Source: Oscillatoriales cyanobacterium CG2_30_44_21
Lineage (GTDB): Bacteria; Cyanobacteriota; Cyanobacteriia; Pseudanabaenales; Pseudanabaenaceae
Length of the DNA stretch: 43,933 nucleotides
Direction of reading: 5' to 3'
NCBI GenBank assembly: GCA_001873375.1
Contig: MNZA01000196.1
Location: 1-43,933 of the forward strand
Under the pieces are notes generated by a model. That model saw nothing but the letters and a program-made list of their open reading frames with translations. It ran no database searches and was not told the DNA's origin. How positions within the stretch are numbered: the first letter of the stretch is position 1; every line of letters starts with the position of its first letter. Of this stretch, positions 1-43,933 are shown one piece after another. A program made the position numbers and the translations under genes.

Positions 1-2
1 CC

Positions 3-107
3 CTGTTTGACTTTGGTCGAGTACAAAACTTAGCCAACAACTTACAAACGAAAATGTGTCTAGCTTCGGATAATCGTTTTGAGGTAAAAGTGAAAGTAAA
101 TATTTGA
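3..107 (+). CDS. 3' end of an unidentified gene
   Basis: The frame is open from the left edge and ends with TGA at 105-107, giving the last 34 residues of a protein that ends in NRFEVKVKVNI. I do not recognise the family. A hairpin followed by a T run lies about 50 bases downstream, as expected after a gene end. The fragment is short, so the open frame could be chance. Confidence 0.4.
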   Translation: MFDFGRVQNLANNLQTKMCLASDNRFEVKVKVNI

Positions 108-158
108 CAATATGGGGGAAGTTGGATAACATTGCGGATATTATTTTTTTAATTTATT

Positions 159-191
159 GCTCCTAGTTTAACAGATTAGGAGCGCTTTTTT
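159..191 (+). terminator. Rho-independent terminator
   Basis: GCTCCTA at 159-165 pairs with TAGGAGC at 177-183 and is followed by CGC and a six-base T run. It separates the gene fragment at the left edge from the toxin-antitoxin pair. Confidence 0.6.
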
Positions 192-244
192 CTGATTATT
201 TCCTGTCGTTCAACACTTATGACTTAAAATAAAAGGTATCAACA

Positions 245-454
245 ATGCTAGAAGTCATTTTATCCCAGCAATATCAAGTCCCAATTCCACAAGAAATAAG
301 GGATTTGCTGAACTTGAAGGCAGGACAAAAGTTTACAATTTTACTACAAGGTGATTCAATTACGCTTGTGCCTAAGCCTTCTATTCAATCATTGCGTGGT
401 GTTTTAAAGGGAGCGAATATTAGCAATGTACGCGATCGCAGTGAAAGAGTATGA
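245..454 (+). CDS. vapB: AbrB/MazE-type antitoxin (VapB-like)
   Basis: The 69-residue protein has a swapped-hairpin AbrB/SpoVT fold pattern: QYQVPIPQEIRDLLNLKAGQ followed by the strand KFTILLQGDSITLVPKP. Proteins of this kind bind their own promoter and neutralise a partner toxin. The C-terminal tail (about residues 45-69, SLRGVLKGANISNVRDRSERV) is the part expected to wrap the toxin. The stop overlaps the next start as ATGA at 451-454, so the two are translationally coupled. A weak ribosome-binding site, AAGG, sits about 8 bases before the start, and an AT-rich -10-like TAAAAT lies just ahead of it. Assignment as VapB rather than another AbrB antitoxin rests on the PIN-domain partner. Confidence 0.85.
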   Translation: MLEVILSQQYQVPIPQEIRDLLNLKAGQKFTILLQGDSITLVPKPSIQSLRGVLKGANISNVRDRSERV

Positions 455-831
455 GGGCTCTTGTTGATACTTGCGGATGGATTGAGTGGCTGACAGATGG
501 GATATTAGCTGATGAATTTGCGCCCTATTTAGGCGATCTCCACAATCTAATTATTCCTACTTGCATACAGTATGAATTACATAAATGGATCTGCCGTGAG
601 CGTGATGAGGTGTTGGCGATGGAAGTTATTGCACTTACGCAACAAGCAAATGTGATTCCTTTGACAGACTCCTTGGCATTACGTGCTTCTGAGTTATCGC
701 AAAAATATAAATTGAGCTTTGCGGACTCAATTATCTATGCAACAGCACAACAAGAAAAGGTTAAGCTTATTACTGCTGATGACCATTTTAAAAATTTGCC
801 TGATGTAATTTATTTCGCTAAAAAATCTTGA
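451..831 (+). CDS. vapC: PIN-domain toxin, VapC-type ribonuclease
   Basis: The 126-residue protein has the acidic residues of a PIN-domain RNase: D6 in ALVDTCGWIEW, E42 in YELHKW, D92 in SFADSIIYATA and D110 in LITADDHF. VapC toxins cleave RNA, usually tRNA or rRNA, when freed from their antitoxin; the target cannot be predicted here. It overlaps the antitoxin gene by four bases. Length and all four acidic positions are normal, so the toxin looks intact. Confidence 0.9.
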   Translation: MRALVDTCGWIEWLTDGILADEFAPYLGDLHNLIIPTCIQYELHKWICRERDEVLAMEVIALTQQANVIPLTDSLALRASELSQKYKLSFADSIIYATAQQEKVKLITADDHFKNLPDVIYFAKKS

Positions 832-891
832 GTGGCTTTAAAGTTAATTTGAGATGTACTTGATAAATGCTGTATCGCATCGCCTAAACCT

Positions 892-996
892 ATGACTCAA
901 ACTATTAAACAAAAAGTAACACTTTATGATCGCGATCTTAATTTGTGGTTTGAAGAGGCGATTTCTTTCTTCTCAGAAAAACAGTGCTATCAGTGA
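892..996 (+). pseudogene. Probable remnant of a DUF29 gene start
   Basis: A 34-codon frame begins MTQTIKQKVTLYDRDLNLWFEE and then stops. This resembles the N-terminus of cyanobacterial DUF29 proteins, which start with a short lead followed by a Y-x-x-D-x-x-x-W motif and normally run to about 140 residues. Here the frame ends just before the palindrome at 999-1031, so the rest appears to have been lost. The family assignment comes from memory of that N-terminal motif and is tentative. Confidence 0.35.
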
Positions 997-998
997 CG

Positions 999-1031
999 AA
1001 ATCAGGAAACGGTGTAGCCATCTCCTGATTT
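999..1031. repeat. Imperfect palindrome, likely terminator of the solute-binding protein gene
   Basis: AAATCAGGA at 999-1007 pairs with TCCTGATTT at 1023-1031, with a decayed GGTGTAGCC centre that resembles the intact GGCGTAGCC core at 17689-17719. It lies 13 bases past the end of the minus-strand gene. Confidence 0.5.
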
Positions 1032-1043
1032 GTTTCTTCTTGC

Positions 1044-2840
1044 CTATGGCTGTAATTTTAATTGTTCCACATTCCACATAGCGCCAGTTACGCCCGTACT
1101 ACCTGCCAAGGCAGTCGGTTGAGCATTCTCCACGCGATCGCGAACAGCGACTAGATAGAGAGGAATTGTCAAATGAATTAGCGGCAATTGTTCTTGAACT
1201 AATTGCTGATATTCGGCGTAGATGGCTTTGCGCTTGGTTTCATCAAGCTCTTGAGCGCCCTTGATCATTAGCTCATGAATTTTCTTTTCCCAATCACTAA
1301 CTTCGCGATCGGGGAATGGTGGCTCACCGCCAACTGCACCCTTGTTAAATATATGGGAATCACCATCGGGAGCCCAGAGATTAATGGCACTGTTTGGTTC
1401 CGCACCACCTGTAAATCCGAGAATTGTCGCATCCCATTGTTTTGAGTTGTCCAGTTTGTCGGTAATAATCCGAAAGTCAACGGGATTGAAGTCAATCTTC
1501 ATGCCAATCTTTTCTAAATCATTTTTGATTTGCGCTCCCATAGGCACTCTAATTCCCAAAGGCGTTAGTAAAGTGAAGCGGACAATATTGTTTTGAGCAT
1601 CTCGCAATTGCTTCTCTGAGTCGTATTTATAGCCTGCTTGCAATAAAATCTTTTTAGCTTTTTCAGGCTGATAGTCATATACCTTGAGTCCATTCTCAAG
1701 CGCAAAGAAATAGGGACTAGATATGGAAACTGGAGAGTTTTGAGGTTGAGCTAGTCCGCGAGCAAGGTTAGTAACCATCGCTTCACGATTGATCGAATGG
1801 GCGACAGCACGGCGAAAATTAACATCATTGAACCATTTGGATTTGATAGGACTAACAAAGGGTTCATTAGTTTTGGGGTTTCTTCCTTTATTGAGATTGA
1901 ACATCATGAATGCTTGTCCAGTGGAGGGACCTGCATTGTAAATTTTGTAGCGATCGCGCTGCTCAAAACGCTTTAGCAATTGATAATCTTCACCGCGCAA
2001 CTTATACATATCGAGATCGTTGGAGCGAAATCTTAGCAGTGCCGTATCGGGTGATTCCACAATCTGCATCACTAGTTGCGGAATGATGGGACGGTCTTTT
2101 TTCCAGTAATACGGGTTTGGTTTATAAACCACCCGCTCTGAAGGGCGATATTCTTGAATCACATAGGGTCCACTACTGACAAGCTGACTAACTGGGGTGC
2201 TGAGCGTCCATGTTTCAAGGAACTTTAATTTTTTATCAGGTTTATTGGAATCTTCTTGTAAAGTCGATTCAAAAATATGTTTTGGTAAAGCGGCAATTCC
2301 GCCCATTGTTCGCAGTGCAGGGGCGAAGGGTTCGCTCAATAGGAAGGAAATACGGCGTTCATCAAGCTTCTCCACCTTGGGCAAAGTCTGAGATTGTCCG
2401 ACACGCAGGACATCGCGAGTTCCTGTGGGGATTTTTTCATTGAAAATAATATTTTGATAGGTGAATAGAAAATCATCAACGGTAAGAGGTTGACCATCAG
2501 ACCATTTCAAGTCTGGACGCAGGGTAAAGATAATTTGTTTACCATCCTGCTGAAATTCCCACTTTTCCGCAAGTTCAGGTTCTATCTCCTTAGTGATCGG
2601 ATTTTCGGTGATTAGCCCTGTGAACGTATAGCCCATCACAATGCCACTAAAAGCATCACCAATCAAAATAGGATTGAAAGTTTTAATGTCGCTATCGAGA
2701 GGGACAACCAAGCGATTTTTGAGAACTTCTGGCTTAACCGTACAACCCCAAAGCAGCAGCGAACAGAAGCCAATCAACATCAACAAAGCGATCGCTTTCC
2801 ATTGCTTAATCTTTACCTGTTTTTGCGTACTTCTTCTCAC
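1044..2840 (-). CDS. ABC transporter solute-binding lipoprotein, peptide/nickel family (SBP_bac_5)
   Basis: This is a family-5 extracytoplasmic solute-binding protein of about 598 residues, of the type that feeds oligopeptides or nickel chelates to a Dpp/Opp ABC transporter. A basic N-terminus and hydrophobic stretch end in LLLWGC, a lipobox, so the mature protein is probably lipid-anchored. Typical segments follow: NPITKEIEPELAEKWE, LRPDLKWSDGQPLTVDDF, SSGPYVIQEYRPSERVVYKP, and NDVNFRRAVAHSINREAMV. The frame also allows a TTG start two codons earlier (2846); I prefer GTG at 2840. No permease or ATPase genes lie nearby, which is common for such proteins in cyanobacteria. The substrate cannot be read from the sequence. 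Confidence 0.9.
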   Translation of the reverse strand: MRRSTQKQVKIKQWKAIALLMLIGFCSLLLWGCTVKPEVLKNRLVVPLDSDIKTFNPILIGDAFSGIVMGYTFTGLITENPITKEIEPELAEKWEFQQDGKQIIFTLRPDLKWSDGQPLTVDDFLFTYQNIIFNEKIPTGTRDVLRVGQSQTLPKVEKLDERRISFLLSEPFAPALRTMGGIAALPKHIFESTLQEDSNKPDKKLKFLETWTLSTPVSQLVSSGPYVIQEYRPSERVVYKPNPYYWKKDRPIIPQLVMQIVESPDTALLRFRSNDLDMYKLRGEDYQLLKRFEQRDRYKIYNAGPSTGQAFMMFNLNKGRNPKTNEPFVSPIKSKWFNDVNFRRAVAHSINREAMVTNLARGLAQPQNSPVSISSPYFFALENGLKVYDYQPEKAKKILLQAGYKYDSEKQLRDAQNNIVRFTLLTPLGIRVPMGAQIKNDLEKIGMKIDFNPVDFRIITDKLDNSKQWDATILGFTGGAEPNSAINLWAPDGDSHIFNKGAVGGEPPFPDREVSDWEKKIHELMIKGAQELDETKRKAIYAEYQQLVQEQLPLIHLTIPLYLVAVRDRVENAQPTALAGSTGVTGAMWNVEQLKLQP

Positions 2841-2879
2841 AATCAATCTATCTCTTAAATGGTGAATAATTTCTGCTTA

Positions 2880-2940
2880 ACAAAAATCTAAAAGCTAGTT
2901 CTGATCGCCACGCGATCAGAACTAGCTTTTAGATTTTTGT
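2880..2940. repeat. 61-nt long palindrome overlapping the ispF stop codon
   Basis: Both arms are perfectly complementary over 29 bases (ACAAAAATCTAAAAGCTAGT outward) around a CAC loop. The right arm contains the last three codons and stop of ispF, so the left arm repeats the gene end in inverted form. It sits between ispF and the solute-binding protein gene, both on the minus strand, and could act as a terminator. Confidence 0.85.
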
Positions 2941-3408
2941 CAGTAGAACAACTGCATGAACGGCGATCGCTTCTTTTTGACCGATCGCATCCATTCCTTC
3001 ATTGGTGGTTGCTTTCACGCTGACGCAATCAATTGGCAGATTCATGGCTGTAGAGAGGCGATCGCGCATAGCCTTGATGTGAGGTTTCAGTTTTGGCGCT
3101 TCAGCGATTACCATTGCGTCTAGGTTGTTAACTTGCCAGCCCTGAGCGCCGATTAGCACTTGTACTTGCTGCAATAGGATGATGCTATCTGCGCCAGCCC
3201 ATTTAGGGTCAGAAGGCGGGAAATAATGCCCGATGTCACCGAGAGCGAGCGCTCCCAGCATTGCATCCATAATCGCATGGGTCAGCACATCGGCATCGCT
3301 ATGTCCTAGCAGTCCCTTTTCGTAAGGAATTTCCACGCCGCCAAGGATTAAGCGGCGATCGCTTACTAGCCGATGCAGGTCATAGCCATTGCCAATGCGG
3401 ATTTTCAT
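2929..3408 (-). CDS. ispF: 2-C-methyl-D-erythritol 2,4-cyclodiphosphate synthase
   Basis: IspF converts 4-diphosphocytidyl-methylerythritol 2-phosphate to the 2,4-cyclodiphosphate, releasing CMP, in the plastid-type isoprenoid pathway. The 159-residue length is normal for the homotrimeric enzyme. The zinc-ligand motif GYDLHRL, the [20 protein letters not shown] block, [10 protein letters not shown], and the C-terminal [22 protein letters not shown] are all present. ATG at 3408 gives the canonical N-terminus [10 protein letters not shown]. The last codons and the stop lie inside the palindrome at 2880-2940. Confidence 0.97.
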
Positions 3409-3599
3409 AGATAATTTGCGAGGTTGCGCTAGGTTGGGTCAGGACATCAAGAGAAAGTTCTTAAATCAGCGCAGAGCGCCGCTTTCAAAAATTTCTCTGG
3501 GTTCTAATTAAGCGCAGAGCGCTGTAATACACCTAATATAATACTATTGCGGTTTTCAAATGAGTGCGTACCTATTTGAAAACAAAACATAATTTTAAA

Positions 3600-3698
3600 T
3601 AGCTCGGCTTAATTAAAAACTAAAAACCAAAAAGGTTATTCCGCCCGCTACGCGGGCGGAATAACCTTTTTGGTTTTTAATTAAGCTCATTTACTTAG
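3600..3698. repeat. Palindromic element with TAGCTCGG...TTAATTAA ends, copy 1
   Basis: A perfect stem at 3621-3679 is centred on GCCCGCTACGCGGGC. It is flanked by TAGCTCGGCTTAATTAA on the left and by TTAATTAAGCTC...ACTTAG on the right. Both ends recur at 32193, 32606, 35091 and 36473, so this is a dispersed element rather than a unique terminator. Confidence 0.8.
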
Positions 3699-3709
3699 TA
3701 CTGGTTTTG

Positions 3710-3742
3710 AGCTTTGATTTTGCCTACGGCAAAATCAAAGCT
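3710..3742. repeat. 33-nt perfect hairpin with GCC-TAC-GGC centre
   Basis: AGCTTTGATTTTGCC at 3710-3724 pairs with its exact complement at 3728-3742 around a TAC loop. It would lie inside the histidine kinase gene if the upstream TTG start at 3707 were used, which argues for the later ATG. Confidence 0.75.
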
Positions 3743-3814
3743 GCAATAAATCTAATTTCGGACGGTATACTGAAATTTACAACGAATATTGTTGACCTCA
3801 GTAGCTCCCTTTCC

Positions 3815-4927
3815 ATGATTATTGCGAGTCCAGATCTAGTTGCCATAGCGCGATCGCAAATTGTTTTATTAACCCAAAGCTTGGGTGCAGTAGCCAGTGC
3901 CATCTACATCACGGAAAATGTAGCGGAGGGGCGATCGCCTGAGCTAGTCGAAGTTGCCATCTTTCCCGCAGGAGCAATTTCGTTACCCGAAGCCTTTCCA
4001 ATAATGACGATGGGGAGCGGTGGTCTGGTGAGGCAACGCCGATTTATATTGCCATTGATTTATGAAGATACGATCCTCGGTTTTTTGATGACGGGGCGCG
4101 ATGATCGCGATTGGTTTGATTATGAACAGTCGCAGATTCAGCAAGTCGCCAACACCTTAGCGATCGCCTGTGCCTTAGATCGCCGCAATCAATGGCTGAT
4201 GTCTAGTCAACAGCGCAATTACGAAAATCAGGCTAATTTTCTCGCATCTCTATTGCATCAACTTCGCAACCCACTTACGGCAATTCGGACCTTTGGGCAA
4301 TTATTATCAAGGCGGATCATCGCTGAAGATCCCAATCAAAAGTTTGTCACAGGAATATTGCGAGAAACTCAGCATATTCAAGACCTGCTTAACGAAGTCG
4401 ATCAGCCAGTCCCTTTATTATTGATTGAGCCAGCTTCCGATCAAGCGATCTTACCCGCCGCGACAATGGAAATTGAAGAGGTGGATTTAGTCAATGTACT
4501 GGAAGGAGTATCAAGTTTTGCCAGTGCGATCGCCCAAGAAAGAAACATTCAATTTTTGACAAACATTCCATCAAGACTGCCTCAAATATTAGGGAATGAA
4601 TCGGCTTTAAGAGAAGTAATTGGGAACTTAGTGGAAAATGCCCTCAAGTACACGTCAGAGGGTGGATATGTGCTATTGGGAACCGATGTAAAACCAGATA
4701 CTGTTCACATTTATATTCAAGATACAGGGGTCGGTATTCCTGAAGCCGATATTCCGCGCTTATTTGAGCGTAATTTTCGCGGTCGGCAAGCTGATGGCAA
4801 TATTGTCGGTACGGGGCTGGGACTGGCGATCGCCAATGACTTGGTGCAGAAGATGGAAGGTAGCATTCATGTAATCAGTGAGGTTGGGAAGGGAAGTACT
4901 TTTGCCGTAACGTTAAAACGTAATTAA
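3815..4927 (+). CDS. GAF-type sensor histidine kinase
   Basis: The protein has about 370 residues, with no membrane span and so a likely cytoplasmic sensor. Residues 1-125 look like a GAF-like input domain (ARSQIVLLTQSLGAVASAIY, then FDYEQSQIQQVANTLAIACAL). A dimerisation/phosphoacceptor helix follows with H148 in LLHQLRNPLTAIRTFGQLL. The HATPase domain has an N box (EVIGNLVENALKY), G1 (DTGVGIP), an F box (RLFERNF) and G2 (GTGLGLAIANDLV). No response regulator is adjacent. I chose ATG 3815 because a TTG-started form (3707) would place a repeat hairpin in the first codons. The stop TAA is the first triplet of the palindrome 4925-4985. The signal sensed is unknown. Confidence 0.85.
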   Translation: MIIASPDLVAIARSQIVLLTQSLGAVASAIYITENVAEGRSPELVEVAIFPAGAISLPEAFPIMTMGSGGLVRQRRFILPLIYEDTILGFLMTGRDDRDWFDYEQSQIQQVANTLAIACALDRRNQWLMSSQQRNYENQANFLASLLHQLRNPLTAIRTFGQLLSRRIIAEDPNQKFVTGILRETQHIQDLLNEVDQPVPLLLIEPASDQAILPAATMEIEEVDLVNVLEGVSSFASAIAQERNIQFLTNIPSRLPQILGNESALREVIGNLVENALKYTSEGGYVLLGTDVKPDTVHIYIQDTGVGIPEADIPRLFERNFRGRQADGNIVGTGLGLAIANDLVQKMEGSIHVISEVGKGSTFAVTLKRN

Positions 4928-4985
4928 AGCGCTAAATTCTTAGGCATCGCGGCGGAGCCGCGATGCCTAAGAATTTAGCGCTTTA
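4925..4985. repeat. 61-nt palindrome between convergent genes, ATCGCGGC core
   Basis: Left and right arms are complementary over 29 bases around a GGA loop. The left edge is the stop codon of the histidine kinase, and the right arm holds the last two codons and stop of mobA. Its A-rich/T-rich arms around a GC stem fit a bidirectional terminator. The same core occurs at 38684-38743 and 40185-40237. Confidence 0.85.
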
Positions 4986-5610
4986 TCCACAGCAAGTCAG
5001 CAACAGTGTTGCAGTTGAATAAAATATTCGCATCCACTTTCGCAATCTCGATTACTTGCTGTGTTTTGAGCCATTTTTGAAACGATCGCCCACCACCTTC
5101 GACAAATTCCATCAGCGATTTCTGACATTCCCACCGATAAAACCCGCATAAAGGCTCCCATTGCTTTGATTTGATCTGACCATCTGCTAGCTCCTGATCT
5201 CGAGCAATATGCTTTGGTAAATAGGCGATCGCGTCTTCAGGTAAGTCGGCTAATTGGGCAGCCCAAGTTTTTAAAACATCACTTTTTAAGTTAGGTAGAT
5301 CGCAGGCTAATAATAATATCCAATCAGGATTAATAGAGTCTGGAGTATGGGCGATCACCTCCAATCCCTGTAAAAAACCGACCAAAGCACCTGTCAATTG
5401 CCGATCTACAACCGAAATATACTCAGAACTTGCGATCGCTGCTTGATACTGCTCACAACTACGCACCACCACATACACAGATTCCGTAACCTGTGACGCA
5501 ACGTGACAAACTTTTGCGAGCAGAGTCTCGCCGTCAATTTCCAACAGCGCCTTGTCGGTTCCCATTCGCGAACTCTTTCCCCCAGCAAGGGCGATCGCCA
5601 CAATTTTCAT
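4975..5610 (-). CDS. mobA: Molybdenum cofactor guanylyltransferase
   Basis: MobA transfers GMP from GTP to molybdopterin-molybdate to form the guanine dinucleotide cofactor. The nucleotide-binding signature LAGGKSSRMGTDKALL is at residues 8-23, and the metal-binding LLACDLPNL lies near the middle. The 211-residue length matches the family, and ATG 5610 is the natural start. The C-terminus is IKR, encoded within the palindrome arm. Molybdoenzyme genes such as nitrate reductase are not in the window. The related cytidylyltransferase MocA is the main alternative. Confidence 0.9.
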   Translation of the reverse strand: MKIVAIALAGGKSSRMGTDKALLEIDGETLLAKVCHVASQVTESVYVVVRSCEQYQAAIASSEYISVVDRQLTGALVGFLQGLEVIAHTPDSINPDWILLLACDLPNLKSDVLKTWAAQLADLPEDAIAYLPKHIARDQELADGQIKSKQWEPLCGFYRWECQKSLMEFVEGGGRSFQKWLKTQQVIEIAKVDANILFNCNTVADLLWIKR

Positions 5611-5676
5611 GCATTTACATTTCCCAGCGTTGCCGCACTTTTAAAATTTCTTTTGTTCGTAAAAAATGCTTTACAT

Positions 5677-5720
5677 CCAAGGATTTAGTGGTGCGGCGCG
5701 CCGCACCACTAAATCCTTGG
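5677..5720. repeat. 44-nt perfect palindrome without loop
   Basis: CCAAGGATTTAGTGGTGCGGCG is followed directly by its exact complement. A diverged copy with the same outer CCAA(G/A)GATT(T)AGTG arm is at 6237-6273. Confidence 0.85.
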
Positions 5721-5752
5721 GCGTAGAGGCAATTCATGAATTGCCTCTACGC
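5721..5752. repeat. 32-nt perfect palindrome containing GGCAATTCATGAATTGCC
   Basis: GCGTAGAGGCAATTCA is followed directly by its exact complement. The central 18 bases recur at 13311-13328. From memory, similar GGCAATTCATGAATTGCC repeats occur dispersed in other cyanobacteria. Confidence 0.85.
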
Positions 5753-5801
5753 ATCGTCATATTTCATAAGTTCTAAAAAGATTAAGGTAAGGGTTTACCC
5801 T

Positions 5802-5831
5802 TTGTGTCAATGTAAGCGATATCTTTATAAT
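5802..5831 (+). promoter_or_regulatory. Putative sigma-70 type promoter of the cNMP-binding gene
   Basis: TTGTGT at 5802-5807 and TATAAT at 5826-5831 are separated by 18 bases. They precede a GGAG ribosome-binding site (5843-5846) and the ATG at 5857. Confidence 0.5.
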
Positions 5832-5856
5832 TGCCTATTCTTGGAGTAAGACAGCT

Positions 5857-6225
5857 ATGTCTATTGATTTATTTAAAAATGATCCCGATTTTGTCATGAT
5901 TCCCGCAGGACAAGTGATTTTTACAAAGGGCGGAGTTGCTGATCGGATGTATGTCGTTGTTGAAGGTGAGGTGGAAATCTCCATTGATGGCAAGTTTCTC
6001 GATACTACTGGCGCAGGCGGTATTGTTGGTGAAATGGCGCTGATTGACGATAGCCCCAGAAGAGCAACGGCGATCGCCAAAACTGAGTGTAAGCTTGTGC
6101 CTATAGATGCCAAGCGGTTTAATTTTTTAGTGCAGCAAACACCTAACTTTGCCCTCAATGTGATGAAGATTATGGTTGAAAGAATCAGAAAACTAGATGC
6201 CTTAGTCTTGGCGATCGCATCCTAA
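5857..6225 (+). CDS. Stand-alone cyclic-nucleotide-binding domain protein
   Basis: The 122-residue protein is a single Crp/EAL-type cNMP-binding beta roll and carries no DNA-binding helix-turn-helix. The sequence GQVIFTKGGVADRMYVVVEG leads into the beta roll. The phosphate-binding cassette reads GEMALIDDSPRRATA, with the usual Glu and Arg. The C-terminal helix ends IMVERIRKLDALVLA. It is likely a cytosolic sensor or adaptor rather than a transcription factor; partner and ligand are unknown. It has its own promoter and a GGAG ribosome-binding site and is bounded by palindromes on both sides. Confidence 0.88.
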   Translation: MSIDLFKNDPDFVMIPAGQVIFTKGGVADRMYVVVEGEVEISIDGKFLDTTGAGGIVGEMALIDDSPRRATAIAKTECKLVPIDAKRFNFLVQQTPNFALNVMKIMVERIRKLDALVLAIAS

Positions 6226-6236
6226 CGGTTTCACAT

Positions 6237-6273
6237 CCAAAGATTAGTGCTGCGTCGCAACACTAATCCTTGG
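6237..6273. repeat. Imperfect palindrome (CCAAAGATTAGTG arm)
   Basis: Eighteen-base arms around one central base, with two mismatched pairs. It is related to the perfect palindrome at 5677-5720 and follows the cNMP-binding gene, so it may terminate it. Confidence 0.75.
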
Positions 6274-6305
6274 GTGATACAGCGATCGCCGATCCAACGA
6301 CCCAA

Positions 6306-6350
6306 AAGAAAATTAAAAAACGTTGCTTTGCAACGTTTTTTAATTTTCTT
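6306..6350. repeat. 45-nt perfect palindrome, CGTTGC-GCAACG core
   Basis: Twenty-one-base arms around a TTT loop: A-rich, then CGTTGC, and the complement. It lies between the convergent cNMP-binding and oxidase subunit III genes and fits a bidirectional terminator. The same core is at 13244, 32940, 38609 and 41392. Confidence 0.85.
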
Positions 6351-6373
6351 GGCACTGAAGTTTTAGGGCTCTT

Positions 6374-6988
6374 TTATTGCCAGACATAGATCAGCATAAA
6401 CAACACAATCCAGATCACATCGACAAAATGCCAGAAGAGCGAAGTGGACTCAATGCCATATAAACCCTTGTCATATTCATTGGGAAGGAACGATCGCACT
6501 AACATGATTAGCTGCAACAGCACACCCGTGAAAACGTGCAGACCGTGAAAGCCAGTCAGCAAATAGAAACTACCGCCAAACACGCCATCACTGAAGCCAA
6601 AGGCTAAACCACTCCATTCCACGGCTTGACCGTATAGGAAATAACTACCCATCGCGATCGTCAGGAGCCAGAAAGCGCGAAATCCCCAAAGCTGCTTCTT
6701 ATGGAGAAACTTCTCAGCAAGATAGATCGTAAAACTGCTAGAAACGAGAATGATCGTGTTAATGATTGGTTCTCTAATTTCTAAACCTGTGACACCATCA
6801 GGCAGCCAATTGAGAGAGGTGGTTTTATAGACAATATAACCAGCGAAAAAGCTAAAGAAAATTACGCTTTCAGAAAGTAGAAATACGACAAAGCCGAACA
6901 GACGATGGTCGGGATGCTCGCTATGGGAGGACTCGTGGGCAACTTCTAGAATGGGATTGTCGCTGATAGAAGCATTAACTGGTTGCAT
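6374..6988 (-). CDS. ctaE: Heme-copper oxidase subunit III (ARTO type)
   Basis: Five hydrophobic spans lie within 204 residues, matching cyanobacterial CtaE. The N-terminal HSEHPDHRLFGFVVFLLSES and the C-terminal STSLFWHFVDVIWIVLFMLIY are typical of subunit III. It is the last gene of the oxidase operon and starts 14 bases inside the end of subunit I, which indicates translational coupling. Because subunit II lacks the CuA site, I assign the set to the alternative respiratory terminal oxidase rather than to the caa3-type cytochrome oxidase. Confidence 0.92.
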   Translation of the reverse strand: MQPVNASISDNPILEVAHESSHSEHPDHRLFGFVVFLLSESVIFFSFFAGYIVYKTTSLNWLPDGVTGLEIREPIINTIILVSSSFTIYLAEKFLHKKQLWGFRAFWLLTIAMGSYFLYGQAVEWSGLAFGFSDGVFGGSFYLLTGFHGLHVFTGVLLQLIMLVRSFLPNEYDKGLYGIESTSLFWHFVDVIWIVLFMLIYVWQ

Positions 6989-8654
6989 GATTTATCTCCA
7001 ACTGATCAAGATTAGAAACTAAGGGTTCATCTTTGCCATAGCCATATGGTTCGGAAATTACAATCGGTAACTCATCATAGTTCTCATGGGATGGTGGCGA
7101 AGAAATTAGCCATTCCAAACCGATCGCCCGCCACGGATTTTTAGGAGCCTTTTCGCCCTGTACCCAAGAGCCAATCATGTTGAGCAAAAATGGCAATGTC
7201 GATACGCCTAAGAGAAAGCCACCTAAACTGGCAATCACATTCCAGAAGGCAAACTCTGGATCGTAGGAGGCAACGCGGCGCGGCATTCCTTGCAAACCGA
7301 GTGGGTGCATCGGAAAGAAACAGGCATTCGTACCGATAAAGGTGAGAACGAAATGCAGCTTTCCTAAACCTTCAGAATACATTCTCCCTGTCATCTTGGG
7401 GAACCAGTGATAGAGCGCTGCATAGATGCCGAGAACCGTTGCGCCGTAAATTACATAATGGAAATGTCCCACCACAAAATATGTGTTATTTACATGAATA
7501 TCTACAGGTACAGCCGCCAGCATAATCCCTGTAATTCCCGCAAATACAAACATCACCAGCGCTCCCAATCCAAATAACATTGCTGTATTTAGCTTGATCT
7601 TGCCACCCCAGATCGTGGCGACCCATGCAAAAACTTTAATGCCTGTCGGTACAGAAATTAACATCGTAGTCGCCATAAAAATCATCCGCATCCAGCTAGG
7701 TGTGCCACTAGCAAACATATGATGCACCCAGACAACGCCGCTCAGTCCCGTAATAACTAATGAAGAAACTGCCACGACTTTGTACCCGAACAGGGGCTTG
7801 CGGGCATATACAGGAAAAATCTCGGAGAAAACCCCAAATATGGGCAGAATAATCACATAGACGGCAGGATGAGAATAGAACCAGAAAAAATGTTGAAAGA
7901 GAACGGGGTCACCGCCTTTGGCTGGATCGAAAAAGCTAGTCCCAAAAGTTAAGTCCGATAACAGCATCACCGCTCCTGCGGTCAGGGCAGGCAATCCAAA
8001 TAACTGAATAAGCTGCGCGGCAAGGACTGTCCACACAAACACAGGCATTTTGAACCAAGTCATGCCTGTGGTTCGCATTCGGAAAATCGTGGTTACGAAG
8101 TTAATCGCGCCCATAATCGAAGCCACACCCGAAATCGCTACCGCTAATAACCACAGGAACTGACCATTGACAATATTACCCGTAGGATTTTGCAAGCTCA
8201 CAGGCGGATAAGCCCACCAGCCCGATTGCGCCGAACCTCCAGGCACAAAAAAGCTTGCCATCAGGATAATCCCAAATACAGGAACCATCCAGAAGGCGAT
8301 CGCATTTAATTTAGGAAAAGCCATATCACGAGCGCCGATCATCAATGGCACTAAGTAATTGGATAAACCTAGTAAGACGGGAAATGTCCAGAGAAACAAC
8401 ATGATCGTGCCATGCATCGTGAACATGGAGTTATAGACTGCGCGATCGACCAGATCCGATTCAGGGGTAATCAGTTCACCCCGAATTACCATCGCCAACA
8501 CGCCGCCAATCAGAAAGAAGATAAAGGAAGTGACGATATACTGAATCCCAATCACTTTATGATCGGTACTAAACCCAAAAAATCGCCGCCAGTCTTCGGG
8601 TTGCTCAGACTGCGGTGGCAGATCAGCGATCGCATCAATAGAAATGTTTGTCAT
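6975..8654 (-). CDS. ctaD: Heme-copper oxidase subunit I (ARTO type)
   Basis: This 559-residue protein is the catalytic subunit that reduces O2 to water at a heme-CuB centre. Visible landmarks are TMHGTIMLFLW (low-spin heme ligand), HFFWFYSHPAVYVIILP (CuB His and the cross-linked Tyr; the FYSHP sequence is A2-like, with no Glu in this helix), VWVHHMF (CuB His pair) and VVGHFHYVIYG (heme ligands). About 12 membrane spans are evident. All metal ligands are intact. Subunit III overlaps its 3' end. Upstream, three small genes separate it from subunit II, an unusual break in this operon. Confidence 0.96.
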   Translation of the reverse strand: MTNISIDAIADLPPQSEQPEDWRRFFGFSTDHKVIGIQYIVTSFIFFLIGGVLAMVIRGELITPESDLVDRAVYNSMFTMHGTIMLFLWTFPVLLGLSNYLVPLMIGARDMAFPKLNAIAFWMVPVFGIILMASFFVPGGSAQSGWWAYPPVSLQNPTGNIVNGQFLWLLAVAISGVASIMGAINFVTTIFRMRTTGMTWFKMPVFVWTVLAAQLIQLFGLPALTAGAVMLLSDLTFGTSFFDPAKGGDPVLFQHFFWFYSHPAVYVIILPIFGVFSEIFPVYARKPLFGYKVVAVSSLVITGLSGVVWVHHMFASGTPSWMRMIFMATTMLISVPTGIKVFAWVATIWGGKIKLNTAMLFGLGALVMFVFAGITGIMLAAVPVDIHVNNTYFVVGHFHYVIYGATVLGIYAALYHWFPKMTGRMYSEGLGKLHFVLTFIGTNACFFPMHPLGLQGMPRRVASYDPEFAFWNVIASLGGFLLGVSTLPFLLNMIGSWVQGEKAPKNPWRAIGLEWLISSPPSHENYDELPIVISEPYGYGKDEPLVSNLDQLEINHATS

Positions 8655-8698
8655 GATTTATTTATAAGTTGAAAAAATATAATGGCTGAACTTTATTT

Positions 8699-9118
8699 CT
8701 ATGTCCGTTTAGGGCAGACTTCAAATTCAGAACTCGCCCGAAAGAAACAGACATCAAATTCAAAGAAGAAATTAGCCTGCCCCAATATTAAAGGCACATT
8801 CGGTGCTTGTGTCCAAGCAAATGCGAGATTAACAGTGGAGAATGAGCTAACTTGAGCATCAACAACGACTGCACGAGCTTCAAAACGAGCCAAGTTCCCT
8901 GCTAATAGAACTGAGAGAGTTTCATCCTCCCAGATTAAGCCCAGTTGTAGCCCTAAGTCGTATGGCAAAACGTTAACGCTCGCGCCTGTATCTAATAACC
9001 CTTCGGTGTTCAGGGATTTACCATTAGAAATAAGCGTCAAAGGCAAATATGGCATTCGATCAACCATGCCAAGACTGCTATCAATAATTTTGTAGGAAAA
9101 TTTTTGAGCGTTAACCAT
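8699..9118 (-). CDS. Clan AA (retropepsin-like) aspartic protease
   Basis: The 139-residue protein has the single catalytic motif LLDTGASVNVLP with D43, followed by a second conserved strand VPLILGQANFF. Bacterial single-domain proteases of this type are expected to work as dimers. It overlaps the small upstream gene by eight bases, forming a two-gene unit frequently seen in cyanobacteria. The natural substrate is unknown. It sits inside an otherwise standard oxidase operon without an obvious functional link. Confidence 0.75.
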   Translation of the reverse strand: MVNAQKFSYKIIDSSLGMVDRMPYLPLTLISNGKSLNTEGLLDTGASVNVLPYDLGLQLGLIWEDETLSVLLAGNLARFEARAVVVDAQVSSFSTVNLAFAWTQAPNVPLILGQANFFFEFDVCFFRASSEFEVCPKRT

Positions 9119-9329
9119 GTTGTTCCTGCTGTTTTGTCTCCAGAAGATTCATCAAAACATTAGCAGCCTCAGAGCAGTTATAGGGCGACCAAACTGGATA
9201 CTCTTGATTCGCAATGAAGAAGTTTGGTTCTTCGTCTTTAACAAGTGATTTTGCCAGAAATTCCATCAATCGAAGCTTGTCAATTTTTGGAAGTTCTTGG
9301 ACTTGTGACATAAGTTCAATGAGTGGCAT
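9111..9329 (-). CDS. Small conserved-type protein, partner of the aspartic protease
   Basis: This 72-residue protein starts MPLIELMSQVQELPKIDKLRLMEFLAKSL, an amphipathic helical region like the N-termini of many small cyanobacterial proteins that precede PIN or protease genes. The remainder (YPVWSPYNCSEAANVLMNLLE) is not recognised. It overlaps the protease gene by eight bases, so the two are probably co-translated. An antitoxin-like or chaperone role is a guess only. Confidence 0.6.
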   Translation of the reverse strand: MPLIELMSQVQELPKIDKLRLMEFLAKSLVKDEEPNFFIANQEYPVWSPYNCSEAANVLMNLLETKQQEQHG

Positions 9330-9375
9330 TTAAGACTCTCCGAATCTGAAGTTGGATAAAAAGGCTGGGATAGTA

Positions 9376-9708
9376 CTAGCAAGCTAAAGCAAAAACCTTT
9401 AAAGGCACAAGAGCTTTATGAAGCACACTGGGCTTGGCATTTAGATATATCTCACGGCAATTGCTCTCGTTATACCCAACTACGACAGATCCTATTGTTG
9501 TGCCAACATCGGGATACATTTCCTGACTCATCTTACCTTCGTCTAGAAAATCAGGGATTTTAATTAGACCTTTAACTAAGGGTTCATCAATTTTCACAAA
9601 AACACCAAAAGGCGCATGAAATTCAACTGTACCTTGCACAAAATAACCTAGTTTGTATTTTGATTTAACTTGTTCCCAACTGTTACTATCCATAATGTTT
9701 TCGGACAT
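9376..9708 (-). CDS. S1 RNA-binding domain-like protein
   Basis: The 110-residue protein contains one S1-type OB fold: residues 18-85 run KLGYFVQGTVEFHAPFGVFV, then KIDEPLVKGLIKIPDF and a final strand GSVVVGYN. The GxV...PFGVFV spacing is typical of S1 domains that bind single-stranded RNA. The first part of the frame includes a short lead before the domain. It lies 17 bases downstream of oxidase subunit II on the same strand. Its role next to an oxidase is unclear. Confidence 0.65.
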   Translation of the reverse strand: MSENIMDSNSWEQVKSKYKLGYFVQGTVEFHAPFGVFVKIDEPLVKGLIKIPDFLDEGKMSQEMYPDVGTTIGSVVVGYNESNCREIYLNAKPSVLHKALVPLKVFALAC

Positions 9709-9724
9709 CAGGTGGTTTCCATAG

Positions 9725-10606
9725 TTAATTGGAATAATTCACCACAGGCGGAGCGGCAGGTACAACCGTTGCCCAATTGGAGTCATTGGCGCGTTTAGCA
9801 TATTCACTGGCGGCGCGATTATAGGCAACAGTAGGAACGGCGCTAGAAGCATCCGCTAACCATTGCTGATAGTCTTCAGGGGACTGCACCACCACATCGG
9901 TTTGCATCGCCGCAAAATAAGTGCCACTATATTGGGAATCGCGCAACCGATATTTGCCTTCACGAATAGGCGTAAATTCAAAATCGATCACCCGTCCAGG
10001 GATCGCATCCTGTTTTAGACGGAAGGCGGGAATATAGAAGCCGTGAATGACATCGGCGGAATGCAGTGCTAACTTCACACGCTTGTTATTGGGTAAATGT
10101 AATTCGGTGCTGGTGACATCGCCATAACGAAATTCCCAAGCCCATTGCCGCGAAAAGACATCGATATTTTCTGTGTCTGCGATTGCATCGGCATCGGTCA
10201 TATTTGCCGCCTCTGCTGAAGCCATCATATGCACGTGTTCCATTGGTCCTAGTATGGACATCTGGTCGTAGACTTGATAGCTGTAAGCCGCAATCCAAAT
10301 TACGAGGGCAAGGGGGATTGCTGTCCAAATAATTTCTAATTTGATATTGCCTTCGATGTTTGGACCGTCACCAACATCGTATTTTTCAGCCTGTTGAAAT
10401 AGAACCGAATAGCTCAATGTGCCAACTACGCCCAGAAAAATAAAGGTTCCCAATGTCACCAAAAAACTGAATAGCCGATCCACTAGTACGGATTCGGCGG
10501 AAGCTTGGGGAGGCAGCCATGTGTAGGCAGCTTGTCCCATCCAGAGACTAGCCAGCGCGATCGCGATCGCAATCCCACCTAAAGTTAAAATCGTGCGAAG
10601 TTTCAT
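9725..10606 (-). CDS. ctaC: Oxidase subunit II lacking the CuA centre (ARTO, quinol-oxidase type)
   Basis: The 293-residue protein has two N-terminal membrane spans and a periplasmic cupredoxin domain. A normal subunit II carries the CuA motif C-x-E-x-C-G-x-x-H-x-x-M. Here the same stretch reads DSQYSGTYFAAM (residues 223-234), so both Cys, the Glu and the His are replaced by D, S, Q and F. I confirmed this on the DNA at 9905-9940. The earlier conserved IHGFYIPAF is kept. Loss of CuA is the known feature of CtaCII of the cyanobacterial alternative respiratory terminal oxidase, thought to take electrons from quinol rather than cytochrome c or plastocyanin. The upstream gene ends two bases before this start. 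Confidence 0.95.
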   Translation of the reverse strand: MKLRTILTLGGIAIAIALASLWMGQAAYTWLPPQASAESVLVDRLFSFLVTLGTFIFLGVVGTLSYSVLFQQAEKYDVGDGPNIEGNIKLEIIWTAIPLALVIWIAAYSYQVYDQMSILGPMEHVHMMASAEAANMTDADAIADTENIDVFSRQWAWEFRYGDVTSTELHLPNNKRVKLALHSADVIHGFYIPAFRLKQDAIPGRVIDFEFTPIREGKYRLRDSQYSGTYFAAMQTDVVVQSPEDYQQWLADASSAVPTVAYNRAASEYAKRANDSNWATVVPAAPPVVNYSN

Positions 10607-10608
10607 GA

Positions 10609-11214
10609 TTATCCCTGTAGCGAATTAAGATCTTGACCCATGCGTAACAGGCGATCAGCGGTGATATGCACTCCAAACTCTGAAGCAAGCTGTGCGCCTA
10701 AAGTGCCGTGACCGAACATGATCCCGAAGATGAATAGCCCCGCGACAAGATAACTCCACTGCACTTGCTGCCCCATATCCTTGCGCCAAAGAAAGCGCTG
10801 AAAGCCTCGCCAGATGGTCATACCCACGATTAGGGCTAATAAAATCACGCCACCCACACCATGCCAAATCATCGTTTCCATTGCTTGAAATCCCCAAGCA
10901 CTCTTGACATTCTGATCGGGCGTGGCGAGAAGAATTTCGTAAAAACCCGCCGCCACGGTAAAGAAGGTGACAATTGAGGCAGCAACCATGTTGTACCAGC
11001 CGACATCAAAAAAGTTCGATCGCGCCGCAGGGATCGCCATAAATTTGAATATTGGCTTTTCCAAAACAAAAAATACGCCGACAAGATCGAAGCTGATCGC
11101 CACAATAAACAAACCCAAAGTCATGTGAACCAGATTGGGATGAATTGGCACGATGTAAGGTAAACCGTTTGTGCCAAGCTGACTTCCCAATTGATCGATA
11201 AGTTCTGTATTCAT
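10609..11214 (-). CDS. DUF2231 membrane protein of the oxidase operon
   Basis: The 201-residue protein has four or five membrane spans and the DUF2231 signature HPNLVHMTLGLF near the N-terminus; conserved His residues recur in WHGVGG and GHGTLGAQ. DUF2231 proteins commonly precede ctaC in cyanobacterial oxidase operons. A heme-binding or electron-transfer role has been supposed but is not shown here. It overlaps the preceding DUF2231 gene as ATGA (11211-11214), and its end is two bases before ctaC, so the three genes form one transcription unit. Confidence 0.82.
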   Translation of the reverse strand: MNTELIDQLGSQLGTNGLPYIVPIHPNLVHMTLGLFIVAISFDLVGVFFVLEKPIFKFMAIPAARSNFFDVGWYNMVAASIVTFFTVAAGFYEILLATPDQNVKSAWGFQAMETMIWHGVGGVILLALIVGMTIWRGFQRFLWRKDMGQQVQWSYLVAGLFIFGIMFGHGTLGAQLASEFGVHITADRLLRMGQDLNSLQG

Positions 11215-11711
11215 TTCAAACTCGCCTCACGCAATGCTTCAACCACAGGAACCGTATGTAAACCATATACCCAAACTAACAAGTCACCTAAATAAACTTG
11301 AAATATAACTATGCCTGTCAGTAATACTCCTGCTCCAAGAAAAGCGATCGGTAGTTTCTTGGGATCGCGCAGTCGCAACACATAGCGCCATCCTGTAATC
11401 GCGGCGATGATCCCCGAAAGTGACCAGCCAATAATTGTATGTAAATTTAAAGTTGAGGCAACGCCCGCGTATGGTTCAGCCAGTCCCGCCTCCACCTGAC
11501 CAAAAATAATGGCGATAAAAATAGAAATCGTGGCAAAGAATAAATTCCACCAACTTACTTCGTATAGCCGCGTATTACGGCTGAAGTAGCCGATCGCATC
11601 ACATACCACTGCAAATAAGACCATCGCAATTACAAAATGCACCACGATCGGATGGATCGTGTCAGGATATGGCAGATTATGGTCATTTAACGGCGGAAGG
11701 TATTCCAGCAT
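11211..11711 (-). CDS. DUF2231 membrane protein, first gene of the oxidase operon
   Basis: The protein is about 166 residues with four membrane spans. It carries the HPIVVHFVIAMVLFA signature of DUF2231 and a second conserved LHTIIGW. The ATG at 11711 gives MLEYLPPLNDHNLPYPDTIHP; a GTG five codons upstream (11726) is possible. It is probably a paralog of the next gene, and the pair suggests a heteromeric membrane accessory of the oxidase. Confidence 0.8.
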   Translation of the reverse strand: MLEYLPPLNDHNLPYPDTIHPIVVHFVIAMVLFAVVCDAIGYFSRNTRLYEVSWWNLFFATISIFIAIIFGQVEAGLAEPYAGVASTLNLHTIIGWSLSGIIAAITGWRYVLRLRDPKKLPIAFLGAGVLLTGIVIFQVYLGDLLVWVYGLHTVPVVEALREASLK

Positions 11712-11773
11712 AGAATTTGTCAACACTCAATGAAGGATTTTCGTATGCTGCTATTTTAGGCTAAACCAATGAT

Positions 11774-11944
11774 ATGGCGATCGCTATGTCCCTAGATTCA
11801 GAAATTCCCAATGCGATCGCAAGATCTACAAAAGACCTAGTAAAGTTCTTACTCCCAGAATTTCTCCAAAAATTTATTAACAAGTCAAGGCGAAAAATTT
11901 CGGGAAGCGTAGATCTTATGCATAAGTATTCAGCAGTAAACTAA
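11774..11944 (+). CDS. Possible small protein, 56 residues
   Basis: An ATG frame between the divergent oxidase operon and carA encodes MAIAMSLDSEIPN followed by an amphipathic stretch (STKDLVKFLLPEFLQKFINK) and a basic tail. I do not recognise it, and no clear ribosome-binding site precedes it. It may be a real small protein, an old gene fragment, or chance. Confidence 0.25.
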   Translation: MAIAMSLDSEIPNAIARSTKDLVKFLLPEFLQKFINKSRRKISGSVDLMHKYSAVN

Positions 11945-11991
11945 TTAAGATTAATTCTTGTGACCTAGATAACGTTTAGAATGATCGCAAG

Positions 11992-12021
11992 TGTCCACAA
12001 TAAGTATTTGAATAGTGGACA
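11992..12021. promoter_or_regulatory. Inverted repeat TGTCCAC/GTGGACA upstream of carA
   Basis: Seven-base arms separated by 16 bases end 24 bases before the carA start. The position suits an operator or a leader hairpin. No T run follows it, so it is not a terminator. Confidence 0.35.
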
Positions 12022-12045
12022 GCAACGAACGAGTATTTTGAAGAT

Positions 12046-13218
12046 ATGGCAACAAAGCAAGCAGCAATTTTGGTCTTGGCGGATGGTACTTGTTACCGTG
12101 GCTATACGTTTGGCGCATCAGGAACTGCGATCGGTGAAGTGGTATTTAATACAGGCATGACTGGCTACCAAGAGGTCATGACCGATCCTAGCTACCGAGG
12201 TCAAATTGTCACCTTTACCTGCCCTGAACTTGGCAACACAGGCGTAACTCCTGAAGATGATGAGTCTGATCGCCCTCAAGTGCGTGGCGTGATTGCTCGT
12301 AATATTACGGCAGTACCGAGCAACTGGCGATCGCGTCAGTCTCTGCCTGATTATCTAAAGGCGCACAACGTGGTGGGCATTGCGGGGATTGACACGCGGG
12401 CGCTTACCCGTAAGTTGCGATCACTAGGCGCGATGAATGGTGGCATTTCCACAGAAATTCTTGATCCTGAAGTGCTACTAGCTCAAGTCATAGCCGCTCC
12501 TTCAATGCAAGGTCAAAACCTCGCCCAAGCTGCCTCAACTGATCGCATTTATGAATGGACAGAAAAGACCATTGCCGAATGGGAATTTGTGGAACCATCA
12601 CAGTTAACTGGCGAAGCATTAACAGTTGTGGCGATCGATTTTGGCGTGAAGCGAAATATTCTGCGCCGCCTCGCCAGCTACGGCTGTCGGGTAATCGTTG
12701 TGCCTGCGGACACGCCTGCCGAAAAGATTCTTGCTTACAACCCTGATGGGATCTTTTTGTCTAACGGCCCAGGAGATCCTGCGGCAGTTACTCAAGGCAT
12801 CGAAACCGCTAAAACTTTATTGGCTGCCGATAAACCCATGTTTGGCATTTGCCTAGGACATCAGATTTTAGGCTTATCAATGGGTGGTGACACCTTCAAG
12901 CTCAAGTTTGGACATCGTGGTTTAAACCAACCTGCTCAAAATCAAGCCGAAAACGCCGATCGCCGCGTGGAAATCACTAGCCAAAATCATGGCTTCGCGC
13001 TCACAGGTGAATCCTTTGATGAGTCGTTGGCAAAGCTGACCCACATCAACCTCAATGATCGCACTGTTGCTGGGTTAGAGCATAAAACTTTACCCATCTT
13101 CTCGGTGCAGTATCATCCAGAGGCAAGCCCCGGACCTCACGATGCTGACTATCTTTTTGAGCGCTTTGTGAACTCCATGCACGAGCATAAAAATAGCTCT
13201 AAGCAAGTCGCCGCTTAA
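12046..13218 (+). CDS. carA: Carbamoyl-phosphate synthase small (glutaminase) subunit
   Basis: CarA hydrolyses glutamine and channels ammonia to the large subunit CarB for carbamoyl phosphate, feeding arginine and pyrimidine synthesis. The N-terminal half holds the small-chain domain ([31 protein letters not shown]). The C-terminal half is a class-I glutamine amidotransferase with the nucleophile C269 in [11 protein letters not shown] and the catalytic His-Glu in [13 protein letters not shown]. The 390-residue length is normal. carB is not adjacent, as usual in cyanobacteria. Confidence 0.97.
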
Positions 13219-13243
13219 TTTACAGCGCTTTGCGCTCAATTCT

Positions 13244-13302
13244 GAACAAATAATAATTTTGAAAGCGTTGCTTTGCAACGCTTTCAAAATTATTATTTGT
13301 TC
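13244..13302. repeat. 59-nt perfect palindrome, GCGTTGC core
   Basis: Twenty-eight-base arms around a TTT loop. The inner TTTTGAAAGCGTTGC is shared with 32940-32992, while the outermost bases differ. A mini-palindrome AGCGC-TTT-GCGCT at 13224-13236 lies between it and the carA stop. Confidence 0.85.
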
Positions 13303-13310
13303 GTTTGGTC

Positions 13311-13328
13311 GGCAATTCATGAATTGCC
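13311..13328. repeat. 18-nt palindrome GGCAATTCATGAATTGCC
   Basis: A second copy of the core found inside 5721-5752, here without the outer GCGTAGA arms. Confidence 0.75.
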
Positions 13329-13376
13329 CCCAAATTTTTTGTGTCACACTCAACTAAAATCTTCTCCATAATAATC

Positions 13377-14468
13377 ATGCCAATCCCATTACCAACGCTT
13401 CCCACTGATTCTGAAGGACTTTTAAAACTTTTACGCCATAAGGAAGGAACTTGGGTGCAGTGGGGGCAAGCCTGCCAGATGCTGCAAAAGATGGGAGAGA
13501 ATTCTCTCGCAATCTTTGAGAATACGGGATTTGAGCCAATCCAGCAGAATCAGATTGTAGTCGCTTCACAGGTCTATGCCAGTCTGAAGGCGGGTGCAGC
13601 CGCCGATATTGTGCTAGCGCATTTTGAGCAAAAGGGTAGTGATATTCTCAATGAGTTGCGCGTACTCAGTCAGTCAGAGAGGGTGACTATGGCGACTTTT
13701 GCCTTAGAAAAAAATCTTGATGTTTTGGAAGCGAAGGATGTAATTAGGGCAATTAAGGAAGCTTCTTCAGTGGCGAATTTGCCAGAGGGTTTTACCCGTC
13801 ATCCTGGGGATGCGGTGGTATTACAGATTTTAAAAGCGACAGAGGGCAAGATTGACCCTCAAGAGCGCACCAGACTGATCGCAAGAGGGTTGCGATTTGC
13901 TCATAGCGAGAAAGCGCGAACTTCGATTGAAAGGCTATTGATGGATATGGCAAATCCTGTCCAGAAAAAAGCCCCTAATTTGCCCAACTTCCGTTATGAC
14001 GATGAAGATAGTATTCCTCGCATTTTGCCAGTGGTGGGAAAGTTGCCGCTATCGGTCGAGCAGTTTCAATCTGTGGCAAAAGTTGAACAACAATCTCCTT
14101 TTGGAATAGTCACGGCTGCTGATGCTGATGCTTGGGCGGCTTTGCCAGGATGGTTTATCGTTCATCAAGCGGGCGATGGCGTGGTGATTGTTTGTAATTC
14201 TGATACATTGCAGTCGGCAATCAATCGCGAAGTGACTAGTTCAGTCCGCGATCGCGCTGAGGATATTTTGATGTTAGTCGATCGCGCTCAACGGGATTGG
14301 GATGAAAATAGCTACTTTGCGATCGCCGATTCTAACAACAATCTTAGATTTGCTTGGTTTGAGACGGAGCCAGATATGAAAATTTTGGGAAAAGTAACAT
14401 TAACCCTGCGTCCCAAAAGATTTTTTGACGAGGAAGCATCTAAAGATCGCTGGCAATTTGAAGAATAA
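13377..14468 (+). CDS. raf1: RuBisCO accumulation factor 1
   Basis: Raf1 is a dimeric chaperone that acts after GroEL to assemble RuBisCO large subunits. The N-terminal alpha domain is recognisable from LLKLLRHKEGTWVQWGQACQ and FENTGFEPIQQNQIVVASQVY. A flexible linker near residues 180-205 leads to the C-terminal beta domain (RILPVVGKLPLSVEQF, then VTLTLRPKRFFDE). About 363 residues from the ATG at 13377 matches the family; a GTG 12 codons upstream (13341) is possible but gives an unusual N-terminus. The rbc genes are elsewhere. Confidence 0.9.
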   Translation: MPIPLPTLPTDSEGLLKLLRHKEGTWVQWGQACQMLQKMGENSLAIFENTGFEPIQQNQIVVASQVYASLKAGAAADIVLAHFEQKGSDILNELRVLSQSERVTMATFALEKNLDVLEAKDVIRAIKEASSVANLPEGFTRHPGDAVVLQILKATEGKIDPQERTRLIARGLRFAHSEKARTSIERLLMDMANPVQKKAPNLPNFRYDDEDSIPRILPVVGKLPLSVEQFQSVAKVEQQSPFGIVTAADADAWAALPGWFIVHQAGDGVVIVCNSDTLQSAINREVTSSVRDRAEDILMLVDRAQRDWDENSYFAIADSNNNLRFAWFETEPDMKILGKVTLTLRPKRFFDEEASKDRWQFEE

Positions 14469-14522
14469 CCATTACATTTAGAGCGTAAAGCCCTCAAACT
14501 AATACAGCGTTTTGCGCTTATG

Positions 14523-14577
14523 TAAACCCAAGAAGCTAGTGGCGGCGCGAAGCGCCGCCACTAGCTTCTTGGGTTTA
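14523..14577. repeat. 55-nt perfect palindrome, GGCGGCGC core
   Basis: Twenty-six-base arms (TAAACCCAAGAAGCTAGT outward of the core) around a GAA loop. The GGCGGCGC-GCGCCGCC core also occurs at 34250-34268 and 39490-39524. Confidence 0.85.
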
Positions 14578-14930
14578 GTTTGGCTTCATACAAGTGACTA
14601 CAGCTAGACAGATCAAATTCCATGCTTAGCAAGCCATTTGTACTGATGCTCCATTTAAAGGTGATTGGATATTGATTTATGTGGGTACTATGATTTAATA
14701 TTTGTATGCGTAGTCCTAAAGAGGTAGTAAACTTACTTGTTTAGGAGCTTGACTATGCAGAATTAGTAACCTTCAGATTAGTTTTTAACTTTCAATAGTT
14801 AAGATTATGAGATTTCGGTTATTCGGTAGATGACTGACATCAAAACGATGCAATGAATTTTGTTAAGGCAAAAATCATTGATAAGTTTGATTTTAAGTTT
14901 TTTATGACTAATGTCATGTTAATACAAGCA

Positions 14931-14964
14931 TTCCTTTCTTTTTAAGAAAGAAAGGAAATTTTTT
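14931..14964 (+). promoter_or_regulatory. Terminator-like hairpin in the leader of the surface-protein gene (attenuator candidate)
   Basis: TTCCTTTCTTT at 14931-14941 pairs with AAAGAAAGGAA at 14947-14957 over a five-base loop and is followed by six T (14959-14964). A GAGGAG ribosome-binding site begins only four bases later (14968) and the gene starts at 14987. A hairpin this close could limit transcription into the gene or gate ribosome access. Confidence 0.4.
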
Positions 14965-14986
14965 AATGAGGAGTAACTAAGAATTT

Positions 14987-17605
14987 ATGCCCAAGCATAG
15001 CCAAAGAAATAGTCAAAGGTCTTCATTCTATCGGTTGGTAGCAGCATCACTAGGTGTAGCGGGGGTATCTTCTCTGTTACTCCCATACTTAGCGATCGCC
15101 CAAACCGTCGTCCCTCCCACTCCCGCTGGTCAGGACATCCTAAACAGAGCATCAGGAACCTACACAGATCCAAATACTGGTGAGCAGTTCAACGCCACAT
15201 CTAACGAAGTCAAAGTAACTGTTGCTGAGATTGCTGGTATTACCAACGTTCCTGCGGGGATTATTGACCGCAACACAGGCAGTATCTCCACCAATGACAT
15301 TCTTGATTTTGACTTCTTAGTTACAAACACAGGTAACGAATCTAGCAATATCTTCTTCCCTGCGGCGGCAGATATTTTGTCTACTGGACTTACTGGGCTT
15401 TCATATCAGCTTGATTTGAACAATGATGGCACCTTTGCAACTACTGGTGACGAAGCCTCGCGAACTACTGCATTCACTACCACTACACCGATCGCCCCAG
15501 GCGCATCAGTGCGGGTTAGGGTTACGGGTACAGTCACTGCCACTGCGGCGGGCGCTCCTGTCAATGTCCGCTATGGTGACACAGGCGCTAACAACAACGA
15601 TGCCACTACTCAAAACCAACCTGATACTGGTACTGAACCACCTGCGGCGGCGGGTACTGACACTGCGACTGGTGCTAACGAAGTTCGTACTATCAATGCA
15701 GCAGGTGATCCGCCCGTTAACGGCGTACGTGAAGCTGCGGCATTCCAAGGTGGTACAGTTGCAACGGCAGTCCGTAATATCGCACTATCTTCTGTTCTCA
15801 AGACAAGAATTGCTTACGATCCTGCACTTCCCACAACGACTAAGGATGACTTGCTAACCTATCGCCTCGATCTGCGAGTTGCGTCCACTTCTCCTGCTCC
15901 TTCCATCTACACACCGACAGCCCTCGAAGGCACAACGGTGAATGTCGATGGTTCAAATGTCCCTCCTCGCATCTTGCTCTCTGACGTAATCCCTGTCGGG
16001 ACAGTCATTGATGCAAACTTTAACGCTGCCCTAAATTTGCCTACAGGCTGGCAGGCTGTGTATCAGTACGATACAACAGGATCAATCACTGCATCTAACA
16101 CAATTCCTATTGTCGCAACTGGTGGACTCCCCGCAGCGGCTTGGTCTACCACAGCGCCAACGTCTGTCAATGCGGCAACCGTTCGTCGTGTTGGCTATAT
16201 CTTCACAGGTACTTTGCCTACAGGCACGGATACTTCGCTAGTGGCAGATGCTTTCCGCTTCCGCGTTATCACCTCTGGACTGCTTACCGATACTACTGAA
16301 GCCACAATTAACAACATTGCTCAAGTATTTGGTCAGACTGTTGGCGTTCCAGGCGTTGTCGTTTATGACGAGTCAGGCGACCCAAACCCCAACAACTTTG
16401 AAGGCGATGTACCACCTGCGGTTGAGGGTACATTATTTAACCCTGCCACTGACACAGGTGTTGCTAATCCTGGAGTTCAAGATACTGACGGTGCTAACAG
16501 TAACACTGGTACGGGTCCTGGTGGTGAAGTCAACATCTTTACGATCGTGGCTCCAGGCGGCATCCTCAATGGTCCAAATAATGTACCAGGGGCGATCGGA
16601 CCAACAAGCAATCAGGATGACTTTACCAATAAGTCTGCCGCGCTACCTGCGGCGAACTCATTGCCAGGTAATCCATACGATGCTCCAGCGATCATCTTCA
16701 ACAACACTTTCCAGAACCCACCTAGCAACTCCACTCGTCTAGACACAGTACGTCTGTTGCCATTGCCTCCAAACAATGCTTCTGTACCTAATGGTTCTCA
16801 GCAGCTTGCGGCGGATATTCCTAATGGTACTGTCGTCACGATTACCTTTAATGGTGTATCGGCTGTCTATACCTATAACCTTGCTAACAATCGATACGAC
16901 TTCACATCAGGCGAGCCAATCTTGGTTAGTAACGTCCAACCAGGCGTGTTGAACAACTACACCGTTTCCGTTGATCTGCCTAGTACTGAACTATCAGTTG
17001 ATCGCTTTACTGCCACCAATGACGCAAAACGCGCTGGTTACAATGTGCCGATCGTTGCCTTTGTGGACAACGACAACAACGGTGCGTTTGTGGCGACAAA
17101 TGACCCGATCTTTAACATCACCATCAATCGCGGTTATACAGGATATTTGAGACTTCGCAAGCGGTCACAAGTTTTGCAAGGTTCTAACCCTCGCCCTGTC
17201 ATTGCGCCAAATGGAGTTCTCAACGAGCTTGACAAGGCAACGGAACCAGGTAATGTGATCCGTTATGTGATTGATTACGTTAACTTCTCGTTGCCTCTGA
17301 CACCGACAAGTACGGGTAGTGTGATTTTAGATGCCGCCAATCTGTTGATCACAGAAAATGGTACAGCTTTCCCTAACAACTGGGCTAATTTCTCAGTTCA
17401 CTTCAACAGCGCAACTTTTGATGGTGGATTTGCTCAAAACACTTTCGCCACCCAAGGTTCGATCACCTTTGATGGTGCATCTATCCCTGATCCTGTAACA
17501 GGTGCTGCGGTTGGTGTCTATGTAAACAATGTCGGTACAATCTCACCTGCGGCTGACCCTGCGACTTTCCAAGGTCAGTTCCGTTTCCACCGTCGTGTTA
17601 ACTAG
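14987..17605 (+). CDS. Large exported DUF11-like surface protein
   Basis: The 872-residue protein has a Sec signal peptide ending ...LLLPYLAIAQ/TVV. The rest is Thr/Asn/Gly-rich beta-sandwich sequence. Segments such as DILDFDFLVTNTGNESSNIF, DLLTYRLDLRVAS and VIRYVIDYVNFSLPLTPTS follow the DUF11 (conserved repeat) pattern of extracellular fibre proteins. There are no membrane spans apart from the signal peptide and no LPXTG or S-layer-homology motif. It ends GQFRFHRRVN, similar to the ends of two other proteins in this block. A GAGGAG ribosome-binding site lies 13 bases upstream, and palindromes that may terminate transcription follow. It is probably a major secreted or surface structural protein; its exact function is unknown. 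Confidence 0.8.
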   Translation: MPKHSQRNSQRSSFYRLVAASLGVAGVSSLLLPYLAIAQTVVPPTPAGQDILNRASGTYTDPNTGEQFNATSNEVKVTVAEIAGITNVPAGIIDRNTGSISTNDILDFDFLVTNTGNESSNIFFPAAADILSTGLTGLSYQLDLNNDGTFATTGDEASRTTAFTTTTPIAPGASVRVRVTGTVTATAAGAPVNVRYGDTGANNNDATTQNQPDTGTEPPAAAGTDTATGANEVRTINAAGDPPVNGVREAAAFQGGTVATAVRNIALSSVLKTRIAYDPALPTTTKDDLLTYRLDLRVASTSPAPSIYTPTALEGTTVNVDGSNVPPRILLSDVIPVGTVIDANFNAALNLPTGWQAVYQYDTTGSITASNTIPIVATGGLPAAAWSTTAPTSVNAATVRRVGYIFTGTLPTGTDTSLVADAFRFRVITSGLLTDTTEATINNIAQVFGQTVGVPGVVVYDESGDPNPNNFEGDVPPAVEGTLFNPATDTGVANPGVQDTDGANSNTGTGPGGEVNIFTIVAPGGILNGPNNVPGAIGPTSNQDDFTNKSAALPAANSLPGNPYDAPAIIFNNTFQNPPSNSTRLDTVRLLPLPPNNASVPNGSQQLAADIPNGTVVTITFNGVSAVYTYNLANNRYDFTSGEPILVSNVQPGVLNNYTVSVDLPSTELSVDRFTATNDAKRAGYNVPIVAFVDNDNNGAFVATNDPIFNITINRGYTGYLRLRKRSQVLQGSNPRPVIAPNGVLNELDKATEPGNVIRYVIDYVNFSLPLTPTSTGSVILDAANLLITENGTAFPNNWANFSVHFNSATFDGGFAQNTFATQGSITFDGASIPDPVTGAAVGVYVNNVGTISPAADPATFQGQFRFHRRVN

Positions 17606-17611
17606 TTGATG

Positions 17612-17639
17612 TCAATAGCCAGCGATCGCTGGCTATTGA
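17612..17639. terminator. 28-nt perfect palindrome centred on GCGATCGC
   Basis: TCAATAGCCAGCGA is followed directly by its exact complement, with a HIP1 octamer in the middle, seven bases after the surface-protein stop. It forms a strong stem but has no T run, so termination is plausible rather than certain. Confidence 0.55.
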
Positions 17640-17688
17640 TTATTAACTGATGTTGCATAGAACCCTCACCCCTAGACCTTCTCCCCAG

Positions 17689-17719
17689 AACAAAGAAATG
17701 GCGTAGCCATTTCTTTGTT
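17689..17719. repeat. 31-nt perfect palindrome, AATGGC-GTA-GCCATT core
   Basis: AACAAAGAAATGGC pairs with its exact complement around a GTA loop. A related copy with the loop in the opposite sense (TAC) is at 36791-36825. Confidence 0.85.
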
Positions 17720-17740
17720 TAAAACCCATTCTGGGTTTGG

Positions 17741-17780
17741 TTTTCAATCCACAAAAGAGTGTCTACACGTTTGTGAATTG
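17741..17780. repeat. Dispersed repeat TTTTCAATCCACAAAA...TTTGTGAATTG
   Basis: An imperfect inverted repeat built on CACAAAA/TTTGTG. A diverged copy is at 35247-35286, and both are preceded by a similar AAAACC...GGTTTG segment. Each lies about 45 bases before a gene start. Confidence 0.6.
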
Positions 17781-17825
17781 GTATTGAACAAAATTATCTA
17801 AATTTTTTGAATTTAGGAATTGATT

Positions 17826-18404
17826 ATGAAAAAACAATTGTTTGGCTCCTTGAGCCTAGTCGCTACGTTGGCTATTCTCCCGATCGCCATTTTCCCCGCG
17901 ATCGCTAACAGCTCATTGGGTAATCAGCAGCAAAGTAATTTGCGCGTTGCCCAAAATCAGCAACGCCCCGTAGCCCTGTTACTTTCAGCAGAAATCAAAA
18001 AAACTAGCCGTGATGCTGACGGCAAAGAGGTGGTGGCATGGAATCAGTTGCCATCTAACCCGAAAGTTGTCCCTGGCAGCGTTTTGCGCTATACGGTCAC
18101 GGCAGAAAATACGACCAATCGCAATATGCAAAATCTGTCGGTAACGCAGCCAGTACCAGGCGGCATGGTTTATGTCATCCAGTCGGCAACCAAGGCGAGT
18201 GCCGATAATGCCAGCGTTGACTTTAGTATTGATGGCGGCAAGAGCTTTAGTCCCAAGCCTGTGGTCAGAGTGCGCGGTCGTGATGGCAAGGTGGTAGAAC
18301 GCCCCGCTCCCCCTGAGGCATATACTCATGTGCGTTGGAACTTTGGCGAAACTTTGTCCGCCAATTCACGGACGCAGGTTTCCTATCAGGTACGAGTTAA
18401 ATAA
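17826..18404 (+). CDS. Exported single DUF11-domain protein
   Basis: The 192-residue protein has a signal peptide (MKKQLFGSLSLVATLAILPI...AIANS) and one DUF11 beta-sandwich: AEIKKTSRDADGKEVVAWNQ, VPGSVLRYTVTAENTTNRNM, SVTQPVPGGMVYVIQSA and the final strand TQVSYQVRVK. ATG 17826 is chosen over the TTG at 17820 because AGGA (17815-17818) is well spaced for it. It is the first of the close-packed surface genes, with 47 bases to the next start. It is likely a periplasmic or surface subunit, perhaps the small component of a fibre. Confidence 0.8.
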   Translation: MKKQLFGSLSLVATLAILPIAIFPAIANSSLGNQQQSNLRVAQNQQRPVALLLSAEIKKTSRDADGKEVVAWNQLPSNPKVVPGSVLRYTVTAENTTNRNMQNLSVTQPVPGGMVYVIQSATKASADNASVDFSIDGGKSFSPKPVVRVRGRDGKVVERPAPPEAYTHVRWNFGETLSANSRTQVSYQVRVK

Positions 18405-18451
18405 TTTCTAGCTTCCTAAAGGCTTCTGCTTGCATACTTTGTAGGAATTTG

Positions 18452-19975
18452 ATGAACAAGCGATCGCTCAAAAATACATTGCAGCGCTGGAGTTTTCGCT
18501 TTGGAGTGTGGTTTTGCAGCATTTTAGTCTGCATTAGCTTAACCAATGGTGCTGTTTTGGGGCAGGCGCGAAACTTTAACCTGAATAATCGGGGAAGCGC
18601 CTCCTATGAAGCACTTGGGGATGGCTCAACCGTGCCGCTCAACGCAACTTCAGACTTAAATGTAATTAATGGCGATCGCCTCATCGATCCTTTAGGACAA
18701 ATCTTGGACTGTGGCGGCAATGAGTTTGCTGATTACACTGGCTTTTCAGTGGGTCTTTTTGAATCTAAGGCTGATGGCGTGGGGGATGTGGGTGCATTGG
18801 TGAAACTAACTCCCACCAATCCGCCCAACACTGTTGTCCCCGAGGGAATCGTTCCCAACATTTTGAACAGCAATCCCTACTCAGTGACAAATGCTCCCGT
18901 CAATGGCAGACGTGGCGTTTATAATTTTTTGCTGAGTACAGAAAAGGTCAATGGAAAGAGTCAGATTGACGTAGGACAGACTTACATTTTGCTGATCAGT
19001 GCGCCTACTAGTTTGGGCGTAGCCGATAGACTGGTGCAGCTAAAAATCCTTAGTAACGTCGATGGTGTGCTTTCCTATGTCGCTTCATCTTTGGATGGTC
19101 GCCCCATTGGCGCAGATGGATTATTTACGACAACAGGCAATGTGCTGATCAAAAATGCCGAACAGCAGCCTCTATCGCTAATTGCTTTGCAATTGAACGC
19201 GGCTTCCTGTGAGACGCGCGAGTTGCAGATTATCAAAACTGGCGATCGCGCTGCTGCCGAACCAGGAGATATTGCTTCCTATCGGTTAGCGATTAAGAAC
19301 CTCACTAAAACTGTTCTCAGTAATATCAAAGTTGCTGATACTCTGCCCCTTGGATTTAACTATGTGCCTAATTCCGCGATCGCCGCTTTTCGCGGTAGTC
19401 GTGTTCCTGTCGTAGTCACCGAGAGTGGGCGCAATCTGGGCTTTGAAGTTCAAACCGATTTAGCAGTGGGATCTGACGAGATTCAGCTTGCCTATGCAGT
19501 GGCAATTACTCCCGATGCTGTCAGAGGTTCGGGACGCAATGCCGCGATCGCCTCAGCCAAGCGGAGCGACAATCCCAACATCGTGCGCGATGGTCCTGCT
19601 ATTTTTACAATGCGAATTCGCCCAGGTATCGTTTCTGACTGTGCAACTTTGATCGGGCGCGTCTTTGTCGATAAAAACTTTGATGGTGAGCAGCAAAATG
19701 GCGAACCTGGAGTACCTAATGCGGTGATTTATATGGATGATGGCAATCGTATTGTCACCGATGCCAATGGTATTTATTCAATGGCAAACGTGATTCCTGG
19801 CTCCAGAACCTTGGCTTTGGACATTAGTTCCCTGCCAGGATATACCCTCGCTCCCAACCTATATTTCATTGAGCGCAATAGCCAATCGCGCTTAGTCCGT
19901 CTCGCTCCTGGTGGTTTAGGCAGGGCTAACTTTGGCGTGACCCCTGCATTTAGGGGTGTGGAGGGTCAAAAATGA
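18452..19975 (+). CDS. Exported protein with DUF11 and SdrD-type B domains
   Basis: The 507-residue protein has an N-terminal signal peptide (...SILVCISLTNGAVLGQ/A). Residues about 35-250 form an unassigned beta-rich region. A DUF11 domain follows (ELQIIKTGDRAAAEPGDIAS, SNIKVADTLPLGFNYVPNSA). Near the C-terminus lies a Ca-binding SdrD B-type module: GRVFVDKNFDGEQQNGEPGV, then VIYMDDGNRIVTDANGIYSM. ATG 18452 follows a TAGGAA site. Its stop overlaps the next gene as ATGA at 19972-19975, which indicates coupled translation with the barrel protein and argues that they act together. Confidence 0.85.
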   Translation: MNKRSLKNTLQRWSFRFGVWFCSILVCISLTNGAVLGQARNFNLNNRGSASYEALGDGSTVPLNATSDLNVINGDRLIDPLGQILDCGGNEFADYTGFSVGLFESKADGVGDVGALVKLTPTNPPNTVVPEGIVPNILNSNPYSVTNAPVNGRRGVYNFLLSTEKVNGKSQIDVGQTYILLISAPTSLGVADRLVQLKILSNVDGVLSYVASSLDGRPIGADGLFTTTGNVLIKNAEQQPLSLIALQLNAASCETRELQIIKTGDRAAAEPGDIASYRLAIKNLTKTVLSNIKVADTLPLGFNYVPNSAIAAFRGSRVPVVVTESGRNLGFEVQTDLAVGSDEIQLAYAVAITPDAVRGSGRNAAIASAKRSDNPNIVRDGPAIFTMRIRPGIVSDCATLIGRVFVDKNFDGEQQNGEPGVPNAVIYMDDGNRIVTDANGIYSMANVIPGSRTLALDISSLPGYTLAPNLYFIERNSQSRLVRLAPGGLGRANFGVTPAFRGVEGQK

Positions 19976-22900
19976 AGCCTCTAAATTTCTTGTTCAAGTT
20001 TGGTACGCTTAAAACTATTGGGCTGCTGGCGATCGCCTCATTCATTTTTGCAATTGAGGCGAATTCGGCGGTGATCGCCAGTGACTTGAGCGATCAGCCT
20101 AATTTAACCAGTGAGCAAGTTCCATCATTAAAACCGAACTTGTTAGCCGATAGCGGCAATAATCTCCCTAACTCCCCACTTCCCACTAACAACTCCCCAC
20201 TCCCCACGCCTGAAACCAATCCTGAACCGACCAGCCCCAAAACTGTACCGCAAATCTTGATCCTTTCGCCGAGTATGGATACCCTCAGCGATGTTCCTGC
20301 GGTGACGGTAATTTTGCGCTTGCCCATTGGCGCTGAGGCGGAACTCATGGTAAATGGACGCACAGTCAATAACAACGCCATTGGGCGGACTGATGTGGAC
20401 ACTACCGCTAAGACTGTTACCCAGACTTGGTACGGTGTGGTTTTGGATGAAGGCGAAAACGTAATCACTGCCAAAATTATCGGCGGTGAGGCGATCGCCA
20501 CGACTAGGGTAAAGCTGCGCGGCGCGGCGACCCAACTACAAATCAGTACCCTAGAGTCGCGCATCCCCGCCGATGGACGCAGTACTGCCACCGTGCAAGG
20601 GCTACTCCTCGATGAAAAGGGCGATCGCTCTAACCGTGGAGCCATGATTACCCTGACCGCTAGCGATGGCGAATTTATCGGTACAGATGCCCAAGCCGAC
20701 CAACCAGGTTTTCAAGTCGAAGCCAGAGATGGGCAGTTTTCGGCATTACTCAAATCTAGCCTTACTTCGGGCTATGCCAGAATTCGCGCCACCGCTAGAT
20801 TTAACAATCGCGAAGCTGAAGCCTTTACGCAGTTACAGTTTGAAACTAATCTCCGTCCTTCCATCGTCACGGGGGTGATCGATTTACGCATTGGCGCAAG
20901 GGGAACCGACTTCTATCGCAGTTTCCGTGATTTCTTACCCAGCGATCGCGATAATTCCACCAATGTCGATTTCTACGCCGCCGCCTTCGGCACGGGGAGT
21001 GCCGGTGAATGGCTAATCACAGGCGCACTGAATACCCGTCGTTCTCTCAATGAGGATTGCGAAGGTCGCAGCCGTCTATTTCGGGATACGCAGTCTTGTC
21101 AGCAGGTCTATCCTACTTATGGCGACAGTTCCACTTACACTACCGAAGCTCCATCTTTAACTAGCGTTTTCCTCAGAGCCGAGCGCACGTCACCCGTTCC
21201 CAATGCTGGAACTGACTACTTGATGTGGGGCGACTACCGCACTTCCGAATTTGCCAGCCGATCTCAAGAATACACTGCCTTTACCCGCCAGTTAAATGGT
21301 TTAAAACTGAACTATAACTTTGGTGACTTGCAAGCTACTGGATTCTATAGCAGCAATACCAAGGGCTTTCAACGGGACATCATTCCTCCTGATGGCACTA
21401 GCGGCTTTTACTTCCTATCGCGGCGCTTAGTCACCCCTGGCAGTGAGAATGTATTTATTGAATGGGAAGAAATATTGCGTCCAGGGACAATTGTGCGGCG
21501 GGTGCAATTGGAACGCAGTAAGGACTATGAAATTGATTACGATCGCGGTTCTTTGCAATTTCGCCAACCGATCTCCCAAACTGACATTGGCGACAATGGC
21601 GAAACCCTTGTGCGAAGAATCGTCGCTTCCTATGAGTACGATAATGAAAATGGCTCTACCAATAGTGTTTACGGCGGGCAACTGCGCTATAACTTCCAAA
21701 GAAATGCTGACCAGCCCAGTTGGTTAGGGGTGAATTATTACAAGGAAGACCAAGGCTCACGGGACTTTCAACTCTATGGCGCAAATGCCCTCTTTTCCTT
21801 TGGGCGCAATGCCTATGTAATTGGTGAATATGCGCGTTCTGAAAATCAATCGCTAGACCTTGCTGCGCCTGTGTCTGGCTCCGCCCTGCGCTTTGAAGCA
21901 ATAGCCGAAGTGGCTCAAGGCATTATGGCGAGAGGCTTTTATCGCCAGACCGATACAGGCTTTGTGAATAATGCCACAATTAGCTTTACCCCAGGGCAAA
22001 CCCGCTATGGCTTGAGTGTCGATGCCAAATTAAGTGATTCCACGACCCTCCGCGCCGCCTACGATCGCGAAGAAAATCGGGGAATTGCGCCGCAGCCCTT
22101 TACCCTGACAAGTTTCCTCGAGCTTAATCCCCAATCCACTCCAGGTTCCCCTGTTGACAACAGCCTCAGCACCTTTAGTTTTGGATTGATCCAAAAGCTA
22201 GGCTTTGCCACCGCCGAGTTAGATTTGCTGATGCGCGATCGCCAAGATTTTCTGAATAATTCTTTTACCAGTAACTCCACACAATTGCGATCGCGCCTGA
22301 CGCTGCCCCTTGCTGACAACCTCAAATTCATCGTTCTCAATGAAACGAGCCTATCCAATTCCTCCGACTCGGTGCTGCCTGATCGCACGGCTCTATCTTT
22401 AGATTGGCAATTTATCGAAGGCTTTAGCTTTCGATTGGGACAGCAATGGTTTAATAGCGGCGTTCTCGCTAACAATAACTTCACCACTGCCGAAGTGGTG
22501 GGTGACTACAAGCTCGGCTCCGACACCACCCTGTCAGGGCGCTATTCCATTGTCGGCGGCGCAAATAGCACCACCACTCAAGGCGCGATCGGCTTAAATC
22601 AACGTTGGGCGATCGCCCCTGGATTACGGCTAAATCTCGGTTATGAAAGGATTTTTGGAGATACCCAAGTTGCCAACGCCTCAGGTCGCCAAGTGCTGCA
22701 ACCCCTGACCACTGGCACAAACACTTCCACCTTGGCGCTCCAAAGTGGCGATAATTACAATATTGGACTGGAATATTCCGATAATCCTGACTTCAAGGCA
22801 AGCGCTCGCTATGAGTATCGCAACTCTAGCACAGGCTCCAATACGGTGCTGAGTGCCTCGGCGCTGGGTAAACTCACGCCCGCCCTCACTTCACTATTTC

Positions 22901-25257
22901 GCTATCAGCGATCGGGCGTAGCCAACCAAACCATTAATAATTTTGGTGATACTTCCAGCATTAAGCTAGGGCTTGCCTACCGCGATCCTAATAATGACTC
23001 GCTCAATGCCCTGCTGCGCTATGAATATCGTCAAAATCCCAGCACAATTCCCAATACCTTAGCCAGTGGCTTTGGTACAGGCACAGAGGAATCAGTCCTT
23101 GCCCTCGAAGCCATCTATGCCCCAACTTGGCAATGGGAATTTTATGGTAAGTACGCCTTTCGCAACAGCACCACATTTATCGCCCAAGATTTTGTCGGCA
23201 ATTCGGTGATCAACTTAGCCCAACTCCGCGCCACCTATCGTCTGGGCTATAACTTCGACTTGACGGGAGAAGCAAGGCTGATCAACCAACCCACGGCAGG
23301 CTTTAGTGAAACGGGCTTCTTAGGAGAAGTTGGCTATTATCCCACCCCAAATTTGCGCTTGGCTCTGGGCTATAGCTCGGGCGCGGTAAATAATGATCGC
23401 GACTTTAGCGGCACGCGATCAGCTGGTGGCATCTATGCCGCCGTGACGATCAAGTTAAATGAGCTATTTGATGGTTTCGGCTTGCAACGCCTTGAAGCGC
23501 CCCAGTACAAGGAACCCGTTGATCCGCAAACACCGATCACCCTCCCTACGGTCAATAAGCCCACTAACCCCGCCACGCGGATTTCCCAAGCTCCTCCCAC
23601 TCCAGAAATGATGCGGATTGCCCTAGCGCAGCCGATTCAATTCCCCTCTTATCAAGCTAATCTTTCACCGATTAGCCAAGTTATCCTCGATAACTTGGTG
23701 CTAGTGTTGCGCGAATATCCCGCCCTGAATATCGAAGTGCAAGGAAATCTGGCTTCCCTCAGTCAAACTGGTACAGTCGCGAGTACGGAAGTGCAGCGCT
23801 TGGGCTTAATCCGCACTTACCTACTAAATAATGGCATTACAGCGGGGCGCGTCACTATGCGATCGCTGGGAGCCGCCGCGAATCCAGAGGCAGATGCTGA
23901 AGTTTACCTAAGCATTGGCGGTACTAGAGACACCTTTGCCCAGATTGCTAATCGCCTTGCCCAAGGACAAGGCAATGCGGCTTTGCAAAGTCTCTTACCT
24001 GACATTGCTAAGCAGGAAAATATTAACCCTGTTGCCGCGGTAAATGTGCCGCAGGTAGCCGCGATCGCGCAGGTGATCGAATTTGCGCCGATCGGTAAAA
24101 TGACCGATGTTAGCAATGCCAACCTTGATGCTTTGATTAAGCGGGTCGCCGATCGCGCTGACATTGCCATCGAAATTAAGGGCAATCTGGATGGCTCGGA
24201 GCTAGAGGTGAATCGCTTGATGGGCTTACGCAGCTATCTATTGCAAAAAGGCATCAGCAGCGATCGCATTTTAATTAGTAATAGTGATGGTCAAACACAG
24301 GCAAATCGAGTCACCGTTACCCTTGCCAGCCTAGAGGGCTTGCCGATCGCCAAATTGCCTGATGACTTGCCTGACAATAAGCTCGTCGATGTCCCAAGCG
24401 TACTGACTCCCGTTGTCCAACGCGATCAACCTGCTAATGCCACCAGTACAGGCGATCGCGCCAATAATGACAGAGCCAATAACAACCGTTTCAGCTTGTT
24501 ACTTAGAGACGAATCTAAACTTGATGCTCAGCTATCAGGTTTCACAGTTAGTCAGTTCAGCTTTAGCGGTAATGCTCTTCCAGTTGGTGAAAGTTTAGGC
24601 GAGAACTTTAGCCTTAATGATTTGGAAATTAATGACCTAGCCCAAAGCAGTTTCTTCCTGCTCGGTCAATTGCTCGATCTTGACAAGCGCCTTGCCCTAT
24701 TGCCAAGACTGCCCAAACAAGAAAATATCTTTAACAGCCCTGTCCTCTTTACGGACTTTAACGATCAAAATATTCTCTCCTTTACCCCGATTCCCAATCT
24801 CTTGCTAGGACAACTGCTCGATCCTAATACCCGTCAGCCCCTTGCGCTTCTGCCGCCCAATCTATTGCCTAGCACGCAACTGTTTAACTCACCCCAGATT
24901 CTCAGCTTACTCCTTGACTCATCGCGGTTCTCCTTCCTAGTCAGTGCCGCCACCACAAGCGAAAACCTGCCAAGATTTAGCTTCCCTAATGCCAGTGCCG
25001 ACACTTCGGGCATTCTCTGGTCTTACCAGCCCACCGACCAACTACTATCTTTGCTGCTCACCGAACCTAAGACCCTTGTTTCCAATAGCAATACCCCCGA
25101 TCTTCGCACTCAGCGCTTTATCTCGGCTTTAAATTTCTTACTGAACCGCGATCGCGATTCAGTCCTAGCTTCATGGCTCAACTCCCTCAATGGTCAACAG
25201 TCTGAGATTCGTGGTGAGCTGATTAAGCCCGAATTGTTTGAGGAGGCAAAACTATGA
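19972..25257 (+). CDS. Giant predicted outer-membrane beta-barrel with invasin-type Ig and OmpA-like domains
   Basis: The 1761-residue protein starts with a signal-like hydrophobic segment and a Pro-rich linker (residues about 60-85). A first beta domain (ILILSPSMDTLSDVPAVTVI...ENVITAKI) precedes a Big_1/invasin-like Ig domain (about 183-300: LESRIPADGRSTATVQGLLL, GAMITLTASDGEF). Residues about 302-1165 are alternating amphipathic strands typical of an outer-membrane barrel, including the motif RSKDYEIDYDRGSLQFRQPI and a last strand GGIYAAVTIKL. Two degenerate OmpA-like domains follow (about 1215-1310 and 1364-1455), then a Leu-rich tail with a repeated LLGQLLD unit. No TonB box or plug domain is visible. 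It is ATGA-coupled on both sides. I infer an outer-membrane anchor or translocation channel for the neighbouring DUF11 proteins. Confidence 0.8.
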   Translation: MKPLNFLFKFGTLKTIGLLAIASFIFAIEANSAVIASDLSDQPNLTSEQVPSLKPNLLADSGNNLPNSPLPTNNSPLPTPETNPEPTSPKTVPQILILSPSMDTLSDVPAVTVILRLPIGAEAELMVNGRTVNNNAIGRTDVDTTAKTVTQTWYGVVLDEGENVITAKIIGGEAIATTRVKLRGAATQLQISTLESRIPADGRSTATVQGLLLDEKGDRSNRGAMITLTASDGEFIGTDAQADQPGFQVEARDGQFSALLKSSLTSGYARIRATARFNNREAEAFTQLQFETNLRPSIVTGVIDLRIGARGTDFYRSFRDFLPSDRDNSTNVDFYAAAFGTGSAGEWLITGALNTRRSLNEDCEGRSRLFRDTQSCQQVYPTYGDSSTYTTEAPSLTSVFLRAERTSPVPNAGTDYLMWGDYRTSEFASRSQEYTAFTRQLNGLKLNYNFGDLQATGFYSSNTKGFQRDIIPPDGTSGFYFLSRRLVTPGSENVFIEWEEILRPGTIVRRVQLERSKDYEIDYDRGSLQFRQPISQTDIGDNGETLVRRIVASYEYDNENGSTNSVYGGQLRYNFQRNADQPSWLGVNYYKEDQGSRDFQLYGANALFSFGRNAYVIGEYARSENQSLDLAAPVSGSALRFEAIAEVAQGIMARGFYRQTDTGFVNNATISFTPGQTRYGLSVDAKLSDSTTLRAAYDREENRGIAPQPFTLTSFLELNPQSTPGSPVDNSLSTFSFGLIQKLGFATAELDLLMRDRQDFLNNSFTSNSTQLRSRLTLPLADNLKFIVLNETSLSNSSDSVLPDRTALSLDWQFIEGFSFRLGQQWFNSGVLANNNFTTAEVVGDYKLGSDTTLSGRYSIVGGANSTTTQGAIGLNQRWAIAPGLRLNLGYERIFGDTQVANASGRQVLQPLTTGTNTSTLALQSGDNYNIGLEYSDNPDFKASARYEYRNSSTGSNTVLSASALGKLTPALTSLFRYQRSGVANQTINNFGDTSSIKLGLAYRDPNNDSLNALLRYEYRQNPSTIPNTLASGFGTGTEESVLALEAIYAPTWQWEFYGKYAFRNSTTFIAQDFVGNSVINLAQLRATYRLGYNFDLTGEARLINQPTAGFSETGFLGEVGYYPTPNLRLALGYSSGAVNNDRDFSGTRSAGGIYAAVTIKLNELFDGFGLQRLEAPQYKEPVDPQTPITLPTVNKPTNPATRISQAPPTPEMMRIALAQPIQFPSYQANLSPISQVILDNLVLVLREYPALNIEVQGNLASLSQTGTVASTEVQRLGLIRTYLLNNGITAGRVTMRSLGAAANPEADAEVYLSIGGTRDTFAQIANRLAQGQGNAALQSLLPDIAKQENINPVAAVNVPQVAAIAQVIEFAPIGKMTDVSNANLDALIKRVADRADIAIEIKGNLDGSELEVNRLMGLRSYLLQKGISSDRILISNSDGQTQANRVTVTLASLEGLPIAKLPDDLPDNKLVDVPSVLTPVVQRDQPANATSTGDRANNDRANNNRFSLLLRDESKLDAQLSGFTVSQFSFSGNALPVGESLGENFSLNDLEINDLAQSSFFLLGQLLDLDKRLALLPRLPKQENIFNSPVLFTDFNDQNILSFTPIPNLLLGQLLDPNTRQPLALLPPNLLPSTQLFNSPQILSLLLDSSRFSFLVSAATTSENLPRFSFPNASADTSGILWSYQPTDQLLSLLLTEPKTLVSNSNTPDLRTQRFISALNFLLNRDRDSVLASWLNSLNGQQSEIRGELIKPELFEEAKL

Positions 25258-27293
25258 AAAACCTGATTACCCTAACAACGGTGCTGCTCGTGGGTAGCAG
25301 TTTGAGTACATTGCCATCGGTGGCGCAATCTTCCTCTAAGCCGCGCCAGTTTTTAGCGATCGCCGTCAATAGCGCCCTTGATAACGACCTACGCGATCAA
25401 GTGATCACCCTACGGGAAGCGATCATGCTTGCCAATGGCACATTGGCAGTTGATCAACTCACGGCAACTGAAGCCAAGCAAATTAGTGTGAGTCCCCAAC
25501 AACAAAATCCCCAACGCCATTACATTGACTTTCGGGAATTAACCGATCCCAAAATTCTATTGCAAAGCGCATTGCCAGACTTGATCGCACCGATCGCTAT
25601 CGATGGCACAACCCACCCTGAATATCAAAGCGATCGCGGCTTTTCTGTGGAGATTCTCATTCCTAAGCCCGTGGTCACGATTACCCCTGCGCCGCAAGTG
25701 GCGATCGCCCGTGGGCTAAGCATTACCAACGATAATGTGCTTATCAAGGGCTTGAGTATTTACGGCTTCAACTCGCGCCATTATGAAACTGCCGTGACTC
25801 CCCTTGGCGATATCTTTATTTCCCATCGTCTGCCGCCTCCTGCCCAATCTTCGCCCTTCCGCGATCGCCCCGCCAGTCGCGTGATCGTTGAGGATAATTG
25901 GCTCGGTATTGCCCCCGATGGTTCTATGCCTGCCCAGCCCTCTGCTTTTGGCATCTATCTCTTTCATGGCATCCAAACCAATATCAGCCGCAATCGGATC
26001 GCCAATCATCAGGCAAGCGGCATCATTACGGCGGTGGATAGTCGTGATAGTGTGATCCAGCAAAATGTGATTGAAGGCAATGGCTTTGACGGAATGCCCG
26101 ACGGTATTCGCTTAGAAGGCAATATCGACAGAATGCAGATTAGCTCCAATATTATTTGTGGCAATGCAGGATCGGCGGTATTTCTATTTAAACCAGAAGG
26201 CGCGATTAGAGTGCAGGACAATTCGATTAAGCTCAATTCCCGCATCTATCGCCGCTCGGCAATTCACTTGATGGGGCGCGGACACATTGTGTCGGACAAT
26301 CGCATTAACAATCAAACTGGCTCAGGTGTCACCGTGGCAGGTTTCCCAGCCAGCGATCGCAATATTATTCGCCGAAATCAATTTCAATTCATCGAAGGCT
26401 TAGATATTGATCTCATCCATCGCCGCAATGTCGGCGAGCGCGATTTTCGGGTGGGCGATGGGCGCAACCCTAAGCGCGATTCCTATTACCGCCGCGTAGA
26501 TACGGGCAATGCTGCCATTAACAGCCCTGAATTTCTTGCTAATGTCTTTAATCGCATCGATGGCAAAGTTGGCATCGATGGCATCGCTGACCCTAATACC
26601 GAAGTGGATATCTATCGAGTGCGCGGTAAGGGACTTTCAGAATTGCTAATTACGGTCAAAGCCGACTCTCAAGGCAAATTTAGCCATCGATTTGACAATC
26701 TCGAAGCGGGCGACACCCTCAGCGCGATCGCCACTGATCCAGAGTTCGGTACATCGGAAACCGCCTACCATGTCCGCATCGCCGAACTCAATCAACCTGT
26801 CCCCGTGAGACCGCCCGAAACCAGTCCGCCACCCCAATGCACCACGCCGCCACCACCTGTGGCGATCGCGCCACCACCGCCCACCGTGCCGCCCACTTTG
26901 CAACTGCCGCGCCAAGTCCACTTTGCTCTCGATGAGGACTTCATCAGCAAAGCTTCCGCAAAAGTCCTAGATAAAATCATCACGGCGCTCAATTCCTATC
27001 CGACGATCACCCTTGAGCTAGTCGGTCACACCGACCCCAGAGCCACTGATGCTTACAACATTGAACTTGGATTGCGCCGCAGTCGCTCGGTCAGCCGCTA
27101 TCTCCGCAATCAAGGCATTGCTCCAGAGAGGATCGTGGTGCGATCGCAAGGGGAGCGCCAACGACTCACCAATCAAACCGATGTCGTTAACTATGCTCGC
27201 GATCGGCGGGTGGAATTTTTTCTCTTTGACCTTCAAGGAATCGAAATCCAGTTAATCGACCAACAAGAAGACATCCAAATCGAAGGTAAATAG
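25254..27293 (+). CDS. Exported right-handed beta-helix protein with C-terminal OmpA domain
   Basis: The 679-residue protein has a signal peptide (MKNLITLTTVLLVGSSLSTL...SVAQ). A CSLREA-like entry motif VITLREAIMLANG is followed by parallel beta-helix rungs at residues about 150-400 (NISRNRIANHQASGII, SVIQQNVIEGNGFDGM, MQISSNIICGNAGSAV). An Ig-like domain (about 430-510), a Pro-rich linker (about 515-555) and a full OmpA C-terminal peptidoglycan-binding domain follow (VHFALDEDFISKASAKVLDK, ELVGHTDPRATDAYN, LRRSRSVSRYLRNQGI, DRRVEFF). This suggests a protein tethered to peptidoglycan with a helix reaching outward. Start and stop overlap or abut the barrel and glycine-rich genes. Confidence 0.87.
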   Translation: MKNLITLTTVLLVGSSLSTLPSVAQSSSKPRQFLAIAVNSALDNDLRDQVITLREAIMLANGTLAVDQLTATEAKQISVSPQQQNPQRHYIDFRELTDPKILLQSALPDLIAPIAIDGTTHPEYQSDRGFSVEILIPKPVVTITPAPQVAIARGLSITNDNVLIKGLSIYGFNSRHYETAVTPLGDIFISHRLPPPAQSSPFRDRPASRVIVEDNWLGIAPDGSMPAQPSAFGIYLFHGIQTNISRNRIANHQASGIITAVDSRDSVIQQNVIEGNGFDGMPDGIRLEGNIDRMQISSNIICGNAGSAVFLFKPEGAIRVQDNSIKLNSRIYRRSAIHLMGRGHIVSDNRINNQTGSGVTVAGFPASDRNIIRRNQFQFIEGLDIDLIHRRNVGERDFRVGDGRNPKRDSYYRRVDTGNAAINSPEFLANVFNRIDGKVGIDGIADPNTEVDIYRVRGKGLSELLITVKADSQGKFSHRFDNLEAGDTLSAIATDPEFGTSETAYHVRIAELNQPVPVRPPETSPPPQCTTPPPPVAIAPPPPTVPPTLQLPRQVHFALDEDFISKASAKVLDKIITALNSYPTITLELVGHTDPRATDAYNIELGLRRSRSVSRYLRNQGIAPERIVVRSQGERQRLTNQTDVVNYARDRRVEFFLFDLQGIEIQLIDQQEDIQIEGK

Positions 27294-27320
27294 AGCAGGT
27301 AAAAGGGAAGTGACTTGAAT

Positions 27321-30269
27321 ATGGCAAAGAAATGGCAGAGTGCAATCATGCAATTATCTAAATCCAGCAAAATTTTTAAGATATTCCTTCAATTCTTTGT
27401 TGTGTTTTCCAGATGTATGGGGATGATCTCTAACTCAATTAGAAAATTACTTAATCGACTATTTACCAAAAATCACTCTTCATCATCAACGCCCAGTTCA
27501 CGAAGAGCAGAGCAGAAGTATATCAGTCGTCCCAAAACTTACCAGCCAAATCATGTTTCTCTGACAGCGTTCTGTCTGCTCATTTTATTCTTTACCTCAC
27601 AATTAATTTTCCTAAATCCTGCTTACGCAGTTCCCGATGTTTGCGGCACACCAGGCAAAGACAACCCTACGGCACTCACAAATATTGTGAATACCTACTA
27701 TCCAGGTATAGCCGCCACAGCATCGAGTGGAGCGACTTCCATCGCGATTGGAGCGGCCAATACTGGGGCAGTCACTCCGATTACCACAGGGGATTTATTG
27801 CTGGTTATCCAGATGCAAGATGCCTCAATTGACTCTAGCAATAGTGATGCCTATGGGGACGGATTCGCGGGCGGAAATGCCAGTGGTTTTACCAGTTTGC
27901 GTACCGCTGGAGCCTATCAGTATGTAGTTGCCACCAATGACGTTCCCCTAAGTGGCGGAACGGTCGGTCTCTCTCAGCCCCTCGCCGAAACATTCACAAA
28001 TGCCGATGCGACAAGTTTTGATGGACAGAGACGCTATCAAGTCATTCGTGTCCCTCAGTACGCCAGTGCAACTATCAGTTCCACTGTGACATCCTTTGCT
28101 TGGAACGGTCGAATTGGTGGAGTCGTGGCTTTGGATGTTGCGGGTGACTTGACTTTCTCAGGCGGAACAATCGATGTGAATGGGCAAGGGTTTCGTGGCG
28201 GCGGTGGTACAAACCTAGGTGGTGATGGCTCAGGCACGGCAGCGAACTTAGCATCCCGAAATAGTGCTTTTGTTCACCCCGCTCCACTGGTTACGGGAAT
28301 TGGATCTGCTGGAGCTCCCGTAGGACCTAATAATTATGATGGCTCTAAGGGAGAAGGAATCGCTGGTACACCCCGTTACACCAGAAACGGTGGATTTCCT
28401 CCTGTTACAGATGTAACAGATAACTTGGTAGAAGGCTATCCGCAAGGCAGTTTCTCACGAGGCGCACCAGCAAATGCAGGCGGCGGTGGAACCGATCCCA
28501 ACAAAGGGAGAAATGCTGCCAACACTGGTGGTGGTGGTGGTGCAAATGCAGGTGCAGGTGGTAAAGGCGGGGACTCTTGGACGGACAACAATTTCCCTGT
28601 TAAAAGACAACCATTTGGTGGATTCGGTGGAACTGGAGTTTCCCCATCAGTAAGTCGAATATTTCTCGGCGGTGGTGCTGGTACTGGTACTTCTAACAAT
28701 GCGGTTGGCTCTCCGCCCGCACAAAGAGTTCCATCGGGCGGCGGCGGCGGCGGCATGGTAATTGTCCGCAGTGGGCGCATTCTGGGCAGTGGCACTATTA
28801 ATGCAGATGGAATTCAAGGCGTAGCACCCTCAAATACTGATGGCGGCGGCGGCGGTGGTGCAGGTGGCACTGTCCTCATCCAGTCGGTTACAGCTTCCAC
28901 TCCATCTATTTCCATTAATGCTAGAGGTGGCGCAGGACTAAATTCGGGAAACACACAGCATGGACCTGGTGGCGGCGGTGGCGGTGGATATGTTGCCTTT
29001 CAGGGCTTTACACCAGCAACAAATGTTAGTGCTGGTGTTGCTGGTTTCGCTTTGACTGGCGGTTTTGGCAGTACACCTTCGACAGATAACTACGGTGCAT
29101 TGCCAGGTTCGCCTGGGGTTGCCGAATCAACGGCAATCCCTGCGGCTGAGGTAAAACCGGGAGCTTTATGTTTACCCATCCTGACGGTGACGAAAACTAC
29201 GAGTACTCCAACTGTTGTCAAGCCGCCTTCAGGTACAGCAACGGCTACTTATACGATTACTACTAACAATCCAGTCACCAGTCCTGCTACCAGTGGCAGC
29301 GCCATAAATGTAGCCATATCTGACCTGTTACCTTCTGGCTTTACCTATCTATCAACAACCTCGGTGACTCTCAATGGAGGCGCGACCAGACCAGTCACAT
29401 CGACCCCAGCCGTTGGAAGTCCAAACCCTACATTTGGAACTTTTACGATTCCGCCTGGGGGAGGTGTCGTAATTACCTTTGATGTGGAAATTGCCGAAGC
29501 GGTAGCTCTAGGCACATATCAAAACCCTGCTACGGCAACCTACTCAGATCCAACTCGATCAGCATCTGGTACAACTACTTCAGCATCCTATGATCCTGCA
29601 TCGAGTACAGGTGAAGATGTGACACTTATTCCACCTGCTCCCAAACTTATATTGGTTAAGCGGATTACTGCTATTAATGGCACTAACATTAACGGTAATG
29701 TGGATGATATTAATACTACCGATGATGACATTACGAATAACTGGCCCACTCCATTAAGTGACTCGCTAAGAGGCGCACTTTCGCAGACAAATATCCGTCC
29801 TAAAGATGAAGTGGAATACACAATCTATTATCTGAATATTGGTTTTAACGCTGCCAATAATGTCAGGATTTGTGATCCTATACCTGCAAATACGCTCTAT
29901 GTTGCTAATGCTTTTAATGGCTCCTCGCCTACTGATGGCGGACTGTCTGCGGATTTGGGGATTGTGTTGCAGACAGGGACAGATAGTCTAAACGATCGCC
30001 GATTTTTGACGGGTATTAATGATGGCGATCGCGGTCGCTATTATGATCCAACTATTGGCGAGGTCACACCTAGCACGGGTAGCGATCGCTGTGTCCAACC
30101 CGATAACCCCAGTTCGGCAATCGACACCAATCCCAACGGCATTGTCACGGTGAATGTCACCGATACCCAAGCACTCACACCAATATTTCCATCTGTGCCT
30201 AATGCCACAAGTGCAGGTGTACCGACTAGCTCTTACGGATTTGTGCGGTTTAGGGTCAGGGTCAAATAG
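27321..30269 (+). CDS. Glycine-rich adhesin-like protein with DUF11 domains
   Basis: The 982-residue protein has a signal-type hydrophobic segment that begins only at about residue 74 (LTAFCLLILFFTSQLIFLNP, then AYA/VPD). It is preceded by a long basic lead containing a second hydrophobic patch (IFKIFLQFFVVF). The region 230-560 is dominated by runs of five to seven glycines between short hydrophobic strands. A DUF11 domain (SAINVAISDLLPSGFTYLST) and a second, more divergent one (DEVEYTIYYLNIGFNAANNV) follow, and the protein ends GFVRFRVRVK. ATG 27321 is preferred to TTG 27315. It lies 27 bases after the OmpA protein gene and is probably the last gene of the unit, since two palindromes follow. 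Confidence 0.8.
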   Translation: MAKKWQSAIMQLSKSSKIFKIFLQFFVVFSRCMGMISNSIRKLLNRLFTKNHSSSSTPSSRRAEQKYISRPKTYQPNHVSLTAFCLLILFFTSQLIFLNPAYAVPDVCGTPGKDNPTALTNIVNTYYPGIAATASSGATSIAIGAANTGAVTPITTGDLLLVIQMQDASIDSSNSDAYGDGFAGGNASGFTSLRTAGAYQYVVATNDVPLSGGTVGLSQPLAETFTNADATSFDGQRRYQVIRVPQYASATISSTVTSFAWNGRIGGVVALDVAGDLTFSGGTIDVNGQGFRGGGGTNLGGDGSGTAANLASRNSAFVHPAPLVTGIGSAGAPVGPNNYDGSKGEGIAGTPRYTRNGGFPPVTDVTDNLVEGYPQGSFSRGAPANAGGGGTDPNKGRNAANTGGGGGANAGAGGKGGDSWTDNNFPVKRQPFGGFGGTGVSPSVSRIFLGGGAGTGTSNNAVGSPPAQRVPSGGGGGGMVIVRSGRILGSGTINADGIQGVAPSNTDGGGGGGAGGTVLIQSVTASTPSISINARGGAGLNSGNTQHGPGGGGGGGYVAFQGFTPATNVSAGVAGFALTGGFGSTPSTDNYGALPGSPGVAESTAIPAAEVKPGALCLPILTVTKTTSTPTVVKPPSGTATATYTITTNNPVTSPATSGSAINVAISDLLPSGFTYLSTTSVTLNGGATRPVTSTPAVGSPNPTFGTFTIPPGGGVVITFDVEIAEAVALGTYQNPATATYSDPTRSASGTTTSASYDPASSTGEDVTLIPPAPKLILVKRITAINGTNINGNVDDINTTDDDITNNWPTPLSDSLRGALSQTNIRPKDEVEYTIYYLNIGFNAANNVRICDPIPANTLYVANAFNGSSPTDGGLSADLGIVLQTGTDSLNDRRFLTGINDGDRGRYYDPTIGEVTPSTGSDRCVQPDNPSSAIDTNPNGIVTVNVTDTQALTPIFPSVPNATSAGVPTSSYGFVRFRVRVK

Positions 30270-30272
30270 TCC

Positions 30273-30301
30273 TTAAAAGCGTCGCTAAGCGCCGCTTTTA
30301 A
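30273..30301. terminator. Hairpin after the surface operon
   Basis: TTAAAAGCG(T)CGC pairs with GCG(C)CGCTTTTAA with one mismatch, four bases after the stop of the glycine-rich protein gene. The T-rich right arm fits a terminator. Confidence 0.6.
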
Positions 30302-30355
30302 AAATGTCGATATTAAAAAAGTGGAGCGAAGCCTCACTTTTAAATATCGACATTT
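30302..30355. repeat. 54-nt imperfect palindrome with GAA loop
   Basis: AAATGTCGATATT and its complement form the outer stem, with AAAGTGGAGC/GCCTCACTTT inside. It directly abuts the preceding hairpin without spacer, like the pair at 41392-41476. Confidence 0.75.
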
Positions 30356-30387
30356 GTGTAAAAACGTAATAGGCGATCGCAAAAGAT

Positions 30388-32196
30388 ATGTATAGCAAAA
30401 GTCCAGACAATCTCAGCTTTAATCCCCTCGATTTATTGCAAAATCTTTTAGCTAAAAATTACGATTTAGTCTCCCAACAATTTATTGAAATCCTTGAACA
30501 TTTTGATCAAAATACATACTTAGAGTTGCCTAATGATTCAAGATATTTTGTTAATGCCTTTGTTAAAAATTTTTTATATATCTTTACTCAATCGGACTAT
30601 TTAATTAGCGATCGCTATGTAGAAAGACTAATTCAATTTAACCTGACCATTTCTAATCTTGTCGCAATTTCTGATTTTAAAAGCACTGATCCCTATTTGG
30701 AAATATTAAAAAATCAGCCTCAAAACTTCGCAAAAATCTTAACTTTATGTTCTGCTAGAAATAGCTTTAAATTTCAACGTCGTGATTTTTTTAACGCTAG
30801 CCCTGCCTTGGCAAACCTTTGGTATTCTTGCTACTTGGAGATTTATCGCACAGGTTTAGTTAACCGAATTGTCTATCAAAATCTTAGAGAGCATTTAGTC
30901 TACGAAGATGAACGCTTAACTGATTTCTATAAAATTGATGACTTATACTTTGGTGCAACCTACATAGACGGAGATAGCGATCGCTTTCTCAAATCCAAAA
31001 TCAATCAATCAATTCAAAACAGTAACCTGATTAAAAATCTAGTTATTTATAATCAACCCAACCCGCGTAAAGTTGCCATAATTTCAGGACTATGGCTCCC
31101 AGCACATTCTGTTTATCGCATTCTGTCCGATTGCATTGCTTCGCTGAAAGATGATTATGAACTTACCTTAATTCATCTAGGCGATCGGCAACTTGAGATC
31201 GATCAGCAACATTTTCAAGATGTTAAATATTTGCAATTCCAAAATAACCAACTTGATATTAGTAGCATTCAAAATAATGATTTTAATGTTGTTTACTTCC
31301 CTGATATCGGAATGTCAGCGCAAAGCATTCTGCTTTCCAATTTAAGGATTGCTCCCATTCAAATCTGTGGGTTAGGGCATCCTGTGAGTACATTTGGTAG
31401 TGAGATTGATTATTTTATAAGTGGTGCTGATGCGGAGGTAACTCGCAACGCAGAGGTTAACTATTCAGAGCGCTTAGTTCTGCTCAATGGACTGGGTGCG
31501 GTGAATAATCACCCAAATTATCAATCTAAACAGAGTTTGGATATCAAAACTTTGCGAGATGCTACCGATGGCAAGTCGCAATTTATTATCAATTGTCCTT
31601 GGTATGCCCAGAAAGTCAACTATCCGTTACTGATTTTATTGAAAAAAATTGTTCAAGATTCTAAGCGACCTATTTTATTTCGCTTTTTCTCAGGCGGTGG
31701 TTTGATTCGCAAAAATGATTTTCTGCCCTTTGTCCATGAAGTTACTCAAGTGCTTGGTGTGGAAAACGTGAAAGTCTATCCCTACCTTCCCTATCAAGAA
31801 TATATGACGATTATGGAAGAAGGTGATATCTGTCTTGATTCCTACCATTTCGGCGGATTTAATGTGATTATTGATAGCCTATTCCTTCAAAAACCAACCG
31901 TTGTCTTTGAAGGCAAGCGTTGGTATAGTCGTGCTGGGGCGAGGCTGATCAAAAAAATAGGACTGGGCGATCTGGTTGCCAAAAATCCAACGGAATATAC
32001 TCAACTATCTCTCAAGTTGATTAATAACCATGATTTTCTATGGGAAATGCAAGAAAGAGTCAGACAAATTGATCTTAACGGACTTGTCTTTCAGTCAACC
32101 AATAGTCAATATTTCAAGAAAGCAATTGATTTTCTCATCCAAAATCATGAGTATCTTAGAGGCGATCGCTCGCGTAAACCAATTAGAATTTCCTAA
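30388..32196 (+). CDS. GT41-like (OGT/HMW1C-type) glycosyltransferase
   Basis: The 602-residue protein has no signal peptide and so is probably cytoplasmic. Residues 1-225 are mostly helical and unassigned. The C-terminal half has a two-Rossmann glycosyltransferase pattern: RKVAIISGLWLPAHSVYRIL (about 228), VVYFPDIGMSAQSILLSNLR, APIQICGLGHPVSTFGSEID, and a donor-site region DICLDSYHFGGFNVIIDSLF...PTVVFEGKRWYSRAGARLIK. This is the style of O-GlcNAc transferase and of HMW1C, which glycosylates adhesins before export. It follows the surface-protein genes directly, so glycosylation of those proteins is a reasonable inference. The gene looks more AT-rich than its neighbours. The stop lies at the edge of a repeat element. 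Confidence 0.75.
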   Translation: MYSKSPDNLSFNPLDLLQNLLAKNYDLVSQQFIEILEHFDQNTYLELPNDSRYFVNAFVKNFLYIFTQSDYLISDRYVERLIQFNLTISNLVAISDFKSTDPYLEILKNQPQNFAKILTLCSARNSFKFQRRDFFNASPALANLWYSCYLEIYRTGLVNRIVYQNLREHLVYEDERLTDFYKIDDLYFGATYIDGDSDRFLKSKINQSIQNSNLIKNLVIYNQPNPRKVAIISGLWLPAHSVYRILSDCIASLKDDYELTLIHLGDRQLEIDQQHFQDVKYLQFQNNQLDISSIQNNDFNVVYFPDIGMSAQSILLSNLRIAPIQICGLGHPVSTFGSEIDYFISGADAEVTRNAEVNYSERLVLLNGLGAVNNHPNYQSKQSLDIKTLRDATDGKSQFIINCPWYAQKVNYPLLILLKKIVQDSKRPILFRFFSGGGLIRKNDFLPFVHEVTQVLGVENVKVYPYLPYQEYMTIMEEGDICLDSYHFGGFNVIIDSLFLQKPTVVFEGKRWYSRAGARLIKKIGLGDLVAKNPTEYTQLSLKLINNHDFLWEMQERVRQIDLNGLVFQSTNSQYFKKAIDFLIQNHEYLRGDRSRKPIRIS

Positions 32197-32274
32197 GTAG
32201 CTCGGGCTTAATTAAACCTAAAACCAGAGGTTGTTCCGCCCACGTAGCGGGCGGAACAACCTCTGGTTTTAGGT
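32193..32274. repeat. Palindromic element with CTAAGTAGCTC...TTAATTAA end, copy 2 (loop inverted)
   Basis: Begins CTAAGTAGCTCGGGCTTAAT, overlapping the stop of the glycosyltransferase gene. The stem 32216-32274 is perfect in its long arms. The centre reads GCCCACGTAGCGGGC, the reverse complement sense of the CTACG loop in the other four copies. Confidence 0.8.
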
Positions 32275-32314
32275 CACTTCGCAATTTTTAAAAATTTTAC
32301 TCATCAATAAATCA

Positions 32315-32623
32315 GTGATTACACTCCACTTGCTGCACCCCATCGAACCTAAACCGATTCAAACATGGAAATTTGAGTCCGAGTCTGTGATCCTTATCGG
32401 CAGATCGGGGGATAATCACATAATTCTTTATAGTTCAGTTGTCTCTCGATATCATGTTGAACTACATCGTCATTCTTTAAATTGGCAAGTTGTCAATATT
32501 GGCGCAAATGGAACTTATATAAATGATCATCAAGTTGACAAAGAGCTTGTTCAAAATGGAATGACGATAAGGCTAGCGGCAACAGGACCTAAAATTCAGA
32601 TTTTTCTAAGTAGCTCAACATAA
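32315..32623 (+). CDS. FHA-domain protein
   Basis: The 102-residue protein is essentially one forkhead-associated domain, which binds phosphothreonine peptides. The signature residues are present: G29-R30 in LIGRSGDNHIIL, S44-R45 and H47 in VVSRYHVELH, and N65-G66-T67 with N70 in NGTYINDH. The start is GTG at 32315. The last five residues (LSSST) and the stop codon are encoded by the end of the repeat element that begins at 32606, so the original C-terminus may have been different. A Ser/Thr kinase partner is not in the window. Confidence 0.85.
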   Translation: MITLHLLHPIEPKPIQTWKFESESVILIGRSGDNHIILYSSVVSRYHVELHRHSLNWQVVNIGANGTYINDHQVDKELVQNGMTIRLAATGPKIQIFLSSST

Positions 32624-32702
32624 TTAAAACCCGAAACCAAGAACGTTGTTCTGCCCGCTACGCGGGCAGAACAACGTTCTTGGTTTTTAGGTAGCTACTT
32701 AG
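32606..32702. repeat. Palindromic element with CTAAGTAGCTC and GTAGCTACTTAG ends, copy 3
   Basis: Both terminal sequences are present (CTAAGTAGCTC at 32606-32616, GTAGCTACTTAG at 32691-32702). A stem at 32634-32686 is centred on GCCCGCTACGCGGGC. The left end overlaps the last codons of the FHA gene. Confidence 0.85.
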
Positions 32703-32822
32703 AAGTAATGCCTCTGAAGCAATCCAGCGCTTTGCGCTAACTTAAAACCCCTCAAAGCCTAAATAGGCTTTAACAAACGCTTCGACTAAACCAACTAATC
32801 CTGGTTAAAAAAGAACCCATTG

Positions 32823-32877
32823 CAAAAACAGAAGATGAGTTGCGGCGGTTTGCGCCGCAACTCATCTTCTGTTTTTG
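32823..32877. repeat. 55-nt palindrome, GCGGCG core
   Basis: CAAAAACAGAAGATGAGTTG leads into GCGGCG, a five-base loop and the exact complement of the arm. Confidence 0.85.
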
Positions 32878-32939
32878 TGTCCTAATATGTATGCTGACAG
32901 CTATACAAATACTGTGAACGACAATACTTTTCGCTCAAA

Positions 32940-32992
32940 CCAAGAATAATTTTGAAAGCGTTGCGAAGCAACGCTTTCAAAATTATTCTTGG
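32940..32992. repeat. 53-nt perfect palindrome, GCGTTGC-GAA-GCAACGC core
   Basis: Twenty-five-base arms around GAA. The inner AATTTTGAAAGCGTTGC matches 13244-13302, but here the outer arm is CCAAGAAT and the loop is GAA instead of TTT. Confidence 0.85.
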
Positions 32993-33040
32993 GAATCGTT
33001 TGAATGGTAATTTACAGAAAGTTAACTAGGAAATAGATTT

Positions 33041-34174
33041 ATGCTGCCAAATTATCAGTTAGGGCTTCGCAATTTCATGAAGAAGCAGATTTTTGATGGC
33101 GCGGCGAAGCCATTACCTCTAATCGCGATCGCCTGTTTGAGTTGCCTTGGCTATGTGATTAGTGGATGTTCCGATCAAAATCTGCCGATCGCCACCCCAT
33201 CACCGTCGGCGGGTTCGGAAACTGTGACGATTAAAGAAACAAATGTCAATAAAACCATCGCCAAAGCACCGTTGTCACCGCCTGTCACTCCCGATGCACC
33301 CAAAGCGCAAAGCCTTGTTCAAGGCGATATCAGCGAAATCTCTAATAGTATGTGTGGCGACAATAAAATCAGCTATGCCTATGGAGAAACGCCAAACTAT
33401 CAGGTCTATATTTGTGCCGATGCGAAGGAGCCAAACTTACCCAAGTACTACATCAGTCGCAACAAAGACGGTAGTGGCGGCTTAGACATCGAAGCCAGTA
33501 ACTATAATCCGCAAAAAGATGGGGCGATCGCCTTTAATAATAGTGGCTATGTTTATACTCTCGAAGCGCCGACTAGCCAAAACTCTGAGCCTGCATTGCG
33601 AGTTACCTTTCCCGATGGCAAATTAACGGAAGAACCGCTGTTGCGATATCTCGCCAAAGACAATAGTTCTACCAGCAATCCTGAGAAATCAGCAACCGCT
33701 CCTCTAAATTATGTATTGCAAAAGCGGCAAGAACTCGGTGTCTGCCAAGATCAATTCAGCGCCGAAACGCTCAAGGCGGGGCTAGGTTCGAGATCATTTA
33801 AAATATCCGACAAAAAATATATAGTTCAGGTGCAATGTTTTCTGGGTGCTTACCAAGGAGCCTTTGAATTTGTGCTCTGGCTTGATGAGTCCCCTCAGCC
33901 TAAGGTCATCCCTTTACAGTTTGATGGCTTTCAAGAACCCAAAGACGGTCAGAAGCCCCAAAAAATCACCAGTCGCGCGATCGCAGGGCTGCCCAAAGTC
34001 AATGTGCGAACGCAGACTATTTCCAACTTCACCAAGTTTCGCGGTGTTGGTGATTGCGGCTCATCGTCTCTCTATAAACTAGAAGGCGATCGCCTTGTAT
34101 TGCAAGAGTTTCGAGCTAAGTACGAGTGCGATGGTGAATATGTCCAAGATTTCCCCATAATTTATGCCAAATAA
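33041..34174 (+). CDS. Predicted lipoprotein of unknown function
   Basis: The 377-residue protein has a hydrophobic N-terminus ending in the lipobox VISGC (C43), followed by a Ser/Thr/Pro-rich linker (residues about 48-85) and a globular part. Three Cys pairs may form disulphides (SMCGDNK...VYICAD, GVCQDQF...VQCFLG, GDCGSSS...KYECDG), consistent with a periplasmic location. I do not recognise the family. ATG 33041 has an AGGAAA site nine bases upstream; ATG 33077 would give a more standard-length signal peptide. The last codon and stop lie inside the palindrome 34168-34208. Confidence 0.75.
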   Translation: MLPNYQLGLRNFMKKQIFDGAAKPLPLIAIACLSCLGYVISGCSDQNLPIATPSPSAGSETVTIKETNVNKTIAKAPLSPPVTPDAPKAQSLVQGDISEISNSMCGDNKISYAYGETPNYQVYICADAKEPNLPKYYISRNKDGSGGLDIEASNYNPQKDGAIAFNNSGYVYTLEAPTSQNSEPALRVTFPDGKLTEEPLLRYLAKDNSSTSNPEKSATAPLNYVLQKRQELGVCQDQFSAETLKAGLGSRSFKISDKKYIVQVQCFLGAYQGAFEFVLWLDESPQPKVIPLQFDGFQEPKDGQKPQKITSRAIAGLPKVNVRTQTISNFTKFRGVGDCGSSSLYKLEGDRLVLQEFRAKYECDGEYVQDFPIIYAK

Positions 34175-34208
34175 GAAAAGCAGTGCTTCGCACTGCTTTT
34201 CTTATTTG
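34168..34208. terminator. 41-nt perfect palindrome covering the stop of the lipoprotein gene
   Basis: CAAATAAGAAAAGCAGTGC, a TTC loop, and the exact complement. The left arm contains the final Lys codon and TAA. The T-rich right arm after the GC stem fits a terminator. Confidence 0.75.
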
Positions 34209-34268
34209 AAATGGTCGCACCGCGCCCATTTCAAAGATTCTCTGCAATCGGCGGCGCTTCGCGCCGCC
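34208..34268. terminator. Hairpins downstream of deoC
   Basis: GAAATGG/CCATTTC at 34208-34232 and GGCGGCGC-TTC-GCGCCGCC at 34250-34268 lie just past the minus-strand deoC stop. The second is a compact strong stem and the likely deoC terminator. Confidence 0.55.
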
Positions 34269-34284
34269 TTTGTTATGGAAAATC

Positions 34285-34938
34285 TTAGTCGTGGCGAGCG
34301 ATCGCCACACCATGGGATGTGCCGATGCGATCTGCACCCGCACTGATTAGCGCGATCGCCTGCTCTCGCGTCCTAATTCCCCCTGAAGCCTTTACCCCCA
34401 CTTTCCCATTAGAGATCTCTTTCAAAAACTTGACCATCTCCACCGTGGCTCCCCCTGCCCAGCCCGTGCCAGTCTTTAAAAACGCAACCCCAGCATCCAT
34501 ACAAACTTCGGCAGCAAGCTCCTGTTCCTCATGGTTGAGTAGACTTAGCTCTAAAATTGCTTTGACAGGTTTGCCCGACTCCTCGCAAATCTGAGCAATG
34601 TCTTTGTGTAAAAGATTAGTCTGTCCCGTCTTGAGCCAGCCAAGATTGATAACCACATCTAATTCAGTTGCCCCATTTTCCACCGCCTCCATCGCTTCAT
34701 AAAGCTTAACAGCCGATGTGGTTGCCCCACTGGGAAACCCAATCACGGTGCAGATTTCTACCCTGCTTTTTAGCAGCCGCTCCCTTGCCCGCTTGACATT
34801 GCAAGGGTATAAGCAAACACTCGCAAACCCCAAGCGATCGGCTTCATCACAAACTTGATCCACCTGTGCGTCGGCAGCAGCAGGATCTAATAGGGCGTAA
34901 TCGATATAAGGAGCAGGATTGATATCAGTTTGAAGCAT
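34285..34938 (-). CDS. deoC: Deoxyribose-phosphate aldolase
   Basis: DeoC cleaves 2-deoxyribose 5-phosphate to glyceraldehyde 3-phosphate and acetaldehyde in deoxynucleoside catabolism. TIM-barrel landmarks are [10 protein letters not shown] at the start, [17 protein letters not shown]-like sequence (written [17 protein letters not shown]), the Schiff-base lysine in AFLKTGTGW, and the phosphate-binding [11 protein letters not shown]. About 217 residues from ATG 34938 is normal; a GTG four codons upstream is possible. No other nucleoside-catabolism genes are adjacent. Confidence 0.95.
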
Positions 34939-35055
34939 AAAACTATACACACTTGGACTAGCCAGAGGTTACATTGGAGATTAGTGACGATAACTTCTTA
35001 TAATTACTTATTCAGGGTCTATTCTGACAAATTATTCCCATCCATAAGTAAGCTA

Positions 35056-35108
35056 AAGGTTGTTCCGCCCGCTACGCGGGCGGAACAACCTTAATTAAGC
35101 CGAGCTAC
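35056..35108. repeat. Palindromic element, copy 4, TTAATTAAGCCGAGCTAC end on the right only
   Basis: The stem AAGGTTGTTCCGCCC.../complement at 35056-35092 is centred on GCCCGCTACGCGGGC and followed by TTAATTAAGCCGAGCTACC. The left terminal sequence is missing. Confidence 0.8.
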
Positions 35109-35115
35109 CTATCAA

Positions 35116-35154
35116 GGATTAATAGTGCGACACTTTGCGCCGCACTATTAATCC
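35116..35154. repeat. Palindrome GGATTAATAGTGCG...CGCACTATTAATCC
   Basis: Fourteen-base perfect arms around an 11-base loop. The arm resembles the AAGGATT-AGTG arm of the palindromes at 5677 and 6237. Confidence 0.75.
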
Positions 35155-35158
35155 CAAA

Positions 35159-35183
35159 AGTGGTGACACAAAGTGCCACCACT
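35159..35183. repeat. Short hairpin AGTGGTG/CACCACT
   Basis: Seven-base perfect arms. The following CGTCTTCTGGTTTTGTGTCC resembles the right flank of the palindrome at 32823-32877, so this may be a decayed copy. Confidence 0.5.
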
Positions 35184-35246
35184 CGTCTTCTGGTTTTGTG
35201 TCCTCACAAGATTAGTGACAACTATAAAAAACCTTACGTGGTTTGA

Positions 35247-35286
35247 TTTTCGATTCACAAAAAATGTAGTCACACTTTTGTGAGTT
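35247..35286. repeat. Second copy of the TTTTC(A/G)AT(C/T)CACAAAA repeat
   Basis: It matches 17741-17780 in its two ends, TTTTCGATTCACAAAA and TTTTGTGAGTT, and lies 44 bases before the next start, much as the first copy lies 46 bases before 17826. Confidence 0.55.
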
Positions 35287-35329
35287 AGCATTAAATGCTA
35301 ATTAAATATAAGTCAAATATAAATTAAAT

Positions 35330-36361
35330 ATGCATATTTCTGAATTAGATGAACTAGAAGCCTCAGTTAGTGATTTGCTGATGCTCGCCAAGGTTGAGCT
35401 AGAGCAAAATCGGCTCCAACAACAACGCGATCGCCAAATTCAAGAGGCTGTATCTCAAATCGAAGGACGCTTAAAACCATTGCTGGCTAAAGTTGAGCAG
35501 ATGTTGCAGGAATACGACCGCGAAGGCGGCAACCCCAACAGTGAAACAAGGCAGAGACTAGAGAAAAAAGCCGCCGACATTCGGCAGGAAATAGCCGAAG
35601 CGCCTAATCTCGCCTCGCAGCTTGCCGATCGCCAACTAATCTTGAGCGAAGAAAGACTATTGGATGAACGCATAACTGAACAAACTGCTCAATGGCGACA
35701 GGAGTTAAAGGCTGACCTCTTAGAGATGATTGAGGAGCAGCAAGACTTCTTTAGCGCTACCGATGCCTCGATCGCCGTGAGAGGATATGCCAATGATTTA
35801 AAGGCGATCGGCTGTCTTGAGGAAGTGGTAGGAGCCTTAATTGACCAAATAAATTCCCACAGTGAAGAGGGGCCCGTTGCCCGTTTGCGCGGTAGCCATG
35901 AGCAAACCCTGACTTTTATCTACAACAAAGCTCTCGAAAATCGCTCCCGCGTAGATCGCGCCCCCGATGTGCAGCCAACTACCAGACATCGTAAGTCCGA
36001 GAAACGTCCTGCTCTTTACACCGATCTCAGTGGCAAAGTATTGGTATTTGGTGGACACGATCGCTTGCAAAATGCAGTTAAAAATCGCCTGCGCGATTCG
36101 GCGATCAATCTCATGTGGTACACCGAGCAAGATGGATTGCAGCTTGCCGCCCAAGGAGAGAGCCAAATCTCTGGTGGCGATTTAATTATTATTGTGACGG
36201 GTTATGCTAGCCATTCTCTTACGGAAAGGGCGATCGAAGCCTGTCGCCGAGCCAATAAAACCTATGAAATTGTGAATACGACAGGGATGACTAGACTGCT
36301 CGAAGTGATCGAGTCAGGCTTAAAAGCAAAACAACTAGCCCGCCACTGGAAGCAAGGCTAA
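35330..36361 (+). CDS. Coiled-coil protein with C-terminal DUF2325 domain
   Basis: The 343-residue protein is charged and helical over residues 1-200, with long coiled-coil stretches (VEQMLQEYDREGGNPNSETR, RQEIAEAPNLASQLADRQLI). The last 110 residues form a Rossmann-like DUF2325 domain: GKVLVFGGHDRLQNAVKNRL, GGDLIIIVTGYASHSLTERA, ACRRANKTYEIVNTTGMTRL. DUF2325 has no firmly known function. The helical part suggests oligomerisation or a scaffold role. There is no signal peptide, so it is cytosolic. It is a single-gene unit bounded by palindromes. Confidence 0.75.
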   Translation: MHISELDELEASVSDLLMLAKVELEQNRLQQQRDRQIQEAVSQIEGRLKPLLAKVEQMLQEYDREGGNPNSETRQRLEKKAADIRQEIAEAPNLASQLADRQLILSEERLLDERITEQTAQWRQELKADLLEMIEEQQDFFSATDASIAVRGYANDLKAIGCLEEVVGALIDQINSHSEEGPVARLRGSHEQTLTFIYNKALENRSRVDRAPDVQPTTRHRKSEKRPALYTDLSGKVLVFGGHDRLQNAVKNRLRDSAINLMWYTEQDGLQLAAQGESQISGGDLIIIVTGYASHSLTERAIEACRRANKTYEIVNTTGMTRLLEVIESGLKAKQLARHWKQG

Positions 36362-36363
36362 AA

Positions 36364-36398
36364 AGGAGAATGGCGGCGCATTGCGCCGTCATTCTCTT
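36364..36398. terminator. Palindrome after the DUF2325 gene, GGCGGCGC-type core
   Basis: GAGAATGGCGGCGC, loop ATT, and GCGCCGTCATTCTC with one mismatch, a few bases after the stop. The loop ATT and core match 39490-39524. Confidence 0.65.
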
Positions 36399-36426
36399 CA
36401 AGAGCGGAAGTTATAATTTTTATTAA

Positions 36427-36494
36427 TTGGTTCTGCCCACTACGCGGGCAGAACCAACTCTGATTTTAGGTTTTAATTAAGGCGAGCTACTTAG
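36427..36494. repeat. Palindromic element, copy 5, GGCGAGCTACTTAG end on the right
   Basis: A short stem TTGGTTCTGCCC/GGGCAGAACCAA surrounds ACTACGC. It is followed by an unpaired half arm TTTTAGGTTTTAATTAA and the terminal GGCGAGCTACTTAG. The left arm has been truncated. Confidence 0.75.
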
Positions 36495-36520
36495 CAAGGG
36501 ATGACAACAAATTAGTTGAT

Positions 36521-36787
36521 ATGGACAAAGACGCGCTCAAAGCTCTTACTGCTGCTGACATTGATCGCATTGTGGAAATGGCATGGGAAGATCGCACCAC
36601 CTTTGACACAATTCACGATCAATTTGGCATTTCTGAAGCTCAAGTTATCAAGATCATGCGGAAGTCGATGAAGCGATCTTCTTTTTTGATGTGGCGGGAG
36701 CGGGTTAGCGGTCGCAAGACCAAACACGCAGCCACTTCAGATGCTCAAAGATTTCGCTGCAAAGAGCAGGACAAGCCCAAGCAGTAA
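36521..36787 (+). CDS. TIGR03643/DUF2805 family small protein
   Basis: The 88-residue protein runs DIDRIVEMAWEDRTTFDTIH, then FGISEAQVIKIMRKSMKRSS and FLMWRERVSGRKTKH. This is the pattern of the small TIGR03643 (DUF2805) family, widespread in cyanobacteria. The middle has a helix-turn-helix look, so nucleic-acid binding is possible but not shown. The C-terminal tail is short and basic. The gene begins 26 bases after a repeat element whose end probably forms part of its leader. Confidence 0.85.
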   Translation: MDKDALKALTAADIDRIVEMAWEDRTTFDTIHDQFGISEAQVIKIMRKSMKRSSFLMWRERVSGRKTKHAATSDAQRFRCKEQDKPKQ

Positions 36788-36790
36788 TAA

Positions 36791-36825
36791 TAGATAAAGA
36801 AATGGCTACGCCATTTCTTTATCTA
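36791..36825. terminator. 35-nt perfect palindrome, AATGGC-TAC-GCCATT core
   Basis: TAGATAAAGAAATGGC, loop TAC and the exact complement, starting four bases after the stop. The core equals that of 17689-17719 with the loop in the opposite orientation. Confidence 0.7.
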
Positions 36826-36928
36826 AAAACCAAGCCCCAAAGGTTTTTTCAGCCTTTGTGCGATCATTCTCTTTGACAAGCTCGGTATATTTTTTTATAA
36901 ATGTCTTTAAAAATGTGTGGTTTAAGTA

Positions 36929-37534
36929 ATGTCTGATGTATTGTCTCGCTTACAAAAATTAGTGATTGCTAGTGGCAATTCGGGTAAAGTTGCTGAATTT
37001 CGCGATTATTTTAACCACCTAGACATCACTCTGATCCCCAAACCAGACGATATAGATGTAGAGGAAACAGGACTAACTTTTATTGCCAATGCCCATCTCA
37101 AGGCTTCTCAAGTGGCGATCGCAACCAATGAATGGGCGATCGCCGATGACTCTGGGCTAGAAATAGATGCTCTCGATGGAGCACCAGGGGTGCTTTCGGC
37201 GAGATACGCCGAGACTGATCAAGCTCGCATTGATCGAGTTTTACAGGAGCTAGGCGATACTCCCCATCGGCAATCGCGATATGTCTGCGCGATCGCGATC
37301 GCCTCTCCCGATGGTGAAATATTTGCCGATGCGATCGGGACTTGTGAGGGGGCGATTGCTCTAAAGCCAGTGGGAACTGGTGGGTTTGGTTATGATCCGA
37401 TCTTTTTTGTGACGGAGCTTCAGCAGACTTTTGGTGAAGTCTCTCTTGAGGTGAAAGCTAAAATTAGTCATCGCGCTAAGGCGCTGTTGCTATTGCAATC
37501 TAAACTAAAAAACTTGCTTCCCCTATTTACTTAA
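36929..37534 (+). CDS. rdgB: Non-canonical purine NTP pyrophosphatase (RdgB/HAM1)
   Basis: This house-cleaning enzyme hydrolyses dITP, ITP and XTP to monophosphates. The nucleotide-binding motif SGNSGK is at residues 15-20. The metal/active-site block WAIADDSGLEIDALDGAPGV is followed by SARYAETD and the C-terminal GFGYDPIF and KISHRAKAL. The length of 201 residues is typical. The stop codon lies in the loop of an inverted repeat GCTTCCCC/GGGGAAGC (37516-37543). Confidence 0.96.
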   Translation: MSDVLSRLQKLVIASGNSGKVAEFRDYFNHLDITLIPKPDDIDVEETGLTFIANAHLKASQVAIATNEWAIADDSGLEIDALDGAPGVLSARYAETDQARIDRVLQELGDTPHRQSRYVCAIAIASPDGEIFADAIGTCEGAIALKPVGTGGFGYDPIFFVTELQQTFGEVSLEVKAKISHRAKALLLLQSKLKNLLPLFT

Positions 37535-37539
37535 TGGGG

Positions 37540-37558
37540 AAGCTGGCAAAGCCAGCTT
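37540..37558 (+). terminator. Hairpin AAGCTGGC-AAA-GCCAGCTT between convergent genes
   Basis: A perfect eight-base stem followed by TTGT, six bases after the rdgB stop and ten before the end of the DHH gene. It could serve both genes. Confidence 0.65.
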
Positions 37559-37567
37559 TTGTAACGC

Positions 37568-38530
37568 TTATAACTTTATTGACTCTCTCACAATGTTGTT
37601 GCGAGTAATAATTTCAATTAGCTCTTGCTTGACTTCCGCCGCTTGGTCATTATCGATTTGGCAGGTTCCAGCATTAGCATGACCGCCCCCCTCATAGCGC
37701 AACATCAACTCACCAATATTAATTGAACAGGTGCGATCAATTACCGACTTGCCAAGGGCAAATACCGTATTCGATTTTTGTCGTCCCCACAGCATATGGA
37801 TCGAAATATTACATTCTGGATAGAGGGCATAGATCATGAAGCGATTGCCAGCATAGATCATTTCCTCATTTTGCAAATTGACTATCACCAACCTATCGTG
37901 AACTTCCGCACAGTTCTGAATCTGCTTTTTGAAAATTTCTTGTTGGGTGAAGTAAAGTTCAATGCGTTCCTTGACATTAGGGAGTTCCATAATCTCCTCA
38001 ATGGTCATGGTTCGACAAGCTTCCACTAATTCCATCATCAAAGAATAGTTGGAGATCGTAAATTCGCGGAATCGCCCCAGCCCAGTACGAGAATCCATTA
38101 AGAAGCTCAATAAAACCCACCCCTGTGGATGCAAAATATCGTCGATGTCAAATTGAGCAGAATCACATTTATCCACAGCTTGCATCATTGCTTGGGATAT
38201 TTGGGGAAACTTTAATTTGCCGCCGTAGTAGTTGTAGACTACCCTAGCAGCGGACGGTGCATCACCTTCGATGATGTGGTTTTCGGGCGAGTCATAGACT
38301 CGCATCATCTCACTCATGTGGTGGTCAAATATCAAATAAGCGCCATCAACATAGGGCAGATTTGTCAAAATATCGCGATCGCAAACTTCCACTTTTCCAT
38401 CCTGCACATCTTTAGGATGCACAAATAGAATTTCGTCAATCATGTCAAGCTCTCTTAGTAATACCGCGCTAACCACGCCATCAAAATCACTACGGGTTAT
38501 TAATCGGTACTTTTTGGCTGAAGATGCCAT
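37568..38530 (-). CDS. DHH-family phosphoesterase
   Basis: The 320-residue protein has the DHH motif FDHH (D69-H70-H71) and an N-terminal RSDFDG (D15, D17) that binds divalent metal, plus the DHHA1 glycine-rich motif GGGHANAGTC near the C-terminus. Relatives include exopolyphosphatases, oligoribonucleases and c-di-AMP phosphodiesterases; the substrate is not decidable here. There are no membrane spans. It is transcribed convergently with rdgB and divergently from rph. Confidence 0.88.
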   Translation of the reverse strand: MASSAKKYRLITRSDFDGVVSAVLLRELDMIDEILFVHPKDVQDGKVEVCDRDILTNLPYVDGAYLIFDHHMSEMMRVYDSPENHIIEGDAPSAARVVYNYYGGKLKFPQISQAMMQAVDKCDSAQFDIDDILHPQGWVLLSFLMDSRTGLGRFREFTISNYSLMMELVEACRTMTIEEIMELPNVKERIELYFTQQEIFKKQIQNCAEVHDRLVIVNLQNEEMIYAGNRFMIYALYPECNISIHMLWGRQKSNTVFALGKSVIDRTCSINIGELMLRYEGGGHANAGTCQIDNDQAAEVKQELIEIITRNNIVRESIKL

Positions 38531-38608
38531 AATCTAAGCCCTCTAAACAATATTTGCAAGGTTACGACTCTGCACCTAACTATAGCAGTTACAGTTATAG
38601 AAACCCAG

Positions 38609-38653
38609 AATAACCTTTAAAAGCGTTGCGAAGCAACGCTTTTAAAGGTTATT
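38609..38653. repeat. 45-nt perfect palindrome, GCGTTGC-GAA-GCAACGC core
   Basis: AATAACCTTTAAAAGCGTTGC, a GAA loop and its exact complement. The core is shared with four other sites; the outer AATAACCTTTAA is particular to this copy. An AACGCTTTGCGCTT mini-palindrome follows at 38662-38675. Confidence 0.85.
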
Positions 38654-38683
38654 TAGTACACAACGCTTTGCGCTTACTTAAAA

Positions 38684-38743
38684 CCCCAGAGAAAATTTTG
38701 GGCATCAGTGGCGGAGCTGCGATGCCCAAAATTTTCTCTGGGG
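38684..38743. repeat. 60-nt palindrome with AGAGAAAATTTTGGGCATC arms
   Basis: Twenty-three-base perfect outer arms around a slightly decayed AGTGGCGGAGCTGC centre. The arm AGAGAAAATTTTG(G/A)GGCATC is shared with 40185-40237. Confidence 0.85.
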
Positions 38744-38782
38744 CAAGGGAGTATGATTGGCTAGACATTTACAAAATTGATC

Positions 38783-39493
38783 ATGAGAGATTTACCGATT
38801 ATCCAACGCGCCGATGGTCGAGCTTGGGATCAATTGCGTCCAGTGCATTTGCAGCACCCTTTCACTTCAGCCCCTGCGGGTTCAGTTTTAGCCAAGTTTG
38901 GCGATACTCAGTTGATTTGCACCGTTTCCATTGAAGAAGGTGTGCCTAAGTTTCTTGCGGGTAGCAATCAAGGTTGGCTTACGGCGGAATATCGAATGTT
39001 GCCTGCGGCGACGATCCCAAGACAACAACGTGAATTGATGAAACTTTCGGGACGCACTCAAGAAATCCAAAGGCTAATCGGGCGTAGTTTACGGGCGGCA
39101 GTTGATCTCACCGCGATCGCCAATTACACCATTACTATCGATGTGGATGTGTTGCAAGCTGATGGCGGGACACGCACAGGCGGGATCACAGGGGGATTTG
39201 TCGCTCTCAAGTCTGCTTGCGATCGCTTACTCAGTGAAGGAATATTCACGCGATCGCCGATCAAAAAGTCAGTGGCGGCGGTATCAGTGGGCTTGTTGGA
39301 TGGGATGCCGATCTTGGACTTAAATTACCAAGAAGATGTGGCTGTAAGTGTTGACCTAAATGTGGTCATGGATAGTGAAGGGCAACTAATCGAAGTGCAA
39401 GGCACTGGAGAATCGGATACTTTTTCGCGATCGCAATTAAATCAAATGCTTGATGCCGCAGAAAAAGGGATTAAGGAGCTTTTGACCAAATAA
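38783..39493 (+). CDS. rph: Ribonuclease PH
   Basis: RNase PH is a phosphorolytic 3' exoribonuclease that trims tRNA and rRNA precursors. ATG 38783 gives [20 protein letters not shown], matching the family's R-x-DGR-x-x-x-x-LRP start; the TTG at 38777 adds two residues only. [18 protein letters not shown]-type sequence, [39 protein letters not shown] and [20 protein letters not shown] are all present. The stop is the first triplet of the palindrome arm at 39490-39524. Confidence 0.97.
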
Positions 39494-39524
39494 AGAAGGC
39501 GGCGCATTGCGCCGCCTTCTTTAT
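39490..39524. terminator. 35-nt perfect palindrome joining two convergent stop codons
   Basis: ATAAAGAAGGCGGCGC, loop ATT and the exact complement. The stop TAA of rph (39491-39493) and the stop of the minus-strand cytochrome gene (39521-39523) sit at mirror positions in the two arms. It has a bidirectional terminator architecture. Confidence 0.8.
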
Positions 39525-39967
39525 AACTGCTTTAAATAACTTAGCAGATCCGCCATGTCCTGCGGACTAGGCTGAAACTGAGGCATAGGTGGAGTCTCAC
39601 CACTGACAACCTGCTGTACGAGTCTCGCGTCCGACTTTCGATCAGACACACCATGCAGATTAGGACCCACCTTGCCATTTGCCCACTGCCCATGACAAGC
39701 CACGCAATTCATCACAAAAATTGAGCGACCCTGCGCAGGACTACCAGACAAACTCAGCACTGACTGAGTATATAGATCAAGTTGCGGATGCGTTAGCCAA
39801 AACACGATCCCAACTAACGCGGCGATCATTGCCAACACAAAAGCCATGATCGCTTTTAGGGGAGGCTGGCTCTCAGGGACGCTCAAAACCGTATCTAAAG
39901 CTGGCTCTGAAGTTTTATCTGCCACAGCATATGCACCCTTTGTCAAATCTCTTACTTCATCAATCAC
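39521..39967 (-). CDS. cytM: Membrane-anchored c-type cytochrome, CytM-like
   Basis: The 148-residue protein has one membrane span (about residues 41-58), then DLYTQSVLSLSGSPAQGRSI and the heme-attachment motif C88-V-A-C91-H92. The likely axial Met is in PPMPQFQPSPQDMADLLSYL. From the span to the end it fits the length and pattern of cyanobacterial CytM. The forty residues before the span come from a GTG start and are longer than usual; starting at Met41 would give about 108 residues. CytM is thought to act at the membrane in respiration or in limiting photosynthesis; this function is not settled. Confidence 0.72.
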   Translation of the reverse strand: MIDEVRDLTKGAYAVADKTSEPALDTVLSVPESQPPLKAIMAFVLAMIAALVGIVFWLTHPQLDLYTQSVLSLSGSPAQGRSIFVMNCVACHGQWANGKVGPNLHGVSDRKSDARLVQQVVSGETPPMPQFQPSPQDMADLLSYLKQL

Positions 39968-40357
39968 AGACTTTTGAACCTACCCCATATTTTGCTGAAA
40001 CTTTTACCCAGCTATCGCGTTAGATCAACGCTTTAGCCAAGAATGTTTGAGATAAAAATTACTATCTTAAATATAGATAACATATCTTAATCAAAGTATA
40101 AGTACTCAATCAGTGAAATTAGGTTAAATAAATCCTAAGTTTTATAGCTGTTAATGCTTTGCAGCAAATTGAGTCTTTGGGTATAGAGAAAATTTTGAGG
40201 CATCGCGGCTTCGCCGCGATGCCTCAAAATTTTCTCTGGGTAGGGCTTTATTTGAAAATTTGATCTAAACCTTCCAAGGGCTAGTGTCGGTTCCATCACG
40301 TTCTATAATTCATAGGTACAATAATAAAATTTTTAAGATTTAGGGAAAGAATTAACT
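39968..40357. other. Gene-free stretch before hemE
   Basis: It is AT-rich and holds the palindrome 40185-40237 and a -10-like TATAAT at 40304-40309, about 50 bases before the hemE start. No clear -35 box or gene was found. Confidence 0.5.
40185..40237. repeat. 53-nt perfect palindrome, ATCGCGGC-TTC-GCCGCGAT core
   Basis: AGAGAAAATTTTGAGGCATCGCGGC-type arms of 25 bases around a TTC loop. Inner core as at 4925-4985, outer arm as at 38684-38743: a mosaic of the two. Confidence 0.85.
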
Positions 40358-41398
40358 ATGGGAGGAAATGATCGCTTGCTTAGGGCGGCAAGAGGTGAAG
40401 TACTGGATCGTCCGCCAGTATGGATGATGCGCCAAGCAGGCAGGTATATGAAAGCATATCGGGATTTGCGTGAAAAATATCCCACATTTAGAGAGCGATC
40501 GGAAATTGCGGAACTTGCTGCCGAAATATCTTTGCAGCCCTTCCGCGCCTTCCAACCCGATGGCGTAATTATGTTTTCCGATATTCTGACTCCCCTTGCA
40601 GGTATCGGCATCAACTTCGACATTATCGAAAGCAAAGGTCCTCTGATTGAATCGCCGATTCGCACTCAAGCGCAGGTGAACGCACTTACAGAATTTGATC
40701 CTGAACAGTCCGTTCCTTTTGTTCGCCAGATTCTCACCACGATCATAGAAGAAGTTAAAGATCAAGCGACTATCCTCGGCTTTGTGGGCGCACCTTGGAC
40801 ACTTGCCGCCTATTGCGTTGAAGGTAAAGGTTCTAAAGACTATTCTGTAATCAAGTCCATGGCTTACAAAGAGCCAGCGATTATTCATAGTTTCTTGACT
40901 AAGTTAGCCAAGATGATTGGCGCGTATGTGATCCATCAGATCGAATGTGGCGCTCAAGTCGTACAGATGTTTGACTCTTGGGCAGGACATCTCTGCCCTA
41001 TGGACTACGCTACCTTCGCCTTGCCCTATCAAAAAATGGTGGTAGATCAAGTTAAGGCAAAATATCCTGATACACCGCTGATTCTTTATATTAGCGGCAG
41101 CGCGGGTGTGCTAGACCTAATGCCCAAGTCGGGCGTGGACATTGTCAGCGTGGATTGGACAATGGATTTGGCAGCCGCTCGCGATCGCCTTGGACATGAC
41201 TTGCCTGTGCAGGGCAATCTTGATCCCTGTGTGTTATTTGCTGAGCAAAGCTATATCAAAGAGCGCATTCTTGAAGTTGTCCAAAAGGCAGGCAATAAGG
41301 GACATATCATGAACCTCGGTCATGGCATCCTCGCCACTACTCCCGAAGATAATGCTCGCTTTTTCTTCGAGACCGTCAAAGGACTCAGGTACGAATAA
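40358..41398 (+). CDS. hemE: Uroporphyrinogen decarboxylase
   Basis: HemE removes four carboxyl groups from uroporphyrinogen III to give coproporphyrinogen III in heme and chlorophyll synthesis. The family signatures are clear: [20 protein letters not shown] near the N-terminus, [40 protein letters not shown], and the C-terminal [18 protein letters not shown]. The 346-residue length is normal. The last codon and stop lie inside the palindrome at 41392-41438. Confidence 0.97.
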
Positions 41399-41438
41399 AT
41401 TTGAAAGCGTTGCTTCGCAACGCTTTCAAATTTATTCG
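41392..41438. terminator. 47-nt perfect palindrome over the hemE stop, GCGTTGC core
   Basis: CGAATAAATTTGAAAGCGTTGC, loop TTC and the exact complement. The left arm contains the final Glu codon and TAA of hemE. Confidence 0.8.
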
Positions 41439-41476
41439 CAATAGGGGTGCGCGGCTAAGCCGCGCACCCCTATTGC
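41438..41476. repeat. 39-nt perfect palindrome abutting the previous one
   Basis: GCAATAGGGGTGCGCGGC, loop TAA and its exact complement. It shares its first base with the end of the hemE palindrome, so the two form a double hairpin. Confidence 0.8.
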
Positions 41477-41608
41477 TGTATTTACAAAGACGTTGCGAAG
41501 CAAAGCACCGCAACGCCTAACTCTTCACTGAGAAGGGCGTATGACTGAAAGTTAGAGTGCATCTACTTTTGCTATACAATTGCCAAAGAAACAAATCATA
41601 AATAAAGT

Positions 41609-43153
41609 ATGGATACAGCAAGTCTCAATGCTCTGCTCAATACTGGTGCAATTTTGCCAGAACTAATCGTCATTGGGACATTGGTACTCGTATTGATCGT
41701 TGATCTAATTGCATCGGGGCGCAAGTCAGCAAGCGCTTTGCCCTATATTGCGATCGCGGGTTTAGCCGCTTCTACGGCGGCACTAGTGTGGCAATGGATA
41801 GGACTAGATAACCCGATCGCCTTTTTAGGCAGCTTTAATAGCGATAAACTCAGTATCATTTTTCGCGGCATTATTGCCCTGTCGGCTCTACTAACAATTC
41901 TCGTCTCAGTCCGTTATTTAGAGCAGTCTGGCGTAGTCGTTGGTGAATACCTAGTGATTCTGCTCAGTGCCACCTTGGGAGCAATGTTCCTGACGGGCGC
42001 GGATGACATGGTGATGGTGTTTGTGTCGCTGGAGACTTTAAGTATTTCGTCATATTTGCTATCTGGCTACACCAAGCGCGACCCCCGCTCCAATGAAGCG
42101 GCTCTAAAGTATTTATTAGTCGGTGCAGCTAGCTCGGCGATCTTCCTGTATGGAATGTCATTGCTGTATGGACTATCGAACGGTGAAACCTCACTCTCGG
42201 CGATCGCCTCTCAGATTACCGTCAGCAATACAGCCCTGATTATTGCGATGGTATTTGTGATTGCGGGTGTTTCCTTTAAAATCTCGGCAGTACCTTTTCA
42301 CCAATGGACTCCCGATGTCTACGAAGGCTCGCCGACACCAGTAGTTGCTTTCTTATCAATTGGTTCTAAGGTGGCTGGTTTTGGACTTGCCCTGAGATTT
42401 TTGATTACAGCTTTCCCGATCGCATCCCAGCAGTGGCACTATGTTTTTGTAGTTCTCACAGTTTTGAGCATCGTGTTGGGGAATGTGGTGGCGATCGCAC
42501 AGACCAGCATTAAACGGATGTTGGCTTACTCTTCCATTGGTCAGGCTGGATTTGTGATGCTAGGCATGGTCGTTGACTCCGAAGCAGGCTACGCCAGCAT
42601 GATCTTCTATTTGATTCTTTACCTATTCATGAATATGGGCGCATTTGCCTGTGTGATTCTATTTGCTTCACGCACTGGTACGGATCAAATTAGTGAATAC
42701 AGTGGGCTATACCAAAAAGATCCATTGCTGACACTTGCCTTGAGTGTTTGCCTGTTGTCTTTAGGTGGGATTCCGCCGCTAGCTGGCTTTTTTGGCAAAC
42801 TCTACATTTTCTGGGCTGGCTGGCAAGCTCACGCCTATGGCTTAGTTTTACTAGCTCTAGTGATGAGTGTTGTCTCTCTCTACTACTACATCCGTGTGGT
42901 CAAGATGATGGTTGTCAAAGAACCTCAAGAGATGTCAGAGTCAGTCAAAAACTATCCTGCAATTACATGGACGCAAACAGGGATGAAGCCTCTACAAGCA
43001 GCGATCGTCTTTACCCTAATCTTCACTTTGATCGCAGGTGTAGCTTCTAACCCGCTATTCTCGATATCCAATCAAGCTGTCCAAGAAACCAAGTTTCTCC
43101 AAGCTAAGGCTCCTACTGACAAGCCAATAGCTGCGTTGCCAACAGCACAATAG
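41609..43153 (+). CDS. ndhB: NAD(P)H-quinone oxidoreductase subunit 2 (NDH-1 complex)
   Basis: NdhB is a proton-pumping, antiporter-like subunit of the thylakoid NDH-1 complex for respiration, cyclic electron flow and CO2 uptake. The 514-residue protein has about 14 membrane spans. Recognisable segments are [20 protein letters not shown] at the N-terminus, [40 protein letters not shown], and [20 protein letters not shown]. The lysines and glutamate expected in antiporter-like subunits lie within these blocks. A terminator follows. Confidence 0.97.
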
Positions 43154-43175
43154 AAGAAAGATCAATTAAAAATAC

Positions 43176-43203
43176 AAAGGGGGCGCGATGCGTCCCTTTT
43201 TTT
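43176..43203 (+). terminator. Rho-independent terminator of ndhB
   Basis: AAAGGG(G)GCG, loop CGAT, GCG(T)CCCTTT, then a T run, about 22 bases after the ndhB stop. Confidence 0.7.
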
Positions 43204-43343
43204 GGAGAATTTTAGAATTGTTTAGGGATTTCACTGGATATCTATTAGATGACTTCCCTAACTTTCTAGGTGACATCACTTGGCAGGTGAACGTTAGATT
43301 TATTCTTCAGATTCTTCTAAGTATTTGAGAAAGGAATTAACTC

Positions 43344-43589
43344 CTAATAATTCGATGGAATATAATGCCGATGACGCACGGCTTTAATTTCGTTCATAAT
43401 CTCGACATCTGTGATTTCATCGATAGGTGGTTGGCTATACAGTTCTTCAAGTAATTTTGTCAAATCTGATTTTAATTCTATTTGAATTAGGGCTTTGGCT
43501 ATCTGTGCGCGATCGCTAGGCTGTAGCTGTTGTAAGGTTGTAATCAGTTGCTCTAGGGTTATTGGTAGTTGAATCATTTGGTTCACCAT
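43344..43589 (-). CDS. Small hypothetical protein, possible orphan antitoxin
   Basis: The 81-residue protein has an N-terminal helix pair (LPITLEQLITTLQQLQPSDR, then AQIAKALIQIELKSDLTKLL) and a C-terminal IMNEIKAVRHRHY. The layout resembles small cyanobacterial proteins found before PIN toxin genes, but no toxin gene follows within the 190 bases to ndhB. The function is unknown. Confidence 0.55.
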   Translation of the reverse strand: MVNQMIQLPITLEQLITTLQQLQPSDRAQIAKALIQIELKSDLTKLLEELYSQPPIDEITDVEIMNEIKAVRHRHYIPSNY

Positions 43590-43674
43590 AAAAACTTGGT
43601 GTCTGCGATTCTAAATAATCTGTACCTTATCTTTTTCCCTGTCACATCTCTCCTTCTACTATTTTAATCTTGGC

Positions 43675-43933
43675 TCAATAGGTGTTTCGGGGAGGTAAAG
43701 AAAGGAGAGAGTCCAACAAAGCACTCAGCAGAGCTTTTCCCCTCCTCTTGGCATTATGAACAAACTCAAAGAAGCCCAAATACAAAGGTAACTTTTCTTG
43801 AGAAATACCACGATGAGGACGTAACCAAGAGCGCAAAAGCGACCAAAAGCCTTCCATGGTATTGACATGAACTTCACAGAAATCATCACCATCTTCATCT
43901 CTAGCATATTCTCCCGCACCATGACAAACAGTT
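43675..43933 (-). mobile_element. ISXO2-like (IS1595-type) transposase, C-terminal part, cut by the window edge
   Basis: The frame is open from the right edge and ends at 43675. It reads GDDFCEVHVNTMEGFWSLLR, then WLRPHRGISQEKLPLYLGFF and EFVHNAKRRGKALLSALL, the typical end of an ISXO2/DDE transposase, where HVN(T)xEGFWS...HRG(V/I) is a hallmark with the catalytic Glu. The N-terminal part and both inverted repeats lie outside the window or were not identified. The reading frame shown has no internal stop. Confidence 0.85.

Follow-up and report, generated by a model that had tools for sequence, protein, structure and literature searches.

A GT41 glycosyltransferase beside DUF11 genes in Pseudanabaena belongs to a lineage found in both cyanobacteria and tailed phages

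The GT41 gene and its surroundings

The window, by which we mean the whole 43,933-nt stretch of DNA analysed here, contains an intact open reading frame of Pseudanabaena that starts with ATG on the plus strand (30388..32196) and encodes a 602-residue glycosyltransferase of family GT41, hereafter P0001. Its upstream neighbour is a DUF11 protein gene (27315..30269) at the end of a block (14987..30269) that encodes DUF11/DUF7925, barrel and OmpA proteins. Between the DUF11 and GT41 genes lies a nested palindromic element (30273..30355, inverted repeats I1-I4), composed of a palindrome at 30273-30301 and nested arms at 30302-30355, and the GT41 gene is followed by a perfect 26-nt inverted repeat (32216..32274) that resembles a terminator on the minus strand. 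An FHA-domain gene (32315..32623, plus strand; PF00498, 52 bits) comes next. Palindromes between the genes had been noted in the initial annotation and are borne out at these positions; its suggestion that the gene is transcribed apart from the DUF11 block also appears sound, and with an upstream gap of 118 nt that is largely palindromic, separate transcription is probable. Across the 44-kb window we counted 19 perfect palindromes, whose arms measure 16-29 nt and which mostly have 3-nt loops and share core motifs; examples lie at 2880-2940, 3621-3679, 4925-4985 and 13244-13302 in the first half, and at 32216-32274, 32634-32686, 32823-32877 and 32940-32992 in the second.

The FHA gene adjoins the GT41 gene in three of the six carrier genomes (that of the window, G010 and G024) and is the sole neighbour kept in close relatives, with the outer flanks of the pair differing on both sides in all three. 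Its own context is fixed in all 12 of the other Pseudanabaena genomes read, where the gene is nearly universal. The link between the two genes is therefore weak, since FHA is a core gene elsewhere and the three carriers of the pair are nearest kin.

Family, domain plan and donor site

The C-terminal half of P0001 matches Glyco_transf_41 in Pfam (PF13844, 46.7 bits against a cut-off of 25), which places the protein in GT41, and no TPR family, of the kind that forms the N-terminal domain of OGT and SPINDLY, matched up to E = 1 (Pfam). Residues 48-112 score 14.9 bits against HMW1C_N (PF18071), below its cut-off of 27, and the NCBIfam NGT equivalog NF049992 gives 117.2 bits where 1000 is the cut-off. 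In a sequence search of the PDB, ApNGT/AaNGT chains ranked top (8j30 and 3q3e, 85-88 bits), with OGT and SPINDLY at about 42 bits; a profile search with an 8-row alignment widened the gap (NGT 133 bits, SPINDLY 50 bits). These scores agree with the initial annotation, which had described the C-terminal half as resembling HMW1C and OGT, and profile and structure comparison carry the likeness to HMW1C/NGT beyond that half, into the N-terminal all-alpha domain. Judged by sequence, the reading frame is confirmed as a genuine GT41 enzyme, closer to HMW1C/NGT than to OGT, and these comparisons place it outside the HMW1C/NGT equivalog; in the trees described below it forms a separate sister lineage.

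Hhalign, AlphaFold2 and VIA-align delimit an N-terminal all-alpha, AAD-like domain (about residues 1-220; 30388..31047, plus strand), and alignments to AaNGT together with residue counts delimit a catalytic GT-B part towards the C-terminus (about residues 225-590; 31060..32157, plus strand). With hhalign, 12 cyanobacterial members aligned to three NGTs (Caballeronia, Paraburkholderia and cyanobacterium G385) over residues 20-574 (probability 99.9, E 3.6e-36). An AlphaFold2 model built from 34 rows (pLDDT 90.1, pTM 0.89) is helical up to about residue 216; it supersedes an earlier model from 8 rows (pLDDT 78), and the phage rows in the alignment (see below) lifted the model's confidence from 78 to 90, as true relatives should. 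VIA-align superposed the 34-row model on AaNGT (8p0q) with Z 36.2 over 566 aligned residues at 3.3 Å (model residues 4-591), on SPINDLY (8dtg) with Z 35.9 over 444 residues at 4.5 Å, and on T. terrenum OGT (5djs) with Z 35.8 over 435 residues at 4.1 Å. On Z alone the three tie, and it is aligned length and coverage that set NGT apart in the model comparison; with the weaker first model NGT had been clearly ahead in VIA-align (28.5 versus 20.2). By hhalign, VIA-align and Pfam, P0001 thus has the HMW1C/NGT plan of an all-alpha domain followed by GT-B, with no TPR.

According to the available text of PMC10507012, AaNGT contacts UDP through H276, S277, R280, T437, K440, H494, S495, Y500, N520 and D524 and its peptide through R177, H214 and D215, with R177A and D215A inactive. 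All nine donor-site residues tested are identical in P0001: H240, S241, R244, G330 and H331 align with H276, S277, R280, G369 and H370, and K409, Y472, N492 and D496 with K440, Y500, N520 and D524. P0001 D185 aligns with Asp215 of AaNGT, which reads the sequon (Ser/Thr at +2). Conservation extends across the cyanobacterial rows, with D185, K409, G330 and Y472 present in 12 of 12 and N492, R244, S241 and H331 in 11 of 12; the divergent copy of G031, not among these rows, has lost K409, N492 and D496 and has E at the D185 position. R154 of P0001 falls within one or two columns of AaNGT R177 in three alignments, and R is found there in 10 of 12 cyanobacterial rows. Other positions have changed: H214 is replaced by D184, T437 by Y406, H494 by Y466, S495 by L467 and Q468 by Gly. 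Because H214, T437, H494 and S495 differ, the donor base and the acceptor may differ from those of AaNGT. The lineage would supply natural enzymes with an altered pocket, having Gly at the Q468/Q469 position, where an Ala mutant of ApNGT is described as more active (PMC10507012, available text).

In a catalytic-domain tree of 36 rows, which omits L031, a short OGT-like row of 239 aa, the 13 cyanobacterial members of the P0001 lineage form one side of a branch (support 99/96), and these 13 together with three NGT rows are separated from 20 other cyanobacterial GT41s (100/99), labelled here as putative OGT_TPR; the program flagged long branches where the P0001 lineage and NGT join in this tree. 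When phage rows were included, cyanobacterial and phage sequences stood apart from the NGT rows (100/100), and the cyanobacterial, phage-A and phage-B lineages met in an open fork (tree without G031). Phylogeny against HMW1C and OGT had been put forward in the initial annotation as a check: the trees group P0001 with NGT, subject to the long-branch warning at that join, and put it in a sister clade, outside the NGT clade itself.

P0001 shares with the HMW1C/NGT enzymes (ApNGT, 3q3e/8j30; AaNGT, 8p0q) its family, an all-alpha plus GT-B build, a length of about 600 aa, most donor-site residues and the sequon-reading Asp, but differs from them in its low identity (about 20%), its 117 of 1000 equivalog bits, its separate clade, the replacement of H214, T437, Q468, H494 and S495, and the lack of an adhesin or TPS partner alongside. 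With OGT and SPINDLY, the GT41 enzymes that carry TPR, it has the GT-B catalytic fold and the PF13844 match in common, but it shows no detected TPR, another N-terminal domain and a weaker sequence match (about 50 versus 133 bits). An O-glycosyltransferase that acts on Ser/Thr acceptors, like OGT or SPINDLY, from an NGT-like scaffold would agree with GT41 otherwise consisting of O-GlcNAc transferases (PMC3983070, available text), with the tie of SPINDLY and T. terrenum OGT on Z, and with the changes at the uracil-stacking H494 and S495 and at the peptide residue H214; given the missing TPR match, the preference for NGT in sequence and full-length coverage, and an unbroken sequon-reading Asp in the cyanobacterial rows, we regard it as rather unlikely.

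Distribution and the neighbouring surface proteins

Full-length copies occur in six of 26 Pseudanabaena genomes (G000, G001, G003, G010, G014 and G024) and a fragment in a seventh (G018); the gene was also found in one genome of the same family (G031) and in one more distant genome (G043). Among 386 cyanobacterial genomes drawn evenly, six matched at E <= 1e-35, including the window's own genome and, in G385, a different NGT of canonical type. A scan of genome contigs with a single-sequence pattern recovered only the 89% orthologue, because such patterns are narrow, and a plasmid search for relatives returned proteobacterial HMW1C-like matches only.

In other genomes the immediate flanks of the gene are unrelated to one another, being RbfA/ExbB-like in G024 and G001 and PriA-like in G003 as read from sequence; further neighbours are DNA polymerase I and condensation-domain genes (G220), SNase (G178), an M50 peptidase (G257), and PqqD and Transglut_core3 (G043). 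In G043 (L044:11306-14617) the GT41 part forms a fusion with a methyltransferase domain that precedes it, and the gene comes after those for PqqD and Transglut_core3, a set presumably reminiscent of peptide natural-product clusters, and in G220 (L149:7400-12441) a condensation/PapA-like acyltransferase gene lies between two GT41 gene copies.

Such patchiness within the genus, the fragment and the changing neighbours could indicate a recently acquired passenger gene that is functionless in this host, and the gene does have the lowest GC (36.0%) and GC3 (32.3%) of the 26 window ORFs of at least 150 aa. Its GC3 is also the lowest in G010 but ordinary in G003, G001 and G014, so that base composition gives no clear sign of a foreign origin. 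With the frame intact in all six carriers at 66-89% identity to P0001 and the active-site residues kept, a functionless passenger is exceedingly improbable.

The initial annotation had proposed that the neighbouring DUF11 proteins are the enzyme's substrates. In fuller form, a dedicated HMW1C-like enzyme would N-glycosylate the adjacent DUF11, barrel and OmpA proteins before export, a scheme prompted by the adjacency in the window, by the HMW1C-type architecture of P0001, and by the composition of the block, which is as rich in Asn and Thr as had been stated (N 7.4% versus 4.0% and T 8.7% versus 5.0% in the other window proteins of at least 150 aa). It would also accord with the HMW1C-type genes of Caballeronia and Paraburkholderia, which adjoin adhesins. 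These were retrieved with the same query and sit in adhesin loci, implying that true linkage shows where it is present.

At the GT41 gene of P0001's relatives, no block protein was found at eight of eight other loci within the 3.5-51 kb of DNA retrieved (six Pseudanabaena loci, one of them with the gene fragment, one from the same-family genome and one from the more distant genome). All five other Pseudanabaena genomes with the full-length gene have it away from the DUF11 block: in G024 the GT41 and barrel genes share a contig at a distance of about 0.94 Mb, and in G001 and G014 they are on separate contigs. The block itself, in the order DUF7925, DUF11(194), DUF11(508), barrel, OmpA, AgmC/DUF11, is present whole or in part at ten of ten relatives' loci, with no GT41 gene alongside. 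This arrangement (window 14987-30269) is conserved in Pseudanabaena, and its last gene varies most, in both length and sequence.

Co-occurrence with the barrel gene, which the initial annotation had set as a check, gave no positive association across the 26 Pseudanabaena genomes (both genes in 4, GT41 gene only in 2, barrel only in 18, neither in 2; one-sided Fisher p = 0.97). No barrel gene was found in the carriers G003 and G010, and 18 of the 20 non-carriers possess one, so that the distribution is unlinked to the surface block, the very outcome that had been named as speaking against the proposal.

N-X-S/T sequons point the same way. The six block proteins contain 53, against 59.3 expected from shuffled sequences, and pooled block density is 1.32 per 100 aa in carriers versus 1.54 in the others (block rows below 150 aa dropped; G018, with the fragment, and G031, with the divergent copy, counted as non-carriers). 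The power of the sequon test is limited: of four adhesin-like proteins encoded next to HMW1C-type genes, the Paraburkholderia ESPR protein (166 versus 67 expected) and the G385 passenger (69 versus 48) are enriched, but a Caballeronia protein (30 versus 28) and a second Paraburkholderia protein (20 versus 17) are not, and the locus edge truncates both of the Paraburkholderia proteins. With synteny, co-occurrence and sequon counts all against it, the DUF11 block was dismissed as substrate; the adhesin partnership is not supported and in our view very improbable, and rearrangement accounts best for the adjacency.

Nor does the gene fit an HMW1-type system (TpsA-TpsB-HMW1C), as it neither adjoins nor co-occurs with an adhesin and pore; the single TPS protein of this genome is on another contig. 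TPS proteins were considered as substrates and set aside as not discriminating, their domains occurring in 24 of 26 genus genomes and the genome's own protein having 6 sequons versus 8. Orphan NGTs (the class of A. pleuropneumoniae, H. ducreyi and K. kingae) similarly have no substrate gene alongside, as the available text of PMC3983070 describes them; they are close to HMW1C in sequence, which the P0001 lineage is not. Since HMW1C-like enzymes without substrate neighbours form a known class in that account, standing apart from a substrate gene does not speak against NGT-like activity.

HMW1C-type adhesin loci were met elsewhere in the searches. On contig C222 of G385 (L197:1-8106), a canonical-type NGT (NF049992, 575 bits, below the cut-off of 1000) lies divergent from a 1948-aa PATR autotransporter-passenger gene, the sequon-enriched passenger above, and the two plausibly form an HMW1C-adhesin pair in a cyanobacterium. 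The HMW1C-like genes in the adhesin loci of the Paraburkholderia sp. PREW-6R plasmid (NZ_CP155076.1, L196), whose ESPR-type neighbour has the 166 sequons noted, and of Caballeronia grimmiae (NZ_CP084273.1, L194) are annotated 'peptide transporter'.

Phage relatives and proposed function

Scanning IMG/VR with the 12-row alignment yielded 15 relatives at 28-38% identity over most of the protein, and a rescan with 12 of those 15 raised the number to 33 virus contigs with full-length relatives, the first 15 included. Independent cases are fewer than 33, because at least four pairs of loci have nearly the same gene order (L217/L219, L226/L227, L238/L245 and L243/L244). The phage proteins align with NGTs, N-terminal domain included (hhalign 100%, E 4.3e-47). 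P0001 and two phage members found no relative in 50,697 named phage records (tblastn), two phage GT41s tested had no match in PHROGs, and a BFVD structure search gave no full-length match, the best being partial (TMq 0.41). Phage glycosyltransferases of BFVD and PHROGs share the GT-B fold in part. Nor was the lineage found among the matches listed in literature on HMW1C/GT41/NGT, cyanobacterial and phage glycosylation, and DUF11, subscription papers lying mostly outside that coverage.

In 26 of the 33 viral loci the GT41 gene is immediately preceded, on the same strand, by a gene of about 390 aa; the three such proteins tested all match Methyltransf_23 and two also match Methyltransf_14 (C-methyltransferase). 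A DNA helicase gene is common to 22 viral loci and an exonuclease-like gene to 25, and the methyltransferase-linked GT41 genes sit in a replication/nucleotide module. Of two contigs of this type that were read in part (124.7 kb and 80.6 kb), each has genes for a terminase large subunit and a portal, with a tape measure in one and a major head protein in the other. The terminase family PF03237 was not found in the 14 phage records searched; the terminase, portal, tape-measure and head families of the two contigs read were recognised with PHROGs. In five of the seven remaining loci, the GT41 gene sits in a capsid module made up of terminase, portal, head-morphogenesis, protease or head-protein genes. 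Head-module proteins were rejected as candidate acceptors, the 25 proteins adjoining the phage gene showing no sequon excess.

K409 and G330 are kept in 22 of 22 phage rows. At the D185 position, group B has E in five of five rows and group A mostly P, G, V or A, with D in 2 of 17; R244 is K in 16 of 17 group A rows. Acceptor recognition in the phage members probably differs, because D185 and R244 are replaced.

With the fold, domain plan, donor-site residue set, lineage, patchy distribution and lack of linkage to the DUF11 block established, we favour on balance a soluble, probably protein-modifying GT41 hexosyltransferase, from a lineage of cyanobacteria and tailed phages, that came to lie beside DUF11 genes by rearrangement. 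As its sequence and model suggest, P0001 would be a stand-alone, probably cytoplasmic inverting GT-B enzyme. It would transfer a hexose from a nucleotide sugar, most likely UDP-hexose, to the side chain of a protein, possibly using the alpha-phosphate as base in the way modelled for AaNGT. In the cyanobacterial members the receiving residue is predicted to be Asn, favoured because the sequon-reading Asp (D185) is invariant in their 12 rows, and the acceptors would not be specially the DUF11/barrel proteins.

A non-protein acceptor (a glycan, a peptide natural product, a nucleotide or a nucleic acid) would suit the C-methyltransferase-like gene upstream of most viral copies in their replication/nucleotide module, and the methyltransferase fusion beside PqqD and Transglut_core3 in G043. 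Such an acceptor nonetheless seems unlikely to us, given that the all-alpha domain, which carries the NGT peptide site, is retained and that the gene lies among head proteins in 5 of 33 viral loci.

Within the protein-modifying reading that we favour, we tentatively suggest that this third GT41 lineage, of HMW1C-like build, may be a phage cassette for modifying virion or host proteins, paired with a C-methyltransferase or lying within the capsid module; the sugar might be small and possibly methylated, and the cyanobacterial copies may have been exchanged with phages in either direction. Most work on HMW1C-type one-step cytoplasmic glycosylation of proteins concerns a few proteobacterial pathogens, and its use as a tool for making glycoproteins has been suggested (PMC3983070, available text). 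A separate full-length lineage in cyanobacteria and uncultivated tailed phages would, if true, widen the range of this chemistry, and phage biology would gain a methyltransferase-linked gene that is a candidate for protein glycosylation. The locus also counsels caution, in that substrates are not readable from one neighbourhood and the adjacency is kept in no relative examined; the phage relatives of the enzyme are of greater interest than its gene neighbours. Two of the viral loci (L206:2905-6803 and L217) hold two tandem GT41 copies behind one methyltransferase.
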